From: Ramlibacter agri
GTDB taxonomy: Bacteria; Pseudomonadota; Gammaproteobacteria; Burkholderiales; Burkholderiaceae_C
NCBI RefSeq assembly: GCF_012927085.1
Contig: NZ_JABBFX010000002.1
Coordinates: forward strand, 1,116,001-1,180,000
Direction of reading: 5' to 3'
DNA: 64,000 nt
This document shows, in pieces, positions 1 through 64,000 of this stretch (its first letter is position 1; each line of letters opens with the position of its first letter). The notes under the pieces are model-generated. The model saw only the letters and a list, made by a program, of their open reading frames with translations, searched no databases and was not told the origin of the DNA. Both the position numbers and the translations under genes were made by a program.

Positions 1-1
1 G

Positions 2-184
2 CCGGTGCGCCAGATGGTGCAGGAGCTCGCCGTCTGGTTCCCGCACCATGCGCAGACCATGGATGCGGCGCTGGCGCTGCACCTGCGCGGCGTCGGCTAC
101 GACATCGAAAGCGGCGAGGTGCTGGCGCCGGATGCGCTGCCCGAGAAGGCCATCGCCGGTTGCGGCAGCATGGCCTGCAGCTAG
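2..184 (+). CDS. C-terminal fragment of an unrecognised protein
   Basis: The window opens inside this reading frame, so only the last 60 codons are visible, ending in TAG. The fragment has a helical, His-containing stretch (VWFPHHAQTMDAALALHL) and ends in a short tail with two cysteines (GCGSMACS). I do not recognise the family. It converges on the DUF427 gene, and the two stop codons overlap (181-184). The frame is open from the first base and has the codon use of a real gene here, but no function can be supported. Confidence 0.5.
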   Translation, partial: PVRQMVQELAVWFPHHAQTMDAALALHLRGVGYDIESGEVLAPDALPEKAIAGCGSMACS

Positions 185-459
185 ACGACCTGCACACCTT
201 TCCAGAACGCGACGCGGTCCTTCACCATCTGCGCCTCCGGCTTCGGGTCGGGGTAGTACCAGACCGCGTCCTGGTTCAGGTCGCCATCGACCAGCAGCGA
301 GTAGTAGCTGGCCTCGCCCTTCCACGGGCAGGTCGTGTGGTGGTTGCTGAAGCTCACGTACTCGCGCTTCAGCGCAGCCGCGGGGAAGTAGTGGTTGCCT
401 TCCACCACGACGGTGTCGTCGCTCTCGGCGATGACCTTGCCTTTCCACATTGCCTTCAT
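181..459 (-). CDS. DUF427 domain protein
   Basis: This 92-residue protein matches the small DUF427 family. It has the characteristic core with HHTTCPWKGEASYYSL and the C-terminal AVWYYPDPKPEA. DUF427 proteins are compact beta folds of unknown biochemical role and are often encoded beside redox or methyltransferase genes. The start is the ATG at 459, with a GGAGA ribosome binding site just upstream. It lies 14 bases downstream of egtD on the same strand, so it is probably the last gene of the egtB-egtD transcript. A role in ergothioneine metabolism is only an inference from this position. Confidence 0.85.
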   Translation of the reverse strand: MKAMWKGKVIAESDDTVVVEGNHYFPAAALKREYVSFSNHHTTCPWKGEASYYSLLVDGDLNQDAVWYYPDPKPEAQMVKDRVAFWKGVQVV

Positions 460-473
460 CTCTTTTCTCCGGT

Positions 474-1457
474 TCAGGGCGCGTGCAGCCAGTGCACGCT
501 GAACAGGCGTTCGGGATCGGTCCACACCGGGCCCGGGCGGAAGCCGGCGCGGCGCGCCAGCTCGCGCAGGCCGTCGATGGTGAACTTGTAGGAGTTCTCG
601 GTGTGCAGGCTCTCGCCCTCGTCGAACTCGAAGCGCTCGCCGCAGACCGTGGCGGCCTGGCGCACGCGGCTGACCAGGTGCATCTCGATGCGTTGCTGCG
701 GCGCGTTGTAGAAGGCGTAGTGCGCGAACTGGTCGAGGTCGAAGCTGGCCCCGAGCTCGCGGTTGGCGCGCGCCAGCAGGTTCAGGTTGAAGGCCGCCGT
801 CACGCCCTGCGCGTCGTTGTAGGCGGCGTGCAATACGCCCGGATCCTTCACCAGGTCCGCGCCCAGCAGCAGCGCGCCGCCGCGCAGCACTTCGGCCGCG
901 CCCTGCAGGAAGGCCAGCGCCTCTTCGGGCGTGAAGTTGCCCAGCGTCGAACCGGGGAAGAAACCGATGCGCCGGCCCGTCGTCGAGGCGGGCAGTGCCA
1001 GCCCCTGCGTGTAGTCGGCCACCACCGGCTGCACGTCGAGCTTCGGGAATTCGGCGCGCAGCAGCACGGCGGCCTCGGCCAGGTGCTCGCCCGAGATGTC
1101 GATGGGCAGGTAGCGCGCCGGCGCCTCGAAGGCCTGCAGCAGCAGCCGCACCTTGCGCAGCGAGCCGGCGCCGAACTCCACGATCTCCGCCCGCGGGCCG
1201 GCCAGCCGCGCGATCTCCGGCACGCACTGCTGCAGGATGCGCAACTCGGTGCGCGTCGGGTAGTACTCCGGCAACTCGCAGATGCGGTCGAACAGGTGCG
1301 AGCCGGTCGCGTCGTAGAAGTACTTGGGCGAAATCGTGCGGGGCCGGTGCGCCAGCGCACCCGCCAGGTCGCGGCCGAAGGCCGTGTCGGCGGCGCGGCG
1401 CAGCGTGGGCGCGACCGGCGCTTCGCCGGTGCGTTGGACGAACGAGGAGATCAGCAT
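474..1457 (-). CDS. egtD: L-histidine N-alpha-methyltransferase EgtD
   Basis: EgtD transfers three methyl groups from S-adenosylmethionine to the alpha-amino group of histidine, giving hercynine, the first step of ergothioneine synthesis. The 327-residue length is normal for the family. Visible features are the SAM-binding EFGAGSLRKVRLLL near residue 90, the tyrosine-rich LPEYYPTRTE that contributes to the histidine pocket, the FFPGSTLGNF loop, and HTENSYKF near the C-terminus, whose Glu and Ser contact the substrate amine. The ATG at 1457 lies inside the end of egtB (7-base overlap), so translation is probably coupled. The product is cytosolic. Confidence 0.96.
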   Translation of the reverse strand: MLISSFVQRTGEAPVAPTLRRAADTAFGRDLAGALAHRPRTISPKYFYDATGSHLFDRICELPEYYPTRTELRILQQCVPEIARLAGPRAEIVEFGAGSLRKVRLLLQAFEAPARYLPIDISGEHLAEAAVLLRAEFPKLDVQPVVADYTQGLALPASTTGRRIGFFPGSTLGNFTPEEALAFLQGAAEVLRGGALLLGADLVKDPGVLHAAYNDAQGVTAAFNLNLLARANRELGASFDLDQFAHYAFYNAPQQRIEMHLVSRVRQAATVCGERFEFDEGESLHTENSYKFTIDGLRELARRAGFRPGPVWTDPERLFSVHWLHAP

Positions 1458-2713
1458 GCAGCGTCCCTGGCCAGGCGCAGGCCCGTGAATTGCCAGCGCG
1501 CGGCCGGCGGGAAGAAATTGCGGTAGGTCGCGCGGGCATGGCCCGGCGGCGTCGCCACGCTGCCACCGCGCAGCACGAGCTGGCCCACCATGAACTTGCC
1601 GTTGTATTCGGCGACGGCGCCGCTCCAGGGCTGGAAGCCCGGGTACGGGTCGTAGGAAGAGCGCGTCCACTGCCACACGTGGCCGGTCGCCTGGCGCATG
1701 CCGGGCAGCGCGCTGGCCGCTTCCCACTCGGCTTCGGTGGGCAGGCGGGCGCCGGCCCATTGCGCATAGGCGGCGGCCTCGTAGAAGCTCAGTTGCGCCA
1801 CCGGCGCGGCCGGGTCGAGCGGCCGCACGCCATGCAGGCCGTACACCTGCCAGTGCGGCGCCGGCGCGCGCGGGTCGTCCGGCGCGAGCCAGTAGACCGG
1901 GTGCTGCCAGCCCTGCGCCTGCACCTGCGCCCAGCCATCGGACAGCCACAGGCCCGGCTGCCGGTAACCGCCATCGGCGATGAACTCCGCGTACTCGCCG
2001 CAAGTCACCAGGCGGTCGGCGATGCGGCAGGGCTGCAGCCACACGCGATGGCGCGGCGTCTCGTTGTCGAAGGCGAAGTCCGCGCCCGCATGCCCGATCT
2101 CCACCGCGCCCTCGGCCAGCTCCAGCCAGCCCAGCGCCGGCACGCTCTCGGCAAGATGCAGCGGCGCCGCGGCTTGCGGCTGCGCGGCCGGCAACAGCGG
2201 GTTGCAGGACAGCGCGTGCAGGATGTCGGTGAGGATCAGCTCCTGGTGCTGCTGCTCGTGCTGCAGGCCGAGCTCCATCAAAGGCTGCAGCGTAGCCCAG
2301 AGTTCAGCGCCGGCGCGTTCGATCAGTTGCGCGATCGCGGCATCGACGTGCGCGCGATAGCGATGCACCTCGTCCAGCCCGGGGCGCGTCAGCAGCCCGC
2401 GCTGCGGCCGCGGATGGCGCGGGCCCAGCGACTCGTAGTAGGAGTTGAAGAGGAAGAAGAAGCGCTCGTCGAAGGGCCGGTAGCCGGCCGCGTGCGGCTG
2501 CAGCACCACGGCTTCGAAGAACCAGCTGGTGTGCGCCAGGTGCCACTTGGTCGGGCTGGCATCCGGCATGGACTGGATGCACTGGTCCTCGGGGGACAGC
2601 GGCGCGGCCAGGGCCATGCTGCGCTCGCGGACGGCGGCGTAGCGATCTGCCAGCGGCCGGCGTGCAGGGTCGCAGGCCGCTGCCGCCGCAGCGGTGGAGG
2701 GGTTCAAGGACAT
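1451..2713 (-). CDS. egtB: Ergothioneine sulfoxide synthase EgtB
   Basis: EgtB is a non-haem iron enzyme that joins hercynine to a thiol donor with O2 to make the sulfoxide intermediate of ergothioneine. The 420-residue protein has an N-terminal DinB-like helical domain carrying the iron ligands (WHLAHTSWFFE and LQHEQQHQE) and a C-terminal formylglycine-generating-enzyme-like domain (ARLPTEAEWEAA, RGGSVATP, YRNFFPP). It is the first gene of egtB-egtD-DUF427. No egtA or egtC is nearby, so cysteine rather than gamma-glutamylcysteine could be the donor, as known for some bacterial EgtBs; the sequence alone does not decide this. Confidence 0.95.
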   Translation of the reverse strand: MSLNPSTAAAAAACDPARRPLADRYAAVRERSMALAAPLSPEDQCIQSMPDASPTKWHLAHTSWFFEAVVLQPHAAGYRPFDERFFFLFNSYYESLGPRHPRPQRGLLTRPGLDEVHRYRAHVDAAIAQLIERAGAELWATLQPLMELGLQHEQQHQELILTDILHALSCNPLLPAAQPQAAAPLHLAESVPALGWLELAEGAVEIGHAGADFAFDNETPRHRVWLQPCRIADRLVTCGEYAEFIADGGYRQPGLWLSDGWAQVQAQGWQHPVYWLAPDDPRAPAPHWQVYGLHGVRPLDPAAPVAQLSFYEAAAYAQWAGARLPTEAEWEAASALPGMRQATGHVWQWTRSSYDPYPGFQPWSGAVAEYNGKFMVGQLVLRGGSVATPPGHARATYRNFFPPAARWQFTGLRLARDAAC

Positions 2714-2765
2714 GTGGGGAACAGTCGTTTGCGCCGGCCGGGGCCATTACAGCACAGCGGGCGAT

Positions 2766-3167
2766 TCACTGGCGGTTGGCCATGCCATGCACGGCTACTT
2801 CATCGCGCCATTGGCGCCAGTTGCCCCAGCGGCTCGGGCTGTCATCGACCCGCACGAACAGCACGGCTTCGCCGCAGGCCGACCAGCGGGCGCAGTTGTC
2901 CTTCCACTTGCGCACCTGCCCAGGCGGCACGTAGAGGAAGACCGTCTTCGCATTGGCCGGAATGAAGGCGCGGCCCGCCAGCACGGGCTGGGCGTAGATC
3001 ACCGGCGGCGGCACCGGGCCGCGCACCTCGATGCGGCCGTACACGCCGGGGCGCAAGGGGCCGCCCGCGGTGAGGTTGCGGTAATCGCCATGGGGTCCTT
3101 GCGCCGCGGCGGGGACCGTGGCCAGGAGGGCGAGGCTGGAAAAAATGGCCAGGCGGCTCGTGTTCAT
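2766..3167 (-). CDS. Small secreted protein of unknown function
   Basis: This 133-residue protein starts with a Sec signal peptide (MNTSRLAIFSSLALLATVPAAAQ, cleavage probably after AAA or AAQ). The mature part has a Pro/Gly-rich stretch (GGPLRPGVYGRIEVRGPVPP) and a Trp- and Cys-containing C-terminus (WKDNCARWSACGEAV, WGNWRQWRDE), so a disulfide in the periplasm is plausible. The ATG at 3167 has an AAGGAG site just upstream. It lies 52 bases upstream of egtB on the same strand and could be cotranscribed. I do not recognise a named domain. Confidence 0.75.
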   Translation of the reverse strand: MNTSRLAIFSSLALLATVPAAAQGPHGDYRNLTAGGPLRPGVYGRIEVRGPVPPPVIYAQPVLAGRAFIPANAKTVFLYVPPGQVRKWKDNCARWSACGEAVLFVRVDDSPSRWGNWRQWRDEVAVHGMANRQ

Positions 3168-3279
3168 CGCAGAGCTCCTTGGGGAACGGCCCAGTTCTAC
3201 CCAAGCTCTGCCGAATGGCCATGTAGGACCAGACGGACAATCCGGCGAGGACAAACCCTGCGCCGAGTGCCGAAAGTAC

Positions 3280-4299
3280 TCAGCCGTACCGTCTTCGGGC
3301 CAGTTCCGCGCCCTCCGCCAGCGCCTTCAGCTTGCGCTGCGCCACTTCGCGGTCCATGGGCGCCAGCCCGCAATTGCTGCAGGGGAACAGGCGCTCGCGG
3401 GCGACGAACTGCAGCGCGCGGCCGATGGTGTCGGCAACCTCCTCGGGCGTCTCCACGGTGTCGCTCGCCACGTCGATCACGCCGACGAGCACGTCCTTGC
3501 CGGCCAGCAGCTTCATCAGGTCCGGCGGCACGTGCGAGTGGTAGCACTCCAGGCTGACCTGCCGGATCGCGCTTTGCGCCAGCGCCGGGAACACCTGCTC
3601 GTACTGCCGCCACTCTTCGCCCAGCGTGTTCTTCCAGGCGATGTTCGCGTCGATGCCGTAGCCGTAGCAGATGTGGACGGCCGTCAGGCAGGTGAGGCCC
3701 TGGGCCGCGCGCTCCAGCGCCTGCACGCCCCACTGCGCCGCTTCCTTCATGTAGACGTTGAAGGCCGGCTCGTCGAACTGGATCACGTCCACGCCGTCGG
3801 CCTGCAAGGCCAGCGCCTCCTGGTTCAGCAGTTCGGCGAAGGCAAAGGCCAGCTTCACGCGATCGCCGTAGTAGCGGTCGGCCACCGTGTCGACGATGGT
3901 CATCGGCCCCGGCAAGGTGAACTTGAGCTTGCGGCTGGTGTGGGCGCGCGCCAGCTGCGCCTCGAAGGCGTGCACCCGGCCTTTCAGGCGCAGCGGCGCC
4001 ACCACCTGCGGCACCATCGCCTTGTAGCGGTCGTTGCGGATGCCCATTTCGACCTTGTGAGCGAAGTCGATGCCGTCGACCTGCTCCAGGAAACCGTGCA
4101 CGAAGTGCTGGCGCGACTGTTCGCCGTCGGTGACGATGTCCAGCCCGGCATCCTCCTGCGCCTTGATCCACAGCAGCGTGGCGTCGGCCTTGGCCTGGCG
4201 CAGCTCCTCGCCCTCGGCGCGCCAGCGCGGCCAGAGCTTGTGGGTTTCCGCCAGCCAGGCGGGCTTGGGCAGGCTGCCGGCAATGGAAGTGGGGAACAT
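3280..4299 (-). CDS. MetE-like cobalamin-independent methionine synthase core protein
   Basis: The 339-residue protein matches only the C-terminal catalytic barrel of MetE, so it is a stand-alone core protein, about half of full-length MetE (roughly 750 residues). The zinc and homocysteine site is intact: VHICYG gives His and Cys, QVSLECYHSH gives the Glu, and PCSNCGLAP gives the last Cys. The methyl donor is not known for this short form; it may be methyltetrahydrofolate or a corrinoid protein rather than the polyglutamated folate of full MetE. The ATG at 4299 has a GAGGAG site upstream. It stands alone, 112 bases from the next gene on its strand. Confidence 0.88.
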   Translation of the reverse strand: MFPTSIAGSLPKPAWLAETHKLWPRWRAEGEELRQAKADATLLWIKAQEDAGLDIVTDGEQSRQHFVHGFLEQVDGIDFAHKVEMGIRNDRYKAMVPQVVAPLRLKGRVHAFEAQLARAHTSRKLKFTLPGPMTIVDTVADRYYGDRVKLAFAFAELLNQEALALQADGVDVIQFDEPAFNVYMKEAAQWGVQALERAAQGLTCLTAVHICYGYGIDANIAWKNTLGEEWRQYEQVFPALAQSAIRQVSLECYHSHVPPDLMKLLAGKDVLVGVIDVASDTVETPEEVADTIGRALQFVARERLFPCSNCGLAPMDREVAQRKLKALAEGAELARRRYG

Positions 4300-4380
4300 G
4301 GGGTGTCTCCTCGTGCGATTCCCCATCATGGCGGATAGGCCGCAAGCGGCGCCAGCCCGTATCATTCCCGCTTGACTCCC

Positions 4381-4788
4381 ATGCTGCGCGACCTGCCGGA
4401 TCCGGAAAGGGCCAAGCCCTGCGTGCTCGTCATCGACGATGACGAGGCGGTCGCCTGGGCCATCGCCGGGCGGCTGGGCCGCGACTTCCGCGTGGTCGGT
4501 GTGAGCGACCCGTCGCAGGCCGTGACCCTGGCGCGCGAACTGCGGCCGGGCGTCATCCTGTGCGACATCAGCATGCCGCGCATGACCGGCGACGAGGTGG
4601 CTTTCGCGCTGTCGCAGGACATCGCGACCGCCCAGATCCCCTTCGTCTACCTCACCGCGCTGGTCTCGCCGGAAGAAGGCATGGAACTCGACGCCGTGTT
4701 CGGCGACCACCCGGCCGTCTCCAAGAGCGCGACCACCGAGGAACTGCGCGAGGTGATCGCGTGGGCCTTGGGCATCGACGACGATTGA
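4381..4788 (+). CDS. Stand-alone response regulator receiver domain (CheY-like)
   Basis: A single receiver domain of about 135 residues. The acidic pocket (VLVIDDDEA), the phospho-acceptor Asp in LCDISMPRMTGDE, the switch Thr in YLTAL and the conserved Lys in AVSKSAT are all present, so it should be phosphorylatable. No output domain follows. The ATG at 4381 is preferred; an in-frame TTG at 4372 would add three residues. It ends directly against the convergent flavin monooxygenase gene. No histidine kinase is nearby, so its partner is unknown; it may act by protein-protein contact like CheY or SpoF. Confidence 0.88.
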   Translation: MLRDLPDPERAKPCVLVIDDDEAVAWAIAGRLGRDFRVVGVSDPSQAVTLARELRPGVILCDISMPRMTGDEVAFALSQDIATAQIPFVYLTALVSPEEGMELDAVFGDHPAVSKSATTEELREVIAWALGIDDD

Positions 4789-5796
4789 TCAGGCGAGCGC
4801 GAATTCGCGCGCCAACAATTCGTACGACCGCCGCTGCGCCGCCGGATCCCAGGTCCAGGTGATCACCACGACCTCGTCCACCTCCAGCTCCTGCGCCAGC
4901 GCGCGCAGCCGCGCCGCCACCTGCGCGCCCGTGCCGACCATCGCCTTGCGCCGCAGCTGCTGGCGATAGGCCTGTTCGCCCTCGTTGTACGCGCGCTGCG
5001 CCAGTTGCGGCGGCTGCAGCGGGCCGTAGCGGCCGCTGTTGCGGTCGATGCGCGCACGCTCGCGGCTGCCGAACAGGTGCCAGGCCTCCTCTTCGCTGTC
5101 GGCGGCCAGTGCCCACACGCAGATCGTCGCCGCCGGTTGCGCCAGCAGCCCGGGCTGGAAGCTGTGGCGATACAGCTCCAGCGCCTGCGCGCAGCCCTCG
5201 CCGTCGGTGATGAAGTGCGCGAACGCATACGGCATGCCGAAGTGGCCGGCCAGCTGCGCGCCATAGCCGGAGCTGCCCAGCATCCACAGTTGCGGCGCGG
5301 TCGCGCCCATGGGATGCGCATGGATGCCGCGGCCCGGATGGCCTTCCGGCAACTCGGCTCCGCTCACCCAGGCCTGCAGCTCCTGCACCTGCTGCGGGAA
5401 GTTGTCGGACGCGCGCGGGTCCGGGTTCAGCAGCTGGGCGGTGCGGTAGTCGCTGCCCGGTGCACGGCCGACGCCGAGGTCGATGCGGCCCGGCGCCAGC
5501 GCATCCAGCACCCGGAACTGTTCCGCGACCTTGAAGGCCGAATAGTGCGGCAGCATCACGCCGGCGCTGCCGATGCGGATGCTTTGCGTGCGCGCGGCGA
5601 TGGCCGCCATCAGCACCTCGGGCGCGGTGCCGACGATCGACGGCAGGCTGTGGTGCTCGCTGAGCCAGAAGCGGCGGTAGCCGAGCGCTTCGCAATGCTG
5701 TGCCAGCGCCAGGGTGTCACGGATGGACTGGTCCTGCGGGACGCCGGCGCGCGCGACGGACTGGTCCAGGACCGAGAGGCTCAAGGGAGTCGACAT
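4789..5796 (-). CDS. LLM-class flavin-dependent oxidoreductase (MsnO8-type)
   Basis: A 335-residue luciferase-like monooxygenase. The N-terminal SLSVLDQSVARAG, the WLSEHHSLPSI motif, the phosphate-binding IRIGSAGVMLPHYSAF and the GVGRAPGSDYRT loop are typical of the bacterial luciferase superfamily, subgroup MsnO8, which uses reduced FMN supplied by a separate reductase. The substrate cannot be read from sequence. The ATG at 5796 leaves 55 bases to the divergent NDH-2 gene, so the two probably share a promoter region. The protein is cytosolic. Confidence 0.9.
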   Translation of the reverse strand: MSTPLSLSVLDQSVARAGVPQDQSIRDTLALAQHCEALGYRRFWLSEHHSLPSIVGTAPEVLMAAIAARTQSIRIGSAGVMLPHYSAFKVAEQFRVLDALAPGRIDLGVGRAPGSDYRTAQLLNPDPRASDNFPQQVQELQAWVSGAELPEGHPGRGIHAHPMGATAPQLWMLGSSGYGAQLAGHFGMPYAFAHFITDGEGCAQALELYRHSFQPGLLAQPAATICVWALAADSEEEAWHLFGSRERARIDRNSGRYGPLQPPQLAQRAYNEGEQAYRQQLRRKAMVGTGAQVAARLRALAQELEVDEVVVITWTWDPAAQRRSYELLAREFALA

Positions 5797-5851
5797 GCGC
5801 CGGATTGTGCGGTGCCCGGCGGCAACGCGCGGCTTTCCGCATAATTCCCGC

Positions 5852-7186
5852 ATGCCCAAGAACGAGAACCCAGGGCTCCGCAGCAAGGTGTTGATCGTCG
5901 GTTGCGGCTTCGGCGGCCTGGAGGCCGCGCGGGCCCTGGCCCACGCGCCGGTGGACATCACGCTGGTGGACCGCGCCAACCACCACCTGTTCCAGCCGCT
6001 CCTGTACCAGGTGGCGACCGCCGGCCTCTCGGCGCCCGCCATCGCGGCGCCCGTGCGCTTCCTGTTCCGCAAGCAGCCCAACGTCACTTCCCTGCTCGGC
6101 GAAGTGGGCGCCATCGATGCCGCGCAGAAGCAGGCCCGCCTCATCGACGGCAGCGCGCTGCCCTACGACCACCTCATCGTCGCGGCCGGCGCCACCCACA
6201 GCTATTTCGGCCACGACGAATGGTCCGCGCATGCACCGGGCCTGAAGACGCTGGAAGATGCCTTCGAGATCCGCCGCCGGCTGCTGCTCGCCTTCGAGTC
6301 GGCCGAGAAGGAAAGCGATCCGGCGCGGCGCGAGGCCTGGCTCACCTTCGTCGTCATCGGCGGCGGCCCGACCGGCGTGGAGATGGCGGGCACGATGGCG
6401 GAGATCGCGCGGCACACCTTGCCGGGCGAGTTCCGCCACATCGATCCTGCGCGCGCCCGCATCGTGCTGGTGGAAGGCAGCCCGCGCGTGCTGCAGGCCA
6501 TGCCCGAGTCGCTGAGCGCGAGCGCGCAGCACCAGCTGGAACGGCTGGGCGTGGAAGTGCACGTGAACGCGCGCGTGACGGGCATCGACGCCGAAGGGCT
6601 GGACGTGGACCCGGCCGGCGATGCCCCGGCCTATCGCATCGCCGCGCGCTGCATCGTGTGGGCGGCTGGTGTCGCGGCCTCGCCGCTGGGCCGCCAGCTG
6701 GCCGAGGCGACGGGCACGCAGGTCGACCGCGCCGGCCGCGTGGTGGTGCTGCCGGACCTGAGCCTGCCCGGGCATCCGGAGATCAGCGTGATCGGCGACC
6801 TGGCCGCCGCGCAAAGCCACGCGCCCGGGCGCGAGCCCAGGCCGGTGCCGGGCGTGTCACCGGCGGCCAAGCAGATGGGCCGCACGGCGGCCGGCAACAT
6901 CGAGCGGCGGCTGCGCGGCGAAGCGACGCAGGCCTTCCGCTATCGCGACTACGGCAACCTCGCCACCATCGGCCGCAATTCGGCCGTGGTGGACCTGGCC
7001 ACGCCGGTCGGGCCGGTGCGCTTCAGCGGCGTCTCCGCCTGGCTGTTCTGGCTGTTCGCCCACATCTACTTCCTGATCGGTTTCCGCAACCGCCTGGTCG
7101 TGCTGTTCGACTGGGCCTCGGCGTACTGGAGCGCGCAGCGCTATGCGCGGGTGGTGGCAGGCATCAAGCCAGCGCGCTCACCCTGA
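5852..7186 (+). CDS. Type II NADH dehydrogenase-like FAD oxidoreductase
   Basis: The 444-residue protein has two Rossmann nucleotide folds: an N-terminal FAD site (VLIVGCGFGGLEAARAL) and an internal NAD(P)H site (FVVIGGGPTGVEMAGTMAEI). HHLFQPLLYQVATAGLS is diagnostic for NDH-2. The C-terminus has a hydrophobic amphipathic segment (WLFWLFAHIYFLIGFRNR) that would attach it to the inner membrane, where NDH-2 passes electrons from NADH to quinone without pumping protons. The ATG at 5852 matches the family's N-terminus. It ends 3 bases from the convergent YciI gene. Confidence 0.93.
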   Translation: MPKNENPGLRSKVLIVGCGFGGLEAARALAHAPVDITLVDRANHHLFQPLLYQVATAGLSAPAIAAPVRFLFRKQPNVTSLLGEVGAIDAAQKQARLIDGSALPYDHLIVAAGATHSYFGHDEWSAHAPGLKTLEDAFEIRRRLLLAFESAEKESDPARREAWLTFVVIGGGPTGVEMAGTMAEIARHTLPGEFRHIDPARARIVLVEGSPRVLQAMPESLSASAQHQLERLGVEVHVNARVTGIDAEGLDVDPAGDAPAYRIAARCIVWAAGVAASPLGRQLAEATGTQVDRAGRVVVLPDLSLPGHPEISVIGDLAAAQSHAPGREPRPVPGVSPAAKQMGRTAAGNIERRLRGEATQAFRYRDYGNLATIGRNSAVVDLATPVGPVRFSGVSAWLFWLFAHIYFLIGFRNRLVVLFDWASAYWSAQRYARVVAGIKPARSP

Positions 7187-7189
7187 CGC

Positions 7190-7456
7190 TCAAGCCAACG
7201 CCTCGTTCCAGTCGTGGAAGCTGCACTTGCCGACCACGCCATTCAGCATGAACGGGTCGTCGCGCGCGAACTCCTCGGCCGCGGCGCGTGAAGTGAACAC
7301 GCCCATGGCGCCCACCGGCGGGCTGCCGTAAGGCCCGGCCATCAGCAGCACGCCACGGCCATGGAACTCGCGCAGGCGCGCCTGGTGGGCGGCGATGTTG
7401 GCCGGCAGGCGCGGCAGGCCGTCTTCCGCCAGCTCGTAGAACATCAGGACCTTCAT
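7190..7456 (-). CDS. YciI-like protein
   Basis: An 88-residue ferredoxin-like alpha-beta-barrel protein of the YCII family. It has the family pattern of His in NIAAHQARLREF, the central GRGVLLMAGPYG and Asp in FARDDPFML, the residues thought to form the active-site pair. Cellular roles of this family are mostly unknown, although some members act in aromatic degradation. The ATG at 7456 sits 57 bases from the divergent DUF488 gene. Nothing in the context points to a substrate. Confidence 0.85.
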   Translation of the reverse strand: MKVLMFYELAEDGLPRLPANIAAHQARLREFHGRGVLLMAGPYGSPPVGAMGVFTSRAAAEEFARDDPFMLNGVVGKCSFHDWNEALA

Positions 7457-7513
7457 GGCGACTCCTCTCGGCCACAGGACCCCACAGTATGGAACCTGCT
7501 ACGCTTGCGCGCC

Positions 7514-7900
7514 ATGGCCGTCCGTATCGTCCGCTTGGGCACCCCGCGCGCACCGGGGGAAGGCCTGCGCATCGGCACCGTCCGCCGGCCGCCGCGCGGC
7601 GTGCCGAAGGCGGAGTTCGCCAGCCGCGACTTCTACGACGTCTGGCTGCCCGGCCTCTCGCCCAGCGCCGAGCTGGTGACGCAGGCGCTCGCCGCCGAGG
7701 ACGAGAAGGAGTGGCAGGCCTTCCGCCGCAAGTACGTCGCCGAGATGAAGCAGCCCGAGCCCAGCCGCGTGCTCGACCTCCTGGCCGCGATGTCGCGCCA
7801 CGGGGCCTTCTCGGTGGGTTGCTATTGCGAGAACGAGGCGAGGTGCCATCGCTCGATCCTGCGGGAGTTGCTGCAAGAGCGCGGGGCGGAGATCGCGTAG
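7514..7900 (+). CDS. DUF488 family protein
   Basis: A 128-residue protein with the DUF488 signature. The N-terminal VRIVRLGTPRAPGEGLRIGTV stretch is followed by FYDVWLPGLSPS, and the C-terminal SVGCYCENEARCHRSILRELL carries the conserved Cys-rich motif of this family. The function is unknown; the conserved cysteines suggest a redox or nucleic-acid-linked role, but this is speculation. The ATG at 7514 is the only good start. It is convergent with the downstream potassium channel gene. Confidence 0.85.
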   Translation: MAVRIVRLGTPRAPGEGLRIGTVRRPPRGVPKAEFASRDFYDVWLPGLSPSAELVTQALAAEDEKEWQAFRRKYVAEMKQPEPSRVLDLLAAMSRHGAFSVGCYCENEARCHRSILRELLQERGAEIA

Positions 7901-7930
7901 CCAGCTGGGGTGGCCTGTGGCCGACCCAGC

Positions 7931-8812
7931 CTACGAAGACGGCGGCAAGACCGTGCCGCACATGGCACAGAAGCGCGCGTTCGCGGCATGGCCACCGGCA
8001 CCGCAAGCCGCGCAGGTGCGCGGGGACGGCGGCGGACCTTCCGCCAGCCGGCGCGCGGCGAGTTCCGCGGTGACGATGCCGGTCGGCACGGCCAAGGTGC
8101 CCCAGCCGAGCAGCATCATCACGGAGGCGATGAAGCGGCCGATGTCCGTCCGCGGCGTGATGTCCCCGAAGCCCACCGTGGTGATCGTCGTGATGGCCCA
8201 GTACACCGAGGTCGGGATGTCCTTGAAGCCGTGCTCCGGCCCTTCCACCACGTACAGCAGGGTGCCCAGGATCAGCACGACCATCAGCACCACCGACAGG
8301 AACACGAGGATCTTGCGCCGGCTGGCGGCCAGCGCTTCGGCCAGCAGCTGGTATTCGACGACGTAGTCGGTCAGCTTGAAGATCCGGAAGATGCGCAGCA
8401 GCCGCAGGATGCGCACGTTCAGCAGCGCGTGCACGTTGGGGAAGACGAAGGCCAGGTAGGTGGGCAGCACCGACAGCAGGTCGACCACGCCGAAGAAGCT
8501 GCGGGCGTAGCGCACCGGCCGGTCCACGCAGACGAGGCGCGCGCAGTACTCCAGCGTGAACAGCACGGTGAAGATCCATTCGGCGATGGCGAATGCCGTG
8601 CGGTAGCGCTGGCTCAAGGCGGGCACGCTGTCGGCGACGACCACCGCCACGCTGACCAGGATGGCCGCGATGATCAGCTTGTCGAAGGCACGGCCGGCCG
8701 GCGTGTCGGATTCGTAGACCACCTGGTACAGGTGCAGGCGCCAGCCGCCGGCGGGCCGGCCGAGGTCCGCCGCCTTGCGCAAGGCACCGGGAGTCGGGGT
8801 ATTGCTGTCCAC
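7931..8812 (-). CDS. Voltage-gated potassium channel with C-terminal zinc ribbon
   Basis: This 293-residue membrane protein is a six-helix, single-pore K+ channel. The S4 voltage sensor shows regularly spaced basic residues (VRILRLLRIFRIFKL, about residues 132-146). The pore loop has the canonical filter ITTITTVGFGDITP near residues 213-226. After S6 there is a short linker and then two CxxC pairs (CAACG and CAMCG) forming a zinc ribbon at the extreme C-terminus, in place of the usual RCK or cyclic-nucleotide domain. The ATG at 8812 gives a cytosolic N-terminus of about 40 residues. The ribbon may serve tetramer assembly or sensing; that is inference. Confidence 0.92.
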   Translation of the reverse strand: MDSNTPTPGALRKAADLGRPAGGWRLHLYQVVYESDTPAGRAFDKLIIAAILVSVAVVVADSVPALSQRYRTAFAIAEWIFTVLFTLEYCARLVCVDRPVRYARSFFGVVDLLSVLPTYLAFVFPNVHALLNVRILRLLRIFRIFKLTDYVVEYQLLAEALAASRRKILVFLSVVLMVVLILGTLLYVVEGPEHGFKDIPTSVYWAITTITTVGFGDITPRTDIGRFIASVMMLLGWGTLAVPTGIVTAELAARRLAEGPPPSPRTCAACGAGGHAANARFCAMCGTVLPPSS

Positions 8813-8836
8813 GGACGAATGCTAGCGCCTGCCGCG

Positions 8837-9730
8837 CTAGAGCCGGTTATGGATCGCGGTCGATGCGATGGCCGCATGGCCGGTGGCGACGCTGATCTGG
8901 TTCAGGTCCACCGACACGTCGCCGGCCGCGTAAAGGCCGTCCACCGTCGTCTGCTGGTGCGCATCCACTTCCAGCTGGCCGTCGGGCTGGGCGCGGGCGC
9001 CGAGCGCGGTGGCCAGCTCGCAATGGTGCGTGATGCCCAGCGCGGGGTAGAGCGTTTCGAAGTCCAGCAACTGCCCGTTCTGCAACTCCACGCGCACGCC
9101 GCTGCCCGTGCCGCAGCTTATGCGGCGCGGCGGGCTCTCGGCGATGCGGACGCCGGCGTCGCGCAGCCGCGCGAGGTCCTGCGCCGCCACCTCTTCCTGC
9201 GTGGCCATCGCCAGCCAGGTCACCTGGTTGCCGAAACCCGCGACGAACAGCGACTCGCGCAAGCCGTGGCCCGCGCGGCCCAGCACGGCCACCCGCTGGC
9301 CCTGCGTCTCGAAGCCGTCGCACACCGGACAGAAGCGTACCTGGCCGGCGCGCAGCGCGTCGGCCAGGCCATCGAGCTGCGGCTCGACGTCGCACGCGCC
9401 GGTGGCGAGGATGACGAAGCGGGCGCGCCAAATGTGCTGGCCGGCGCGTGCGGTGAACACGCCATCGGCGCCGCGCTCCAGCGCTTCGACCTGCACCTGC
9501 TCGGTAGCCACGCCGAAGCTCGCGGCGTGCTGCTGCATGCGCTGCCACAGCACGGGGCCTTCGATGCCGTCCGGGAAACCCGGCACGTTGCGCGACTTCG
9601 GGATGCGCGCCAGCCGGCTGCCGCCGGCATCGAGCACCAGCGCGCGCCGGCGGTAGCGCCCCAGGTAGACGGCGGCCGTGAGGCCGGCGGCACCGCCGCC
9701 GATGATGAGGCCGTCGAGGACGTCGTTCAT
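8837..9730 (-). CDS. Thioredoxin-reductase-like FAD/NAD(P) oxidoreductase
   Basis: The 297-residue protein has the FAD-binding LIIGGGAAGLTAAVYLGRY, a central redox motif (FCPVCDGFE, CxxC) in the position of the TrxR active site, the second nucleotide fold VAVLGRAGHGLRES, and the C-terminal YAAGDVSVDLNQISVATGHAA. The second fold is degenerate (GRAGHG rather than GxGxxA). No thioredoxin gene is near, so the partner is unclear. The ATG at 9730 overlaps the stop of a short upstream frame that looks like an epimerase N-terminus (see 9727-9843), so it may be translated by coupling. Confidence 0.9.
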   Translation of the reverse strand: MNDVLDGLIIGGGAAGLTAAVYLGRYRRRALVLDAGGSRLARIPKSRNVPGFPDGIEGPVLWQRMQQHAASFGVATEQVQVEALERGADGVFTARAGQHIWRARFVILATGACDVEPQLDGLADALRAGQVRFCPVCDGFETQGQRVAVLGRAGHGLRESLFVAGFGNQVTWLAMATQEEVAAQDLARLRDAGVRIAESPPRRISCGTGSGVRVELQNGQLLDFETLYPALGITHHCELATALGARAQPDGQLEVDAHQQTTVDGLYAAGDVSVDLNQISVATGHAAIASTAIHNRL

Positions 9731-9843
9731 GCGGCCAGCAGCATCGCGGCGGTATCGCCATGGACCACCGCGTCGAAGCCGGCCAGCGCTTTCGCGACGG
9801 CCTGGCCGATGAAACCCGAGGCCCCGGTGAGCAGGATGCGCAT
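9727..9843 (-). pseudogene. Remnant N-terminus of an extended SDR / NAD-dependent epimerase
   Basis: A 38-codon frame on the minus strand starts with ATG at 9843 and reads MRILLTGASGFIGQAVAKAL, the textbook N-terminus of NAD-dependent epimerases with its TGxxGxxG dinucleotide motif. It then runs into VVHGDTAAMLLAA and stops. The stop overlaps the start of the thioredoxin-reductase-like gene in the pattern ATGA. A full epimerase has about 300 residues, so this is either a deletion remnant or a short frame kept for translational coupling. I see no epimerase C-terminus elsewhere in the window. Confidence 0.6.
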
Positions 9844-9953
9844 GTCGGCGCGTAGTCTAGCCACGCGGCCACGGGCACGGCGTCGGCCCCGGCCTCGTTA
9901 CCTCTTGAGAGGGCGATGCGCCAAGGCGGCCTGCGCTGCCTAGACTGCGGGAC

Positions 9954-10412
9954 ATGACGACCTGGAAACAAGCCCTGCGCGAGGGCGCCGTGTCCGGCAG
10001 CATCGCTGCCTTGCTCTCGTCCGCCTGGCTGGCCTGGGCCGGCCACCGGCGCGGGCACGCCGCCGCGCCGGTCAACGCGGTGAGCCACTGGTTCTTCGGC
10101 GACCGCGCGCTGCACCGCGACGAACCCAGCGTGCTCTACACGCTGGGCGGCTACCTCACGCACCACAGCGCCTCCATCTTCTGGGGCGTGCTGCACGCGA
10201 AGCTGTGGGGCGTGCAGCACAAGCAGCGGCTGCCCGCCATCGCCGGGGCGGCCGCCGCCTCGGGCATCGCGTGCTTCGTCGACTACCAGCTCACGCCCAA
10301 GCGCTTGACGCCCGGCTTCGAGCACCGCCTCGCCAAGCCCGAACTCGCGAACGTGTACGTCTTCTTCGCGGTGGGCCTGGCGATCGGGACGCAGCTGATG
10401 CGCCGGCGCTGA
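9954..10412 (+). CDS. Small integral membrane protein of unknown function
   Basis: A 152-residue protein with three hydrophobic segments: about residues 11-29 (AVSGSIAALLSSAWLAWAG), 90-110 around AIAGAAAASGIACFVDY, and 130-147 (LANVYVFFAVGLAIGTQL). The middle loop is rich in His and Trp (VSHWFFGDRALHRDE, YLTHHSASIFWGVLHAKLW). It resembles uncharacterised inner-membrane proteins common in Burkholderiales. The ATG at 9954 starts a normal coding frame. No neighbour suggests a job, and I do not assign one. Confidence 0.75.
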   Translation: MTTWKQALREGAVSGSIAALLSSAWLAWAGHRRGHAAAPVNAVSHWFFGDRALHRDEPSVLYTLGGYLTHHSASIFWGVLHAKLWGVQHKQRLPAIAGAAAASGIACFVDYQLTPKRLTPGFEHRLAKPELANVYVFFAVGLAIGTQLMRRR

Positions 10413-10431
10413 CACGCCGCGCGTCCGGATG

Positions 10432-10503
10432 GAACGCAGAAGACGCGGAAGGGATCCAGTTGTCGTTCTGTGTTTCTGCCCAGCTTTTGCGTCTTCTGCG
10501 TTC
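10432..10503. repeat. 72-bp imperfect palindromic intergenic element
   Basis: Two perfect 15-base arms, GAACGCAGAAGACGC (10432-10446) and GCGTCTTCTGCGTTC (10489-10503), flank a 42-base centre, and the pairing continues a few bases inward with two mismatches. The element fills the gap between a rightward membrane-protein gene and a leftward small gene, so it could fold as a long hairpin and end both transcripts. Its repeated GCAGAAGACGC look resembles intergenic palindromes scattered in related genomes, but its copy number cannot be counted here. Confidence 0.6.
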
Positions 10504-10523
10504 TCCCTCCCCGAGTGACGCGC

Positions 10524-10910
10524 CTACTGCGTGACAGCTCCATAGCGCCCGCCACCTGCGGGCGCGCCGACCTTGCCGAGCTTGACCAGGCGCTGTTCGA
10601 CCGCGAAGGTCGTGCGGCCCAGTTCCTGCGCCACCTGCTTCAGCGCGATGCCGGCGTCGAAGGCAAGCTCCAGCGCCGCGTCCTCCTGCGCCGTCCATGC
10701 CTTGCCGGCGTTCGGCGGCGGCGTGCGGCGCAGGCGCGTGGGCTCGGCCGGTTCGGCGGACGCGCCTTCCAGCGCCCGCGACACGGCGTGCAGCGCGCGG
10801 ATGACCGGCGGCGCGTTGTAGGGGCTGTCCTCCGGCATGGCTTCGCCGGTGACAGGATGGATGCCCTGCGCCAGGGTGTCGATAATCTGGCGCGCGATCT
10901 GCAGTTCCAT
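10524..10910 (-). CDS. Hypothetical protein with Myb/SANT-like helix-turn-helix, LexA-box controlled
   Basis: A 128-residue protein. Residues 1-50 form a helical segment (MELQIARQIIDTLAQGIHPV, then PPVIRALHAVSRALEG). After a Pro-rich linker, residues 69-113 look like a Myb/SANT-type three-helix unit (WTAQEDAALELAFDAG, LGRTTFAVEQRLVKLG). This suggests nucleic-acid binding or protein contact, but no named function. The ATG at 10910 has a strong AGGAGG site. A near-perfect SOS box lies 23-40 bases upstream of it, so expression is probably repressed by LexA and induced by DNA damage. Confidence 0.8.
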   Translation of the reverse strand: MELQIARQIIDTLAQGIHPVTGEAMPEDSPYNAPPVIRALHAVSRALEGASAEPAEPTRLRRTPPPNAGKAWTAQEDAALELAFDAGIALKQVAQELGRTTFAVEQRLVKLGKVGAPAGGGRYGAVTQ

Positions 10911-10932
10911 GTTTCCTCCTGATCCAGTGATT

Positions 10933-10950
10933 TACTGTATTTGCATACAG
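10933..10950. promoter_or_regulatory. LexA (SOS) box
   Basis: The sequence TACTGTATTTGCATACAG contains CTGT-N8-ACAG with symmetrical AT flanks, matching the gammaproteobacterial and betaproteobacterial LexA consensus at nearly every position. It lies between the leftward gene starting at 10910 and the rightward YkgJ-like gene starting near 10982. It is 23 bases from the first start, where bound LexA would block RNA polymerase. This is the only site of this quality I noticed in the window. Confidence 0.8.
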
Positions 10951-10981
10951 CCATCCCGCAACGCGCCGGCCCGGCCTGGGG

Positions 10982-11311
10982 TTGACGGCCGTGGCTGAGT
11001 CCCTGCACCCCTGCCTGACGTGCGGCGCCTGCTGCGCCGCCTTCCGCGTGGATTTCTCCGCCCACGAAATCGACGACAACGGTGGCAGCGTTCCGTCCGG
11101 CGTGGCCGTCGAAGTGACCGGCAGCACCTGGCGCATGCGCGGCACCGACCACGTGCCGATCCGCTGCGCGGCGCTGACCGGCAAGATCGGCGAGCGCGCC
11201 TCCTGCGGCATCTACGAGTGGCGGCCCAACCCCTGCCGCGAACTCGAGCCGGGCAGCAATGGCTGCGAGAAAGCGCGGGCGCGGCACGGCCTGCCTCCGC
11301 TGATCCTTTAA
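10982..11311 (+). CDS. YkgJ-family cysteine-cluster protein
   Basis: A 109-residue protein with the YkgJ pattern: [11 protein letters not shown] at the N-terminus, [15 protein letters not shown] in the middle and GSNGCEKAR near the end. Together the cysteines make a probable zinc or Fe-S binding cluster. The biochemical role of the family is unknown. The start is TTG at 10982 or GTG at 10991; no ATG is available, and CLTCGACC sits at the expected distance from either. The LexA box upstream might also affect this divergent gene. Confidence 0.85.
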
Positions 11312-11384
11312 GCCTGAACTATTTTTCGGCGCTGTTGGAATTAACCGACACCATGGTTTTTGCACGCGCCGCACACTGCGCCGC

Positions 11385-12020
11385 ATGCAAAACCTCTGGG
11401 ACATCTCGCAGCCGGTCGCACCGGGCACGCCGGTGTTCCCGGGCGATACGCCCTACCAGCAGCAGTGGGCCGCCAAGCTCGGCCCCGGCTGCCCGGTCAA
11501 CGTCAGCACGCTGACCTTGTCGCCGCACGTCGGCGCCCACGCCGACGCGCCCCTGCACTACGACCCGGAAGGCGCGTCCATCGGCCTGGTGGACCTCGCG
11601 CCCTACCTCGGCCGCTGCCGCGTCATCCACGCCATCGCCCGCGGACCGCTCGTGACCTGGGAGCACATCGCGCATGCCGTGCACGACCTGCCGCCGCGCG
11701 TGCTGGTGCGCACCTATGCGCGCATGCCGGTGGACCGCTGGGACCCGATGCTGACGGCCTATGCGCCCGAGACGATCGAGCGCCTCGCCGACGCCGGCGT
11801 GCGCCTGGTCGGCATCGACACGGCGAGCATCGACCCCGCCGAAAGCAAGACCCTGGACAGCCACCAGGTGATCCGCCGCCGCAACCTGCGCGTGCTGGAG
11901 AACCTGGTGCTGGACGACGTGCCCGAGGGCGACTACGAACTGATCGCCCTGCCCCTGAAACTGATGACCGCCGACGCCTCGCCCGTGCGCGCCGTGCTGC
12001 GCTCGCTTCCCCCACCATGA
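11385..12020 (+). CDS. kynB: Kynurenine formamidase KynB
   Basis: KynB hydrolyses N-formylkynurenine to kynurenine and formate, the second step of tryptophan breakdown. The 211-residue length is typical. The metal-binding motif of the cyclase-like fold is present ([15 protein letters not shown], about residues 46-60), as is the second-site [17 protein letters not shown]. There is no clear purine-rich site before the ATG, so initiation may be weak or leaderless. It starts the kynB-kynU-kynA operon and overlaps kynU by 4 bases (ATGA). The protein is cytosolic. Confidence 0.95.
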
Positions 12021-13279
12021 CGACCTTGCAAGACTGCCGCGCGCTCGACGCGCGGGACCCGCTGCGCCCGCTGCGGGACCTCTTCACGCTGCCCGCAGGC
12101 GTGATCTATCTCGATGGCAATTCGCTCGGGCCCTGCCCCAAGGCCACGCCGGCCCGCGTGGCGCAGGCCGTGCAGCAGGAATGGGGCGAAGGCCTCATCC
12201 GCTCGTGGAACAGCGCCGGCTGGTACGACGCGCCGCGCCGCCTCGGCGACAAGGTCGCACAGCTGGTGGGCGCGCGCGCCGGCGAGGTGGTCTGCACCGA
12301 CAGCACCTCGATCAACCTGTTCAAGGTGCTGAGCGCCGCGTTGTCCATCGTGCGCGCCGACCAGCCGCAGCGCCGCGTCGTCATCAGCGAGCGCACCAAC
12401 TTCCCCACCGACCTGTACATCGCCGAAGGCCTGTGCAAGGAGCGCGGGCTGGAGCTGCGCTTGCTGGACGCGGAGGAGATCGCCGGCGCGCTGGGCGCCG
12501 ACACCGCGGTGCTGATGCTCACGCACGTCAACTACCGCACCGGCGCCATGCACGACATGGCCGCGGTCACGCGACGCGCGCACGAAGCGGGCGCGCTGGT
12601 CGTCTGGGACCTGTGCCACAGCGCCGGCGCAGTGGAAGTGGACCTGCACGCGGCGGGCGCCGACTTCGCCATCGGCTGCGGCTACAAGTACCTCAATGGC
12701 GGCCCCGGCGCGCCGGCCTTCGCCTGGGTGCACCCGCGCCACGCCGACCGCTTCTGGCAGCCGCTTTCCGGCTGGTGGAGCCACGCCGCGCCCTTTGCTT
12801 TCACGCCGGACTACCAGCCGGCGCCGGGCATCGCCCGCTACCTGTGCGGCACGCAGCCGATCCTGAGCCTCACCGCGCTGGAATGCGGCCTCGACACCTT
12901 CCTGGCGGCGCAGCCGCTGGGCGGCATGGCGGCCTTGCGCCGCAAGTCGCTCGCGCTCACCGACTGCTTCATCGCGCTGGTGGAAGAGCGCTGCGCCGGC
13001 CACGGCCTGGGCCTGGCGACGCCGCGCGAGCACGCGCTGCGCGGCTCGCAGGTGTGCCTGACGCGGGATGTCGGCGCCTACGCCATCGTGCAGGCGCTGA
13101 TCGCGCGCGGCGTCATCGGCGACTTCCGCGCCGGCCGGCCCGACATCCTGCGTTTCGGCTTCACGCCCCTGTACCTGGGCTTCGAGGACTGCTGGAACGC
13201 CGTGGAGCACCTGCGCCAGGTGCTGGAAAGCGGCGAGTGGGGCCGCGAGGAATTCAACCGCCAGCACGCGGTGACCTGA
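12017..13279 (+). CDS. kynU: Kynureninase KynU
   Basis: KynU is a PLP enzyme that cleaves kynurenine to anthranilate and alanine. The 420-residue protein has the fold-type I aminotransferase pattern: [15 protein letters not shown] at the N-terminus, the Asp in [16 protein letters not shown] that contacts the PLP ring, and the Schiff-base lysine in [18 protein letters not shown]. The ATG at 12017 overlaps the kynB stop. It ends 1 base before kynA. No kynurenine monooxygenase is present nearby, so the operon should make anthranilate. Confidence 0.96.
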
Positions 13280-13280
13280 A

Positions 13281-14129
13281 ATGACGCAGCAAGCCAAACC
13301 CGAAGACATCGTCCACGCCGAGCGCGCGCAGCTGGATTTCAGCCGCGACATGAGCTATGGCGACTACCTGCAGCTCGACGCGATCCTCAACGCGCAGAAG
13401 CCGCTCTCGCCCGAGCACAACGAGATGCTGTTCATCGTGCAGCACCAGACCAGCGAGCTGTGGATGAAGCTGATGCTGCACGAGCTGTCGGCCGCCATCG
13501 CATGCATCGCCCGCGACGAACTGCCGCCGGCCTTCAAGATGCTGGCACGCGTCTCGCGCATCATGGAGCAGCTGGTGCACGCCTGGGACGTGCTGGCCAC
13601 GATGACGCCGCCCGAGTACAGCGCCATCCGGCCCTACCTGGCCAACTCCAGCGGCTTCCAGAGCTGGCAATACCGCTGCATCGAGTTCCGCCTCGGAAAC
13701 AAGAACGCCGCCATGCTGAAGCCGCACGCACACCACGCCGAGCGGCTGGCGGCGGTGCAGCAGGCCTTCGAGTTGCCGTCGCTGTACGACGAATGTCTGC
13801 GGCTGCTGGCCCGCCGGGGCCTGCCGGTGCCGGCCGACCACGTGGAGCGCGACTGGACCCAGCCTTACGAGTCCAGCGACGGCGTGGAGCAGGCCTGGCT
13901 GGTGGCCTACCGCAAGCCGGAACAGCACTGGGACCTCTACCAGCTGGGCGAGGAGCTGACGGACCTCGAAGATGCCTTCCGCCTATGGCGTTTCCGCCAT
14001 GTCACGACCGTGGAGCGCGTGATCGGCTTCAAGCGCGGCACCGGTGGCACCGGCGGCGTCAGCTACCTGCGGAAAATGTTGGACGTGGTGTTGTTCCCGG
14101 AAATCTGGAAGCTGCGAACGGACCTTTGA
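13281..14129 (+). CDS. kynA: Tryptophan 2,3-dioxygenase KynA
   Basis: KynA is a haem enzyme that opens the indole ring of L-tryptophan with O2 to give N-formylkynurenine, the committed step. The 282-residue protein has the family landmarks [20 protein letters not shown], the axial-haem histidine region [18 protein letters not shown] and the glycine-rich [14 protein letters not shown] at the C-terminus. It is the last gene of kynB-kynU-kynA, a promoter-distal place for the first enzyme of the pathway. No KynR-type Lrp regulator gene is adjacent, unlike in several relatives. Confidence 0.97.
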
Positions 14130-14198
14130 TACCTCCTTTTTGGTATGCCTTCTGGAACGGTTGAGGTAGGATTTACCCGAAAGCAGGAGGTCGGGGCG

Positions 14199-15026
14199 GT
14201 GCGAGTGGGGCGATCAGGTTGGATCACGGGAGGCATCGTGCTGGCCACGTTCGCGGCCGCCGGCTTCCGGACCTGGAACCACCAGCCGCTGGTCGCGCCC
14301 AGCTCGCCCGTGCTGCGGCTCGCCCTGCACATCCCCGGCGTCGATGCCGCCGCCCCCTTCGAACCCACCCGCGCCTTTGGCGACCTGTTCGGCGTGTCCA
14401 CGGCCGCCACGGTGCTGCCCACCGGGCCCCGCGAGAGCACCAGCCTGTGGCACCAGCAGGGCTTCCTGCTGGCTGGCGATCCGGCGCTGGTGGTGTTCAC
14501 GCAGACCCAGCGGCTGGCCCCCGACGGCCGGCCGGCGCTCGCCCGGGCCGAGGCGCCCAGCATCAGCGCCGCGGTCTACCGCCTGTCCGACGGCCGCTGG
14601 AAACTGGCCGGCGCCAGCCGCGACTTCGCGCACGCGAGGGCCTGGGGCGAAGCCCCGGCGCCGCGCGGCCCCCTGCAGGTGATGCAGTTTCCCGACGGTG
14701 CCGTGGCTTTCTTCGTCGACGAGGCGGGAGAAAGCCTGGGCGACACCCAGGTCGGCAAGAGCGTCTGGGCCTTCGCGAACGGCGCCTGGCATGACCTCGG
14801 CTACGTCCAGACCGGCGGCGACAACGAAAGCGCGACCGGCAGCGAGGAAGAGCCCTACCGCTTCAGCGGCAGCATCTCGATGGTGCCCGGCTCCGGGCGC
14901 TACCCGGACCTGCGGGTTGACCGCGAAGGCACCATGCAGGACGACCAGGACCGCGTGGTGACGGCAACCGACACGCGCTACGTGTTCACCGGGCGCAGCT
15001 ACGAAGAAGCGCCCATGCGCAACTAG
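14199..15026 (+). CDS. Membrane-anchored protein of unknown function
   Basis: About 275 residues. I chose the GTG at 14199 because a perfect AGGAGG lies at 14185-14190, 8 bases before it; an in-frame ATG at 14145 would add 18 residues and has no ribosome binding site. The N-terminus then has a single hydrophobic helix (WITGGIVLATFAAAGF), suggesting a signal anchor with the rest in the periplasm. The remainder is Ala/Gly-rich without a domain I recognise; segments such as PDGAVAFFVDEAGES hint at beta structure. The stop overlaps that of the convergent FAD monooxygenase by 3 bases. Confidence 0.7.
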   Translation: MRVGRSGWITGGIVLATFAAAGFRTWNHQPLVAPSSPVLRLALHIPGVDAAAPFEPTRAFGDLFGVSTAATVLPTGPRESTSLWHQQGFLLAGDPALVVFTQTQRLAPDGRPALARAEAPSISAAVYRLSDGRWKLAGASRDFAHARAWGEAPAPRGPLQVMQFPDGAVAFFVDEAGESLGDTQVGKSVWAFANGAWHDLGYVQTGGDNESATGSEEEPYRFSGSISMVPGSGRYPDLRVDREGTMQDDQDRVVTATDTRYVFTGRSYEEAPMRN

Positions 15027-16206
15027 GCCGGCCCGCCGCCGTACAGCCAGGGCTGGTCCATCAGCGCCGCCCCGCGCGCGCGCAGCGCCAGGTTGCGGCC
15101 CCAGCGCAGCGGCCCTGCCGCGTGGAAGATCGCGCCGTTGCGGCGCGACGCCTGCTGCACCCGCGCCACCCGCTCCCAGCGATTGAGCGCATAGCGGCGC
15201 AGCAGGGTGGGCACGTCCAGCACGCGTTCGTCGGCCACGCCCAGCAGCTTCTCCAGCTCGCAGGCATCCTCGATCGCCATGCCCGCGCCCTGGGCGAGGT
15301 AAGGCCGCATCGGATGCGCGGCATCGCCCAGCAACGCGATGCGGCCGCGCGCCAGCGCCTCGTCGCCCGCCACCGGAGCGCGGTCATGCAGCGCCCACAA
15401 GCGCCATTGCGGCACGGCCTGCAAGAGGGCTCGCGCCGCGCTGCTGATGGCGCCGGTGGCGGCATGCAGTTCGGCGGCCACCGCGGCATGATTCCAGTCG
15501 CGCGGGTCGCCGACCACTTCGCCTTCCACCACGCAGACCACGTTGAGCCAGTCGCCGCCGCGCACCGGGTACGCGACCAGGTGCATGCGGGGCGCCAGCC
15601 ACACGCTCACCTCGGGCCCGCGCAATTCCGCCGGCAAGCCGGCGCGATGCGCCAGGCCGCGGTAGGCGAGATGCCCGGTGCGCTCGGGCGGCGCATCTCC
15701 GCACACCACGGCGCGGATCGGGCTCCACAGACCGTCCGCGGCGGCCAGCGCATCGCCTTCCACCTCCGGCCCGCCCTCGGCGCGCAGCCGCACGCAGCCT
15801 TCGGCGCTGCTCGCGCCGAGCACCTTGCGCCCCGCATGCAGGCGCACGCCGGACTGCTGCGCGCGCTCCAGCAGCGCCGCGTGCAGGTCGGCGCGGTGCA
15901 CGGTGAGGTAAGGCGCGCCGTAGCGCGCCTCGAAATCCGCCAGCTCCATGGCGGCGAGTTCGCCACCGCCCACGGCATCGCGCACGCGCAGCCGCGGCGG
16001 CTGCCACACCTGCTGCGCGAGCGGGCCGTCCAGCAGGCCCCAGGCGCGCAGGATGCGCGTGACGTTGGGCCCCAGCTGGATGCCGGCGCCCACCTCGGAA
16101 AACGCGGCCGCCTGTTCGAACAGGCGCGCCTCCCAGCCGGCCCGGCGTGCCGCCAGCGCCGCCGCCAGCCCGCCGATGCCGCCGCCGGCGATCAGCAGCT
16201 CGCGCG

Positions 16207-16210
<4 letters not shown>
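15023..16210 (-). CDS. FAD-dependent aromatic-ring monooxygenase (salicylate-hydroxylase-like)
   Basis: The 395-residue protein belongs to the PHBH-type group A flavin monooxygenases: [18 protein letters not shown] for the FAD ADP part, [12 protein letters not shown] for the DG motif that binds NAD(P)H and FAD, and [20 protein letters not shown] for the GD motif. It is closest in look to salicylate or 6-hydroxynicotinate hydroxylases; the substrate is not certain. The start is GTG at 16210, overlapping the acnA stop (GTGA). This translational coupling to aconitase is unexpected for a degradative enzyme. Confidence 0.9.
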
Positions 16211-19068
<2,858 letters not shown>

Positions 19069-19078
19069 TCTGGGCCTC

Positions 19079-19134
19079 GGCGTTGTTCGTTTGCCCGATT
19101 GTGCCGTCACTTGCGGCGACGGGGGAACAACGCC
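19079..19134 (-). promoter_or_regulatory. Inverted repeat in the acnA leader
   Basis: Arms GGCGTTGTTC (19079-19088) and GAACAACGCC (19125-19134) are perfect 10-base complements separated by 36 bases, which themselves contain a CCGTC/GACGG pair. Read on the minus strand, the structure ends directly before the GAGG ribosome site of acnA. It may be a leader hairpin controlling translation, an operator, or a terminator for serC-serA; no U-run follows, which argues against a simple terminator. Confidence 0.4.
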
Positions 19135-19150
19135 CCGTGACAGTCGGTCT

Positions 19151-20332
19151 TTACGCCGGGAGATAGCGCACAGACAGCACCCCTGCTATCGCGCGAATTT
19201 CCGCGAGCAGCTGCGCGTTCACCGCGCTGTCCACGTCCACCAGGGTATAGGCCATGTCGCCGCGCGACTTGTTGACCATGTTGTGGATGTTGAGGCCGGC
19301 ACGCGCCAGCGCAGTGGAGATCTGGCCCACCATGTTGGGCACGTTGGCGTTGGCAATGGCTACGCGCCAGCGCGACTCGCGCCCCATCTCCACCTGCGGG
19401 AAGTTGACCGCGTTGCGGATCGTGCCGTGCTCCAGGAACTCGCGCAGCTGGTCCGCCACCATGGCGGCGCAGTTGTCTTCGGCCTCGCGCGTGGAAGCGC
19501 CCAGGTGCGGAAAAGCGAGCACTTTCGCATGCGCCAGGATGCCTGGATGCGGGAAATCGCAGACGTACCAGGCCAGCTGCTGCGCGTCCAGCGCCTGCAG
19601 CGCCGCCCCGTCGTCGACCACGCCTTCGCGCGAAAAGTTCAGCAGCACGGATTCGGGCTTCAGCAGCCGCAGGTTGTCCGCGTTCACCAGGTGGCGGGTC
19701 GCCGGCACCAGCGGCACGTGCAATGAAACGAAAGTGGCGTTCTTCAGCACCTCGTTGACGCTGGCGGCCCGCTTCACCTGCGAAGGCAGGCTCCAGGCCG
19801 CGTCGACCGTGATCTCCGGGTCGTAGCCCAGCACCTGCATGCCCAGCTTGATGGCGGCGTCGGCCACGAGGCAGCCCACCTTGCCCAGCCCGATGACGCC
19901 TAGCGTCTGGTTGGCCAGTTCGGCGCCGGCAAAGGCCTTCTTGCCGTCCTCGATGGCTTTCTCGAGCGGGCCGCCCGCGCCCTGCAGGCCGGCGACGAAG
20001 CGCTGCGCCGGCGCCAGGTTGCGCGCCGCCATCAGCATGCCGGCGAGCACCAGTTCCTTGACCGCGTTGGCATTGCCGCCGGGCGCGTTGAACACCGGCA
20101 CGCCGCGGGCGCTCAGGTCCTTGACCGGGATGTTGTTGGTGCCGGCGCCGGCGCGCGCGATGGCCAGCACGGAGGAAGGGATGGACATCGCATGCAGGTC
20201 GGCGGAGCGCACCAGGATGGCGTCCGGCTCCGCGATGTCCTTGCCCACGACGAAGCTGCCGGGCGGCAGCCGGTCGAGACCGCTTCGGGATATGGAATTG
20301 AGAACCAGTATCCCGAAAGGTCTGTCAGGCAT
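19151..20332 (-). CDS. serA: D-3-phosphoglycerate dehydrogenase SerA
   Basis: SerA oxidises 3-phosphoglycerate with NAD+ in the first step of serine synthesis. The 393-residue protein has the NAD-binding [17 protein letters not shown], the substrate Arg region [15 protein letters not shown], the catalytic His in [16 protein letters not shown], and a C-terminal ACT domain (about residues 320-393, [19 protein letters not shown]) for feedback by serine. It lacks the extra intervening domain of the longest SerA forms. It overlaps serC by 8 bases, so serC-serA form one unit that makes phosphoserine in two steps. Confidence 0.95.
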
Positions 20333-21398
20333 GTTGTCTCTCGAAGTCCTGCATGTACTTCACGAGGGCCTGCACGCCCTCGATCGACATGGCGTTGTAG
20401 ATGGAGGCGCGCATGCCGCCGACCGAGCGGTGGCCCTTCAGCTGGATCATGCCGCCCGCGGCCGCGCCCTTGAGGAAGGCCTCGTCCAGCGTCTCGTCCT
20501 TCAGCTTGAAGGGCACGTTCATCAGCGAGCGGTCTTCCTTCGCCACCGGGTTGCGGAAGAAGCTGCTGGCGTCCAGGAAGTCGTACAGGATCTTCGCCTT
20601 GCGGGCGTTGTGCGCCTCGACCGCCGCGATGCCGCCGTTGGCCTTGAAGTGCTTCAGCACCAGGCCCACGATGTAGATCGCGTAGGTGGGCGGCGTGTTG
20701 TACATCGAGTCGTTCTCGCCCTGCACCTGGTAGTTGAAGGCCGAGGGCGTGATGGGCAGCGCGTGGCCCAGCATGTCGTCGCGCACGACGACGATGGTCA
20801 GGCCCGAGGGGCCGATGTTCTTCTGCGCGCCGGCGTAGATCAGGCCGTACTTGCTGACGTCGATGGGGCGCGACAGGATGTCCGAGGACATGTCGGCCAC
20901 CAGCGGCACGCGGCCGGTGTCGGGCGTCCAGTGGTACTGCACGCCGCCGATGGTTTCGTTGGAACAGATGTGCACGTAGCTGGCGGCGGGGTCCAGCTTC
21001 CAGGCGGACTGCTTGGGAATGGAGACGTTGTCGCCCTGCACCGCGACCTGGGCCTGGCCGTAGCGCGTGGCTTCCTTGTGCGACTTCTTCGACCAGTCGC
21101 CGGTGATGGCGTAGTCGGCCTTGCCGTTGCGGCCGATCAGGTTCATCGGGACGATGGCGTTCTCGCCGATCGCGCCGCCCTGCATGAACAGCACCTTGTA
21201 GTTCGAGGGCACGCCCATCAGCTCGCGCAGCAGGCCTTCGGCCTCGGCGTAGATGCCCATGAACTCCTTGCCGCGGTGGCTCATCTCCATGACGGACATG
21301 CCGCAGCCGTGCCAATCCAGCATTTCCTCGGCGGCCTGCCGCAGCACCGCTTCGGGCAGGGTGGCGGGACCGGGGCTGAAATTGAAGACGCGGGTCAT
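20325..21398 (-). CDS. serC: Phosphoserine aminotransferase SerC
   Basis: SerC transaminates 3-phosphohydroxypyruvate to phosphoserine with PLP, and can also act in pyridoxine synthesis. The 357-residue protein has the N-terminal [24 protein letters not shown], and the PLP lysine in [17 protein letters not shown]. The ATG at 21398 is chosen because family N-termini begin with a few residues before NFSPGPA; upstream in-frame starts would add an atypical Arg/Ser-rich lead. Its stop overlaps the serA start. Confidence 0.96.
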
Positions 21399-21477
21399 GG
21401 CAAGGCTCTTTCGGGAAATTCGGGGAAACGGGGCAGCCAGCATACAAGATGCGGCAAACCCCGCCGGGCCCGGGGCG

Positions 21478-21502
21478 TTCCATGACCTGGGAGGTCATGG
21501 AA
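21478..21502. promoter_or_regulatory. 25-bp palindrome upstream of the MmyB-type regulator
   Basis: Perfect 11-base arms, TTCCATGACCT and AGGTCATGGAA, flank the three-base centre GGG. The site lies 31 bases upstream of the regulator ATG and about 80 bases upstream of the divergent serC start. Its symmetry, length and place fit an operator for a dimeric helix-turn-helix protein, most simply for autoregulation of the next gene. Confidence 0.6.
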
Positions 21503-21533
21503 GCGCGGCTGCGCAGGCCCTAACATCCCCGCC

Positions 21534-22355
21534 ATGCAGAATTTGGATCCTGCCCGGCGCAAGCCCTTCGGCGAGCACCTGCGCTTCTGGCGCCAGCACC
21601 GCCGCATGAGCCAGCTGGACCTGGCCGGCGAGGCGGACATCTCGACCCGCCACCTGAGTTTCGTGGAAACCGGCCGCTCCGTGCCCAGCCGCGAGATGGT
21701 GCTGAGGCTGGCCGAGCGGCTGGACGTGCCGCTGCGCGAACGCAATGCGCTGCTGGTGGCGGCCGGCTACGCGCCCATGTACCGCGAGCGGCCGCTCTCG
21801 GACCCTGCCCTGGCGCCCGCCCGCGAGGCGGTGCAGCTGATCCTGTCCGGCCACGAACCCTGGCCCGCGCTGGCGGTGGACCGGCACTGGAACCTGGTGG
21901 CCCACAACGCCATGGTGCCGCACCTGCTGGCGGCCGCCGAGGACCCCGCCCTGCTGCAAGGGCCGGTGAACGTGCTGCGCCTGAGCCTGCACCCGCGCGG
22001 GCTGGCCAAGCGCATCGTCAACCTGGGCCAGTGGCGGCACCACCTGTTCGAGCGCCTGCGCCAGCAGGTCGCTGCCACCGGCGACGCGGGCCTCATCGCG
22101 CTGCAGAAGGAGCTGGAGTCCTATCCGGTCCCTCCGGGCGCCGACGACACCCGGCTGGCCGGCGAACTGCTGGGCGTGGCGATGCCGCTGCGCTTCCGCA
22201 CGCCGCAAGGCCCCATCCTGTCCTTCATCAGCACCACCACCGTGTTCGGCTCGCCGGTGGACGTGACCCTGCAGGAGCTGGCGCTGGAGACCTTCTTCCC
22301 GGCGGACCCGGAAACGGGCGCGGCCCTGCGCGCCCTGGCGGCTTCGGCTGCTTAG
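21534..22355 (+). CDS. XRE-type helix-turn-helix regulator with MmyB-like ligand domain
   Basis: A 273-residue transcription factor. Residues about 13-70 form the Cro/C1-type helix-turn-helix (RRMSQLDLAGEADISTRHLS, FVETGRSVPSREMVLRLAE). The rest is the MmyB-like PAS-fold ligand domain, with the signature PWPALAVDRHWNLVAHNA. Such regulators often control a nearby dehydrogenase or transporter gene. The 25-bp palindrome just upstream is the likely operator. It is convergent with the SbmA-like gene (4-base overlap of the ends) and divergent from serC. Confidence 0.9.
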   Translation: MQNLDPARRKPFGEHLRFWRQHRRMSQLDLAGEADISTRHLSFVETGRSVPSREMVLRLAERLDVPLRERNALLVAAGYAPMYRERPLSDPALAPAREAVQLILSGHEPWPALAVDRHWNLVAHNAMVPHLLAAAEDPALLQGPVNVLRLSLHPRGLAKRIVNLGQWRHHLFERLRQQVAATGDAGLIALQKELESYPVPPGADDTRLAGELLGVAMPLRFRTPQGPILSFISTTTVFGSPVDVTLQELALETFFPADPETGAALRALAASAA

Positions 22356-23356
22356 ACCGTCGCCTCGGCCGGCCGCGCCACCGGCGGCTGGTGGATGCGC
22401 GCCTCGAAGGCCCGCAGGCGCTTGTAGACGGAGATCAGTTCCACGATCGTGCTCCAGCTGTACACGAGGTACTGGAAGGACTCGGTCACCTTGTCGAAGG
22501 CACGCGCGATCTGCTGGTAGACGCCCAGCGTGATGACACCCGCGATGACGGTGGGCCCCATCGCCACCAGCGGCACCAGCACGCTGGCCTGCAGGTAGGA
22601 CCACTTCACCACGTCGAAGTAGAGGTAGTGGAAGAACAGGCGGAAGTAGTTGCGGCGCACGCCCAGGAACAGCGACTGCGCCACCGGGGGCGTAGCGCGC
22701 GCCACGTCGTCTTCGCCGTAGACCAGCTCCTTGCGGTAGGCCGCTTCCACGCGCTGGTTGTTGAACTCCAGCCCGGGCAGCAGGATGCCGGTGAAGGCCA
22801 GCACCACGGTGCCGAGGGCTGCCCAGCCGAGCGACACCCACACCAGCGAGTGCGGGACGGCGCCGAGGATGGGGATCGACGTGATCTTGTCCGAGAGCGT
22901 CCAGAGGATCGGAAGGAACGCAGCCAAGGTCATCAGGCTGCGCATGAGGTCCACGCCCAGGCCTTGCATGATGGAGGCGAAGCGCATCGTGTCCTCCTGC
23001 ACGCGCTGCGCCGCCCCTTCGACGGTGCGCAGCGTGTCCCAGTGGGCCATGTAGTACTGGTTCATCGCCTGGCGCCAGCGGAACACGTAGTGCTTGACGA
23101 AGAAGTCGACCACCACGGCCACCGTCACGTAGACCATGGCGATGGACAGGAAGGTGGCCACCTGCTTCCAGTACTGCGAAGCGTCGATGGAACCCGGCTT
23201 GTCGAGCGCCTTCTGCAGCAGGTCGTAGAAGGTGCCGAACCACTCGTTGATCCGGACGTCCAGCTGCACGCGGTACCAGGTGGCGTACAGGATCAGGGCC
23301 GTGCCGAACACCGACCAGGGAAGCCAGCGGCGCGACAGGAAGAAGGAACGGAACAT
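22352..23356 (-). CDS. SbmA/BacA-family peptide transporter
   Basis: A 334-residue inner-membrane protein resembling SbmA/BacA, proton-driven importers of peptides and modified antibiotics that have an ABC-exporter-like membrane fold but no ATPase domain. Hydrophobic segments begin at about residues 12, 65, 145, 180 and 265. The family signature near the end is clear (YSWSTIVELISVYKRLRAFE), and MNQYYMAHWDTLRTVEGAAQ matches the conserved middle. It is somewhat shorter than the roughly 400-residue Escherichia protein. The ATG at 23356 fits the start of the first helix. Confidence 0.88.
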   Translation of the reverse strand: MFRSFFLSRRWLPWSVFGTALILYATWYRVQLDVRINEWFGTFYDLLQKALDKPGSIDASQYWKQVATFLSIAMVYVTVAVVVDFFVKHYVFRWRQAMNQYYMAHWDTLRTVEGAAQRVQEDTMRFASIMQGLGVDLMRSLMTLAAFLPILWTLSDKITSIPILGAVPHSLVWVSLGWAALGTVVLAFTGILLPGLEFNNQRVEAAYRKELVYGEDDVARATPPVAQSLFLGVRRNYFRLFFHYLYFDVVKWSYLQASVLVPLVAMGPTVIAGVITLGVYQQIARAFDKVTESFQYLVYSWSTIVELISVYKRLRAFEARIHQPPVARPAEATV

Positions 23357-23660
23357 TGTTGTCCTAGGTTTTGCTTTCGGGCGTTGCGGGATGCTAGCGG
23401 TTCGCGGCCCGGCCGCGCGGAGCTGTGCTTTTTCGATAGCAGGCCGGGGAGGCTGGCCGCGGGCTTGCCGGGGGCGTCGGACCTGTCGGACAGGACCGGC
23501 CGGCGCCCGACTACGCAACGGGATGCACCATGCGACCCGGCAAATCCGGATTGGTTCTGCCGGCCTGCGCAAAGCCTCCTGCTGGCCCAAGGTCCAATGC
23601 TCCCGGCCATCACCCGTCGACTACCCTCGGCCCACCGAAGCTCTGCCGAGGGAGTTCATC
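23357..23660. other. 304-bp intergenic region between divergent transporter genes
   Basis: This gap separates the starts of the SbmA-like gene (leftward) and the solute-binding gene (rightward), so it must hold both promoters. I see a short palindrome CCTGT-CGG-ACAGG at 23482-23494, but no convincing -35/-10 pair and no coding frame with normal codon use. Confidence 0.5.
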
Positions 23661-24530
23661 ATGTCCCCTGCCCTGCTGCGTGCGGTGTTGGCCTGCGCGC
23701 TCGTGTGCACCTGCCTGCCGCTGGCGGCACAGGACGTCCTGAAACGCATCGCCGCACGCCAGCAGGTGAACCTCGGCTACGCCGAGAACGCGGCGCCGTT
23801 TTCCTTCCGGACCGCGGGCGGTCCATCCGGCTATGCGGTCGAACTGTGCGTCGCGGTCGTGGAGCGCCTGAAACGCGAGCTGGGCGTCCAGCAGTTGCCA
23901 GTCCGTTTCGTGCCCGTGGACCAGGATTCCGTCGCGCGCCTGGTGGCCGCCAATTCGGTCGACCTGCTGTGCGCCGGCGTCTCCGACACGCCCGCCCGCC
24001 GCGTGACGATGGCCTTTTCCTCCCCGATCTTCTTCTCCTCGGTGAAGCTGCTGGTGCGCAGCGAGGACGGGCCGCAGTCGCTGCAGGCTCTCAAGGGCCG
24101 CACCGTGGCGCTCCTGGGCCGGACCACGGCCGAAGCGGCGGTGAACGCTATCAACAAGCAGCAGGGCCTGGGCCTGCAGGTCGCCCCGGTCGTCAGCCCG
24201 GAAGCAGCCCTGTCGCAGCTGCGCCTGCACCAGGCCGATGCCTGGGCCCGCGACGAGGTCCTGCTGCTGGGCGCGCTGGCGCGCGAGTCCGATGCGCGGA
24301 AGTTCACGCTGTTGCCCGACACGCTCTCGACGGAAACCATCGCGCTCGCCATGCCGCAGGACGCGCAGCTGCAGCGCGTGGCCAACGAAGCCCTCGCGGA
24401 ACTCGCGCGCTCGGGCCGGCTGGAGGCCATCTACGAGCGATGGTTCGTCCAGCCGAATCCGGCTGCGGCTGCGGGCCTGAAATTCCCGCTGTCGCCTCAG
24501 CTGAAGGCGGAATTCGCCCGCGCCCGCTGA
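23661..24530 (+). CDS. Periplasmic amino-acid-type solute-binding protein (SBP_bac_3)
   Basis: A 289-residue secreted protein. Residues 1-23 are a Sec signal peptide (LLRAVLACALVCTCLPLAAQ). The mature protein has the SBP family 3 pattern: VNLGYAENAAPFSFR, SGYAVELCVAVVERL, and the two-lobe TMAFSSPIFFSSVKLLV and LKGRTVALLGRTTAEA. It probably binds an amino acid or a small carboxylate such as glutamate. No permease or ATPase gene is adjacent, so it is an orphan binding protein. The ATG at 23661 follows a GAGGGAG site. A strong terminator follows at 24541. Confidence 0.9.
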   Translation: MSPALLRAVLACALVCTCLPLAAQDVLKRIAARQQVNLGYAENAAPFSFRTAGGPSGYAVELCVAVVERLKRELGVQQLPVRFVPVDQDSVARLVAANSVDLLCAGVSDTPARRVTMAFSSPIFFSSVKLLVRSEDGPQSLQALKGRTVALLGRTTAEAAVNAINKQQGLGLQVAPVVSPEAALSQLRLHQADAWARDEVLLLGALARESDARKFTLLPDTLSTETIALAMPQDAQLQRVANEALAELARSGRLEAIYERWFVQPNPAAAAGLKFPLSPQLKAEFARAR

Positions 24531-24540
24531 GGCGCGCCAT

Positions 24541-24570
24541 GAAAAAACGGCCCCGCGGGGCCGTTCTTCA
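24541..24570. terminator. Bidirectional hairpin terminator between solute-binding gene and acnB
   Basis: A perfect GC-rich palindrome runs from 24546 to 24565, with arms AACGGCCCCG and CGGGGCCGTT. It has an A-run on the left (24542-24547) and TTCTTC on the right, so it can end both the rightward solute-binding gene and the leftward mdh-tam-citE-acnB operon. Confidence 0.85.
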
Positions 24571-24584
24571 TGGAGCGGGGGTCC

Positions 24585-27176
24585 TCAGACCGTCACTTCC
24601 TTCGCCGCGTCCGCGTATTCCTGGATCTGGTCGAAGTTCATGTAGCGGTAGACCTTGGCGCCATTGGCGTTGATCACACCCATGTCGGCCTGGTACTCCG
24701 CCACCGTCGGCAGGCGGCCCAGCTTGGAGGCGATGGCCGCCAGCTCCGCGGAGCCCAGGAACACCTGCGTGTTCTTGCCCAGGCGGTTCGGGAAGTTGCG
24801 GGTCGACGTGGAGATGACGGTGGCGCCTTCCCGCACCTGCGCCTGGTTGCCCATGCACAGCGAGCAGCCGGGCATTTCGGTGCGCGCGCCGGCGCCGCCG
24901 AAGTTGGCGTAATGGCCTTCCTTGGTCAGCTCCTCCTGGTCCATCTTGGTCGGCGGGGCGACCCACAGCTTGACCGGGATGTCGCGCTTGCCTTCGAGCA
25001 GCAGCGAAGCGGCGCGGAAGTGGCCGATGTTGGTCATGCACGAGCCGATGAAGGCTTCGTCGATCTTGGTGTTCTGCACTTCGGACAGCGGCTTCACGTC
25101 GTCCGGGTCGTTCGGGCAGCACAGCAGCGGCTCGGTGATCTCGGCCAGGTCGATCTCGATCACGTGGGCGTACTCGGCGTCCTTGTCCGCTTCCAGCAGG
25201 TCCGGGTTGGCCATCCAGGCCTCGACGGCCTGGATGCGGCGCTCCAGCGTGCGCTTGTCCGCGTAGCCCTGCGCGATCATGTTCTTCATCAGGACCACGT
25301 TGGACTGCAGGTACTCGAGGACCGGTTCCTTGTTCAGCTTGACCGTGCAGCCGGCGGCGGAGCGCTCGGCGGAGGCGTCGGACAGCTCGAAAGCCTGTTC
25401 CACCTTCAGGTTCGGCAGGCCTTCGATTTCCAGGATGCGGCCCGAGAACTCGTTGATCTTGCCGGCCTTGGCGACCGTCAGCAGGCCCTTCTTGATGCCG
25501 TAGTAGGGGATGGCATGCACCAGGTCGCGCAGCGTGATGCCGGGCTGCATCTCGCCCTTGAAGCGCACCAGCACGGATTCGGGCATGTCCAGCGGCATCA
25601 CGCCGGTGGCGGCGGCGAAGGCCACCAGGCCGGAGCCGGCCGGGAAGCTGATGCCGATCGGGAAGCGGGTGTGGCTGTCGCCGCCGGTGCCCACGGTATC
25701 GGGCAGCAGCAGGCGGTTCAGCCAGCTGTGGATGACGCCGTCACCGGGACGCAGGGCCACGCCGCCGCGGTTGGAGATGAAGGCGGGCAGCTCGCGGTGC
25801 GTCTTGACGTCCACGGGCTTCGGGTAGGCCGCGGTGTGGCAGAAGGACTGCATCACCATGTCGGCGCTGAAGCCCAGGCAGGCCAGGTCCTTCAGCTCGT
25901 CGCGGGTCATCGGACCCGTCGTGTCCTGAGAACCGACGGTGGTCATGCGCGGCTCGCAATACGTGCCGGGACGGATGCCCTGGCCTGCCGGCAGGTGGCA
26001 GGCGCGGCCCACCATCTTCTGCGCCAGCGTGAAGCCCTTGCCGGAGTCGACCGGCGCCTTGGGCAGGCGGAAGGTGGTGGAAGCGCCGAGGCCCAGGAAC
26101 TGGCGGGCGCTGGCGGTCAGCGAGCGGCCGATGATCAGGTTGATGCGGCCGCCGGCGCGCACTTCGTCCAGCAGCACGTCGCTCTTGAGCGCGAAGCGCT
26201 CGACGACCTCGCCGGCCTTCTCGATGGTGCCCTCGTAGGGGAAGATGTCGATGACGTCGCCCATCTCCAGCTTGGCGACGTCCACTTCGATCGGCAGGCA
26301 GCCGGAGTCTTCCTGCGTGTTGAAGAAGATGGGGGCGATCTTGCCGCCCAGCGTGACGCCGCCGAAGCGCTTGTTCGGCACGAAGGGGATGTCCTGGCCG
26401 GTCATCCAGACCACGCTGTTGGTGGCGGACTTGCGGGAAGAACCGGTGCCGACCACGTCGCCCACGTAGGCGACCACGTGGCCCTTGGCCTTGAGTTCCT
26501 CGACGAACTTCATCGGGCCGCGCTTGCCGTCTTCTTCCGGCTTGAAAGCCGTGCCGGGGCGCGTGTTCTTCAGCATGGCCAGCGCATGCAGCGGGATGTC
26601 GGGGCGCGACCAGGCGTCCGGGGCGGGCGACAGGTCGTCGGTGTTGGTTTCACCGGGCACCTTGAAGACGGTGACGGTGATCTTCTGCGGCACTTCCTGG
26701 CGGCTGGTGAACCACTCGGCGTCGGCCCAGGACTGGATCACTTCCTTGGCGAACGCGTTGTTGGCCTTCGCCTTGGCCGCGACGTCGTGGAAGTAATCGA
26801 ACATCAGCAGCGTCTTCTTCAGGCCGTCGGCGGCGACCTGCGCCACCTCCGCGTCGTCCAGCAGGTCGATCAGGGGCTTGACGTTGTAGCCGCCGACCAT
26901 GGTGCCGAGCAGCTCGGTGGCCAAGGCCCGGGAAATCGCGTTGACCTGGAAATCCCCATGCGCCACGGCGGCGAGGAAGCTCGCCTTCACCTTGGCCGCG
27001 TCGTCCACGCCCGGCGGCACGCGGTTCGCCAGCAGGTCCAGCAGGAAGGCTTCTTCCTTCGCCGGGGCCGACTTGATCAGCTCGATCAGGTCGGCGGTCT
27101 GCTTCGCGGACAGCGGCAGCGGGGGGATGCCGAGCGCGGCGCGTTCGGCAACGTGGTCAACGTAGGCTTGCAACAT
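24585..27176 (-). CDS. acnB: Aconitate hydratase AcnB
   Basis: AcnB is the main citrate-isocitrate isomerase of the TCA cycle in proteobacteria. The 863-residue protein has the N-terminal HEAT-like domain of the AcnB class ([16 protein letters not shown], then [16 protein letters not shown]). Its [4Fe-4S] ligands lie in [14 protein letters not shown] and [16 protein letters not shown]. The swivel domain [17 protein letters not shown] is present. It is the last gene of the mdh-tam-citE-hypothetical operon, ended by the palindromic terminator at 24541-24570. A separate acnA is 5 kb away. Confidence 0.97.
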
Positions 27177-27203
27177 GGGGTCTCTCCGTACAAATCTCTC
27201 GCG

Positions 27204-27752
27204 CTATTGCGCGGTCTTGGGCGCCGGCTCCAGCAGGTTCACCGGCGGCCGGGTCTTCATTTCTTCCGCGAACTTCACCTGTTCGGGGCTCTGGCACTCG
27301 TCGGCCAGGCGGCGGCCTTCCTTCTGGCTCATCAGCATGGACTTGTTGCCAAGCTGCAGCCACAGGGCGCCGCGCACCGTGTCCTCGAGGCGGATCGCGC
27401 CGGTCTTGCTTTCGACCGGGTGCATCACGAAGCGGTTGAGGCCGGCGGACACGAGGAAGTAGCCCTCGCGGCGGCGCGGCGTGACCTTGACGTGGGCGCC
27501 GAGCTCGCACTTGATCTCGCCGGTGTAGACACGCTTGGCGACATCCAGTTCCGCGGCATTGAGCTTGTCGGCCGGATCGTTTTCTTCGACCGGGGTGTTT
27601 TCCTCGATCGCCTGGCGGCGGCTCGCGGCTGGCTTGGCCAGCGCCTTCTTGGTTTCGGCGCGGGTGGGCTTGGCGGCGGGCTTCGCCGGCTCCTGCGCAA
27701 AGGCGGCGGCGGACAGCGAGGCGATCAGGAACGAGGCGAACAGGACCTTCAT
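27204..27752 (-). CDS. Secreted protein of unknown function in the TCA operon
   Basis: A 182-residue protein with a Sec signal peptide (MKVLFASFLIASLSAAAFAQ). The next part is Ala/Lys/Pro-rich (EPAKPAAKPTRAETKKALAK) and probably unstructured. The C-terminal domain (about 65-180, KRVYTGEIKCELGAHVKV, GAIRLEDTVRGALWLQLGNK) looks like a small beta-rich fold common in Comamonadaceae. The ATG at 27752 has a GGGAGA site. It lies between citE-like and acnB with gaps of 21 and 27 bases, so it is cotranscribed with TCA enzymes although it should act in the periplasm. Confidence 0.8.
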   Translation of the reverse strand: MKVLFASFLIASLSAAAFAQEPAKPAAKPTRAETKKALAKPAASRRQAIEENTPVEENDPADKLNAAELDVAKRVYTGEIKCELGAHVKVTPRRREGYFLVSAGLNRFVMHPVESKTGAIRLEDTVRGALWLQLGNKSMLMSQKEGRRLADECQSPEQVKFAEEMKTRPPVNLLEPAPKTAQ

Positions 27753-27773
27753 GGAATGGTCTCCCATTGACGT

Positions 27774-28766
27774 TTAGGGACGCGCGGTGGCGAACCACCC
27801 GCGCGCATCATCCGGGAGCTGCCGCCCGGTGGCATGCGCTCTTTCGAGCACCTGCCAGTAGTAGCGGTAGCTGGCCCGGTCCTCGAGTTTGCCGTCGAAA
27901 CTGATCGGTGCCCAGCCCGCGGCCTCCGCGGCCGCGAGGAGTTGTGACGCCTTGTGAATTTCGTTTGCCGTCGGAGCGAACACTTCGACGATCGCCCTGA
28001 TCTGGTCGGGGTGGATCGACCACATGCGCGTGTAACCGAACTCGTTGGCCGCACGCGACGCCGCGGCGCGGAAAGCCGCCTGGTCCTTGAATTCCGTCAC
28101 GACGCCATGCGAAGGCACCTTGCCATGGGCATGGCACGCGGACGATATTTCGAGCTTGGCACGCACCACCAGCGGGTGCGTGAACTGGCCCTGCACGCCC
28201 ATTCCCGCGCTGGGGATGGCGCCGCCGTGCGCGGAGACGAAATCCATCAGCCCGAAGCTGAGGGACTGCATGCGCGGGTGCGCGGCGATGTCGAAGGCGC
28301 GATGCACGGCCGCGGGCGATTCGATCAGGCCTTGCAGCGCCAGGTTCTTCGCGCCGGCGGCGTCCAGCGCGCGGGCGGCGCGCTCGACGTCCTGCACCGT
28401 CTCCACCTTGGGCAGCATCACGTGCACCAGCTTGTGGCCCGCCTGGCCGACGATGGTGGCGATGTCGTCCTCGAAAGCCGGATGGTCGACCGGGTGCACG
28501 CGCACCGCGACGCGCGCATCGGGCGCCGCGCCCAGCGCGAGTTCGGTGACCAGCGCCGCGTGCTCCTTCTCGCCGCCGACCGGCGCGCCGTCCTCGCAAT
28601 CGAGCGTGACGTCGAACACCACCGAGCCGAACTCCTGCGCCAGCTCCGCCTGCAACTGCAGGCTCTTGCGCATGCGGGCTTCGACGCCGCTGTAGTGGTC
28701 GCACACCGGCAGCGTGCCGGTGCGGGCCTGGGCTCCAAGAAGGACGTCGCGCGGGTGTTGGCTCAT
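27774..28766 (-). CDS. CitE-like (HpcH/HpaI family) CoA-ester lyase
   Basis: A 330-residue aldolase of the CitE/malyl-CoA lyase superfamily. Family residues include the Arg in VAVRVHPVDHP, the metal ligands Glu in LQGLIESPAAVHRA and Asp in SFGLMDFVSAHGG, and the C-terminal MWSIHPDQIRAIVEVF. Members cleave malyl-CoA, methylmalyl-CoA or citramalyl-CoA; a citrate lyase role is unlikely because no citF or citD is present. It overlaps tam by 4 bases (ATGA) and sits in the mdh-to-acnB operon, fitting a link between C4 acids and acetyl- or propionyl-CoA. Confidence 0.9.
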   Translation of the reverse strand: MSQHPRDVLLGAQARTGTLPVCDHYSGVEARMRKSLQLQAELAQEFGSVVFDVTLDCEDGAPVGGEKEHAALVTELALGAAPDARVAVRVHPVDHPAFEDDIATIVGQAGHKLVHVMLPKVETVQDVERAARALDAAGAKNLALQGLIESPAAVHRAFDIAAHPRMQSLSFGLMDFVSAHGGAIPSAGMGVQGQFTHPLVVRAKLEISSACHAHGKVPSHGVVTEFKDQAAFRAAASRAANEFGYTRMWSIHPDQIRAIVEVFAPTANEIHKASQLLAAAEAAGWAPISFDGKLEDRASYRYYWQVLERAHATGRQLPDDARGWFATARP

Positions 28767-29539
28767 GCCGCCCTCTTCGCGATGATGAACAGCCGCGGGA
28801 AGGCCAGCAGGAGCTTGCCGTCCGCGCGCACGGGGTAGTCCGCGGCGATGCGCCGCTGGTACTCCGCCAGGTAGTCCTTGCGCTGCTGGTCGTCCAGCCG
28901 CGCGACGAAGGGCTTCAGCCCGGTGGCACTGACCCATTCCACGATGGCCGCAGGCGTTTCCATGCGGTGCTGGTAGATGGTGTGCCAGGTGTCGACCTCC
29001 TGCGCCAGCGGCGCGAGCAGGTCGTAGTAAGTCGTGAGGGGCAAGCGGCCGATGCGCAGCTTGCCCGGGTCGCCGATGGTGGACGCGAACGCCGGCAGCA
29101 AGGCCACGTTGCGCATCTCGGCGTGGGTGGGCTCGTCCCAGTTGTCCGGCATCTGCACGGCCAGCACGCCGCCGGGCGCCAACAGCGAGAACAGGCGCGG
29201 GAACAGGGCCTCGTGGCCCGGCACCCATTGCAGCGCCGCGTTGGCGTAGATCAGGTCCGGGGCCTGCGCCGGCTGCCAGCTGCCGATGTCGGCCAGCTCG
29301 AAGCGCGTTCCGGGCAGGCGCTGGCACGCGCTTTCCACCATGGCGGGCGAGTTGTCGACACCGACGACTTCCGCATCCGGAAAGCGCTGCACCAGCAGCT
29401 CCGTGGAGTTGCCCGGGCCGCAGCCCAGGTCCACCACGTGTTTCGCATGGGCCAGCGGAACCCGCGCCAGCAATTCACGGGCCGGACGCGTGCGTTCGTC
29501 CTCGAAGCGGCTGTAGAGCGCGGGGTTCCAGTCGGCCAT
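28763..29539 (-). CDS. tam: Trans-aconitate 2-methyltransferase Tam
   Basis: Tam methylates trans-aconitate, a spontaneous isomer of the aconitase intermediate that inhibits aconitase. The 258-residue protein matches Escherichia Tam in length and start (MADWNPALYSRFEDERTRPA). The SAM-binding motif I (VVDLGCGPGNSTELLVQRF) is complete and followed by VVGVDNSPAMVE and IYANAALQWVPGHE. It lies 12 bases after mdh and overlaps citE-like. Being cotranscribed with acnB makes sense as aconitase housekeeping. The protein is cytosolic. Confidence 0.95.
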   Translation of the reverse strand: MADWNPALYSRFEDERTRPARELLARVPLAHAKHVVDLGCGPGNSTELLVQRFPDAEVVGVDNSPAMVESACQRLPGTRFELADIGSWQPAQAPDLIYANAALQWVPGHEALFPRLFSLLAPGGVLAVQMPDNWDEPTHAEMRNVALLPAFASTIGDPGKLRIGRLPLTTYYDLLAPLAQEVDTWHTIYQHRMETPAAIVEWVSATGLKPFVARLDDQQRKDYLAEYQRRIAADYPVRADGKLLLAFPRLFIIAKRAA

Positions 29540-29551
29540 GCTGTCTTTGCC

Positions 29552-30538
29552 TTACAGCAGGTGGGCCACGCCTTGCTGCTCTTCCTGCAGCTCGTTCAGC
29601 GTGAGGTTGATGCGCTCTTGCGAGAAGGCGTCGATCTCCAGGCCCTTCACGACCTCGTACTTGCCGTCCTTGGTGGTGACGGGGAAGCCGAACATCGTGT
29701 CCTTCGGAATGCCGTAGTCGCCATTGGACGGGATGCCCATGGTGACCCACTTGCCGTTGGTGCCCAGGGCCCAGTCGTGCATGTGGTCGATGGCGGCGTT
29801 GGCAGCCGATGCGGCGGAGGACAGGCCGCGCGCTTCGATGATGGCGGCGCCGCGCTTGCCGACGGTGGGCAGGAACACGTTCTTGTTCCATTCCTGGTCG
29901 TTGATCAGGTCCTTGACGGCCTTGCCGTTCACAGTGGCGAAGCGGTAGTCGGCGTACATGGTGGGCGAGTGGTTGCCCCACACCGTCAGCTTCTCGATGT
30001 CCTTCACTTGCGTGCCGGTCTTGGCGGCCACTTGCGAGAGCGCGCGGTTGTGGTCCAGGCGCAGCATGGCGGTGAAGTTCTCGCGCGGCAGGCTGGGCGC
30101 GCTCTTCATCGCGATGTAGGCGTTGGTGTTGGCGGGGTTGCCGACGACCAGCACCTTGACATTGCGGGAAGCGACCTTGTCCAGCGCCTTGCCCTGGGCC
30201 GTGAAGATCTGCGCGTTGGCGGACAGCAGGTCCTTGCGCTCCATGCCGGGGCCGCGCGGACGGGCGCCGACCAGCAGCGCGTAGTCGGTGTCCTTGAAGG
30301 CGGTCATCGGGTCGCTGTGGGCTTCCATGCCGGCCAGCAACGGGAAGGCGCAGTCTTCCAGCTCCATCATCACGCCCTTGAGGGCCTTCTGGGCCTTCTC
30401 GTCGGGGATCTCCAGCAGTTGCAGGATGACGGGCTGGTCCTTGCCCAGCATCTCGCCGGAGGCGATGCGGAACAGCAGGGCGTAACCGATCTGGCCTGCG
30501 GCACCGGTGACGGCAACGCGGACGGGCTTCTTGCTCAT
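29552..30538 (-). CDS. mdh: Malate dehydrogenase Mdh
   Basis: Mdh oxidises malate to oxaloacetate with NAD+. The 328-residue protein is of the cytosolic-type (lactate/malate dehydrogenase) group: NAD site [18 protein letters not shown], active-site Arg loop [26 protein letters not shown], and catalytic His in [12 protein letters not shown]. It is the first gene of the leftward operon mdh-tam-citE-hypothetical-acnB and diverges from gntR-sdh, sharing the region with the TCTTATATAAGA palindrome. Confidence 0.97.
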
Positions 30539-30664
30539 GGGGAATCTCCGAGAAGGGAAGTTGCGAATACGAAGTCGAGAGGGGCGGGTGGCGAGCTCGC
30601 CTGGCCCTGCGGGACAGCCCGCGAGTTTACCCCTACGCCCCCGGCCGGGTCAATTTGTCTTATG

Positions 30665-30676
30665 TCTTATATAAGA
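30665..30676. promoter_or_regulatory. Palindromic operator candidate for the GntR regulator
   Basis: TCTTATATAAGA is a perfect 12-bp palindrome, preceded by a further direct half-site (TCTTAT at 30659-30664 within TGTCTTATG). It lies 20 bases before the gntR ATG in an AT-rich island unlike the surrounding DNA, between divergent mdh and gntR-sdh. HutC-type GntR proteins bind such symmetric AT-rich sites, so it is probably the site by which this regulator controls itself and mdh. Confidence 0.65.
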
Positions 30677-30696
30677 TATGATTGCGGCAAAGTCAA

Positions 30697-31479
30697 ATGG
30701 CCGCCCCGCAGATGCCACCGCCCGACTACGCCGCGTCCGCCCCCGAGGTGGGGACACCGGCGTTCAGCCCGCTTTACCAGCAGATCAAGGGCCTCATCCT
30801 GCAAAGCCTGCAGGCCGGCGAATGGAAGCCGGGCGAAGCAATCCCCAGCGAAATGGAGCTGGCCGCGCGCTTCCGCGTGAGCCAGGGCACGGTGCGCAAG
30901 GCCATCGACGAGCTCGCCGCCGAGAACCTGGTGGTGCGCCGCCAGGGCAAGGGCACCTTCGTCTCCACGCACGCCGAACAGCACGTGCGCTACCGCTTCC
31001 TCAAGCTGATGCCGGACGCCGGCGACCGCGAGGAGGAAGGCCCGGCCACCCGCTCCATCCTCGACTGCAAGCGCGTGCGCGCCAGCGCCGAGATCGCGCG
31101 GGCGCTGCAGCTGCGCACCGGCGACGCCGTCATCCAGGTGCGGCGCGTGCTGGCCTTCGGCGGCGTGCCCACCATCCTGGAAGACTTCTGGCTGCCGGGC
31201 GCCAACTTCAAGGGCCTCAGCGCCGACCAGCTCGCCACCCACGTCGGCCCGACCTACGTGCTGTTCGAGCACGAGTTCGGCGTGCGCATGGTGCGCGCCG
31301 AGGAAAAGATCCGCGCCGTCGCCGCGGACGCGCCGCAGGCGGCCCTGCTTGCGCTGCCGCAAGGCGCCCCGCTCCTCTCGGTCGAGCGCCTTTCCTATAC
31401 GTATAACGACGTACCGATGGAGCTGCGCCGCGGCCTCTATCGCACCGACACGCACCACTACCGCAACGACCTGAGTTAG
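30697..31479 (+). CDS. GntR-family (HutC subfamily) regulator of the TCA cluster
   Basis: A 260-residue transcription factor. Residues about 24-90 form the winged helix-turn-helix (PLYQQIKGLILQSLQAGEW, MELAARFRVSQGTVRKAID, RRQGKGTFVSTH). The C-terminal UTRA ligand domain spans about 115-255 (VIQVRRVLAFGGVPTILEDF, LSVERLSYTYNDVPMELRRG). UTRA domains bind small acids or sugars; a TCA metabolite is a reasonable guess. I use the ATG at 30697; a TTG at 30682 would add five residues. It is 99 bases before sdhC on the same strand and divergent from mdh. Confidence 0.92.
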   Translation: MAAPQMPPPDYAASAPEVGTPAFSPLYQQIKGLILQSLQAGEWKPGEAIPSEMELAARFRVSQGTVRKAIDELAAENLVVRRQGKGTFVSTHAEQHVRYRFLKLMPDAGDREEEGPATRSILDCKRVRASAEIARALQLRTGDAVIQVRRVLAFGGVPTILEDFWLPGANFKGLSADQLATHVGPTYVLFEHEFGVRMVRAEEKIRAVAADAPQAALLALPQGAPLLSVERLSYTYNDVPMELRRGLYRTDTHHYRNDLS

Positions 31480-31507
31480 TGCCCTTCCGTAGCAGCTTGT
31501 TGCGTTG

Positions 31508-31522
31508 CCCTAGAATTTAGGG
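31508..31522. promoter_or_regulatory. Short inverted repeat upstream of sdhC
   Basis: CCCTA and TAGGG flank GAATT, giving a near-palindrome 57 bases upstream of the sdhC ATG. It contains a TAGAAT that could serve as a -10 element, but I cannot find a good -35 at the right spacing. It may be an operator or part of the sdh promoter; the evidence is symmetry and place only. Confidence 0.3.
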
Positions 31523-31578
31523 TTGTCCCGCATCCCTTCCACCCATTCCCAGCGCATGCCTTCCCTGAAAGAAACGCA

Positions 31579-32010
31579 ATGACGACGACAGAGCTCGCCA
31601 AGAAGCGGCCCGAGTTCCGCAACATCAACGCCCTGACGGACCTGCCCAGCTACCGGCTGCCGGCCGCGGGCTGGGTCTCCATCCTGCACCGCGTGAGCGG
31701 CGTGCTGATGTTCGTGCTGCTGCCCTTCATCATCTGGATGTTCGACACCTCGGTGTCGTCGGAGATCTCGTTCGCGCGTTTCCGCTTCGCCTTCGCGAAC
31801 GGCGCGGTGGGCATCGTCGCCAAGCTGGTGGCGCTGGCGCTGCTGTGGGCCTTCCTGCACCACTTCATCGCCGGTCTCCGCCACCTGTGGATGGACGTGA
31901 GCCACAAGGCGGTGAGCAAGTCCGTCGGCGCGACCACCGCCAAGACCACGCTGGTGCTGAGCCTTCTGCTGACGGTCGTCCTCGGCCTGAAGCTCTTTGG
32001 CGTCTACTAA
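31579..32010 (+). CDS. sdhC: Succinate dehydrogenase cytochrome b556 subunit SdhC
   Basis: SdhC is one of two membrane anchors of succinate:quinone oxidoreductase (complex II) and helps bind haem b and quinone. The 143-residue protein has three membrane helices (about 35-55, 78-98, 120-141). The signature AGWVSILHRVSGVLMF and the haem-side HHFIAGLRHLWMD are present. It starts the sdhCDAB-sdhE-gltA run after gntR. The gap to sdhD is 10 bases with GGAAAAA as ribosome site. Confidence 0.95.
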   Translation: MTTTELAKKRPEFRNINALTDLPSYRLPAAGWVSILHRVSGVLMFVLLPFIIWMFDTSVSSEISFARFRFAFANGAVGIVAKLVALALLWAFLHHFIAGLRHLWMDVSHKAVSKSVGATTAKTTLVLSLLLTVVLGLKLFGVY

Positions 32011-32020
32011 GGAAAAACAA

Positions 32021-32386
32021 ATGGCAGTGAACTACGGTTCCAAGCGCGAAGTCGTCGGCGCCCACTACGGCACCCGCGACTGGCTCGCGCAGCGCGTCAC
32101 CGCGGCCCTGATGGCGGTCTTCACCCTCGTCGTGCTGCTGCAGGTGATCTTCTCCCGCGGGCCCATCGGCTACGAAAAGTGGGCGGGCATCTTTGCCAGC
32201 CAGCCGATGAAGATGCTCACCTTCGCGACCATCCTCGGCCTGGCGTACCACGCCTGGGTCGGCATGCGCGACGTGCTCATGGACTACGTCAAGCCCGTGG
32301 GCGCGCGGCTGGTGCTGCAGTTCCTGGTCATCGTGTGGCTGCTGGGCTGCATGGGCTGGGCGATCCAGGTCCTCTGGAGGGTTTGA
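32021..32386 (+). CDS. sdhD: Succinate dehydrogenase membrane anchor SdhD
   Basis: SdhD completes the haem b and quinone-binding membrane part of complex II. The 121-residue protein has three helices, with the haem-ligand His in ILGLAYHAWVGMRDVLMDYV and an N-terminal GTRDWLAQRVTAALMAVFT typical of SdhD. The ATG at 32021 is chosen because it follows GGAAAAACAA and matches the family N-terminus. It lies 6 bases before sdhA. Confidence 0.94.
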   Translation: MAVNYGSKREVVGAHYGTRDWLAQRVTAALMAVFTLVVLLQVIFSRGPIGYEKWAGIFASQPMKMLTFATILGLAYHAWVGMRDVLMDYVKPVGARLVLQFLVIVWLLGCMGWAIQVLWRV

Positions 32387-32392
32387 ACGAAC

Positions 32393-34201
32393 ATGGCATA
32401 TACGAGCAAGAACGTCACGACGCGCAAGTTCGACGTCGTCATCGTGGGCGCCGGCGGCTCCGGCATGCGCGCCTCCCTGCAACTTTCCCTGGCGGGCCTG
32501 AACGTGGCCGTGCTGTCCAAGGTGTTCCCCACCCGTTCGCACACGGTGGCCGCGCAAGGCGGCATCGGCGCGTCGCTGGGCAACATGTCCGAGGACAACT
32601 GGCACTACCACTTCTACGACACCGTCAAGGGCGGCGACTGGCTGGGTGACCAGGACGCGATCGAATTCATGTGCCGCGAGGCGCCGAAGGTCGTGTACGA
32701 ACTCGAGCACTTCGGCATGCCGTTCGACCGCAACCCCGACGGCACGATCTACCAGCGTCCGTTCGGCGGCCACACGGCCAACTACGGCGAGAAGCCGGTG
32801 CAGCGCGCCTGCGCCGCGGCCGACCGCACCGGCCACGCCATGCTGCACACGCTGTACCAGCAGAACGTCCGCGCGAAGACCTCGTTCTTCGTCGAGTGGA
32901 TGGCACTGGACCTGATCCGCGACGCCGAAGGCGACGTGGTCGGCGTGACCGCGCTGGAAATGGAAACCGGCGACCTGCACGTGCTGCACGCCAAGACCGT
33001 GCTGCTGGCCACCGGCGGCGCGGGCCGCATTTTCCAGGCCTCGACCAACGCCTTCATCAACACGGGCGACGGCATGGGCATGGCGGCGCGCGCCGGCATT
33101 CCGCTGCAGGACATGGAGTTCTGGCAGTTCCACCCCACCGGCGTGGCCGGCGCGGGCGTGCTGCTGACCGAAGGCTGCCGCGGCGAAGGCGCCATCCTGT
33201 TGAACAGCAACGGCGAGCGCTTCATGGAGCGCTATGCCCCGACGCTGAAGGACCTGGCCCCGCGCGACTTCGTCTCCCGTTCGATGGACCAGGAGATCAA
33301 GGAAGGCCGCGGCTGCGGTCCCAACAAGGACTACGTGCTGCTGAAGCTCGACCACCTCGGTGCCGAGACCATCCACAAGCGCCTGCCCTCGGTGTACGAA
33401 ATCGGCGTGAACTTCGCCAACGTCGACATCACGCGCGAGCCCATTCCCGTGGTGCCCACCATCCACTACCAGATGGGCGGCATCCCGACCAACATCCACG
33501 GCCAGGTGGTCCTGCAGCGCAATGGCAGCCACGTCGACCCGCTGAACGGCCTGTACGCCGTCGGCGAGTGCTCCTGCGTGTCGGTGCACGGCGCCAACCG
33601 CCTGGGCACCAACTCGCTGCTGGACCTGCTGGTGTTCGGCAAGGCCGCCGGCAACCACATCGTCGACTACGCGAGCAAGACCAAGGCGCACAAGCCGCTG
33701 CCGGCCAACGCCGCCGACTTCTCGCTGGAACGCCTGAACAAGCTGGAGTCGCGCGCCAAGGGCGAATACTCGCAGGACGTCGCCAACGACATCCGCGCGA
33801 CGATGCAGGCCCACGCGGGCGTGTTCCGCAGCCAGGCGAGCATGGACGAAGGCGTGAAGAAGATCGCCGCCATCCGCGAGCGCATCGGCAGCATCGAGCT
33901 GAAGGACAAGTCGGCCGTCTTCAACACCGCCCGCATCGAGGCGCTGGAAGTCGAGAACCTGATCGAAGTGGCGCAGGCCACCATGGTCTCGGCGGCCGCC
34001 CGCAAGGAATGCCGCGGCGCCCACACGGTGGACGACTACGAGCGTCCGGCGGACGACCCGGTCGCCCCGCTGGGCCGCAACGACGCCGAGTGGATGAAGC
34101 ACACGCTCTGGTACGCCGAAGGCAGCCGCCTGGACTACAAGCCGGTGCAGATGAAGCCGCTCACCGTCGAGACCGTGCCTCCCAAGGTCCGGACTTTCTG
34201 A
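32393..34201 (+). CDS. sdhA: Succinate dehydrogenase flavoprotein subunit SdhA
   Basis: SdhA oxidises succinate to fumarate with covalently bound FAD at the cytosolic face of the inner membrane. The 602-residue protein shows the FAD fold VVIVGAGGSGMRASLQLS, the flavinylated His in TRSHTVAAQGGIGASLGN, substrate residues in QFHPTGVAGAGVLLTEGCRG, and HGANRLGTNSLLDLLVFG. Covalent FAD attachment would depend on SdhE, encoded two genes downstream. It is followed by sdhB after 48 bases. Confidence 0.98.
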   Translation: MAYTSKNVTTRKFDVVIVGAGGSGMRASLQLSLAGLNVAVLSKVFPTRSHTVAAQGGIGASLGNMSEDNWHYHFYDTVKGGDWLGDQDAIEFMCREAPKVVYELEHFGMPFDRNPDGTIYQRPFGGHTANYGEKPVQRACAAADRTGHAMLHTLYQQNVRAKTSFFVEWMALDLIRDAEGDVVGVTALEMETGDLHVLHAKTVLLATGGAGRIFQASTNAFINTGDGMGMAARAGIPLQDMEFWQFHPTGVAGAGVLLTEGCRGEGAILLNSNGERFMERYAPTLKDLAPRDFVSRSMDQEIKEGRGCGPNKDYVLLKLDHLGAETIHKRLPSVYEIGVNFANVDITREPIPVVPTIHYQMGGIPTNIHGQVVLQRNGSHVDPLNGLYAVGECSCVSVHGANRLGTNSLLDLLVFGKAAGNHIVDYASKTKAHKPLPANAADFSLERLNKLESRAKGEYSQDVANDIRATMQAHAGVFRSQASMDEGVKKIAAIRERIGSIELKDKSAVFNTARIEALEVENLIEVAQATMVSAAARKECRGAHTVDDYERPADDPVAPLGRNDAEWMKHTLWYAEGSRLDYKPVQMKPLTVETVPPKVRTF

Positions 34202-34249
34202 TTACGTAGTCCTGCTGACCGCGACTAGATTCAAGATACGGACACATCC

Positions 34250-34954
34250 ATGCAAAAGCGCACGTTCCAGATTTACCGCTACGACCCGGACAAGGACGCC
34301 AAGCCCTACATGCAGACGGTGGAAATCGAGCTGGAGGGCAACGAGCGCATGCTGCTCGACGCCCTGATGAAGCTCAAGGCCGTGGACCCGTCCATCGCCT
34401 TCCGCCGCTCCTGCCGCGAAGGCGTCTGCGGCTCGGATGCCATGAACATCAACGGCAAGAACGGCCTGGCCTGCCTCACCAACCTGCGCACGCTGAAGGA
34501 CCCCATCGTCCTGAAGCCGCTGCCGGGCCTGCCGGTCATCCGCGACCTGATCGTGGACATGACGCAGTTCTTCAAGCAGTACCACTCGATCAAGCCCTAC
34601 CTCGTCAACGACAGCATCCCGCCCGAGAAGGAGCGCCTGCAGTCGCCCGAGGAACGCGAAGAGCTCAACGGCCTGTACGAGTGCATCCTGTGCGCCAGCT
34701 GCTCCACCAGCTGCCCCAGCTTCTGGTGGAACCCCGACAAGTTCGTGGGCCCCGCCGGCCTGCTGCAGGCCTACCGCTTCATCGCCGACAGCCGCGACAC
34801 GGCCACCGGCGACCGGCTGGACAACCTGGAAGACCCGTACCGCCTGTTCCGCTGCCACACCATCATGAACTGCGTGGATGTCTGCCCGAAGGGGCTGAAC
34901 CCCACGATGGCGATCGGCAAGATCAAGGAATTGATGGTCCGCCGCGCGGTCTGA
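34250..34954 (+). CDS. sdhB: Succinate dehydrogenase iron-sulfur subunit SdhB
   Basis: SdhB carries electrons from FAD to quinone through three clusters. The 234-residue protein has the [2Fe-2S] site in RRSCREGVCGSDAMNING and GLAC, the [4Fe-4S] site in CILCASCSTSCPSFWWNP, and the [3Fe-4S] site in CHTIMNCVDVCPKGLNP. The N-terminal plant-ferredoxin fold (FQIYRYDPDKDAKPYMQT) is complete. It is 14 bases before sdhE. Confidence 0.98.
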   Translation: MQKRTFQIYRYDPDKDAKPYMQTVEIELEGNERMLLDALMKLKAVDPSIAFRRSCREGVCGSDAMNINGKNGLACLTNLRTLKDPIVLKPLPGLPVIRDLIVDMTQFFKQYHSIKPYLVNDSIPPEKERLQSPEEREELNGLYECILCASCSTSCPSFWWNPDKFVGPAGLLQAYRFIADSRDTATGDRLDNLEDPYRLFRCHTIMNCVDVCPKGLNPTMAIGKIKELMVRRAV

Positions 34955-34968
34955 AGAACAGAGACACA

Positions 34969-35262
34969 ATGGAAGAACCGCTACTCGACGAGAGGTCCCT
35001 CAGCAAGCTGCGCTGGCGCTGTCGCCGCGGGCTGCTGGAGAACGACCTGCTGATCGAGCGGTTCTTCGAGAAACACGCCTCCAGCCTGACTGTGAAGCAG
35101 GCCGAGGCGATGGGCGCTTTGATGGACCTGGCCGACAACGACCTGCTGGACCTGCTGCTGCGGCGCAAGGAACCGGCCGGCGATCTGGACCAGGTCGAGG
35201 TGAGGAAAGTGCTGGAGATGCTGCGCGTGCCCCAGGCGGCATCAAACCAATCCGGGCATTGA
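34969..35262 (+). CDS. sdhE: FAD assembly factor SdhE
   Basis: SdhE is a small helical chaperone that promotes covalent attachment of FAD to SdhA. The 97-residue protein has the invariant RGxxE motif (WRCRRGLLENDLLIERFFE). The length is typical. Its place directly behind sdhCDAB and before gltA is the usual betaproteobacterial order. The ATG at 34969 follows GAGACACA. Confidence 0.94.
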   Translation: MEEPLLDERSLSKLRWRCRRGLLENDLLIERFFEKHASSLTVKQAEAMGALMDLADNDLLDLLLRRKEPAGDLDQVEVRKVLEMLRVPQAASNQSGH

Positions 35263-35281
35263 CATACGTTAGGAAGAACCC

Positions 35282-36592
35282 ATGAAACTCGCTGACAACA
35301 AGGCCACGCTGTCCTTCAGCAACGGCAGCCCCAGCGTCGAGATGCCTGTCTACCAGGGCACCATCGGCCCCGACGTGATCGACATCCGCAAGCTGTATGC
35401 GCAGACCGGCATGTTCACGTACGACCCCGGCTTCATGTCGACCGGCTCGTGCCAGTCCGCCATCACCTACATCGACGGCGACAAGGGCGAACTGCTGTAC
35501 CGCGGCTACCCCATCGAGCAGCTGGCCACCCAGTGCGACTACCTCGAGACCTGCTACCTGCTGCTGTACGGCGAACTGCCCAACGACGTCCAGAAGAAGG
35601 ACTTCGTCGGCCGCGTGACCAACCACACGATGGTCAACGAGCAGATGCAGTTCTTCCTGCGCGGCTTCCGCCGTGACGCGCACCCGATGGCCGTCATGAC
35701 GGGCCTGGTCGGCGCCCTGTCGGCCTTCTACCACGACAGCACGGACATCAACAATCCCGAGCACCGCGAGATCTCCGCGATCCGCCTGATCGCGAAGATG
35801 CCGACGCTGGTGTCCATGGCGTACAAGTACTCCATGGGCCAGCCCTACATGTACCCGAAGAACAAGCTGGGCTACACCTCGAACTTCATGCACATGATGT
35901 TCGCGACGCCCTGCGAAGAGTACGAGCCCAACGACGTGCTGGTGCGCGCCATGGACCGCATCTTCATCCTGCACGCGGACCACGAGCAGAACGCCTCCAC
36001 CTCCACGGTGCGCCTGTGCGGTTCCTCCGGCACCAACCCGTTCGCGGCCATCGCGGCCGGCGTGGCCTGCCTGTGGGGCCCGGCCCACGGCGGCGCCAAC
36101 GAAGCGGCGCTGAACATGCTGGAAGACATCCAGCGCATGGGCGGCGTGGCCAAGATCGGCGAGTTCGTGGCCAAGGTCAAGGACAAGAACTCCAACGTCA
36201 AGCTGATGGGCTTCGGCCACCGCGTGTACAAGAACTACGACCCGCGCGCCAAGCTGATGCGCGAGACCTGCCACGAAGTGCTGGACGCGCTGGGCCTGCA
36301 CAACGACCCGCTGTTCAAGCTGGCCATGGCCCTGGAGAAGGTGGCGCTGGAAGACGAATACTTCGTTTCCCGCAAGCTGTACCCGAACGTGGACTTCTAC
36401 TCCGGCATCGTGCAGCGCGCCATCGGCATCCCGGTGTCCCTGTTCACCGCCATCTTCGCGCTGGCCCGCACCGTGGGCTGGATCGCGCAGCTGAACGAGA
36501 TGATCAGCGACCCCGAGTACAAGATCGGCCGTCCCCGCCAGCTGTACACCGGCGCCACCCGCCGCGACGTGCAGGCGATCGGCCAGCGCTGA
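35282..36592 (+). CDS. gltA: Citrate synthase GltA
   Basis: GltA condenses oxaloacetate and acetyl-CoA to citrate. The 436-residue protein belongs to the hexameric type I synthases of Gram-negative bacteria, normally inhibited by NADH. The catalytic residues are visible: His in [17 protein letters not shown], His in [15 protein letters not shown] and Asp in [13 protein letters not shown]. It ends the gntR-sdh-gltA cluster and is followed by a clear terminator. Together with mdh and acnB nearby, much of the TCA cycle is encoded in 12 kb. Confidence 0.98.
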
Positions 36593-36609
36593 TCCCTGCA
36601 CCCTTGCCA

Positions 36610-36662
36610 TTGCGGCCCTGAGCCGCAATTCACAAAGGCCCGCCTCGGCGGGCCTTTGCTTT
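36610..36662 (+). terminator. Tandem hairpin terminator after gltA
   Basis: The first hairpin, ATTGCGGC and GCCGCAAT (36610-36629), is followed by a stronger one with arms AAAGGCCCGCC (36634-36644) and GGCGGGCCTTT (36647-36657). A T-rich stretch (GCTTTTG) comes next. This is a standard intrinsic terminator that closes the sdh-gltA transcript. Confidence 0.88.
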
Positions 36663-36684
36663 TGCGCGGCGCTATGCTGCGCCC

Positions 36685-37377
36685 ATGTCCCGCGCCGAAC
36701 GCCTCCTGCAGCTGATGCAGGTCCTGCGCCGGCAGCGCGCGCCCGCCAGCGGCGCCGCGCTGTCCCAGGAGCTGGGCGTGAGCCTGCGCACGCTGTACCG
36801 CGACATCGCCTCGCTGCAGGCGCAGGGCGCCGCGATCGAAGGCGAGGCCGGCGTCGGATACGTGCTGCGGCCCGGCTTCACCTTGCCGCCGCTGATGCTG
36901 TCCGAGGAAGAGATCGAAGCGCTGGTGCTCGGCTCGCGCTGGGTCGCGCGCCACACCGACCCGGAGCTGGCTGCGGCCGCCCGCAACGCGCTGGCCAAGA
37001 TCCACGCCGTGCTGCCGCCGGCGCTGCGGCTGGAGCTGGAGACGAGCGCGCTGCTGGTACCCGGCACGGCTCAGGGCGACCCCGAACCGGAACTGGCCGA
37101 CGTGCGCCGCGCGATCCGGCGCGAGCACAAGCTGCGGCTCGCTTACCGCGACGCCAAGGGCGAGGAATCACAGCGGGTCATCTGGCCCTTCGCGCTGGGC
37201 TTCTTCCAGCAGAAGCGCGTGGTGGCCGCCTGGTGCGAGCACCGCGCGGACTACCGGCACTTTCGCGTCGACCGCATCGCGGGGCTGGAGGTGCTGGACG
37301 ACCGCTACCCACGGCGGCGCCAGCAGCTGCTGAAGGAATGGCAGGCCTCCGAAGGCATCCAGGTCACGCTCGATTGA
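36685..37377 (+). CDS. YafY-type DeoR/WYL transcriptional regulator
   Basis: A 230-residue regulator. The N-terminal helix-turn-helix (about 1-60) has RAERLLQLMQVLRRQRAP and LSQELGVSLRTLYRDIASL. The WYL domain (about 130-210) has LRLAYRDAKGEESQRVIWP and a Trp-Cys-Glu core (VVAAWCEHRADYRHFRVDRI). YafY proteins are often encoded next to a VOC or glyoxalase-type protein whose gene they control, as here (gap 68 bases). Confidence 0.9.
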   Translation: MSRAERLLQLMQVLRRQRAPASGAALSQELGVSLRTLYRDIASLQAQGAAIEGEAGVGYVLRPGFTLPPLMLSEEEIEALVLGSRWVARHTDPELAAAARNALAKIHAVLPPALRLELETSALLVPGTAQGDPEPELADVRRAIRREHKLRLAYRDAKGEESQRVIWPFALGFFQQKRVVAAWCEHRADYRHFRVDRIAGLEVLDDRYPRRRQQLLKEWQASEGIQVTLD

Positions 37378-37445
37378 TCGCTGCTGCCAGTTCCTGTCAC
37401 TCGCCTGCCTAGCATGGGTGGCTCCTGCAACGAAAGGAGTCCCCC

Positions 37446-37814
37446 ATGAACCCCAAGCACTTCGTCCTGCTCTACGTCGCGCAACCCGAGGCCAGCGCGC
37501 GCTTCTACACCCGCCTGCTCGGCCGCGAGCCGGTGGAGAACTCGCCCACCTTCGCCCTCTTCGCGCTCACCGACCAGCTGATGCTGGGCCTCTGGAAGCG
37601 CGACGGCGTGCAGCCGGCGGCGACCTCCGAGCCGGGCGCGTCCGAGCTGTGCATCGCGCTGCCCAGCGACCAGGAAGTCGACGCCTTCCACGCGCGCTGG
37701 CGCGAACTGGGCGTGCCGGTCGCGCAGGCGCCCACGCGCATGGACTTCGGCTACACCTGCGTCGCGCTGGACCCGGACGGGCACCGCCTGCGCGCGTTTA
37801 CTCCCGCGGGCTGA
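37446..37814 (+). CDS. VOC (glyoxalase/bleomycin-resistance fold) family protein
   Basis: A 122-residue protein with the paired beta-alpha-beta-beta-beta modules of the vicinal oxygen chelate superfamily: FVLLYVAQPEASARFYTRLL at the start and FGYTCVALDPDGHRLRAFTP at the end. The usual metal-ligand Glu at the end of module 2 is not obvious, so it may bind a ligand rather than act as a metal enzyme. It has AAGGAG upstream and follows the YafY-type regulator, which may control it. Confidence 0.88.
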   Translation: MNPKHFVLLYVAQPEASARFYTRLLGREPVENSPTFALFALTDQLMLGLWKRDGVQPAATSEPGASELCIALPSDQEVDAFHARWRELGVPVAQAPTRMDFGYTCVALDPDGHRLRAFTPAG

Positions 37815-37895
37815 GGCAGCCGCCGGACGTCGTTGACAGCGCGCCCCCTCCTCCCTCACGATTGTTGCACCGCACAATCCAGGGAAGGGGATGCG

Positions 37896-38945
37896 ATGGC
37901 CAACGACGTCGTCCAGCTCGGCGCGTACCAGGTGAAGAAGGGCCAGAGCTCCGTCTCGGGCCTTTCCTCCGGCGCCTTCATGACGGTGCAGCTGCACCTG
38001 GCGCATTCCGCCTCCTTCGCCGGGGCGGGCATCATCGCCGGCGGCCCCTATCGCTGCGCGCAGGCCTACCGCCAGGGCGCCATCTATGCCCAGGACGCCT
38101 ACGCGCAAGGCGCGCTCTACATCTGCATGAGCCCGCTGACCGAGCGCACGGCGCCCGATGCCGAGCGGCTCGCGCAGCTGGCCCGCGACACGGCGGCGCA
38201 AGGCCTGATCGACGACGTCGACCACATCGTCAACCAGCGCATCTACATCTTCACCGGCAGCGAGGACCGCGTGGTCGCCTCGATGGTCGTGGCGCGCACG
38301 CGGCGTTTCTACGAGCTGCTCGGGGCGCGCGACATCCTGTACGACGACACGCAGCCGGCCGGCCACGCCATCATCACGCGCAACCCGGAGGACTCGCAGC
38401 TGCCGCTGAACCAGCCGCCCTACATCAACCAGGGCAGCTTCTGGCAGTCGCACGCCATCCTGGACCACATCTACGGCCGGCTGAAGCCGGCCTCGGCGCA
38501 GCTCACCGGCAGCTTCGTGCGCTTCGACCAGACCGAGTTCTTCGCCGGCGAGCCGCGGGCCAGCATGAGTCCCTACGGCTACGCCTACGTGCCGCGCGCG
38601 GTGGCCGAAGGTGCGCCGGCCCGCGTGCACATCGCGCTGCATGGCTGCAAGCAGGGCTATGCCTACGTGGACTACGTCAACGGCCGGCCGGACCAGGGCA
38701 ACAACCCGCCTTACGGCAACCGCTACTTCACCACCACCGGCTACAACGAGCTGGCCGACGCCAACAACATCATCGTGCTCTATCCGCAGGCGGAAGGCGT
38801 CGACGACGGCAGGACGCAGAACCCCGACGGCTGCTGGGACTGGTGGGGCTACAGCGGCAGCGACCCGCAGGCGCCCGACTACTACTCGCGCGACGCGATC
38901 CAGATCAAGGCCATCCACGGCATGCTGGAACGCCTGGGCGGCTGA
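37896..38945 (+). CDS. Type II-like PHB depolymerase / esterase
   Basis: A 349-residue alpha/beta hydrolase. The lipase box GLSSG (about residues 22-26) lies near the N-terminus, before the oxyanion HIALHGCKQGYAYV (about 245). This order matches the circularly permuted type II catalytic domain of short-chain PHA depolymerases. GRYFTTTGYNEL-like and NPDGCWDWWGYSG segments near the end are also typical. There is no signal peptide, so it would act on polymer or oligomers inside the cell, or on another ester. GGGAAGGGG precedes the ATG. A phasin-like gene follows. Confidence 0.85.
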   Translation: MANDVVQLGAYQVKKGQSSVSGLSSGAFMTVQLHLAHSASFAGAGIIAGGPYRCAQAYRQGAIYAQDAYAQGALYICMSPLTERTAPDAERLAQLARDTAAQGLIDDVDHIVNQRIYIFTGSEDRVVASMVVARTRRFYELLGARDILYDDTQPAGHAIITRNPEDSQLPLNQPPYINQGSFWQSHAILDHIYGRLKPASAQLTGSFVRFDQTEFFAGEPRASMSPYGYAYVPRAVAEGAPARVHIALHGCKQGYAYVDYVNGRPDQGNNPPYGNRYFTTTGYNELADANNIIVLYPQAEGVDDGRTQNPDGCWDWWGYSGSDPQAPDYYSRDAIQIKAIHGMLERLGG

Positions 38946-38962
38946 ACGCAGGAGACCTGGCG

Positions 38963-39481
38963 ATGAAGATGCTCAAGCAACGCCCGCAGTTCACCACATC
39001 GCAGGGCAAAGGCGCCCTGGCCGTCCAGGCCCTGCCCGCCGCGCCGGCGGCCATGCAGCAGGCCGGGAACTTCAGCGCGCTGCTCGGCGAAGCAGTCGCG
39101 CGCAGCGCCGGCAACGGCGCGGCCACTGCGGCGGTGCTGCCGCTCGCGCTGCGGCCCGACACCGGGGCCGAACTGCTGGAGCTGCAACTTGCCGTGGCCG
39201 GACGCATGCAGCGCCTGCAGCAGGAGTGGTGGGACGCCTGGAACGCGTGGCTGGCCGAATTCGGGCAGCTCGGGCGCGCCAACACGATGTCGGAGCAGCT
39301 GGAACAGCAGTACAACATCACCGAGCAGTTCACCGCGCTCCTCAAGAGCCAGGCCAGCGACCTGCTGGACCTGCAGGAGAACGTGCAGGTGGACTACGGC
39401 TACTGGGTGGCGCAGAAGCTGGAGGAAGTCACTTCGTCGGGTAGCGGGGCTTTGCGCTTGCGCCGACCTGCAGGTAGTTGA
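38963..39481 (+). CDS. Phasin-like helical protein
   Basis: A 172-residue, helix-rich protein. After an Ala-rich N-terminal part, the middle (about 75-155) is amphipathic with LLELQLAVAGRMQRLQQEWW and EQFTALLKSQASDLLDLQEN, resembling granule-binding phasins. It follows the depolymerase by 17 bases (AGGAGA site), which supports a polyhydroxyalkanoate-granule role, still an inference. The last 18 codons overlap the end of the opposite-strand BON gene, so a readthrough extension is possible. Confidence 0.65.
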   Translation: MKMLKQRPQFTTSQGKGALAVQALPAAPAAMQQAGNFSALLGEAVARSAGNGAATAAVLPLALRPDTGAELLELQLAVAGRMQRLQQEWWDAWNAWLAEFGQLGRANTMSEQLEQQYNITEQFTALLKSQASDLLDLQENVQVDYGYWVAQKLEEVTSSGSGALRLRRPAGS

Positions 39482-39905
39482 CCACGCCCATCACGTCGTC
39501 GACCAGCAGCACCGCCTTCTCCATCTGCTCGGCCTGCTCCTGGGTCTTCACGCATCCCATCAGCGTGACGAGGCGGCGCTCGCCGAGGATCCACACCGAG
39601 GTGTCGTCGAAGCGGCCATCGCGGCGGATGTACTGCTGCACGCGCGGGATGATCTCCTTGTCGTAGAGATAGGAGTTGGGCAGCCGGCAGCGGCCGGAGT
39701 GATAGCACGAGGTGCCGTGCTGCGCGCGCACGTGCTCCTCCTTGCGCACCTCATCCTCGGTGTAGCCGGGCCCGCGCGGCACCGGGCAACCGGGCAGCGC
39801 CTGCGTCACCTGCAGGAAAGGATCGTCGAACGCATTGCGGCGCTCCTGCGCGTGAGCGCAGCAGGCGCCCAGTGCCAGCATCAGCCAGGCCACGGTCCGG
39901 TTCAT
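39429..39905 (-). CDS. Secreted BON-domain protein
   Basis: A 158-residue protein with a Sec signal peptide (MNRTVAWLMLALGACCAHAQ), a Cys-containing middle (GTSCYHSGRCRLPNSYLYD) and a C-terminal BON domain (about 83-148) with TLMGCVKTQEQAEQMEKAVL and VDDVMGVVNYLQV. BON domains bind membranes or peptidoglycan-linked partners in the envelope. It overlaps the 3' end of the phasin-like gene by 53 bases on the opposite strand. Confidence 0.83.
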   Translation of the reverse strand: MNRTVAWLMLALGACCAHAQERRNAFDDPFLQVTQALPGCPVPRGPGYTEDEVRKEEHVRAQHGTSCYHSGRCRLPNSYLYDKEIIPRVQQYIRRDGRFDDTSVWILGERRLVTLMGCVKTQEQAEQMEKAVLLVDDVMGVVNYLQVGASAKPRYPTK

Positions 39906-40086
39906 GGCGCGATGTTAAGCACGAAACCCGGGAGGCGCCCCCGCGGAAACGCGGGCGGGCTATATTGGCCCTCGCCACGCACGGAAGGAGCAAGGCATCG
40001 AACCGCGAAGCATCGCCGCCGGCGCCGCGCTGCTGGCGACGCTGGGCGCGCCGGCCGGCCGCCCCTGGCCGCCGGCGCCGCGCACC

Positions 40087-40851
40087 GTGCTGGTCGTCGC
40101 GCATCCGGACGACGCGAGCGCGAGCGTCGGAACGCGGCTCGCGCGGCTGCGCGATGCGCGCTTCGCCTGCGTGACCGATGGCCCGCCGCGCGATGGCCGC
40201 GACGCGGCGCGCAACGGGCTGGATCTCGGGTCCTATGCAAAGCTGCGCCACCGCGAGCTCGAAGCCGCGCTGGCGCTGTGCGGCATCGAACCCTCGCAGC
40301 TCGTGTGTCTGGGCATCCCGGACCAGCAGGCCTCGCTGAGCCTCGCGCAGCTTGCCCACTCGCTCGCAGACCTGTTCGTGGAAACCGGCGCGCAGGCCGT
40401 GCTCACCCACGCCTACGAGGGCGGCCATCCGGACCACGACGCCTGCGCCTTCGGCGTGCACGCGGCCTGCCGGCTGCTGCGCAAGCGCAGCGCCGAGGCG
40501 CCTGCCGTCGTGGAGATGGCCGGCTACCACTGGGGCCCCGAAGGCCTGCGGGCCGGCGCCTTCCTGCCCGCGCGTGACGAGACGCCCGACGAGGTGATGG
40601 TGCGGCTCACGCCCGAGGAACAGGTGCACAAGCGCGCGCTCCTGGCCTGCCATGCCAGCCAGGAGCAGACGCTGCGCCAGTACCCGCTGGACACGGAACG
40701 CTTCCGCATCGCGCCGCATCACGACTTCCTGCAGGCGCCGCATGCCGGCGAGCTGTACTACGAACGCCATCCCTGGGGCATGAACGGCGAGCGCTTCCGC
40801 GCGCTGGCCGCCGCCGCGCTGGAGGAACTGGGCGTCGCAGCGCACCTGTAA
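40087..40851 (+). CDS. PIG-L/LmbE-family deacetylase, start uncertain
   Basis: The family zinc motif is complete (VVAHPDDAS and GGHPDHDACAFG), so it should be an N-deacetylase of the LmbE/PIG-L type, substrate unknown. The only canonical start is the GTG at 40087, which gives 254 residues but begins inside the first strand of the domain and has no ribosome binding site. An AAGGAG at 39985-39990 lies 6 bases before an in-frame ATC at 39997, and the frame is open from there. That start would add 30 residues. The true start may be this unusual codon, or a mutated ATG. Confidence 0.85.
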   Translation: MLVVAHPDDASASVGTRLARLRDARFACVTDGPPRDGRDAARNGLDLGSYAKLRHRELEAALALCGIEPSQLVCLGIPDQQASLSLAQLAHSLADLFVETGAQAVLTHAYEGGHPDHDACAFGVHAACRLLRKRSAEAPAVVEMAGYHWGPEGLRAGAFLPARDETPDEVMVRLTPEEQVHKRALLACHASQEQTLRQYPLDTERFRIAPHHDFLQAPHAGELYYERHPWGMNGERFRALAAAALEELGVAAHL

Positions 40852-41023
40852 GCCTGGCGGTACACGGCATCGCCCGGTGCCTGCGCACAGCTCGACCTGA
40901 GCCATTTGTTGCACAACCAACCGAATGGATAGTTGACGCGGTAAGTCGCCGTGCCTTACGTTGTCGCGGTGCGCTGCAACAACGGCGCAGAGAGACCAGG
41001 AACAGCCATGTCAACGGGAACGG

Positions 41024-41040
41024 CTCGCACCCGGTGCGAG
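41024..41040. promoter_or_regulatory. Palindrome upstream of the sigma-54 activator gene
   Basis: CTCGCACC and GGTGCGAG flank one base: perfect 8-base arms, 36 bases before the activator ATG. The core CGCACCGGGTG (read on the minus strand) occurs again at 42099-42109, upstream of the sigma-54 promoter of the injection operon. The simplest reading is an autoregulatory site for the activator. Confidence 0.55.
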
Positions 41041-41075
41041 GTTCGCCTGCCAAATGCTGTAGCGGAGGCCCTGTG

Positions 41076-42068
41076 ATGGAGAGCGGCAGCTCGCACCAGC
41101 TGATCGGCCGCGCGCCTGCGTTTCTCCACGCGCTGGACCTCATCGATCGCATGTCGCGCTACGACGTCCCGGTCCTCATCCAGGGTGAGACGGGCACCGG
41201 CAAGGAACTGGCCGCGCACGCCATCCACTACCGCTCGGCCCGGCGCGACGCGCCTTTCGTCCCGCTCAATTGCGGCGCGGTGCCGGACGCGCTGATGGAG
41301 AGCGAACTCTTCGGCTGCGAGCGCGGCGCCTTCACCGATGCGCACCAGGGGCGGTCCGGCCTCATCGCCGCGGCCGAAGGCGGCACGCTGTTCCTCGACG
41401 AGCTCGATTCGCTGCCGCCGCGCGCGCAGGTGTCGCTGCTGCGCTTCCTGCAGGACTACAGCTACCGCCGCGTCGGCGGCACGCGCGAATGCCGCGGCGA
41501 CGTGCGGGTCATCGCCGCCGCCAGTCCGCGCCTCGACAGCCTGCTGGAATCCGGCGCCTTCCGCGACGACCTGGCGTTCCGCCTCAACGTGATGCTGCTC
41601 GAGATGCCGCCCCTGCGGCAGCGGCCGGGCGATGCGCAGCTGCTGGCCGAGCATTTCATCGAGAGGCACGCGCGGCAGTACCACGTGCCACCGCGGCGGC
41701 TCTCGCCGGCCAGCATCGAATGGATCGCCAGCCATCCGTGGCCCGGCAACGTGCGTGAACTCGACAACCGGGTGCGGCGGGCCTTGCTGCTGTCGGATGG
41801 TCCGGCACTCGAACTCGTCTCCGGGCCATCGGTGGCGGTGCCCGCCAGCACGGCGTCCGCCGCGCTCGACCCCTTGCGCACCTTCAACGAAGCGCGCGAG
41901 CGCACGGTGCACGGCTTCGAGCGCGCCTACCTGGAGCGCCTGATGGAAGTCGCCGCGGGCAACGTGACGCACGCCGCGCGCCTGGCAGGCAAGGAGCGGC
42001 GCGCGCTCGGCAAGCTGCTCAAGAAGCACGGCATCGAGCGCGACGACTTCACGGCGGCGCGCCTGTAG
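41076..42068 (+). CDS. Sigma-54 activator (bEBP) lacking a sensor domain
   Basis: A 330-residue bacterial enhancer-binding protein. The AAA+ domain starts almost at residue 1: Walker A GETGTGKE (37-44), the sigma-54 contact loop GAFTDA (84-89, a variant of GAFTGA), Walker B GGTLFLDELDSL (102-113), and the Arg-finger region. A Fis-type helix-turn-helix closes the protein (about 287-328). There is no receiver, GAF or PAS domain, so activity is probably set by protein level or a partner. The ATG at 41076 follows GCGGAGG. It lies 175 bases before the injection-system operon, whose leader carries a sigma-54 promoter. Confidence 0.93.
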   Translation: MESGSSHQLIGRAPAFLHALDLIDRMSRYDVPVLIQGETGTGKELAAHAIHYRSARRDAPFVPLNCGAVPDALMESELFGCERGAFTDAHQGRSGLIAAAEGGTLFLDELDSLPPRAQVSLLRFLQDYSYRRVGGTRECRGDVRVIAAASPRLDSLLESGAFRDDLAFRLNVMLLEMPPLRQRPGDAQLLAEHFIERHARQYHVPPRRLSPASIEWIASHPWPGNVRELDNRVRRALLLSDGPALELVSGPSVAVPASTASAALDPLRTFNEARERTVHGFERAYLERLMEVAAGNVTHAARLAGKERRALGKLLKKHGIERDDFTAARL

Positions 42069-42098
42069 CACCCTCCATCCGGAGCGGGTCGCGGCACG

Positions 42099-42123
42099 CG
42101 CACCGGGTGGCCCACCCGGGTGG
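42099..42123. promoter_or_regulatory. Upstream activator sites (inverted repeats) for the eCIS promoter
   Basis: CGCACCGGGTG (42099-42109) is followed by CCACCC-GGGTGG (42112-42123), a perfect 12-bp palindrome; together CGGGTGG-C-CCACCCG (42104-42118) also pairs. The first core is identical to the core of the palindrome before the activator gene. The position, about 100-125 bases upstream of the predicted transcription start, is that of a classical enhancer for a sigma-54 activator. Confidence 0.6.
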
Positions 42124-42167
42124 ACAGGAACCCGCCTTGCGGATTCCCACGGCCCCTCTTCCTTGCA

Positions 42168-42180
42168 AATCAAGCACTTG
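42168..42180 (+). promoter_or_regulatory. IHF site between activator sites and sigma-54 promoter
   Basis: AATCAAGCACTTG matches the IHF consensus WATCAANNNNTTR at every fixed position. It lies midway between the activator repeats and the -24/-12 element (centre about 50 bases before the predicted start), where IHF commonly bends DNA at sigma-54 promoters. Confidence 0.65.
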
Positions 42181-42196
42181 CGCGGTCCTCACGGGC

Positions 42197-42212
42197 AGGC
42201 ACGACTCTCGCA
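42197..42212 (+). promoter_or_regulatory. Sigma-54 (-24/-12) promoter of the eCIS operon
   Basis: AGGCACG-ACTC-TCGCA matches TGGCACG-N4-TTGCW at 10 of 12 fixed positions, including the invariant GG (42198-42199) and GC (42210-42211) at correct spacing. Transcription would start near 42223, leaving a short leader with GGAGAG at 42235-42240 before the GTG at 42244. It points toward the injection-system genes and lies directly behind a sigma-54 activator gene. Confidence 0.7.
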
Positions 42213-42243
42213 ACAGGCCCGCAGGACTTTTGCTGGAGAGGTC

Positions 42244-42486
42244 GTGCTTCATGAGGCCAACACGAGACGAGCGCGCGCGGCATCGGGGATCCGGGCCTAC
42301 CTCCATGACCATCCCCACGCGGCGGATACCGAGCACGGCATCGCGCAATGGTGGCTGCCGCAGGTGGGCGTCGAAGTTCCGCTGGCCGACGTGCAGTCGG
42401 CGCTGCGGGCGCTGGTGCAGCGCGGGGACGTGCAGCGCACCGTGCTGCCCGACGGCACCGCCATCTATCGCGGGCTTGCGCCCTGA
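42244..42486 (+). CDS. Small winged-helix-like protein, first gene of the eCIS operon
   Basis: An 80-residue protein read from the GTG at 42244, which follows GGAGAG; longer starts upstream lie before the predicted transcription start and are unlikely. The sequence looks like a small winged helix: helix-rich GIRAYLHDHPHAADTEHGIA, a second pair of helices in VPLADVQSALRALVQRGDV, then a beta wing (RTVLPDGTAIYRG). It might be a local regulator or an assembly factor. It is 38 bases before the sheath gene. I do not recognise a named family. Confidence 0.65.
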   Translation: MLHEANTRRARAASGIRAYLHDHPHAADTEHGIAQWWLPQVGVEVPLADVQSALRALVQRGDVQRTVLPDGTAIYRGLAP

Positions 42487-42524
42487 CCCGCGCACTTTCC
42501 ACCGCTGAACCCAAGGAGCCCAGA

Positions 42525-44102
<1,578 letters not shown>

Positions 44103-44121
44103 GCGGGCAAGGAGAACACGA

Positions 44122-44646
44122 ATGGCACAGTTTTCGGTCAACTCCCAGCGCTTCGATCCGTACAAGAACTTCAAATTCCGGGTCAAGTGGGACGGGCGCT
44201 ATGTCGCCGGCATCAGCAAGGTCAGCGCGCTGAAGCGCACCACCGAGGTGGTGAAGCACCGCGACGGCGGCGACCCCAGCAGCAGCCGCAAGTCGCCGGG
44301 GCGCACCGAGTTCGAGGCGATCACCCTGGAGCGCGGCGTCACGCACGACAAGGACTTCGAGCAGTGGGCCAACAAGGTCTGGAACTTCGGCGCGCTGCCG
44401 GGCGCGGAGGCCTCGCTGAAGGACTTCCGCAAGGACCTGATCATCGAGGTCTACAACGAGACCGGCCAGCTCGCGATCGCCTACAAGGTGTTCCGCGCCT
44501 GGGTCTCGGAGTTCCAGGCGCTGCCGGACCTGGACGCCAATGCGAACGCGATCGCCATCCAGCACATCAAGCTGGAAAACGAAGGCTGGGTGCGCGACAC
44601 GGAAACCACCGAGCCCAGCGAGATCACCTTCACCGACCCGAGCTGA
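44122..44646 (+). CDS. eCIS inner tube protein
   Basis: A 174-residue gp19/Hcp-like tube protein of the conserved phage tail family. Signature stretches are YKNFKFRVKWDGRYVAGISK, KSPGRTEFEAITLERGVTHD, and FRAWVSEFQALPDLDANANA. Stacked hexamers would form the tube inside the sheath. The only other tube-like gene is the Afp7-type protein at 59.3 kb, so this is the main tube subunit. GGAGA precedes the ATG. Confidence 0.95.
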   Translation: MAQFSVNSQRFDPYKNFKFRVKWDGRYVAGISKVSALKRTTEVVKHRDGGDPSSSRKSPGRTEFEAITLERGVTHDKDFEQWANKVWNFGALPGAEASLKDFRKDLIIEVYNETGQLAIAYKVFRAWVSEFQALPDLDANANAIAIQHIKLENEGWVRDTETTEPSEITFTDPS

Positions 44647-44668
44647 GCCCCGCCCGGGCCGCACGACC

Positions 44669-45403
44669 ATGGCTGCCAACACCGACGACCTGCTGCGGCT
44701 CTGGGAGGACAACCAGCGCGCGCACCCGGTGCAGCGCGCGCTGCAGGCGCTGGCGCTGGCCGCGCCCGTGGCTGGCGGCCAGGCCTGGGCGCAGGCCCCG
44801 ATCGGCGCGCGCGATCGCGCCCTGCTGCGGCTGCACGAAGAGATGTTCGGCGGCGAACTGCACACCACGGCCCATTGCCCGGGTTGCGGCGAGCGGCTCG
44901 AGTCGGACTTCCGGGTGGGCGACATCGTCGCCGGCTCGAACGATGGACCGGCCTCCGCCTTGCGCCTGCAGGACCAGGACTTCGACGTCGAATATCGCCT
45001 GCCCACCAGCGAGGACCTGCTGCAGCTCGCGGCCGAACGTGCGGATGCAGGCGACGAGGCGATGCGCCTGCTGCGGCGTTGCGTGCGCAGCGCCTTGCGC
45101 GGTGGCGTCGCGGTCGACCCCGGTGCGCTGCCCGAGGCCGTCATCGACCGCATCGCCGACGGCATGGCCACGCAGGACCCGGACGCGGACGTGCAGGTGG
45201 GTCTCGCCTGCCCCGCCTGCGGCGCCGCCTGGTCGCTGCGCTTCGACATCGTGTCGCACTTCTGGAGCGAACTCGACGACTGGGCGCAACGCATGCTGGC
45301 CGACGTGCACCAGCTGGCCAGCGCCTACGGCTGGAGCGAGCGCGACATCCTGGCGCTGAGCGCGACGCGGCGGCAGGCCTATCTCGAGATGGTGGCCGCA
45401 TGA
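44669..45403 (+). CDS. eCIS zinc-ribbon protein, probable baseplate-assembly factor
   Basis: A 244-residue protein typical of the third structural slot in single-sheath eCIS and related tails, probably the T4-type baseplate/chaperone protein. It has two CxxC pairs far apart, HCPGCGERLESDF (about residue 70) and LACPACGAAWSLRFD (about 180), which could hold one zinc. The C-terminal helices (VSHFWSELDDWAQRMLADVH) are well conserved in this family. It overlaps the next gene by 4 bases (ATGA). Confidence 0.8.
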   Translation: MAANTDDLLRLWEDNQRAHPVQRALQALALAAPVAGGQAWAQAPIGARDRALLRLHEEMFGGELHTTAHCPGCGERLESDFRVGDIVAGSNDGPASALRLQDQDFDVEYRLPTSEDLLQLAAERADAGDEAMRLLRRCVRSALRGGVAVDPGALPEAVIDRIADGMATQDPDADVQVGLACPACGAAWSLRFDIVSHFWSELDDWAQRMLADVHQLASAYGWSERDILALSATRRQAYLEMVAA

Positions 45404-46224
45404 ACGCCTTCCTCGCCGGGCTGGTCGATCGGGCGCAAGGGCGCGCGCCCGTGCTGGAGCGCAGGCCGCGTTTCCTGTTCGAGCCGCGGCAGGCTGGTGC
45501 GGGCGGTGTCGAAGTGGTGGAACAGCTGGTGGGTGCCGAGGCACCGCGCGCGCAGGTGCAGGCCGTGCGGGTCGAGCCGCAGCCGGTCGCGCGGGCCGTC
45601 GATCGCCCTGCGGTCCCTCCCGAGGCCCCACTGCTTCCCGCAAAGCACGAGCGCGTCGCTTCGCCACGCGCTCCGGCGCCGGATCGGCCGGGGCTGCCTT
45701 CACTGGAGACACGACCCGGCCCTCGCACGCTGCCTGCAGCGACGGAGCCGTCTCGCCGCGCGCAGTCCAAGCCGCAGCGCGTGCGCGAGCCCGCCCAGGT
45801 CCCCACGCGGCGCACTTCATCCCCCGGCACGGAAACAGCCGTCACCAGGAAAGCCCAGGCCGCCCTCCCCGCCACGACGAGCGAGGCCGCAGTTCGCCCC
45901 GCCATTGCGGCGAAGCCCGCCGCGCCGATCCTGTCGACCGTGCAGCACGTGCACCACCACACCACCGTGCAGGCGCCTGCACGTACGACGTCCGCCACGC
46001 CGTCCCGCGCCGTCCTGATGGCCCGTGCCGCGCAGCCGCCGGCGGCCCGCCGCGACCCGGCGCCGGCCTCCGCGCAACCGGCTCCGGTGCAGATCACCAT
46101 CGGCCGCGTCGAAGTGCGCGCAGTCCCGGCCGCGCAGCCGGATCGACCACGTGCCCCTGCACCGGCCGCGCCGCGCCTGTCGCTGGACGAATACCTGCGG
46201 CGCCGCAACGGAGCCTCGCGATGA
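45400..46224 (+). CDS. Proline/alanine-rich eCIS protein with conserved C-terminal motif
   Basis: The 274-residue protein is mostly low-complexity Pro/Ala/Arg sequence and probably disordered (about 40-225). Ordered ends are a short N-terminal helix (MNAFLAGLVDRAQGRAPVLE) and the C-terminal PVQITIGRVEVRAV followed by LSLDEYLRRR, a pattern seen in several eCIS loci at this position. A His-rich patch (VQHVHHHTTV) stands in the middle. Its job is unknown; it could be a linker or chaperone for cap or sheath assembly. It overlaps both neighbours by 4 bases. Confidence 0.8.
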   Translation: MNAFLAGLVDRAQGRAPVLERRPRFLFEPRQAGAGGVEVVEQLVGAEAPRAQVQAVRVEPQPVARAVDRPAVPPEAPLLPAKHERVASPRAPAPDRPGLPSLETRPGPRTLPAATEPSRRAQSKPQRVREPAQVPTRRTSSPGTETAVTRKAQAALPATTSEAAVRPAIAAKPAAPILSTVQHVHHHTTVQAPARTTSATPSRAVLMARAAQPPAARRDPAPASAQPAPVQITIGRVEVRAVPAAQPDRPRAPAPAAPRLSLDEYLRRRNGASR

Positions 46225-47534
46225 GCAGTGCCCTCGCCATCGCCGCCGTCACGGCCTCGTTGAAGGACCTCCTCAACGACGGGCTGATGGACCACGACCT
46301 GTCCACCGTCGGCAGCTTCACGGTGACCGCGCAGCCGCCGGACCGCGTCACCACCGGCACCACCGAGAACAACCAGCTCAACCTGTTCCTCTACCAGGTC
46401 ACCGCCAACAGCGGCTGGCGCAACGTGGGCCTGCCTTCGCGCGACCGCGCCGGCGAGCGCCTCACCAACGCGCCGCTGGCGCTGGACCTGCACTACCTGC
46501 TGACCGCCTACGGGGCGCAGGACCTGAACGCCGAAGTCCTCCTGGGCTACGCGATGCAGGTGCTGCACGAGACCTCGGTCCTCACGCGCGCGCAGCTGCG
46601 CACGGCGCTCGGCTCGCCGCCGCCGGTCGATGGCTCGCTGCTGCCCGGCCCCTTCGGCTCGCTGTCGGCCGTCGACCTCGCCGACCAGGTGGAGATGATC
46701 AAGGTGACGCCGGTGTTCCTCGGCTCGGAGGACCTCTCCAAGCTGTGGACCGCGATGCAGGCTCGCTACCGGCCCTCGATGGCTTACCTGGTCTCCGTCG
46801 TCCTGATCCAGGCCCAGGGCCCGGCCCGCTCGGCATTGCCTGTCATCAAGCGCGGCCCGGCCGACCGCGGCGCGACTGCGCATGGCGCGCCGGCTCCGAC
46901 CCTCATCGGCGCACGGGCCGCGGCGACGCCCTTGCAACCCGCGCTGCGCCTGGGCGAGGACCTGCTGCTCTCGGGCACCAATCTCCTGAGCAACAGCACG
47001 CTGGCGGTGCGATTCGAGCAATCGCGGCTGGCCGTCGTGCAGACGCTGACGCCTTTGCCCATCGACGCCCAGCAACTCGGCGTGCACCTGCCCAGCATCG
47101 CCGAGGTTGCCAGCGGCATGGCGGACTGGGCGGTCGGCGTCTACGCGGTGTCGCTGACGATCAGCGATCCCGGCCAGCCTTCCTGGACGACCAACAGCGT
47201 GCCGATGGCGCTGTCGCCGCTGATCACCGTCAGTCCGCTCAATGCCGCTGCCGGCACGCTCAATCTCACGCTGACCTGCACGCCACGCCTGCGGACCTCG
47301 CAGGAGTCTTCCGTGCGGCTGCTGTTCGGGGATACCGAGGTGCTGCCGGCGACGGTCAACACCCCGGTCAATCCGGCGCTGCCGACGACGCTGACCTTCG
47401 CCGTGCCGGGCGTGGTGGCAGGCGACTACGTGCTGCGCCTGCGCGTCGAAGGCATCGACAGCCTGCCGGCCGTCTACACGGGTTCGCCACCGAGCTTCGA
47501 GTTCGACACGCAGCAAACGGTGCATGTGACATGA
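46221..47534 (+). CDS. eCIS tail terminator/cap protein (DUF4255, Pvc16-like)
   Basis: A 437-residue protein. Residues 1-190 match DUF4255/Pvc16_N, the cap that ends tube and sheath growth (ALAIAAVTASLKDLLNDGLM, NQLNLFLYQVTANSGWRNVG, LDLHYLLTAYGAQDLNAEVL). The rest is a beta-rich C-terminal part with Ig-like look (about 250-435), longer than in Afp16. It overlaps the AAA+ gene by 4 bases. Confidence 0.92.
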   Translation: MSSALAIAAVTASLKDLLNDGLMDHDLSTVGSFTVTAQPPDRVTTGTTENNQLNLFLYQVTANSGWRNVGLPSRDRAGERLTNAPLALDLHYLLTAYGAQDLNAEVLLGYAMQVLHETSVLTRAQLRTALGSPPPVDGSLLPGPFGSLSAVDLADQVEMIKVTPVFLGSEDLSKLWTAMQARYRPSMAYLVSVVLIQAQGPARSALPVIKRGPADRGATAHGAPAPTLIGARAAATPLQPALRLGEDLLLSGTNLLSNSTLAVRFEQSRLAVVQTLTPLPIDAQQLGVHLPSIAEVASGMADWAVGVYAVSLTISDPGQPSWTTNSVPMALSPLITVSPLNAAAGTLNLTLTCTPRLRTSQESSVRLLFGDTEVLPATVNTPVNPALPTTLTFAVPGVVAGDYVLRLRVEGIDSLPAVYTGSPPSFEFDTQQTVHVT

Positions 47535-49654
47535 GCGCCGAAACCTGGGTCGAAGACAACAACCGCTACCTGGCGGCCTCGCTGAAGTGGCTGCGCATGC
47601 GGCTGCAGCAGCTTGCCCCCGCACCGGCGGCTGCGCCGGCTCCCATGGCGGTGGTACCCGTCGCCGCCGCAGCGCCTGCGGCCACGGGCCCGCGCTCCTG
47701 GTTCCCGCCGCGGACGCCCGCCGCGGCGGCGGCCGCCGCGGCGGGCGTCGAGCCCGTGGCTTTGCTGTCCGGCCAGTCGCAGGCCGACGTGCTGAAGCAG
47801 GCCGCCGAGGACCGCGAAACCGCAGCCGCCAGTGACCCGCCGCCCGCGCTGGTGCTGCTTGCGCAGCGCTTCCGGCTGACCGCCTTCGAGCGCGACACAT
47901 TGCTGCTATGCGCCGCCCCGGAGTTCGATCCGGCGCTGGCCCCGCTCCTTGCCGCCGCGCAAGGACACCCATCGCGCAGCGCGCCCACGTTCGCGCTGGC
48001 GCTGCAGGCCTTCGAGGCGCTGGACGAGCGCGCCTGGGACGCCCTGTCGCCCCAACGTCCCCTGCGCTACGCGCGCCTGCTGGAAATCACGCAAGCGGGC
48101 GCCACGCCGCTGACTGCGAGTGCGCTGCGTGCCGACGAGCGCATCGTCAACTACCTCAAGGGCCTCAACGTGCTCGACGAGCGGCTGGCGGCACTGATGA
48201 AGCCGGCCAGTGGACCGCCGCCCGTGCTCGCGGCCTCGCAGCAGGCCACCGCCGACGAGATCCTGCGCCGGCTGGGCATCACCGCCAGCGAATCCACGGT
48301 GCCGCTGGTGCAGTTGCTGGGCCCGGACGCCCGCAGCAAGTTCGCTGTCGCCCGCCAGGTCTGCAGCGCGCTCGATCGCCAGCTCTTTCGCCTGAACGCA
48401 GACGCGCTCCCGACGCAGCGCGCAGAGCTGGAGACGCTCGCACGCCTGTGGCAGCGCGAATGCGTGCTGTTGCCCGTCGCTCTCTACATCGACGCGGAGC
48501 AGATCGATGGCGGCCGCTCCGAGCCCGCCCTGGCTTTCGAGACCTTCGTGGGCCGCGAACTCGGACTGGGGTTCGCCGGCCGGCGCGAAGCCCCGACGCG
48601 CGCCGCCGCCGCCAGCCTGGAGATCGAGGTCGACAAGCCGACCGGCGTGGAGCAACACGATGCCTGGCGCGAAGCCTTGCACGGCACGCTGGCCGACGAC
48701 GAGGCGGAAGCGACGGCGCGGCTGCTGGCCGGCCAGTTCGACCTGGACCTCGACGAGATCCGCGTAACCGCCGCGCAGGCCGCCACGCCGGCGCCTGGCG
48801 TGAGCCCCGCCGCCACGGTGTGGGCCAGCTGCCGGGCGCTGGCGCAGCCCAGCCTCGACCAGCTCGCGCAACGCATCGAGCCCAAGGCCACCTGGGACGA
48901 GCTGGTGCTGTCCGACGAATCCCTGCGCCTGTTGCGGCAGATCGCCGCCCAGGTGCGCGAGCGCTACCGGGTCTACGAGGAATGGGGCTACGGGCGGCGC
49001 ATGACGCGCGGCCTGGGCATCAACGCGCTGTTCGCCGGCGAGAGCGGCACCGGCAAGACCATGGCCGCGGAGGTCATTGCCAACGAGCTGCAGCTGCACC
49101 TGTACCGCATCGACCTGTCCGCTGTGGTCAGCAAGTACATCGGCGAGACCGAGAAGAACCTGCGCAAGCTGTTCGACGCCGCCGAACAGGGCGGCGCGAT
49201 CCTGTTCTTCGACGAAGCCGATGCGCTGTTCGGCAAGCGCAGCGAGGTGAAGGACAGCCACGACCGCTACGCCAACATCGAGATCAACTACCTGCTGCAA
49301 CGCATGGAGGCGTTCAGCGGCCTGGCCATCCTGGCCACCAACATGAAGAGCGCGCTGGACCCGGCCTTCATGCGGCGGCTGCGCTTCATCGTCAACTTCC
49401 CCTTCCCGGGCCCCACCGAGCGCCGGCAGATGTGGCAGAAGGCGCTGCCGCCCGAAGTGCCGCAGGAGGACGTGGACACGGCGCGGCTCGCGCGATTCAA
49501 CGTGTCGGGCGGCAACATCCACAGCATCGCGCTGAACGCCGCCTTCATGGCGGCGCAGCGCGGCTCCGCCGTCAGCCAGGCCATGCTGCTGGCGGCGGTG
49601 CGCAACGAGCTGCGCAAGCTGGACAAGCCGGTCAACGAGGCGGAATTCCGGTGA
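47531..49654 (+). CDS. eCIS AAA+ ATPase (Afp15/Pvc15-like)
   Basis: A 707-residue ATPase. The N-terminal part (about 1-450) is Ala/Pro-rich and then helical, with a degenerate first AAA-like fold (LVQLLGPDARSKFAVARQV). The C-terminal AAA+ domain has Walker A GESGTGKT (503-510), Walker B ILFFDEADALFGKR (about 556-569), sensor 1 LAILATNMKSALDPAFM and the Arg finger in MRRLRFIVNFPFPG. Afp15-type ATPases are needed for particle assembly and have been suggested to act in loading or disassembly. It overlaps its neighbours on both sides. Confidence 0.95.
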   Translation: MSAETWVEDNNRYLAASLKWLRMRLQQLAPAPAAAPAPMAVVPVAAAAPAATGPRSWFPPRTPAAAAAAAAGVEPVALLSGQSQADVLKQAAEDRETAAASDPPPALVLLAQRFRLTAFERDTLLLCAAPEFDPALAPLLAAAQGHPSRSAPTFALALQAFEALDERAWDALSPQRPLRYARLLEITQAGATPLTASALRADERIVNYLKGLNVLDERLAALMKPASGPPPVLAASQQATADEILRRLGITASESTVPLVQLLGPDARSKFAVARQVCSALDRQLFRLNADALPTQRAELETLARLWQRECVLLPVALYIDAEQIDGGRSEPALAFETFVGRELGLGFAGRREAPTRAAAASLEIEVDKPTGVEQHDAWREALHGTLADDEAEATARLLAGQFDLDLDEIRVTAAQAATPAPGVSPAATVWASCRALAQPSLDQLAQRIEPKATWDELVLSDESLRLLRQIAAQVRERYRVYEEWGYGRRMTRGLGINALFAGESGTGKTMAAEVIANELQLHLYRIDLSAVVSKYIGETEKNLRKLFDAAEQGGAILFFDEADALFGKRSEVKDSHDRYANIEINYLLQRMEAFSGLAILATNMKSALDPAFMRRLRFIVNFPFPGPTERRQMWQKALPPEVPQEDVDTARLARFNVSGGNIHSIALNAAFMAAQRGSAVSQAMLLAAVRNELRKLDKPVNEAEFR

Positions 49655-49914
49655 AGGCCGAACGCCCCGTCGCCCTGCACATCGAGCGCCTGGTGCTCGA
49701 GGGCCTGGGCTTCACGCCGGCGCAGGGCGCGCTGGTGCAGCGGGCGATGGAACGCGAGCTCACCCGCCTCGCGGCACGCCCGGGCCCCTGGCAGGCCGGG
49801 GCCCAGCGCGTGGCCGCTGCGCCGGCATTGCGCCTGGCCGGGCCGCCGCAGCCCGCGCGCGTGGGCCGCGAACTGGCACGCAGCCTGTTCGCGACCTTGC
49901 GGGGCGCCCCATGA
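49651..49914 (+). CDS. Small conserved eCIS protein upstream of the DUF4157 giant
   Basis: An 87-residue protein starting at GTG 49651, overlapping the AAA+ stop (GTGA). It has a hydrophobic N-terminal motif (VALHIERLVLEGLGF) and a C-terminal RVGRELARSLFATL. Similar short frames sit before DUF4157 genes in other eCIS clusters. It may be an adaptor or chaperone for the DUF4157 proteins, a suggestion based on position alone. Confidence 0.75.
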   Translation: MKAERPVALHIERLVLEGLGFTPAQGALVQRAMERELTRLAARPGPWQAGAQRVAAAPALRLAGPPQPARVGRELARSLFATLRGAP

Positions 49915-52900
49915 GCCAGCGCGCGCTTGCCCCGGCCAAGCCGGCGCCGGTGCTGCGGCCGGTGCCGGTCGCGGTGCGGCAGCAGGCCCAGGAAGCAGCG
50001 CTGCAGGCCGAGGAACGCGAGAGCGCCGCCAACGCGCCCTTCCCCCACGGCGGCCTGCCCTTCACCGCGCTCGACCCGCGCCCGCCCGGCCGGAACATTG
50101 CCGATGCCGACCTGGCCCGCATGCTCGTCACGCGCCTGCTGCTGGACGAACTGGCCCCGCGGCTCGGGCTGGACCCCGCGCGCATTCGCATCGAGGTGAA
50201 CGCGGGCGCCGAGGCACGCGTCAATGCCGCCGGCGCCAGCGGCCTGCAGGAAGGCGCGACCATCTACCTGCACCCGGCCCGCTTCCGGCCGCAGGACCCG
50301 CAGGGCCGCTACCTGCTGGCGCACGAGGCGGTGCACGCCGCCCAGCGCGGGCTGGGCGGAGCGGTCCGGGTGGAGGAAGCGGAACGCGAGGCCGCCGAAC
50401 TGGGGCAGGCCTTCGCGCAAAAGCGGGCGCTGCGACGCCCGCAGCAGCCCCTGGGCCTGGCACCGGCCGCGGACAGCGGCGAAGAAGCGCCGCCAGTCAC
50501 GGTGGACGATTCGATCCAGCTGGTGAGCACCAGCGTGGTGGCCGAGAGCCGCTCGCGCGAGATCTCGGAAATCCGCAAGTCGCTGGCCGGCCTGTGGATC
50601 TCGGATGGCGACGTCTTCGACGTGCTGCGCATCCTGGACAGCGTGCCCTTTGCCGTCGCCAGCGCGATCGTGCGCAGCCTGGACGAAGGCGATCGCTACG
50701 GCCTGGCCGACAACATCAACCCGCCGCACGTGTACCAGAACCGCCGCTCGGTGCTGGTGTGCTACTACCACACGCTCGACGACAACCGCCTGCAGGATGC
50801 GGTGGACCTCAAGGTGTTCCGCGCCCTGCCCATCTCCGGCATGTCGACCGAGGAGACCGAAGCGGCCGCCTGGACGCTGCGGCACCTGCAGGACAAGCAA
50901 CGGCAGGAACTGCTCGAATCGGACAACGGGCCGGCGATCAAGCGCATCATCTCGGCGCCGCAGCCCTCGGCCGAGGAACTGCGGCGCATCCAGAAGGACG
51001 CCACCGAAGCCGCCGCCAGCGAGGCGGCGCTGGCGGAGAAGCGCAGGGCCATCCTCGCGCACAAGACAGACCCGGCGGCCAACACACTCCTGCAGCAGGT
51101 GCGCAGCCTGCTGGCGCCGCCGTCCTCGGACAACAGTGACCAGCAGCCCGCCGGCCAGCTCGCCATCCAGGCGCTGGACCTGCTGGATGGCGCGCGCGGG
51201 AACGAGTCGCTGTTCCTCTACGTCGCCGAGCAGATGGAGCTGGAGACGCTGGTCGACCAGCTGCTGGACCTGCTGCCCGCCGACAGCTACTTCGACAAGC
51301 CAAGCCATTCGGCGACGCTCATCGCGCTGGTGCGCTCGCGCCTGCCGTACAAGAACGAGAAACTGGTCGAAAGCCTGTTGTCCTATGGCCTCTTCGATTG
51401 GGCCATCCGCGATTACGAGGCGCTGTTCGCGTACAAGCTGCTCAAGCTGATGCCGCTGGCGCAGCAGTACAAGTTCCGCCTGCGCGACAGCGGCAAGTGG
51501 TACCTGCGGCTGCTGGAGAACCTGCCCGACGACCAGCGCTATCCCGGCCTGGAGATCCGCGTCGCCGAAAGCCAGCGCGAGCTGGACGAGATGAAGGCGA
51601 AGTACCAGGCCTTGAAGCCGGACGACGCAGGCGGCCTTGGCGTGGAGGAAGTCAAGGAGAACGGCGAGACCAGGCTGTTCTTCAACGCCTCGCAGCTCTA
51701 CGAAGCAAAGCTCGAAAAAGACCCGGGCGCCAAGACCACGCTGGCTGCGCTGCTCACCGACTTCAAGGAGAACAAGAAGGAGGCCACGGAGCTTTACAAG
51801 GAGCTGGTGCTGCTGGGCGGCTCCTCGCTGGAGAAGGGCAAGGAAACGCCGGGCGACGAGTTGCTGCGCGCCTCCATCATCCACGAGCTCGATGGCCTGG
51901 GCTACATCGACCGCCTGTTCGGGGACCTGAAGGACAGCTTCCTCTTCGCCGAGGAAAACCGCATCAGCACGGTCAAGATCATGCTGGCCCGCGACCCGGC
52001 GCGTGCGCAGGCGCATGCACGCGAGCTGGTTAGCCGCAGCTTCACCGACTGGATGGTCACCGACAAGGAAGCCTACCTCGCCTACCTGTGCGTGAAGGCG
52101 CTGCCGGCCGACGAGCGCGAGGCTTTCGTGCGCGACAACGCCACGGAGTGGGAGCGCATCCAGGGCGAGATGAGCGAGTCCATGCGGCAGTCGCGGGACC
52201 TCAATCTCTATATCGGCGACAAGGCCGGTACCGACCGCGGATCGGTGCTGGGGCAGCTGGCCGAGTCGGCGACCTGGACGGAGCCGAACGCCGCGCTGCT
52301 GGGCGACCTGGTGCGCATGGCCATCGCGATGACCGAGCACCGCTTCGCCTTCGAGCGCTCGCAGGAATTCAAGGCGATCGAGAAGCCGAAGCTGCAGCCG
52401 CTGGTCGAGAAGTACCGCCTGTGGGACCCGCAGAAGCGGCCCGAATACAAGGCGGACATCCTGCAGGGCACGCGCTGGTACGAGGAAGGCATCTTTTCGG
52501 ACCTGCGCACCTTGTGGTCCGGCCTGGTCACGCTGTGGAACCTGGACGTCCTCTTCATCGAGAACAAGATCGGCCTCAAGGTCGACCTGAACGACGTCCA
52601 GAGCTTCAAGGGCGGCGACCTCGGCGGCGCCCGCCTGGGCGACCCGAAGAAGCAGGGCGCCAGCGCGACGCCGCCCGGGCCGGACGCCAACAAGCTCACC
52701 TTGCTGGTCGGCACCGACATGAAGTCGGCGGAACTGATCCTGCCGGAGCTGCTGATCGACTCGGCGAACGTGCAGCTCGCCAGTACCACGCTGCAATCGG
52801 GCGCGATCAACCTCAAGGGCTTGCACATCCACGCGGCCTACGACCAGGAAGACCTGGGCCAGCCGACGCAGGCGCACGTCTCGCTGCAATCGGTGGAAGC

Positions 52901-55900
52901 CAACGACGTGCTGATCGCCAAGAGCAACAGCATGATCACGGTGACCCGGCTCGCCGTCAGCATGCTGCGGCTGGCGGCCGGCACCATCGACACGGTCACC
53001 GGCGGCACCAAGGAACGCCAGGGACGCTCCGTGCCCTTCCCGCTGCTGGTGGTGCCGCTGCTGGCCATGTTCGTGCTGCTGGCATTGCCGATCTACCTGT
53101 ACAAGAAGATCGCCGGCTGGGTCAGCGAGGGCCTGGAGTCCAATCCCGCGGAGAAGTTTGCCGGCGACGTCGCGACCCGCACCAAGGCCATCGACTTCAG
53201 CTTCGACAGCCTGGACGTCGACAGCATCACCACCAGTGGCGGCCAGCATGTGGGCCACGTCGGCGTGCGCGACTTCGCCGTGCGCCTTGGCTTGAACAAG
53301 GCCACCCGCCTGCGCGCGGAGCTGGCCTCCATCGCCCAGCGCCTGAAGGCGCTGGAGGGCCAGCCGCAGGCCGGCGAGGCGGTCGCCAAGCTGAAGGCCC
53401 GCCAGGCCGTGCTCGTGGGCCAGCAGCAGCAGGTGGAGAAGGACGAACAGGAGTACCTGCAGATCCAGCAGCAGATCCTGGCCGGCGGCCTCTCCGCGGA
53501 GCAGCAGGCGAGCTTGCAGAAGCGCCTGAATGCGCTGGATTTCGAGGACAAGGGCGGCGCCTTCATCGACATCGGCTCGGTCGACGCCTCGGACGTGCGC
53601 GGTACCGTGACCAGCGAGGAGCCCATCCACCTCTCGGGCATCCATGGCGAAGGCGGCAGCGCCGTGCTGACGCAGATGGTCGCGCTGCCGACGGCGACGG
53701 CGGCGGAGCTGTCGCGCCGCTCGGGCGCGGGCGAGCGTCCCGCCGCGCCGCTGAGCGGCCAGGACGGCACGGTGTCGCTCGAGATCGACACCGTGCACAC
53801 CGGCAGGATCTCCTTCGGCGGCGGCCTGCAGACCGTGGAAGACATCGACCAGAAGATCAAGGACCTCGAGCCGCTGAAGGCCAAGGAGGAAGTCGCCCCG
53901 CTCCTCGACAGCCTGCACACGCTGCGCGGCCTGGCCGAACGCTACGAGCTGATGCTGCGCCACGGCGTGTCGGCGCTCAGCGGCCCGCAGCTGGAAGAGT
54001 TCCGGGTCTTGCGCGAACAGCTGCGCGCGAAGGCCAGCCTGGTCGCCCAGTCCATCGACCTCACGCACGCGAAGATCGATGTCGACGTCGCCACCGGCCG
54101 CATCGGCGTGGGCGCCGAAGCCGTGCGGCTGGCCGGCGTGCAGCTTCCCGACAAGGGGATCGACATCGACGAGGTCGTCGCGCGCGGCCTGGGCGTGGGC
54201 GCCCTGCCCGCCGGCGGCCTGCTGAAGTGGGGAGAATGGAAGAAGAACCTGCAGGACGCCGACGGCAAGGTCGACGAACTCACCGTTTCCGGCGTGCGCA
54301 GCAAGTACCACGGCCTGCTGTTCGAGAAAGCGACCTTGACCGGCGCCTACGCCAGGATGAAGGACCGCGGCGACGTGCTCGAGGCGGGCCTGAAGAAGCT
54401 GACGGTGGAAGGCCTGGGCGTCGCGCCGCGCATCGGCCTCCTGAACCAGCGTCTCGCGGGCCTGCAGGAAAAGGCGAAGCTGGCCGACGACAAGCAGAAG
54501 CCGGTGATCGAGGCTGAGGTCACCAAGCTCGCCGGCAAGATCGCCGAACTGCAGGCCTTGCAGGACGCGCGCGTCGCGGCCTACCGCCGCCTCGAAGCGG
54601 CCAAGACGCCGGAAGACATCGAGGCGGCCAAGGACGCGGTCGCCGAATCCGACACCGCGATCGCCCTCGGCCTGGCGCAATACGGCGCGTCGAGCGCCGA
54701 GCTGGACGACTTCGGCGTCAAGGTGACCGGCGCCGGCGACGTGGTGACCGACATGCTCGGCTCCGGCCTGGACGTCGACCGCATCCTCAAGCGCGGCGTG
54801 CGGGTCCAGGGCACGGGGCCGGACAACCGCGTGCTGCGCCGCCTGAAGGTCAGCGGCGCCAATGCCAAGGACGACCAGGCTGACAGCAGCTACGTCGGCA
54901 AGGGCGACTTCGAGCTCGGGGAGACGAAGCTGAACCTGCACGCGCAGCGCGTCGGGGACTCGGCCTTCATCGACCTCGACCAGTTCGGCATCGCCTCCCT
55001 CACGCTCGCGCAGATGCTGTTCACCACCGACGAGGCCGGCGTCGGCTTCCAGGTGGGTTCCACCGGCAAGAGCAGCATCGAGGACGTGAGCCTGAGCGGC
55101 AAGGTGCGGCTGGACAAGAAGCCCAAGGTCGAAGGCGAAGGCAAGTTCCCGCAGGATTTCCGCTTCGCGCATGCCGAGATCACGGACCTCCACGTCGGTG
55201 CGATCCGCGCCGACGGCCTCAGCTACGCCAGCATCCCGGACCAGATCGAGGTGCGCATCAAGTCCGGCTCCGTCGAAGGCGTGTGGGCGCAGGGCGTCTC
55301 CATCGATTTTCCGGAGGACGGGGGCAAGACGTCCATCCTCGGCTCGGCCGGCATCGACAAGATCAGCGATGTCGACATGTCCGCGGCGCTCGCCGACGGC
55401 ATGGTCCGCCATGCCGACGGGCGCATCAGCGGCAAGAAGCTGCAGTTGGACTTCCTGAAGGAAGGCGAGCTCCAGGCAACCATCGGCGACCTGAACGCCA
55501 ACGCCTTCTCGCTGCGCGGGCCGGATGGCTGGGCGCGCTTCGACCTGAACCACCTGTCCGGGAAGATCGGCATCAAGGGCGGCAACTACGCGCTGAAGGA
55601 CGTGCACCTGGGCAGCCTCTCGGTCAAGGGCATCGACTGGGCGGTGGGCGAGAAGGGCCGCGTGAAGGCCGACAAGCCCGCGACCCTGGCCAACCTGCGC
55701 GTCACCGCGGACATCGCCACCGAGCAGGTCCCGGACAAGGACGCCAAGCCCGCCGCCGACGGCACGCCGGCGAAGAAGACCCAGCTGCAGAAGGTGAAGG
55801 TCAAGGACTTCCACATCGACACCATCCAGGCGGAACACCTGATCTACCAGGACGACAAGGTGAAGGTGGAGATCAAGCCCTTCGACCCGGCGACCGATGC

Positions 55901-58079
55901 CGCGACGATGAAGGACTTCCGCCCGCTGTACCTGCAGGACTTCAGCATCAAGGACCTGGACTGGTCCCGCGGCGGCGGCCTCACCGCCGGCGACATCGAC
56001 GTCAAGAAGTTCGACGCCGCGGTGCACTTCGAGCGCTTCAAGGACGGCCTGAAGGCCGGCTTCGCCCTCAAGGGCGTAGACATGGGCACCAGCTTTGTCG
56101 GCCCGGACATGCGGGTGATGAGCCTGGGCGTCATCGAGAAGACCGGCGGCTACCTGAAGGACAAGTCGCTGGACACCACCTTCGGCACCGGGCAGGTGGT
56201 CGGCGCCGTCACCTTCGGCAAGGACTACATCGAACTCACCGGGCTGCAGGTCGATGCGGCCTACCTGGGCAAGACCACCTACACCAGCGACGACGGCAAG
56301 AGCCTCGTGCTGGATTCGGCCAACGTCGAGAAGATCACCCTGGACAAGGTGCACGCCAACTTCGAGACCGTGAAGGACGAGGACGGCAAGGACACGCAGC
56401 AGCTGAAGGACCTGAGCCTCGAGAACCTGGAATTCACCGGCATCAAGGCCGGCAGCTTCGACTACCACGGCAAGGCCAAGGCCGTGAACGACAAGGGTGA
56501 GGAAGGCGAAGTCACGCAGGGCATCCGCGGCTGGGGCGCGACCATCGGCCGCTTCCAGGTTTCCAAGCTGACGCACGACCAGAAGTCCAGGCTGACGAAA
56601 CTGAGCTTCGAGCTCACCGCCCGCGACAAGGACAAGTCCAAGCAGGCCTTCACCGCGACCGGGTTGTCGGGCGACATCATCAAGACCTTCGGCAAGAAGA
56701 CGACTGTCACCTCCTTCGCGACCGACGTCGACGGCGACGCCATCTACGGCGACGACATCCAGCTGAAGACCGTGTCGCTCGGCAAGGTGAAGAAGGCTGA
56801 TGGCAGCTACGCGCCGGTGGAGCGCACCGCCATCGACGGCAAGTTCATCCTCAATCGCATCGGCCTGATCAATCCCAACCTCACGCTGACCGACGAGGAC
56901 GGCAACACCACCAAGGTCTCGACCTACTACGACGGCGGCTCCTTCGGCCGCATCGACATCAAGAACATCCAGCCGCAGCTGCTGCCCAATGGCGCGGCGG
57001 TGGTGCCCATCCAGTCCATCCTGGCCCAGCAGCTCAAGATCACGCGCGGCGGCACCGCGGTCTACATCCCGCTGGCGGAGCTGCAGGATTTCAGCATGGG
57101 GCTCAAGGGCATGGGCACCGACAAGGGCGTGGAGCTGATCGTCGCCCGCGCGAAGAAGCTGCTCCTCGGCAAGGGCCTGGAGGTGGTGATCTCGGTCGAT
57201 CGCACCGAGAAGAGCAAGGCCGTGTCCGCGCACGACCCGGGCCCGAAGTTCATGGCCGGCGACCCGCTGGGCAAGATGAGCGGCCAGTTCGACATCGAGT
57301 ACGAGAACACCGGGCCGAACGCGTGGCTGCACCTGCCGGTGTCGGGCGGTGTGCTGAACTTCGAGAACGTGCATCCCTTCGCGGTGAACCTGGAACAGGG
57401 CGACAAGCCCGAGGAGGCGAAGCTCACGCTGGGCAACTACGGTTCCCTCTACGACATCGTCACCGTGCCCAAGACGGGCGGCATGCATCCGGAACTGGGC
57501 AAGTACGGCAAGATCGACTTCCAGGAGATGCTGGAGACCATGCTCACCGACACCGGTGCAGCGAAGGACGCCAAGAGCGGTCCCCCGGGCGACCTCTCCA
57601 AGCTGAACAACCTCACCGCCGGCGGCCACCTGACGCTGGGCGAAGGCCGCATGGGCTACGACCTCGACGGCGACGGCAAGCTGGGCGAAGGCGACAACTA
57701 CATCGAGCTCAGCGCCGCGGACTCCAAGGACAACACCGTCGACATCCCGAGCCAGGTCGTGGGCAAGGAGCTGGCTGTGAACATCCCGCGCGTCCACGCC
57801 AAGGGCGCCGGCTTCAAGGTGGGCGAGCAGACCGGCAAGACCGGCGAGATCAACTTCAACGACATCAGGATCACCGTCACCGGGCTCGCGAAGTTCGAGT
57901 TCGTGGTGCGGGTGAAGGTCAAGTCCGGCGAAGTGGACGACATCGAGTTCGGCGACGTCACCTTCCTCGACGCCGGCAAGCTCAATACCGCCGACGCCGT
58001 GGACCGCGCCAAGGTGAAGGCCCTGCCCGACCCGACGCTGAAGCAGGTCAACCCCAAGGGCGAGGAGGGCGCGCCATGA
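49911..58079 (+). CDS. Giant DUF4157 protein of the eCIS operon (2,722 residues)
   Basis: The N-terminal domain (about 60-160) is an eCIS-associated DUF4157 with a zincin-like HEAVH (138-142, in LAHEAVHAAQRGLGG). A long helical part follows (about 200-880). One strong membrane-type segment lies at 1042-1064 (FPLLVVPLLAMFVLLALPIY). Coiled coils appear near 1128-1210 and 1506-1590. From about 1600 to the end the protein is a long series of beta strands with AsmA/TamB-like spacing (SLSVKGIDWAVG, FSIKDLDWSRGG, NLEFTGIKAGSFDYHG). No known toxin domain is visible. It overlaps both neighbours by 4 bases (ATGA). It could be a giant cargo, an envelope-spanning anchor or a lipid-contacting groove protein; none is proven. 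Confidence 0.9.
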   Translation: MSQRALAPAKPAPVLRPVPVAVRQQAQEAALQAEERESAANAPFPHGGLPFTALDPRPPGRNIADADLARMLVTRLLLDELAPRLGLDPARIRIEVNAGAEARVNAAGASGLQEGATIYLHPARFRPQDPQGRYLLAHEAVHAAQRGLGGAVRVEEAEREAAELGQAFAQKRALRRPQQPLGLAPAADSGEEAPPVTVDDSIQLVSTSVVAESRSREISEIRKSLAGLWISDGDVFDVLRILDSVPFAVASAIVRSLDEGDRYGLADNINPPHVYQNRRSVLVCYYHTLDDNRLQDAVDLKVFRALPISGMSTEETEAAAWTLRHLQDKQRQELLESDNGPAIKRIISAPQPSAEELRRIQKDATEAAASEAALAEKRRAILAHKTDPAANTLLQQVRSLLAPPSSDNSDQQPAGQLAIQALDLLDGARGNESLFLYVAEQMELETLVDQLLDLLPADSYFDKPSHSATLIALVRSRLPYKNEKLVESLLSYGLFDWAIRDYEALFAYKLLKLMPLAQQYKFRLRDSGKWYLRLLENLPDDQRYPGLEIRVAESQRELDEMKAKYQALKPDDAGGLGVEEVKENGETRLFFNASQLYEAKLEKDPGAKTTLAALLTDFKENKKEATELYKELVLLGGSSLEKGKETPGDELLRASIIHELDGLGYIDRLFGDLKDSFLFAEENRISTVKIMLARDPARAQAHARELVSRSFTDWMVTDKEAYLAYLCVKALPADEREAFVRDNATEWERIQGEMSESMRQSRDLNLYIGDKAGTDRGSVLGQLAESATWTEPNAALLGDLVRMAIAMTEHRFAFERSQEFKAIEKPKLQPLVEKYRLWDPQKRPEYKADILQGTRWYEEGIFSDLRTLWSGLVTLWNLDVLFIENKIGLKVDLNDVQSFKGGDLGGARLGDPKKQGASATPPGPDANKLTLLVGTDMKSAELILPELLIDSANVQLASTTLQSGAINLKGLHIHAAYDQEDLGQPTQAHVSLQSVEANDVLIAKSNSMITVTRLAVSMLRLAAGTIDTVTGGTKERQGRSVPFPLLVVPLLAMFVLLALPIYLYKKIAGWVSEGLESNPAEKFAGDVATRTKAIDFSFDSLDVDSITTSGGQHVGHVGVRDFAVRLGLNKATRLRAELASIAQRLKALEGQPQAGEAVAKLKARQAVLVGQQQQVEKDEQEYLQIQQQILAGGLSAEQQASLQKRLNALDFEDKGGAFIDIGSVDASDVRGTVTSEEPIHLSGIHGEGGSAVLTQMVALPTATAAELSRRSGAGERPAAPLSGQDGTVSLEIDTVHTGRISFGGGLQTVEDIDQKIKDLEPLKAKEEVAPLLDSLHTLRGLAERYELMLRHGVSALSGPQLEEFRVLREQLRAKASLVAQSIDLTHAKIDVDVATGRIGVGAEAVRLAGVQLPDKGIDIDEVVARGLGVGALPAGGLLKWGEWKKNLQDADGKVDELTVSGVRSKYHGLLFEKATLTGAYARMKDRGDVLEAGLKKLTVEGLGVAPRIGLLNQRLAGLQEKAKLADDKQKPVIEAEVTKLAGKIAELQALQDARVAAYRRLEAAKTPEDIEAAKDAVAESDTAIALGLAQYGASSAELDDFGVKVTGAGDVVTDMLGSGLDVDRILKRGVRVQGTGPDNRVLRRLKVSGANAKDDQADSSYVGKGDFELGETKLNLHAQRVGDSAFIDLDQFGIASLTLAQMLFTTDEAGVGFQVGSTGKSSIEDVSLSGKVRLDKKPKVEGEGKFPQDFRFAHAEITDLHVGAIRADGLSYASIPDQIEVRIKSGSVEGVWAQGVSIDFPEDGGKTSILGSAGIDKISDVDMSAALADGMVRHADGRISGKKLQLDFLKEGELQATIGDLNANAFSLRGPDGWARFDLNHLSGKIGIKGGNYALKDVHLGSLSVKGIDWAVGEKGRVKADKPATLANLRVTADIATEQVPDKDAKPAADGTPAKKTQLQKVKVKDFHIDTIQAEHLIYQDDKVKVEIKPFDPATDAATMKDFRPLYLQDFSIKDLDWSRGGGLTAGDIDVKKFDAAVHFERFKDGLKAGFALKGVDMGTSFVGPDMRVMSLGVIEKTGGYLKDKSLDTTFGTGQVVGAVTFGKDYIELTGLQVDAAYLGKTTYTSDDGKSLVLDSANVEKITLDKVHANFETVKDEDGKDTQQLKDLSLENLEFTGIKAGSFDYHGKAKAVNDKGEEGEVTQGIRGWGATIGRFQVSKLTHDQKSRLTKLSFELTARDKDKSKQAFTATGLSGDIIKTFGKKTTVTSFATDVDGDAIYGDDIQLKTVSLGKVKKADGSYAPVERTAIDGKFILNRIGLINPNLTLTDEDGNTTKVSTYYDGGSFGRIDIKNIQPQLLPNGAAVVPIQSILAQQLKITRGGTAVYIPLAELQDFSMGLKGMGTDKGVELIVARAKKLLLGKGLEVVISVDRTEKSKAVSAHDPGPKFMAGDPLGKMSGQFDIEYENTGPNAWLHLPVSGGVLNFENVHPFAVNLEQGDKPEEAKLTLGNYGSLYDIVTVPKTGGMHPELGKYGKIDFQEMLETMLTDTGAAKDAKSGPPGDLSKLNNLTAGGHLTLGEGRMGYDLDGDGKLGEGDNYIELSAADSKDNTVDIPSQVVGKELAVNIPRVHAKGAGFKVGEQTGKTGEINFNDIRITVTGLAKFEFVVRVKVKSGEVDDIEFGDVTFLDAGKLNTADAVDRAKVKALPDPTLKQVNPKGEEGAP

Positions 58080-59338
58080 GCCGGGTGCAGCAGTTCCTCC
58101 GCAGCCGCCGGGCCGGCGACGCCTCGCCGGCACGCACGCAGCAGCCGGCCGCCGAGCGCGATGCCACGCAGCAAGGCGCCCAGTGGCTGGCCGGCGGCGG
58201 CGACTTCAGCAACGTGCGACTGCACGCCGATGCCGACGCCGCGCACCAGGCCGACGCCGTGGGCGCGAGCGCCTTCGCCCAGGGCCAGGACATCTACTTC
58301 GGCGCGGGCAACTTCGCGCCGGGCACGCCGGCCGGCCTGCAGTTGCTGACCCACGAACTGGGCCACGTGCAGCAGCAGGCGAGCCAGGGAGCCGGCGTGC
58401 AGTGCCAGCCCAAGGACCAGAAGGCCGGCATCGGCGCCTCGCCGCCGGAAGAAGACTTCATCCGGGACCCGGACAACTGGGGCGCCGAAGACGGCAAGGT
58501 GCTGTTCGAGCAGGACGATGCGGCGCTCGACGGCGGCGACGAGAAGGCCATCGGCGACCTCGCCGCGAAGCAGAAGCAGGCGATCTACGTGCACGTGCAC
58601 GGCTACGCCAGCCTGGAAGGGCCGGCCGGCTACAACCTGAACCTGTCCGCGCACCGCGCCGTCGCCGTCAAGCACCTGCTGGAGTCGCTGCTGCCGGCGG
58701 GCTCCAAGGTGTTCGTGTTCGCGCACGGCCAGAGCAAGCACTTCGGCCCCGCCGGCAACAACCGGCGCGCCGGCATTTCGCTGATGGGACCGGTGGCGGA
58801 CGGCGGCTACAAGCCCAAGCTGAATCTCGGCCTGCAGTTCGACCTGACGCCGCCGCAGTTGCCAAGCGGGACGCCGGGCGTGGTCGTCGTGCCGGCACCC
58901 GGCCTGGGCAGCACCGGCGTGCTGCCCGGCGGGCCGCTGGCGCCCCGCATCACCGACCCGGCGCCGGTCACGCCCTGGCTGGTGGCGCCGCCAGTCATCA
59001 CCACGCCGCGCCACCTGATGGACAACGCCGGCCTCCTCGCGCCCAGCACCTTCCACGGCGTGTCGCCGGGCACCACCGGCAACGTCGTCGAGCAATGGGA
59101 CTCGGCCTACCTGAAATACAAGGGGCTGGGCATCCCCGACGAACTGAAGCTGGGCCCCATCGACCTCGGCGCCGGTGCGCTCGCCAACAAGGAAGTCACC
59201 AACAGCATCCAGGCCTACCACGAGCGCAACGACCCGACCCCGATCGAGCAGTCGAACCAGGAGGTCGGCGCGCACATCATCACCTCGCCGAACCTCCTGG
59301 ACCTGCTGCCGAAAAAGAAGAAGGACAAGGCCAAATGA
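58076..59338 (+). CDS. DUF4157 and OmpA-like domain protein
   Basis: A 420-residue protein. Residues about 30-105 are DUF4157 with the zincin motif LLTHELGHVQQQ (His at 93 and 97). Residues about 160-250 resemble an OmpA-type peptidoglycan-binding domain (VHVHGYASLEGPAGYNLNLS, HRAVAVKHLLESLLPAGSKV). The remaining C-terminal half is Pro-rich, then basic at the very end (LPKKKKDKAK). It directly follows the giant with a 4-base overlap, so two DUF4157 proteins stand in tandem. It might be cargo, or tether the particle to the cell wall. Confidence 0.88.
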   Translation: MSRVQQFLRSRRAGDASPARTQQPAAERDATQQGAQWLAGGGDFSNVRLHADADAAHQADAVGASAFAQGQDIYFGAGNFAPGTPAGLQLLTHELGHVQQQASQGAGVQCQPKDQKAGIGASPPEEDFIRDPDNWGAEDGKVLFEQDDAALDGGDEKAIGDLAAKQKQAIYVHVHGYASLEGPAGYNLNLSAHRAVAVKHLLESLLPAGSKVFVFAHGQSKHFGPAGNNRRAGISLMGPVADGGYKPKLNLGLQFDLTPPQLPSGTPGVVVVPAPGLGSTGVLPGGPLAPRITDPAPVTPWLVAPPVITTPRHLMDNAGLLAPSTFHGVSPGTTGNVVEQWDSAYLKYKGLGIPDELKLGPIDLGAGALANKEVTNSIQAYHERNDPTPIEQSNQEVGAHIITSPNLLDLLPKKKKDKAK

Positions 59339-59991
59339 GCAGCTTCCCCCCCAACACCCCCCGGCTGCTGCGCGGCGGCCTCGTGCTGGTGGACCCGACC
59401 ACCGGCGCGGTGCTGAAGATCATCGCGCTGCAATACAACCCCGACACCTTGACGCGCAGCCTGCAGATCAAGGCCGCGAGCGCCGACACCGGCGACCACC
59501 TCGAGGCGCTGCGGCTCAAGGGGCCGCCGGTGGAGACGATCAAGGTGGAAGCGGAGATCGACGCCACCGACTCGCTGGAAGGCGGCGACTCGCAGGCCTT
59601 GCAGTCGGGGCTGCATCCGCAGCTGGCCGCCATCGAGACCCTCGTCTACCCGAGCAGCGCGCACCTGCAGTCGGTGAACAGCGAAGCCTCGGGCGGCTCC
59701 ATCGAGATCGCGCCGGCGCAGGCGCCGCTGCCGCTGTTCGTGTTCGGCCCCAAGCGGATCGCGCCGGTGCGCATCACCGAGCTGTCGATCACCGAGGAAG
59801 CCTTCGACGCCGCGCTGAACCCGATCCGCGCCAAGGTGAGCCTGGGCCTGCGCGTGCTGACCGTCGACGACCTGGGCTTCGAGGCCAAGGGCGGCGGGCT
59901 GTTCATGAGCTACCTGCAGGCGAAGGAGCAGCTGGCGCAAGGCGCGCCCGGCGGCAGCTTCGCCCTGCTCGGGATCAACGGCATTCCCTGA
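59335..59991 (+). CDS. eCIS tube-initiator protein (Afp7 N-terminal part)
   Basis: A 218-residue protein of the contractile injection system tube family: IIALQYNPDTLTRSLQIKAA near the start, GPPVETIKVEAEIDATDSLE in the middle, and LPLFVFGPKRIAPVRITELS. In Afp and PVC the matching protein (Afp7) also carries a LysM domain that sits between tube and spike. Here LysM is encoded by the next gene instead, so Afp7 is split in two. It overlaps the previous gene by 4 bases. Confidence 0.9.
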   Translation: MSSFPPNTPRLLRGGLVLVDPTTGAVLKIIALQYNPDTLTRSLQIKAASADTGDHLEALRLKGPPVETIKVEAEIDATDSLEGGDSQALQSGLHPQLAAIETLVYPSSAHLQSVNSEASGGSIEIAPAQAPLPLFVFGPKRIAPVRITELSITEEAFDAALNPIRAKVSLGLRVLTVDDLGFEAKGGGLFMSYLQAKEQLAQGAPGGSFALLGINGIP

Positions 59992-60002
59992 GGACGCAAG
60001 CG

Positions 60003-60329
60003 ATGGCCACCACCTTCAACTTTCCGCCGACCAGTCGCTATTCCGGGATCGAGTTGGTCACGCTGGTCCTGGCCGATGGCGAGCAGCGCATCTACCTGCG
60101 CCGCCGCTTCCTGCCGCCCTCTTCCAGCTTCGCGCTGCTGCGCATGCACCTGGTCGCCGATGGCGAGCGCCTGGATCGCATCGCCGCCGCGGAAGTGGGC
60201 GATCCCGAGGCCTTCTGGCGCATCTGCGACGCCAACGACGCGATGCGTCCCGATGCGCTGACCGAGGTAGCCGGCCGGCGGCTGCGCATCACGCTGCCCG
60301 AAGGCATCCCCGGGCCCTCGCTGACCTAA
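60003..60329 (+). CDS. LysM-like baseplate protein (tail protein X / Afp7 C-terminal part)
   Basis: A 108-residue protein. The C-terminal half resembles the LysM/tail-X fold: LRMHLVADGERLDRIAAAEV, DPEAFWRICDANDAMRPDAL, then RRLRITLPEGIPGP. In related systems this domain is fused to the tube-initiator encoded just upstream. It probably clamps the hub to the first tube ring. It lies 11 bases after its partner and 6 before the hub gene. Confidence 0.85.
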   Translation: MATTFNFPPTSRYSGIELVTLVLADGEQRIYLRRRFLPPSSSFALLRMHLVADGERLDRIAAAEVGDPEAFWRICDANDAMRPDALTEVAGRRLRITLPEGIPGPSLT

Positions 60330-60335
60330 GACGCC

Positions 60336-61463
60336 ATGCTGCAAGGCATCCACCTCACCTTGATGATCGGGCCGGCCGTGCCGGTGCCGGCGCCGAAGGC
60401 GGTCGTCGATGCGCTGCGCACCGTGCAGGTGACTTCGGGCAAGGACAAGACGGGTTTCCAGCTCACCTTCGCCGTGGGCAAGAACTCGCCGCTGCAGACG
60501 ACGCTGCTGCCGGCCGGCTACTTCGACCCCATCTCCACGCGCGTGCTGCTGATCGTGACCCTGGGCGGCTTCCCCAACGTCATCCTCGACGGCATCGTCA
60601 CGCGGCAGGAGATGTCGCCCAGCAGCGAACCCGGGCAGTCGACGCTCACCATCACCGGCGAGGACCTGAGCGTGCTGATGGACATCATCGAGATCAAGCG
60701 GCCCTTCATCGCGCTCGACGACACGCTGACCCTGTACGAGGTGCTCGCGCCCTACGCGGCCTTCGGCGTGGTGCCGCTGGTGCTGCCGCCGATCTTCACC
60801 TACATCACGCCGCCCACCGAGGGCTGGAAGACGCAGACCGGCACCGACCTGCAGTTGATCAAGAAGATCGCCAACGCCAACGGCTACGTGTTCTACGTGG
60901 AGCCCGGGCCGGCGCCGGGCGCCAGCATCGCCTATTGCGGCCCCAACATCCGCATCCCGGTGCCGCAGCCGGCGCTGTCGATCAACATGGACGCGCAGAC
61001 CAACGTGGAGTCCATGAGCTTCTCGCTGGACGGCCTGGCCAAGGAAGTGATGATCGTGACGGTGATGGACCCCATCACGCACAAGATCCCGCTGCCCATT
61101 CCGATCCCCAACATCAGCATCTTCCAGCCGCCGCTGGGCGCGCGGCCCACCCTGCCCTCCAAGGTGCGCTTCGCGAAGAACGTGGCCGACAAGTCGGTGC
61201 CCGAGGTGCTGAACGACGTGGTGGGCGAACTGCTCAAGGGCGCGGCCAACGCGATCACCGTGAGCGGCTCGCTCGACGTACTGCGCTATGGCCAGGTGCT
61301 GCGCTCCAAGCTGCTGGTCGGCGTGCGCGGCGCCGGCCTGGCCTACGACGGCCTGTACTACGTCGACAGCGTCACCCACAACATCCAGCGCGGCCAGTAC
61401 AAGCAGAGCTTCCAGCTCAGTCGCGATGGCCTCATCTCCAACACGCCCAAGGTGCCGGTATGA
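60336..61463 (+). CDS. eCIS spike hub (gp27-like, Afp8 N-terminal part)
   Basis: A 375-residue protein matching the late control D/gp27 part of the spike: IHLTLMIGPAVPVPAPKAVV, TSGKDKTGFQLTFAVGKNSP, and PGQSTLTITGEDLSVLMDII. The end LYYVDSVTHNIQRGQYKQSF is typical for hub proteins. In Afp8 and VgrG this part is fused to a gp5-like OB fold, but here that is a separate overlapping gene (ATGA at 61460). A trimer would form the symmetry adaptor of the baseplate. Confidence 0.92.
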   Translation: MLQGIHLTLMIGPAVPVPAPKAVVDALRTVQVTSGKDKTGFQLTFAVGKNSPLQTTLLPAGYFDPISTRVLLIVTLGGFPNVILDGIVTRQEMSPSSEPGQSTLTITGEDLSVLMDIIEIKRPFIALDDTLTLYEVLAPYAAFGVVPLVLPPIFTYITPPTEGWKTQTGTDLQLIKKIANANGYVFYVEPGPAPGASIAYCGPNIRIPVPQPALSINMDAQTNVESMSFSLDGLAKEVMIVTVMDPITHKIPLPIPIPNISIFQPPLGARPTLPSKVRFAKNVADKSVPEVLNDVVGELLKGAANAITVSGSLDVLRYGQVLRSKLLVGVRGAGLAYDGLYYVDSVTHNIQRGQYKQSFQLSRDGLISNTPKVPV

Positions 61464-62002
61464 GCGACAGCAGCAGCCAGGACGACAAGTACTACGGCAT
61501 CTACCAGGCCACGGTGACGCTCAACGTCGACCCGATGCTGCGCGGCCGCCTGCAGGTGATGGTGCCCGACGTGCACAGCTTCATCCCCACCACCTGGGCC
61601 GAACCCAGCGTGCCGCTGGCCGGGCCGAGCGGGCCGCCGATGGGCGTGTACATGGTGCCGCCGCCGGGCGCGGGCGTCTGGATCATGTTCGAGCACGGCG
61701 ACTCCAACAAGCCGGTGTGGATGGGATGCCGCTGGGGCCTGCCCAGCGACATCCCGCCGCTCGCGCTGCTGGGCAACCCCGCCGACCCCAACATCTGCTT
61801 CCAGTCGCTGCTGCAGCACACGCTGATGATCAGCGACATGCCGCCCTCGCCCGTCACCGGCGGCATCATCCTGAAAAGCACGACGGGCGCGATGATCGTC
61901 GTCAACGATTCGGGCATCTACATCTCGAACGGCAAGGGCGCGATGATCACGATGATCGGCCCCAGCATCGACTTCAACGTCGGTGCCCTGACCATCACCT
62001 GA
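61460..62002 (+). CDS. eCIS spike OB-fold protein (gp5/Afp8 C-terminal part)
   Basis: A 180-residue gp5-type spike. The OB fold is seen as DDKYYGIYQATVTLNVDPML, GRLQVMVPDV and GVWIMFEHGDSNKPVWMGCR. The C-terminal part (MISDMPPSPVTGGIILKSTT, GAMIVVNDSGIYISNGKGAM) is a short beta helix that would form the trimeric needle. It has no lysozyme domain. It overlaps the hub gene and is followed by the PAAR-like tip. Confidence 0.92.
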   Translation: MSDSSSQDDKYYGIYQATVTLNVDPMLRGRLQVMVPDVHSFIPTTWAEPSVPLAGPSGPPMGVYMVPPPGAGVWIMFEHGDSNKPVWMGCRWGLPSDIPPLALLGNPADPNICFQSLLQHTLMISDMPPSPVTGGIILKSTTGAMIVVNDSGIYISNGKGAMITMIGPSIDFNVGALTIT

Positions 62003-62014
62003 GGAGACGCCGCC

Positions 62015-62362
62015 ATGCCCGGACTCCTCCTGCACGCCAACGCCGTCTGCCAGTGCACGCACGCGGCGCCCGCCACCATCGTGCCGACGCAGCCGCGCGT
62101 GCTGGTCATGGGCCAGCCGGTGGCGACGATGACGGCGCAGATCATGGTCGCCGGCTGCCCCTTCACCATCCCCGGCCCGAAGCCGCAGCCCTGCGTGACG
62201 GTCAAGTGGCTGATGCCCTCGGCCCGCGTGCTGGTGATGGGCCAGCCGGCGATGGTCATTCCGGCGCCGGGCGTCGGCCCGGGCCTGTGCCAGAGCCCCG
62301 AGCAGATCCCGCAAGGGCCGCCCATCGTCAGCACGGTGCAGCCGCGCGTCATCGCCCTGTGA
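62015..62362 (+). CDS. PAAR-like spike tip protein (Afp10-like)
   Basis: A 115-residue protein with PAAR-like features: an N-terminal AVCQCTHAAPATI with Cys and His for metal, two copies of the PRVLVMGQPV / ARVLVMGQPA motif, and VAGCPFTIPGPKPQPC. The repeated Pro-Gly turns suit the cone that sharpens the spike. No toxin extension is attached. GGAGA precedes the ATG. Confidence 0.88.
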   Translation: MPGLLLHANAVCQCTHAAPATIVPTQPRVLVMGQPVATMTAQIMVAGCPFTIPGPKPQPCVTVKWLMPSARVLVMGQPAMVIPAPGVGPGLCQSPEQIPQGPPIVSTVQPRVIAL

Positions 62363-62369
62363 GCCCGCC

Positions 62370-62726
62370 ATGGACATCGACTACCCCTTCCACTTCGACA
62401 GTCGCGGCCGCACCGCGCTGGCCGATCGCGACGACCACGTCCGCGACATGATCGAGCAGCTCGTGTTCACCAACCCGGGCGAGCGCGTCAACCGGCCCGA
62501 CTTCGGCAGCGGCCTGCTGCAGCTGGTGTTCGGCCCCAACAGCCCGGAGCTGGCGGCCACCGTGCAATTCACGCTGCAGGCGGCGCTGCAACGCTGGCTG
62601 GGCGACGTGATCCAGGTCACCGACCTCGAGGTCACGGCGGACGACGCGACGCTGAGCATCTCCCTCACCTACCTGGTCACCGAAACCGGCGAAGAGCGCA
62701 GCGCGACCTTCGCCCGGCCGGTCTAG
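62370..62726 (+). CDS. Baseplate wedge protein gp25-like (Afp9-like)
   Basis: A 118-residue gp25/GPW family protein. The family core is visible as VRDMIEQLVFTNPGERVNRP, DFGSGLLQLVFGPNSPELAA and the C-terminal ATLSISLTYLVTETGE. gp25 joins the baseplate wedge to the first sheath ring and so triggers contraction. It is 15 bases before baseplate J. Confidence 0.95.
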   Translation: MDIDYPFHFDSRGRTALADRDDHVRDMIEQLVFTNPGERVNRPDFGSGLLQLVFGPNSPELAATVQFTLQAALQRWLGDVIQVTDLEVTADDATLSISLTYLVTETGEERSATFARPV

Positions 62727-62741
62727 CCGCGAGGAGCAGCC

Positions 62742-64000
62742 ATGGACCTTGCCTGCCTGGTCGACCCCCGCCGCGACGCGGTGCGCCGCACGCCGGGACG
62801 CAACGGCCTCGACTACGTCGAAGTCGGCGACCACGATGCGCCGACGCTGTACGCCTGGTTCCTCGGCAAGCTGCCGCCCGAACTGCAGGTGAACCAGCCG
62901 GGCCTGGAGCAATACCTGGCGCTGGCCGGCGGCGATCGCATCACCGGGCTGCGCATCCTGGACGTCGACCCGCAGGTGGCCGACGATCCCGGGCGCGACG
63001 ACTACCTCGTCATCACGCTGGACCGCACGGGCGATTTCTCCACCTACACGCTCAGCCTGGTCGGGGTGGCGAACATCGACCCGCGCTACGCCAGCGCGGA
63101 CTTCCATTTCAAGGTCTGCTGTCCGGCGGAGGTCGACTGCAAGGGCTCCTGCGCCTGTCCGCAGCCGGAGCTGGACGAGCCCCAGGCCAACTACCTCGCC
63201 AAGGACTACGCGAGCTTCCGCCAGCTGCTGTTCGACCGGCTCGCCGTGACGATGCCAGGCTGGACCGAGCGCCACGTGCCCGATCTCGGCGTGACCTTGG
63301 TGGAGATCCTGGCCTATGTTGGCGACTACCTCAGCTACTACCAGGACGCCGTCGCCACCGAGGCCTACATCGGCACGGCGCGCCAGAGGATCTCGATGCG
63401 CCGGCACGCGCGGCTGGTGGACTACCGCATGCACGAAGGCTGCAATGCGCGGGCCTGGGTGCAACTGCAGGTCTCGGGCCAGCTCGAACTGCCCTCGGCG
63501 CAGACGGCCTTCATCACCGGCCTCAACGTGCCGGACTCGCTGCGGCAACCGATGATGGCGATCGAGGCGGTCGACCGCCTGCCTGCTGGCAGCTACGAGT
63601 TCTTCGAGCCCCTGCCTTCGCAGCCGCCAGGCACGCTGATGCTGCTGCCGGCCCACAACAGCATCGCCTTCTACACCTGGGGCCGGCGCGAATGCTGCCT
63701 GCTGGCTGGCGCGACCAGCGCGACGCTGCTCGATCAATGGATCGTCACAGGTGGCGACGGCGATGCCGAGGGGACGCTCACGCGCGCCCTCGCGCTGCAG
63801 GTGGGCGACGTGCTGGTGTTCGAAGAAGTGATCGGCGCGAAGACCGGCAACCCGGACGATGCCGACCCGTCGCGCCGCTGGGCCGTCCGGCTCACCAGCG
63901 TCGAAGCCTCGGAGGATTCGCTGTACCCGCAGGTGGTGCAGGAAGGCGCGGATTCCGTGGCCACGCCTGTCGTCGAGATCGCCTGGGCGGTGGACGACGC
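62742..64000 (+). CDS. Baseplate J-like protein (Afp11-like), cut by the window end
   Basis: At least 419 codons, open at the right edge. It matches the putative baseplate assembly family: a Cys cluster FKVCCPAEVDCKGSCACPQP (about 126-145), then YLAKDYASFRQLLFDRLAV and ERHVPDLGVTLVEILAYVGD, TEAYIGTARQRISMRRHARL. The Cys cluster may bind a metal and is shared by this eCIS subgroup. Homologues reach well over 800 residues, so about half or less may be visible. GAGGAG precedes the ATG at 62742. Confidence 0.93.
   Translation, partial: MDLACLVDPRRDAVRRTPGRNGLDYVEVGDHDAPTLYAWFLGKLPPELQVNQPGLEQYLALAGGDRITGLRILDVDPQVADDPGRDDYLVITLDRTGDFSTYTLSLVGVANIDPRYASADFHFKVCCPAEVDCKGSCACPQPELDEPQANYLAKDYASFRQLLFDRLAVTMPGWTERHVPDLGVTLVEILAYVGDYLSYYQDAVATEAYIGTARQRISMRRHARLVDYRMHEGCNARAWVQLQVSGQLELPSAQTAFITGLNVPDSLRQPMMAIEAVDRLPAGSYEFFEPLPSQPPGTLMLLPAHNSIAFYTWGRRECCLLAGATSATLLDQWIVTGGDGDAEGTLTRALALQVGDVLVFEEVIGAKTGNPDDADPSRRWAVRLTSVEASEDSLYPQVVQEGADSVATPVVEIAWAVDD

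Follow-up and report, generated by a model that had tools for sequence, protein, structure and literature searches.

The eCIS cluster of Ramlibacter agri encodes a giant protein that starts with a DUF4157 domain and ends in a long beta body, and the most likely role of this protein is that of a particle payload of unusual size. The cluster lies in a 64,000-nucleotide stretch of contig NZ_JABBFX010000002.1 (hereafter the window), where sheath, tube, ATPase, Pvc16 and baseplate genes accompany the giant gene (Table 1). Our whole explanation, in which the giant is an exchangeable eCIS payload that docks through DUF4157, is released at the target membrane and acts there as a membrane-active lipid trough or bridge, is given a probability of roughly 0.55.

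The giant gene, its cluster and its family

The giant gene is one intact frame without internal stop codons. The antisense frame is also open across the same stretch (49632–58133, minus strand, 2833 codons); we assign the gene to the plus-strand frame, since this is the one with the Pfam domain and with homologues at the protein level. ATGA overlaps with both neighbours, at 49911 and 58076, agree with the earlier proposal of translational coupling at both ends, and an ATGA was also found at the stop codon of the giant in all seven other loci. The gene takes up 8.2 kb. The cluster spans 21.5 kb within the window, or ~30 kb if it is followed past the window edge to where the DUF6519 gene ends. 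The frame, its PF13699 match and the surrounding genes confirm the giant DUF4157-headed frame inside an eCIS cluster that the preliminary description had reported. The ATPase is presumably of the Pvc15/Afp15 type, judging from its position. The OmpA domain, which is of the peptidoglycan-binding type, is present on the second DUF4157 gene in three of the six giant loci tested (the window, L024 and L072; not L020, L022 or L023). L022 is from Lysobacter enzymogenes ATCC 29487, in which the cluster is intact.

Table 1. Genes of the eCIS cluster and segments of the giant protein, with positions in the window.
Feature	Positions	Strand	Residues	Basis or remark
eCIS sheath	42525..44102	+		PF04984/PF17482
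eCIS tube protein	44122..44646	+		PF06841
T4_baseplate-like protein	44669..45403	+		PF12322
274-aa gene	45400..46224	+		no Pfam match
Pvc16/Afp16-like protein	46221..47534	+		PF14065
AAA ATPase with winged-helix domain	47531..49654	+		PF00004 + PF22977
Small 87-aa gene between ATPase and giant	49651..49914	+		no Pfam match
Giant DUF4157 protein	49911..58079	+	1-2722	2722 aa, 294 kDa
Disordered N-terminal segment before head	49911..50084	+	1-58	low pLDDT
eCIS_core, zincin-like head	50085..50435	+	59-175	HExxH at 138-142
Helical, solenoid-like region	50508..52415	+	200-835	AlphaFold model
First beta strands	52689..52982	+	927-1024	77% strand in model
Predicted membrane-type helix amid beta strands	53037..53105	+	1043-1065	low model confidence
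Beta strands past membrane-type helix	53187..53288	+	1093-1126	model
Helical segments breaking beta part	53298..53480	+	1130-1190	model
Beta body, 33 strands, each at least 8 residues long	54843..57200	+	1645-2430	model
C-terminal part, found only in nearer members	57201..58076	+	2431-2722	model, homologue comparison
Second DUF4157 protein with OmpA domain	58076..59338	+		PF13699, PF00691
Tube-initiator/hub-type protein	59335..59991	+		PF19266 below cut-off (21 vs 27 bits)
LysM-like, PAAR-like, VgrG N part, Phage_base_V and gp25 genes	60003..62726	+		LysM-like and PAAR-like named by eye; VgrG N part by match to an annotated VgrG/Pvc8 gene
First J-type baseplate gene, crosses window end	62742..64000	+		position and similarity; no Pfam match

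As judged from sequence comparison, the giant belongs to a real family with conserved architecture. At least 57 homologues were found, of which 45 of the 57 listed are 2600–2830 aa long, and relatives occur in at least three bacterial phyla, including a diverged actinobacterial branch (e.g. Cellulomonas and Microbacterium, Actinomycetota). An HExxH motif is present within the first 400 residues in 52 of the 57 listed homologues and is missing from the other five (1903–2387 aa). Across the family, conservation is lower in the C-terminal part than in the head, and residues 2431–2722 had no match in P0054–P0058 or in the Streptomyces and Novosphingobium proteins. PF22120, the N-terminal domain of a T6SS muramidase, was matched in 6 of 17 members (best 1.8e-8); the R. 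agri giant itself scores 17.3 bits, below the cut-off of 27.2.

Predicted architecture of the giant protein

PF13699 (eCIS_core) was matched at residues 79–146 (E 1.8e-9; 38 bits, cut-off 22), with the HExxH motif formed by H138, E139 and H142, and the Pfam scan of the giant gave no other family above its cut-off. Residues 1–60 have pLDDT values of 31–44 per ten-residue block, and the disordered residues 1–58 are a possible candidate for a loading signal. In the AlphaFold model of residues 1–1190 (mean pLDDT 78.7), helices at ~198–834 are followed by beta strands from 928, a helix at 1043–1070 and two further helices at 1130–1148 and 1152–1189, bearing out the long helical part that had been noted after the DUF4157 head. 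This helical region shows weak karyopherin/armadillo-type matches (best E 0.013), and T6SS_Tse3_N was found below threshold at residues 484–504. The single membrane-type segment noted earlier also recurs, as one standout hydrophobic stretch at residues ~1040–1064 with a 19-residue family mean of 2.31 (next best elsewhere, 1.18).

The predicted model of residues 1600–2722 (1,123 residues; mean pLDDT 86.8, pTM 0.69, 66% strand) contains 39 strands of at least 8 residues with a median length of 17, and 23 of 28 neighbouring long-strand pairs are linked by 6 residues or fewer. The proposed series of beta strands over more than 1,000 residues is thus upheld by the model. Strands are present at 1600–2722 as noted, but their onset is earlier than 1600, being placed near 927 because the model of residues 1–1190 has strands from there (residues 1191–1599, with the putative coiled coils, lie outside both models). 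The beta region also has a five-residue hydrophobic rhythm, with a lag-5 autocorrelation of 0.27 (standard error ~0.036) and 20 stretches of the pattern h.h..h.h..h.h in residues 1641–2430, whereas 1000 shuffles gave 2.6 on average and never more than 12. Odd/even amphipathicity of the strands was unimpressive (22 of 39 exceed their own shuffled mean), but this measure would be upset by a rhythm of five residues.

Fold matches of the modelled beta body to known proteins are weak and mixed. LptD, LPD-3, viral chorein-type proteins and ApoB appear together with porins and teneurin; LPD-3 has the highest TM-score among the matches listed, and teneurin is first by E-value in the Foldseek list. The check suggested in the preliminary description was answered in part: the model, with long strands and mostly short turns, does not refute a continuous groove, which the sheet may or may not form, and its likeness to LPD-3 and chorein-type proteins is weak. 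A pentapeptide or other parallel beta-solenoid was set aside, though not disproved, because the modelled strands are long and mostly short-turned and no such solenoid occurs among the best 50 of 614 Foldseek matches. Self-comparison of the giant gave E 1.1e-8, but the beta region against its own reversed profile already gives 2e-7, so no internal duplication is claimed; the same inflation limits every profile comparison made here.

The resemblance to AsmA/TamB that had been proposed is at most a likeness of fold, and homology at the level of sequence profiles was not found. No AsmA, TamB or chorein Pfam match was obtained at E 1 in the 17 family members scanned, and searches of the R. agri genome with PF04357 (TamB) and PF05170 (AsmA) gave matches elsewhere and none on the giant gene. 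Profile-profile comparison of the giant with TamB/AsmA gave a best E of 0.1–0.15, while reversed profiles reach 0.0011; the power of this comparison is modest because the control pair TamB–AsmA was itself only modestly detected (E 6.9e-5, probability 63%). AsmA/TamB proteins have an N-terminal membrane anchor, whereas the giant is disordered at residues 1–58 and has its membrane-type helix at 1043.

A variable slot and the giant as a probable payload

Related clusters vary in what lies between the ATPase and the baseplate hub, a slot that otherwise contains other DUF4157 proteins or is empty. The upstream core neighbours of the giant are the same genes in all four loci extending that far, and the downstream genes are the same in 6 of 6 loci compared. 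Among 15 loci of the Bryobacter phylum collected by hub search, the slot holds a giant in one, other DUF4157 proteins in eight, 4.9 kb without DUF4157 in one and just 335–391 bp in five; in the empty-slot loci L079 and L080, the hub match carries one TGA. Each related cluster was read over ~15–20 kb, so payloads may reside elsewhere in the empty-slot clusters. On a plasmid of Streptomyces anthocyanicus, the ATPase, small gene and hub adjoin with no giant between them, and a 2,456-aa relative is encoded at the cluster's 3' end, beyond DUF6519; this placement was taken from that plasmid, a second Streptomyces plasmid (H5) being left out. The comparison also excluded L025 and L026 (DUF4157 part only) and the weak VgrG matches G643 and G649, and L057, which is the L024 locus, was not counted separately. 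The 3' end of the cluster is where toxins of eCIS tend to be encoded (PMC8213781).

Because of this variable slot and the 3'-end placement, the giant is read as an exchangeable payload and not as a tape measure or a fixed envelope anchor; among the three options first offered (giant cargo, envelope anchor or lipid-contact device), cargo is favoured on the same grounds. Through its disordered N terminus and its DUF4157 head the giant would dock at the spike-hub end, joined there by the second DUF4157 protein encoded in the coupled gene, and the giant would be loaded in or on the particle. Its 294 kDa correspond to ~356 nm3, whereas an AlgoCIS-sized lumen has ~918 nm3. Upon firing, the giant would be released at the target membrane, its single helix would enter that membrane, and the long beta sheet could act as a membrane-active trough or bridge, moving or perturbing lipids. 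Loading, ejection, membrane insertion and any contact with lipids are inferences; what the analysis shows is a conserved family of intact genes, their constant place and overlap with neighbouring genes, the variable slot, the 3'-end alternative and a series of long strands in the prediction. The stricter version, in which an injection particle delivers a lipid-transfer or lipid-extracting bridge made of an amphipathic beta trough of at least 16 nm and its own membrane helix, with a fold independent of AsmA/TamB, is doubtful.

That the giant is a tape measure or another structural component setting particle length is distinctly improbable. In its favour, no other annotated-type gene of the cluster is as large, the gene lies beside the ATPase and precedes the baseplate genes, one length range covers 45 of the 57 listed homologues, and remote homology to tape measures is described for the giant DUF4157 protein Tme (PMC11126660); but 14 of the 15 Bryobacter-phylum slots hold something else or nothing, the Streptomyces relative lies outside the slot, the C-terminal half is beta, and the sole PHROGs match of the giant at E 0.1 is an entry of unknown function (E 0.096), with no named one. 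It is unlikely that the giant is a device of the producer-cell envelope, with a helix and groove that would hold the particle in place or carry lipids from one producer membrane to another. The membrane-type helix, the OmpA domain on the second DUF4157 gene and the location of Tme with the membranes of its producer, as far as the same text goes (PMC11126660), are consistent with such a device. Against it, the giant has a disordered segment in place of an N-terminal anchor and a DUF4157 head like that of particle cargo. The diverged branch also occurs in Actinomycetota, which are not known to have an outer membrane like that of Burkholderiales.

In a further alternative, which appears quite unlikely, the beta body would not be a lipid trough but would serve an unrecognized toxic part, such as a C-terminal one, as its scaffold or shell. 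The restriction of residues 2431–2722 to nearer members, the lower conservation of the C-terminal part, the PF22120 matches and the first place of teneurin, whose shell encloses its contents, all point this way; however, the teneurin TM-scores are 0.05–0.08, the lost C-terminal signal may be merely fast divergence, and no catalytic family was found above cut-off in the giant with Pfam or, with three members scanned, with NCBIfam. The solved-structure sequence search and PADLOC gave no useful match to the giant. If the giant and its conserved family are payloads, a bulk made of a long beta sheet would point to membrane action instead of an injected enzyme and would test how large a folded protein such particles can carry. 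Many contractile-injection payloads described in the accounts at hand are enzymes or helical, tape-measure-like proteins. The ATPase–hub slot marks where to seek other payloads in this cluster lineage.

Relation to described systems

No eCIS with an AsmA/TamB-like or DUF4157 lipid-transfer protein was found among the titles and abstract openings of a mostly open literature. AsmA, TamB and YhdP and the bridge-like lipid-transfer proteins VPS13 and LPD-3 share with the giant a long series of strands, and LPD-3 and viral chorein-type proteins are its weak fold matches. AsmA partly has the five-residue rhythm (14 of 15 rows used, one left out), and TamB has a rhythm unlike that of the giant (19 of 21 rows used; two short rows of 86 and 94 aa left out).

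The giant is best read as akin in design to Tme, the tapemeasure-related effector of the Streptomyces davawensis CIS, a likeness judged from the description of Tme and not from comparison of the loci. In the available part of that description (PMC11126660), Tme shares with the giant its relative length (the largest ORF of the cluster), an N-terminal DUF4157 domain and synteny upstream of baseplate genes, with one gene (the second DUF4157 gene) before the hub in R. agri; Tme also has membrane and coiled-coil segments, and a membrane-type helix is present in the giant too. Features of Tme alone are ~70% disorder, several predicted membrane helices, the tape-measure homology and an EndA-like C-terminal nuclease, whereas the giant has one membrane-type helix and the beta body, and no EndA-like nuclease Pfam family was matched at E 1 in 17 members. 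The remark that no described example of this architecture was known needs amending, since Tme is a giant DUF4157 protein; its C-terminal part, as far as this source goes, is a nuclease and not a beta series.

Cgo1 and Cgo2, the DUF4157 proteins filling the AlgoCIS lumen, are eCIS-encoded and, like the giant, have a disordered N terminus and a DUF4157 domain, although the portion of their description at hand mentions no long beta body (PMC8894135). In Sle1/Sle2 of Streptomyces lividans, as in the giant and its neighbour, a large cargo gene adjoins a smaller DUF4157 gene, and the smaller product binds the large cargo and is thought to tie it to the baseplate; unlike Sle1, which in the available text is helical and without DUF4157, the giant has a DUF4157 domain of its own (PMC13277306).

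The giant gene and its surroundings

The giant frame, 2,722 codons in length, is open throughout, and ATGA overlaps join it to both neighbouring genes. Only one Pfam domain exceeded the cut-off in the giant, namely eCIS_core/DUF4157 (residues 79-146). The cluster contains genes for sheath, tube, a T4_baseplate-type protein, Pvc16, an AAA ATPase, and a second DUF4157 protein that bears an OmpA domain, as well as hub, VgrG parts, gp25, J-type baseplate, and DUF6519 genes, the last of which lie past the window end. The open frame, the domain, and the neighbours bear out the preliminary description of a 2,722-residue DUF4157 protein in an eCIS operon, and the overlaps agree with the coupling proposed at both ends.

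On the opposite strand, an uninterrupted frame of 2,833 codons spans the whole giant gene; the high G+C content (67%) is its probable cause. The gene directly upstream of the sheath gene encodes a sigma-54 activator ATPase that has a Fis-type HTH and may control the cluster. One flank carries sdh/citrate synthase genes (named by eye), and the other carries aconitase-type, isocitrate/isopropylmalate dehydrogenase, and semialdehyde dehydrogenase genes. Because these flank genes are usually near each other in Burkholderiales and the giant occurs in 1 of 60 genomes of its genus (5 others match the head, i.e. the DUF4157 domain, only), the cluster looks like an island. An OmpA domain is present on the second DUF4157 gene in three of the six giant loci tested, suggesting peptidoglycan binding by the partner protein.

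Features of the giant cluster and of loci outside the window
Feature	Locus	Positions	Strand
Giant DUF4157 gene	window	49911-58079	+
Antisense frame	window	49632-58133	-
Sigma-54 activator ATPase	window	41034-42068	
sdh/citrate synthase flank	window	31579-36592	
Aconitase-type/dehydrogenase flank	L004	13364-18057	
Small gene (~87 aa)	window	49651-49914	
T6SS_Tse3_N-like stretch (residues 484-504)	window	51360-51425	
Rhythmic beta part (residues 1641-2430)	window	54831-57200	
OmpA-bearing second DUF4157 gene	window	58076-59338	
OmpA-bearing second DUF4157 gene	L024 (Bryobacter)	17875-19188	
OmpA-bearing second DUF4157 gene	L072	14314-15660	
1,581-codon frame	L081	10827-15572	

The giant family and its beta part

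A search in which the best 7,984 candidates were scored identified at least 57 homologues (45 of the 57 listed are 2600-2830 aa), with sources including Lysobacter enzymogenes, Burkholderiales and Sphingomicrobium MAGs, and Granulicella arctica. Searching from the most distant match (Antribacter gilvus) added at least eight proteins, including those of Cellulomonas sp. Root485 and Microbacterium deminutum. An alignment of 10 members covering both branches shows no variation in the HExxH residues, and the giant belongs to a conserved family. This family is rare: among 369 genomes of the class, a full-length match was found in the own genome only, and nine others matched the head domain.

One stretch of the helical part is similar to T6SS_Tse3_N, a domain found at the N terminus of a T6SS muramidase; the match is below the cut-off in the giant, and the domain was matched in 6 of 17 family members scanned (best E 1.8e-8). 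The beta part shows a strong five-residue hydrophobic rhythm (lag 5, +0.27), which recurs more weakly in four distant members tested (0.08 to 0.16) and differs from that of TamB (-0.02) and AsmA (+0.05). Compared with shuffled sequences, AsmA is enriched in the pentad motif (13.7 vs 5.6 per 1000 residues), whereas TamB is not (3.6 vs 5.2).

The likeness to AsmA/TamB suggested earlier was not recovered at the sequence level: the Pfam AsmA/TamB models did not match the giant, and profile-profile comparisons with TamB and AsmA sets from related genomes gave E values of 0.1-0.15, no better than reversed profiles, one of which scored E 0.0011. By the same procedure, the TamB-AsmA control was itself modest (E 6.9e-5, probability 63%) and a reversed self-comparison reached E 2e-7, so that the giant may still be a distant homologue.

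Contents of the proposed payload slot

The downstream genes (hub to J genes) correspond in kind and in order in six other family loci. The four loci extending upstream all contain the sheath, tube, T4_baseplate-type, Pvc16, and ATPase genes; a 274-aa gene was detected in three and the small gene in two. A hub-based search of 396 genomes from the phylum of the Bryobacter locus gave 16 matches in 15 genomes, and 15 loci, leaving out the Bryobacter locus itself, were compared. Between the ATPase and hub genes (the slot), one locus (L072) holds a giant, eight hold other DUF4157 proteins, one holds 4.9 kb without DUF4157, and five have 335-391 bp. Across the other loci, open frames of at least 100 codons gave no match to the helical or beta profiles of the giant at E 0.01; one match in the own-genome locus was the end of the giant itself. 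The slot of L081 is occupied by a 1,581-codon frame with no Pfam match, possibly another payload. The small gene, located between ATPase and slot, was detected in 7 of the 15 related clusters, six of which carry a different payload, and is possibly an adaptor.

In a second sample, comprising five of seven other VgrG-matching genomes among 398 of the own phylum, the slot contains two DUF4157 genes in one genome and none in four (in two of the latter, no hub was detected, and the slot length was taken up to the following gene). In a Novosphingobium resinovorum megaplasmid, the slot is occupied by a relative (2,475-codon frame), followed by a second DUF4157 gene. The cluster on a Streptomyces anthocyanicus plasmid has a closed slot; there, a relative of 2,456 aa, which has HExxH, is encoded at the 3' end instead.

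The slot gene is thus exchanged, absent, or relocated on an unchanged chassis, a pattern that fits a payload and is unlike that of a length ruler, and the giant is likely to be a payload. The fuller reading, in which an exchangeable payload docks, is released, and acts on membranes through its beta body, is given a probability of about 0.55. The lipid step is its weakest part, and a true lipid-transfer device is unlikely.

Relation to known DUF4157 systems

DUF4157 proteins are a recognised eCIS effector class, for which linkers of >1000 residues have been noted (PMC8213781), and serve as lumen cargo in AlgoCIS (PMC8894135). A DUF4157 protein forming a pair with a cargo has been described (PMC13277306), and DUF4157 is treated as an effector signature (PMC11297309). 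Tme of Streptomyces davawensis (PMC11126660) is already a giant DUF4157 protein, and the giant family, which belongs with this effector class, agrees in length, domain, and synteny with what is described for Tme-like genes. It is set apart by the absence of a recognised enzyme and by its beta body.
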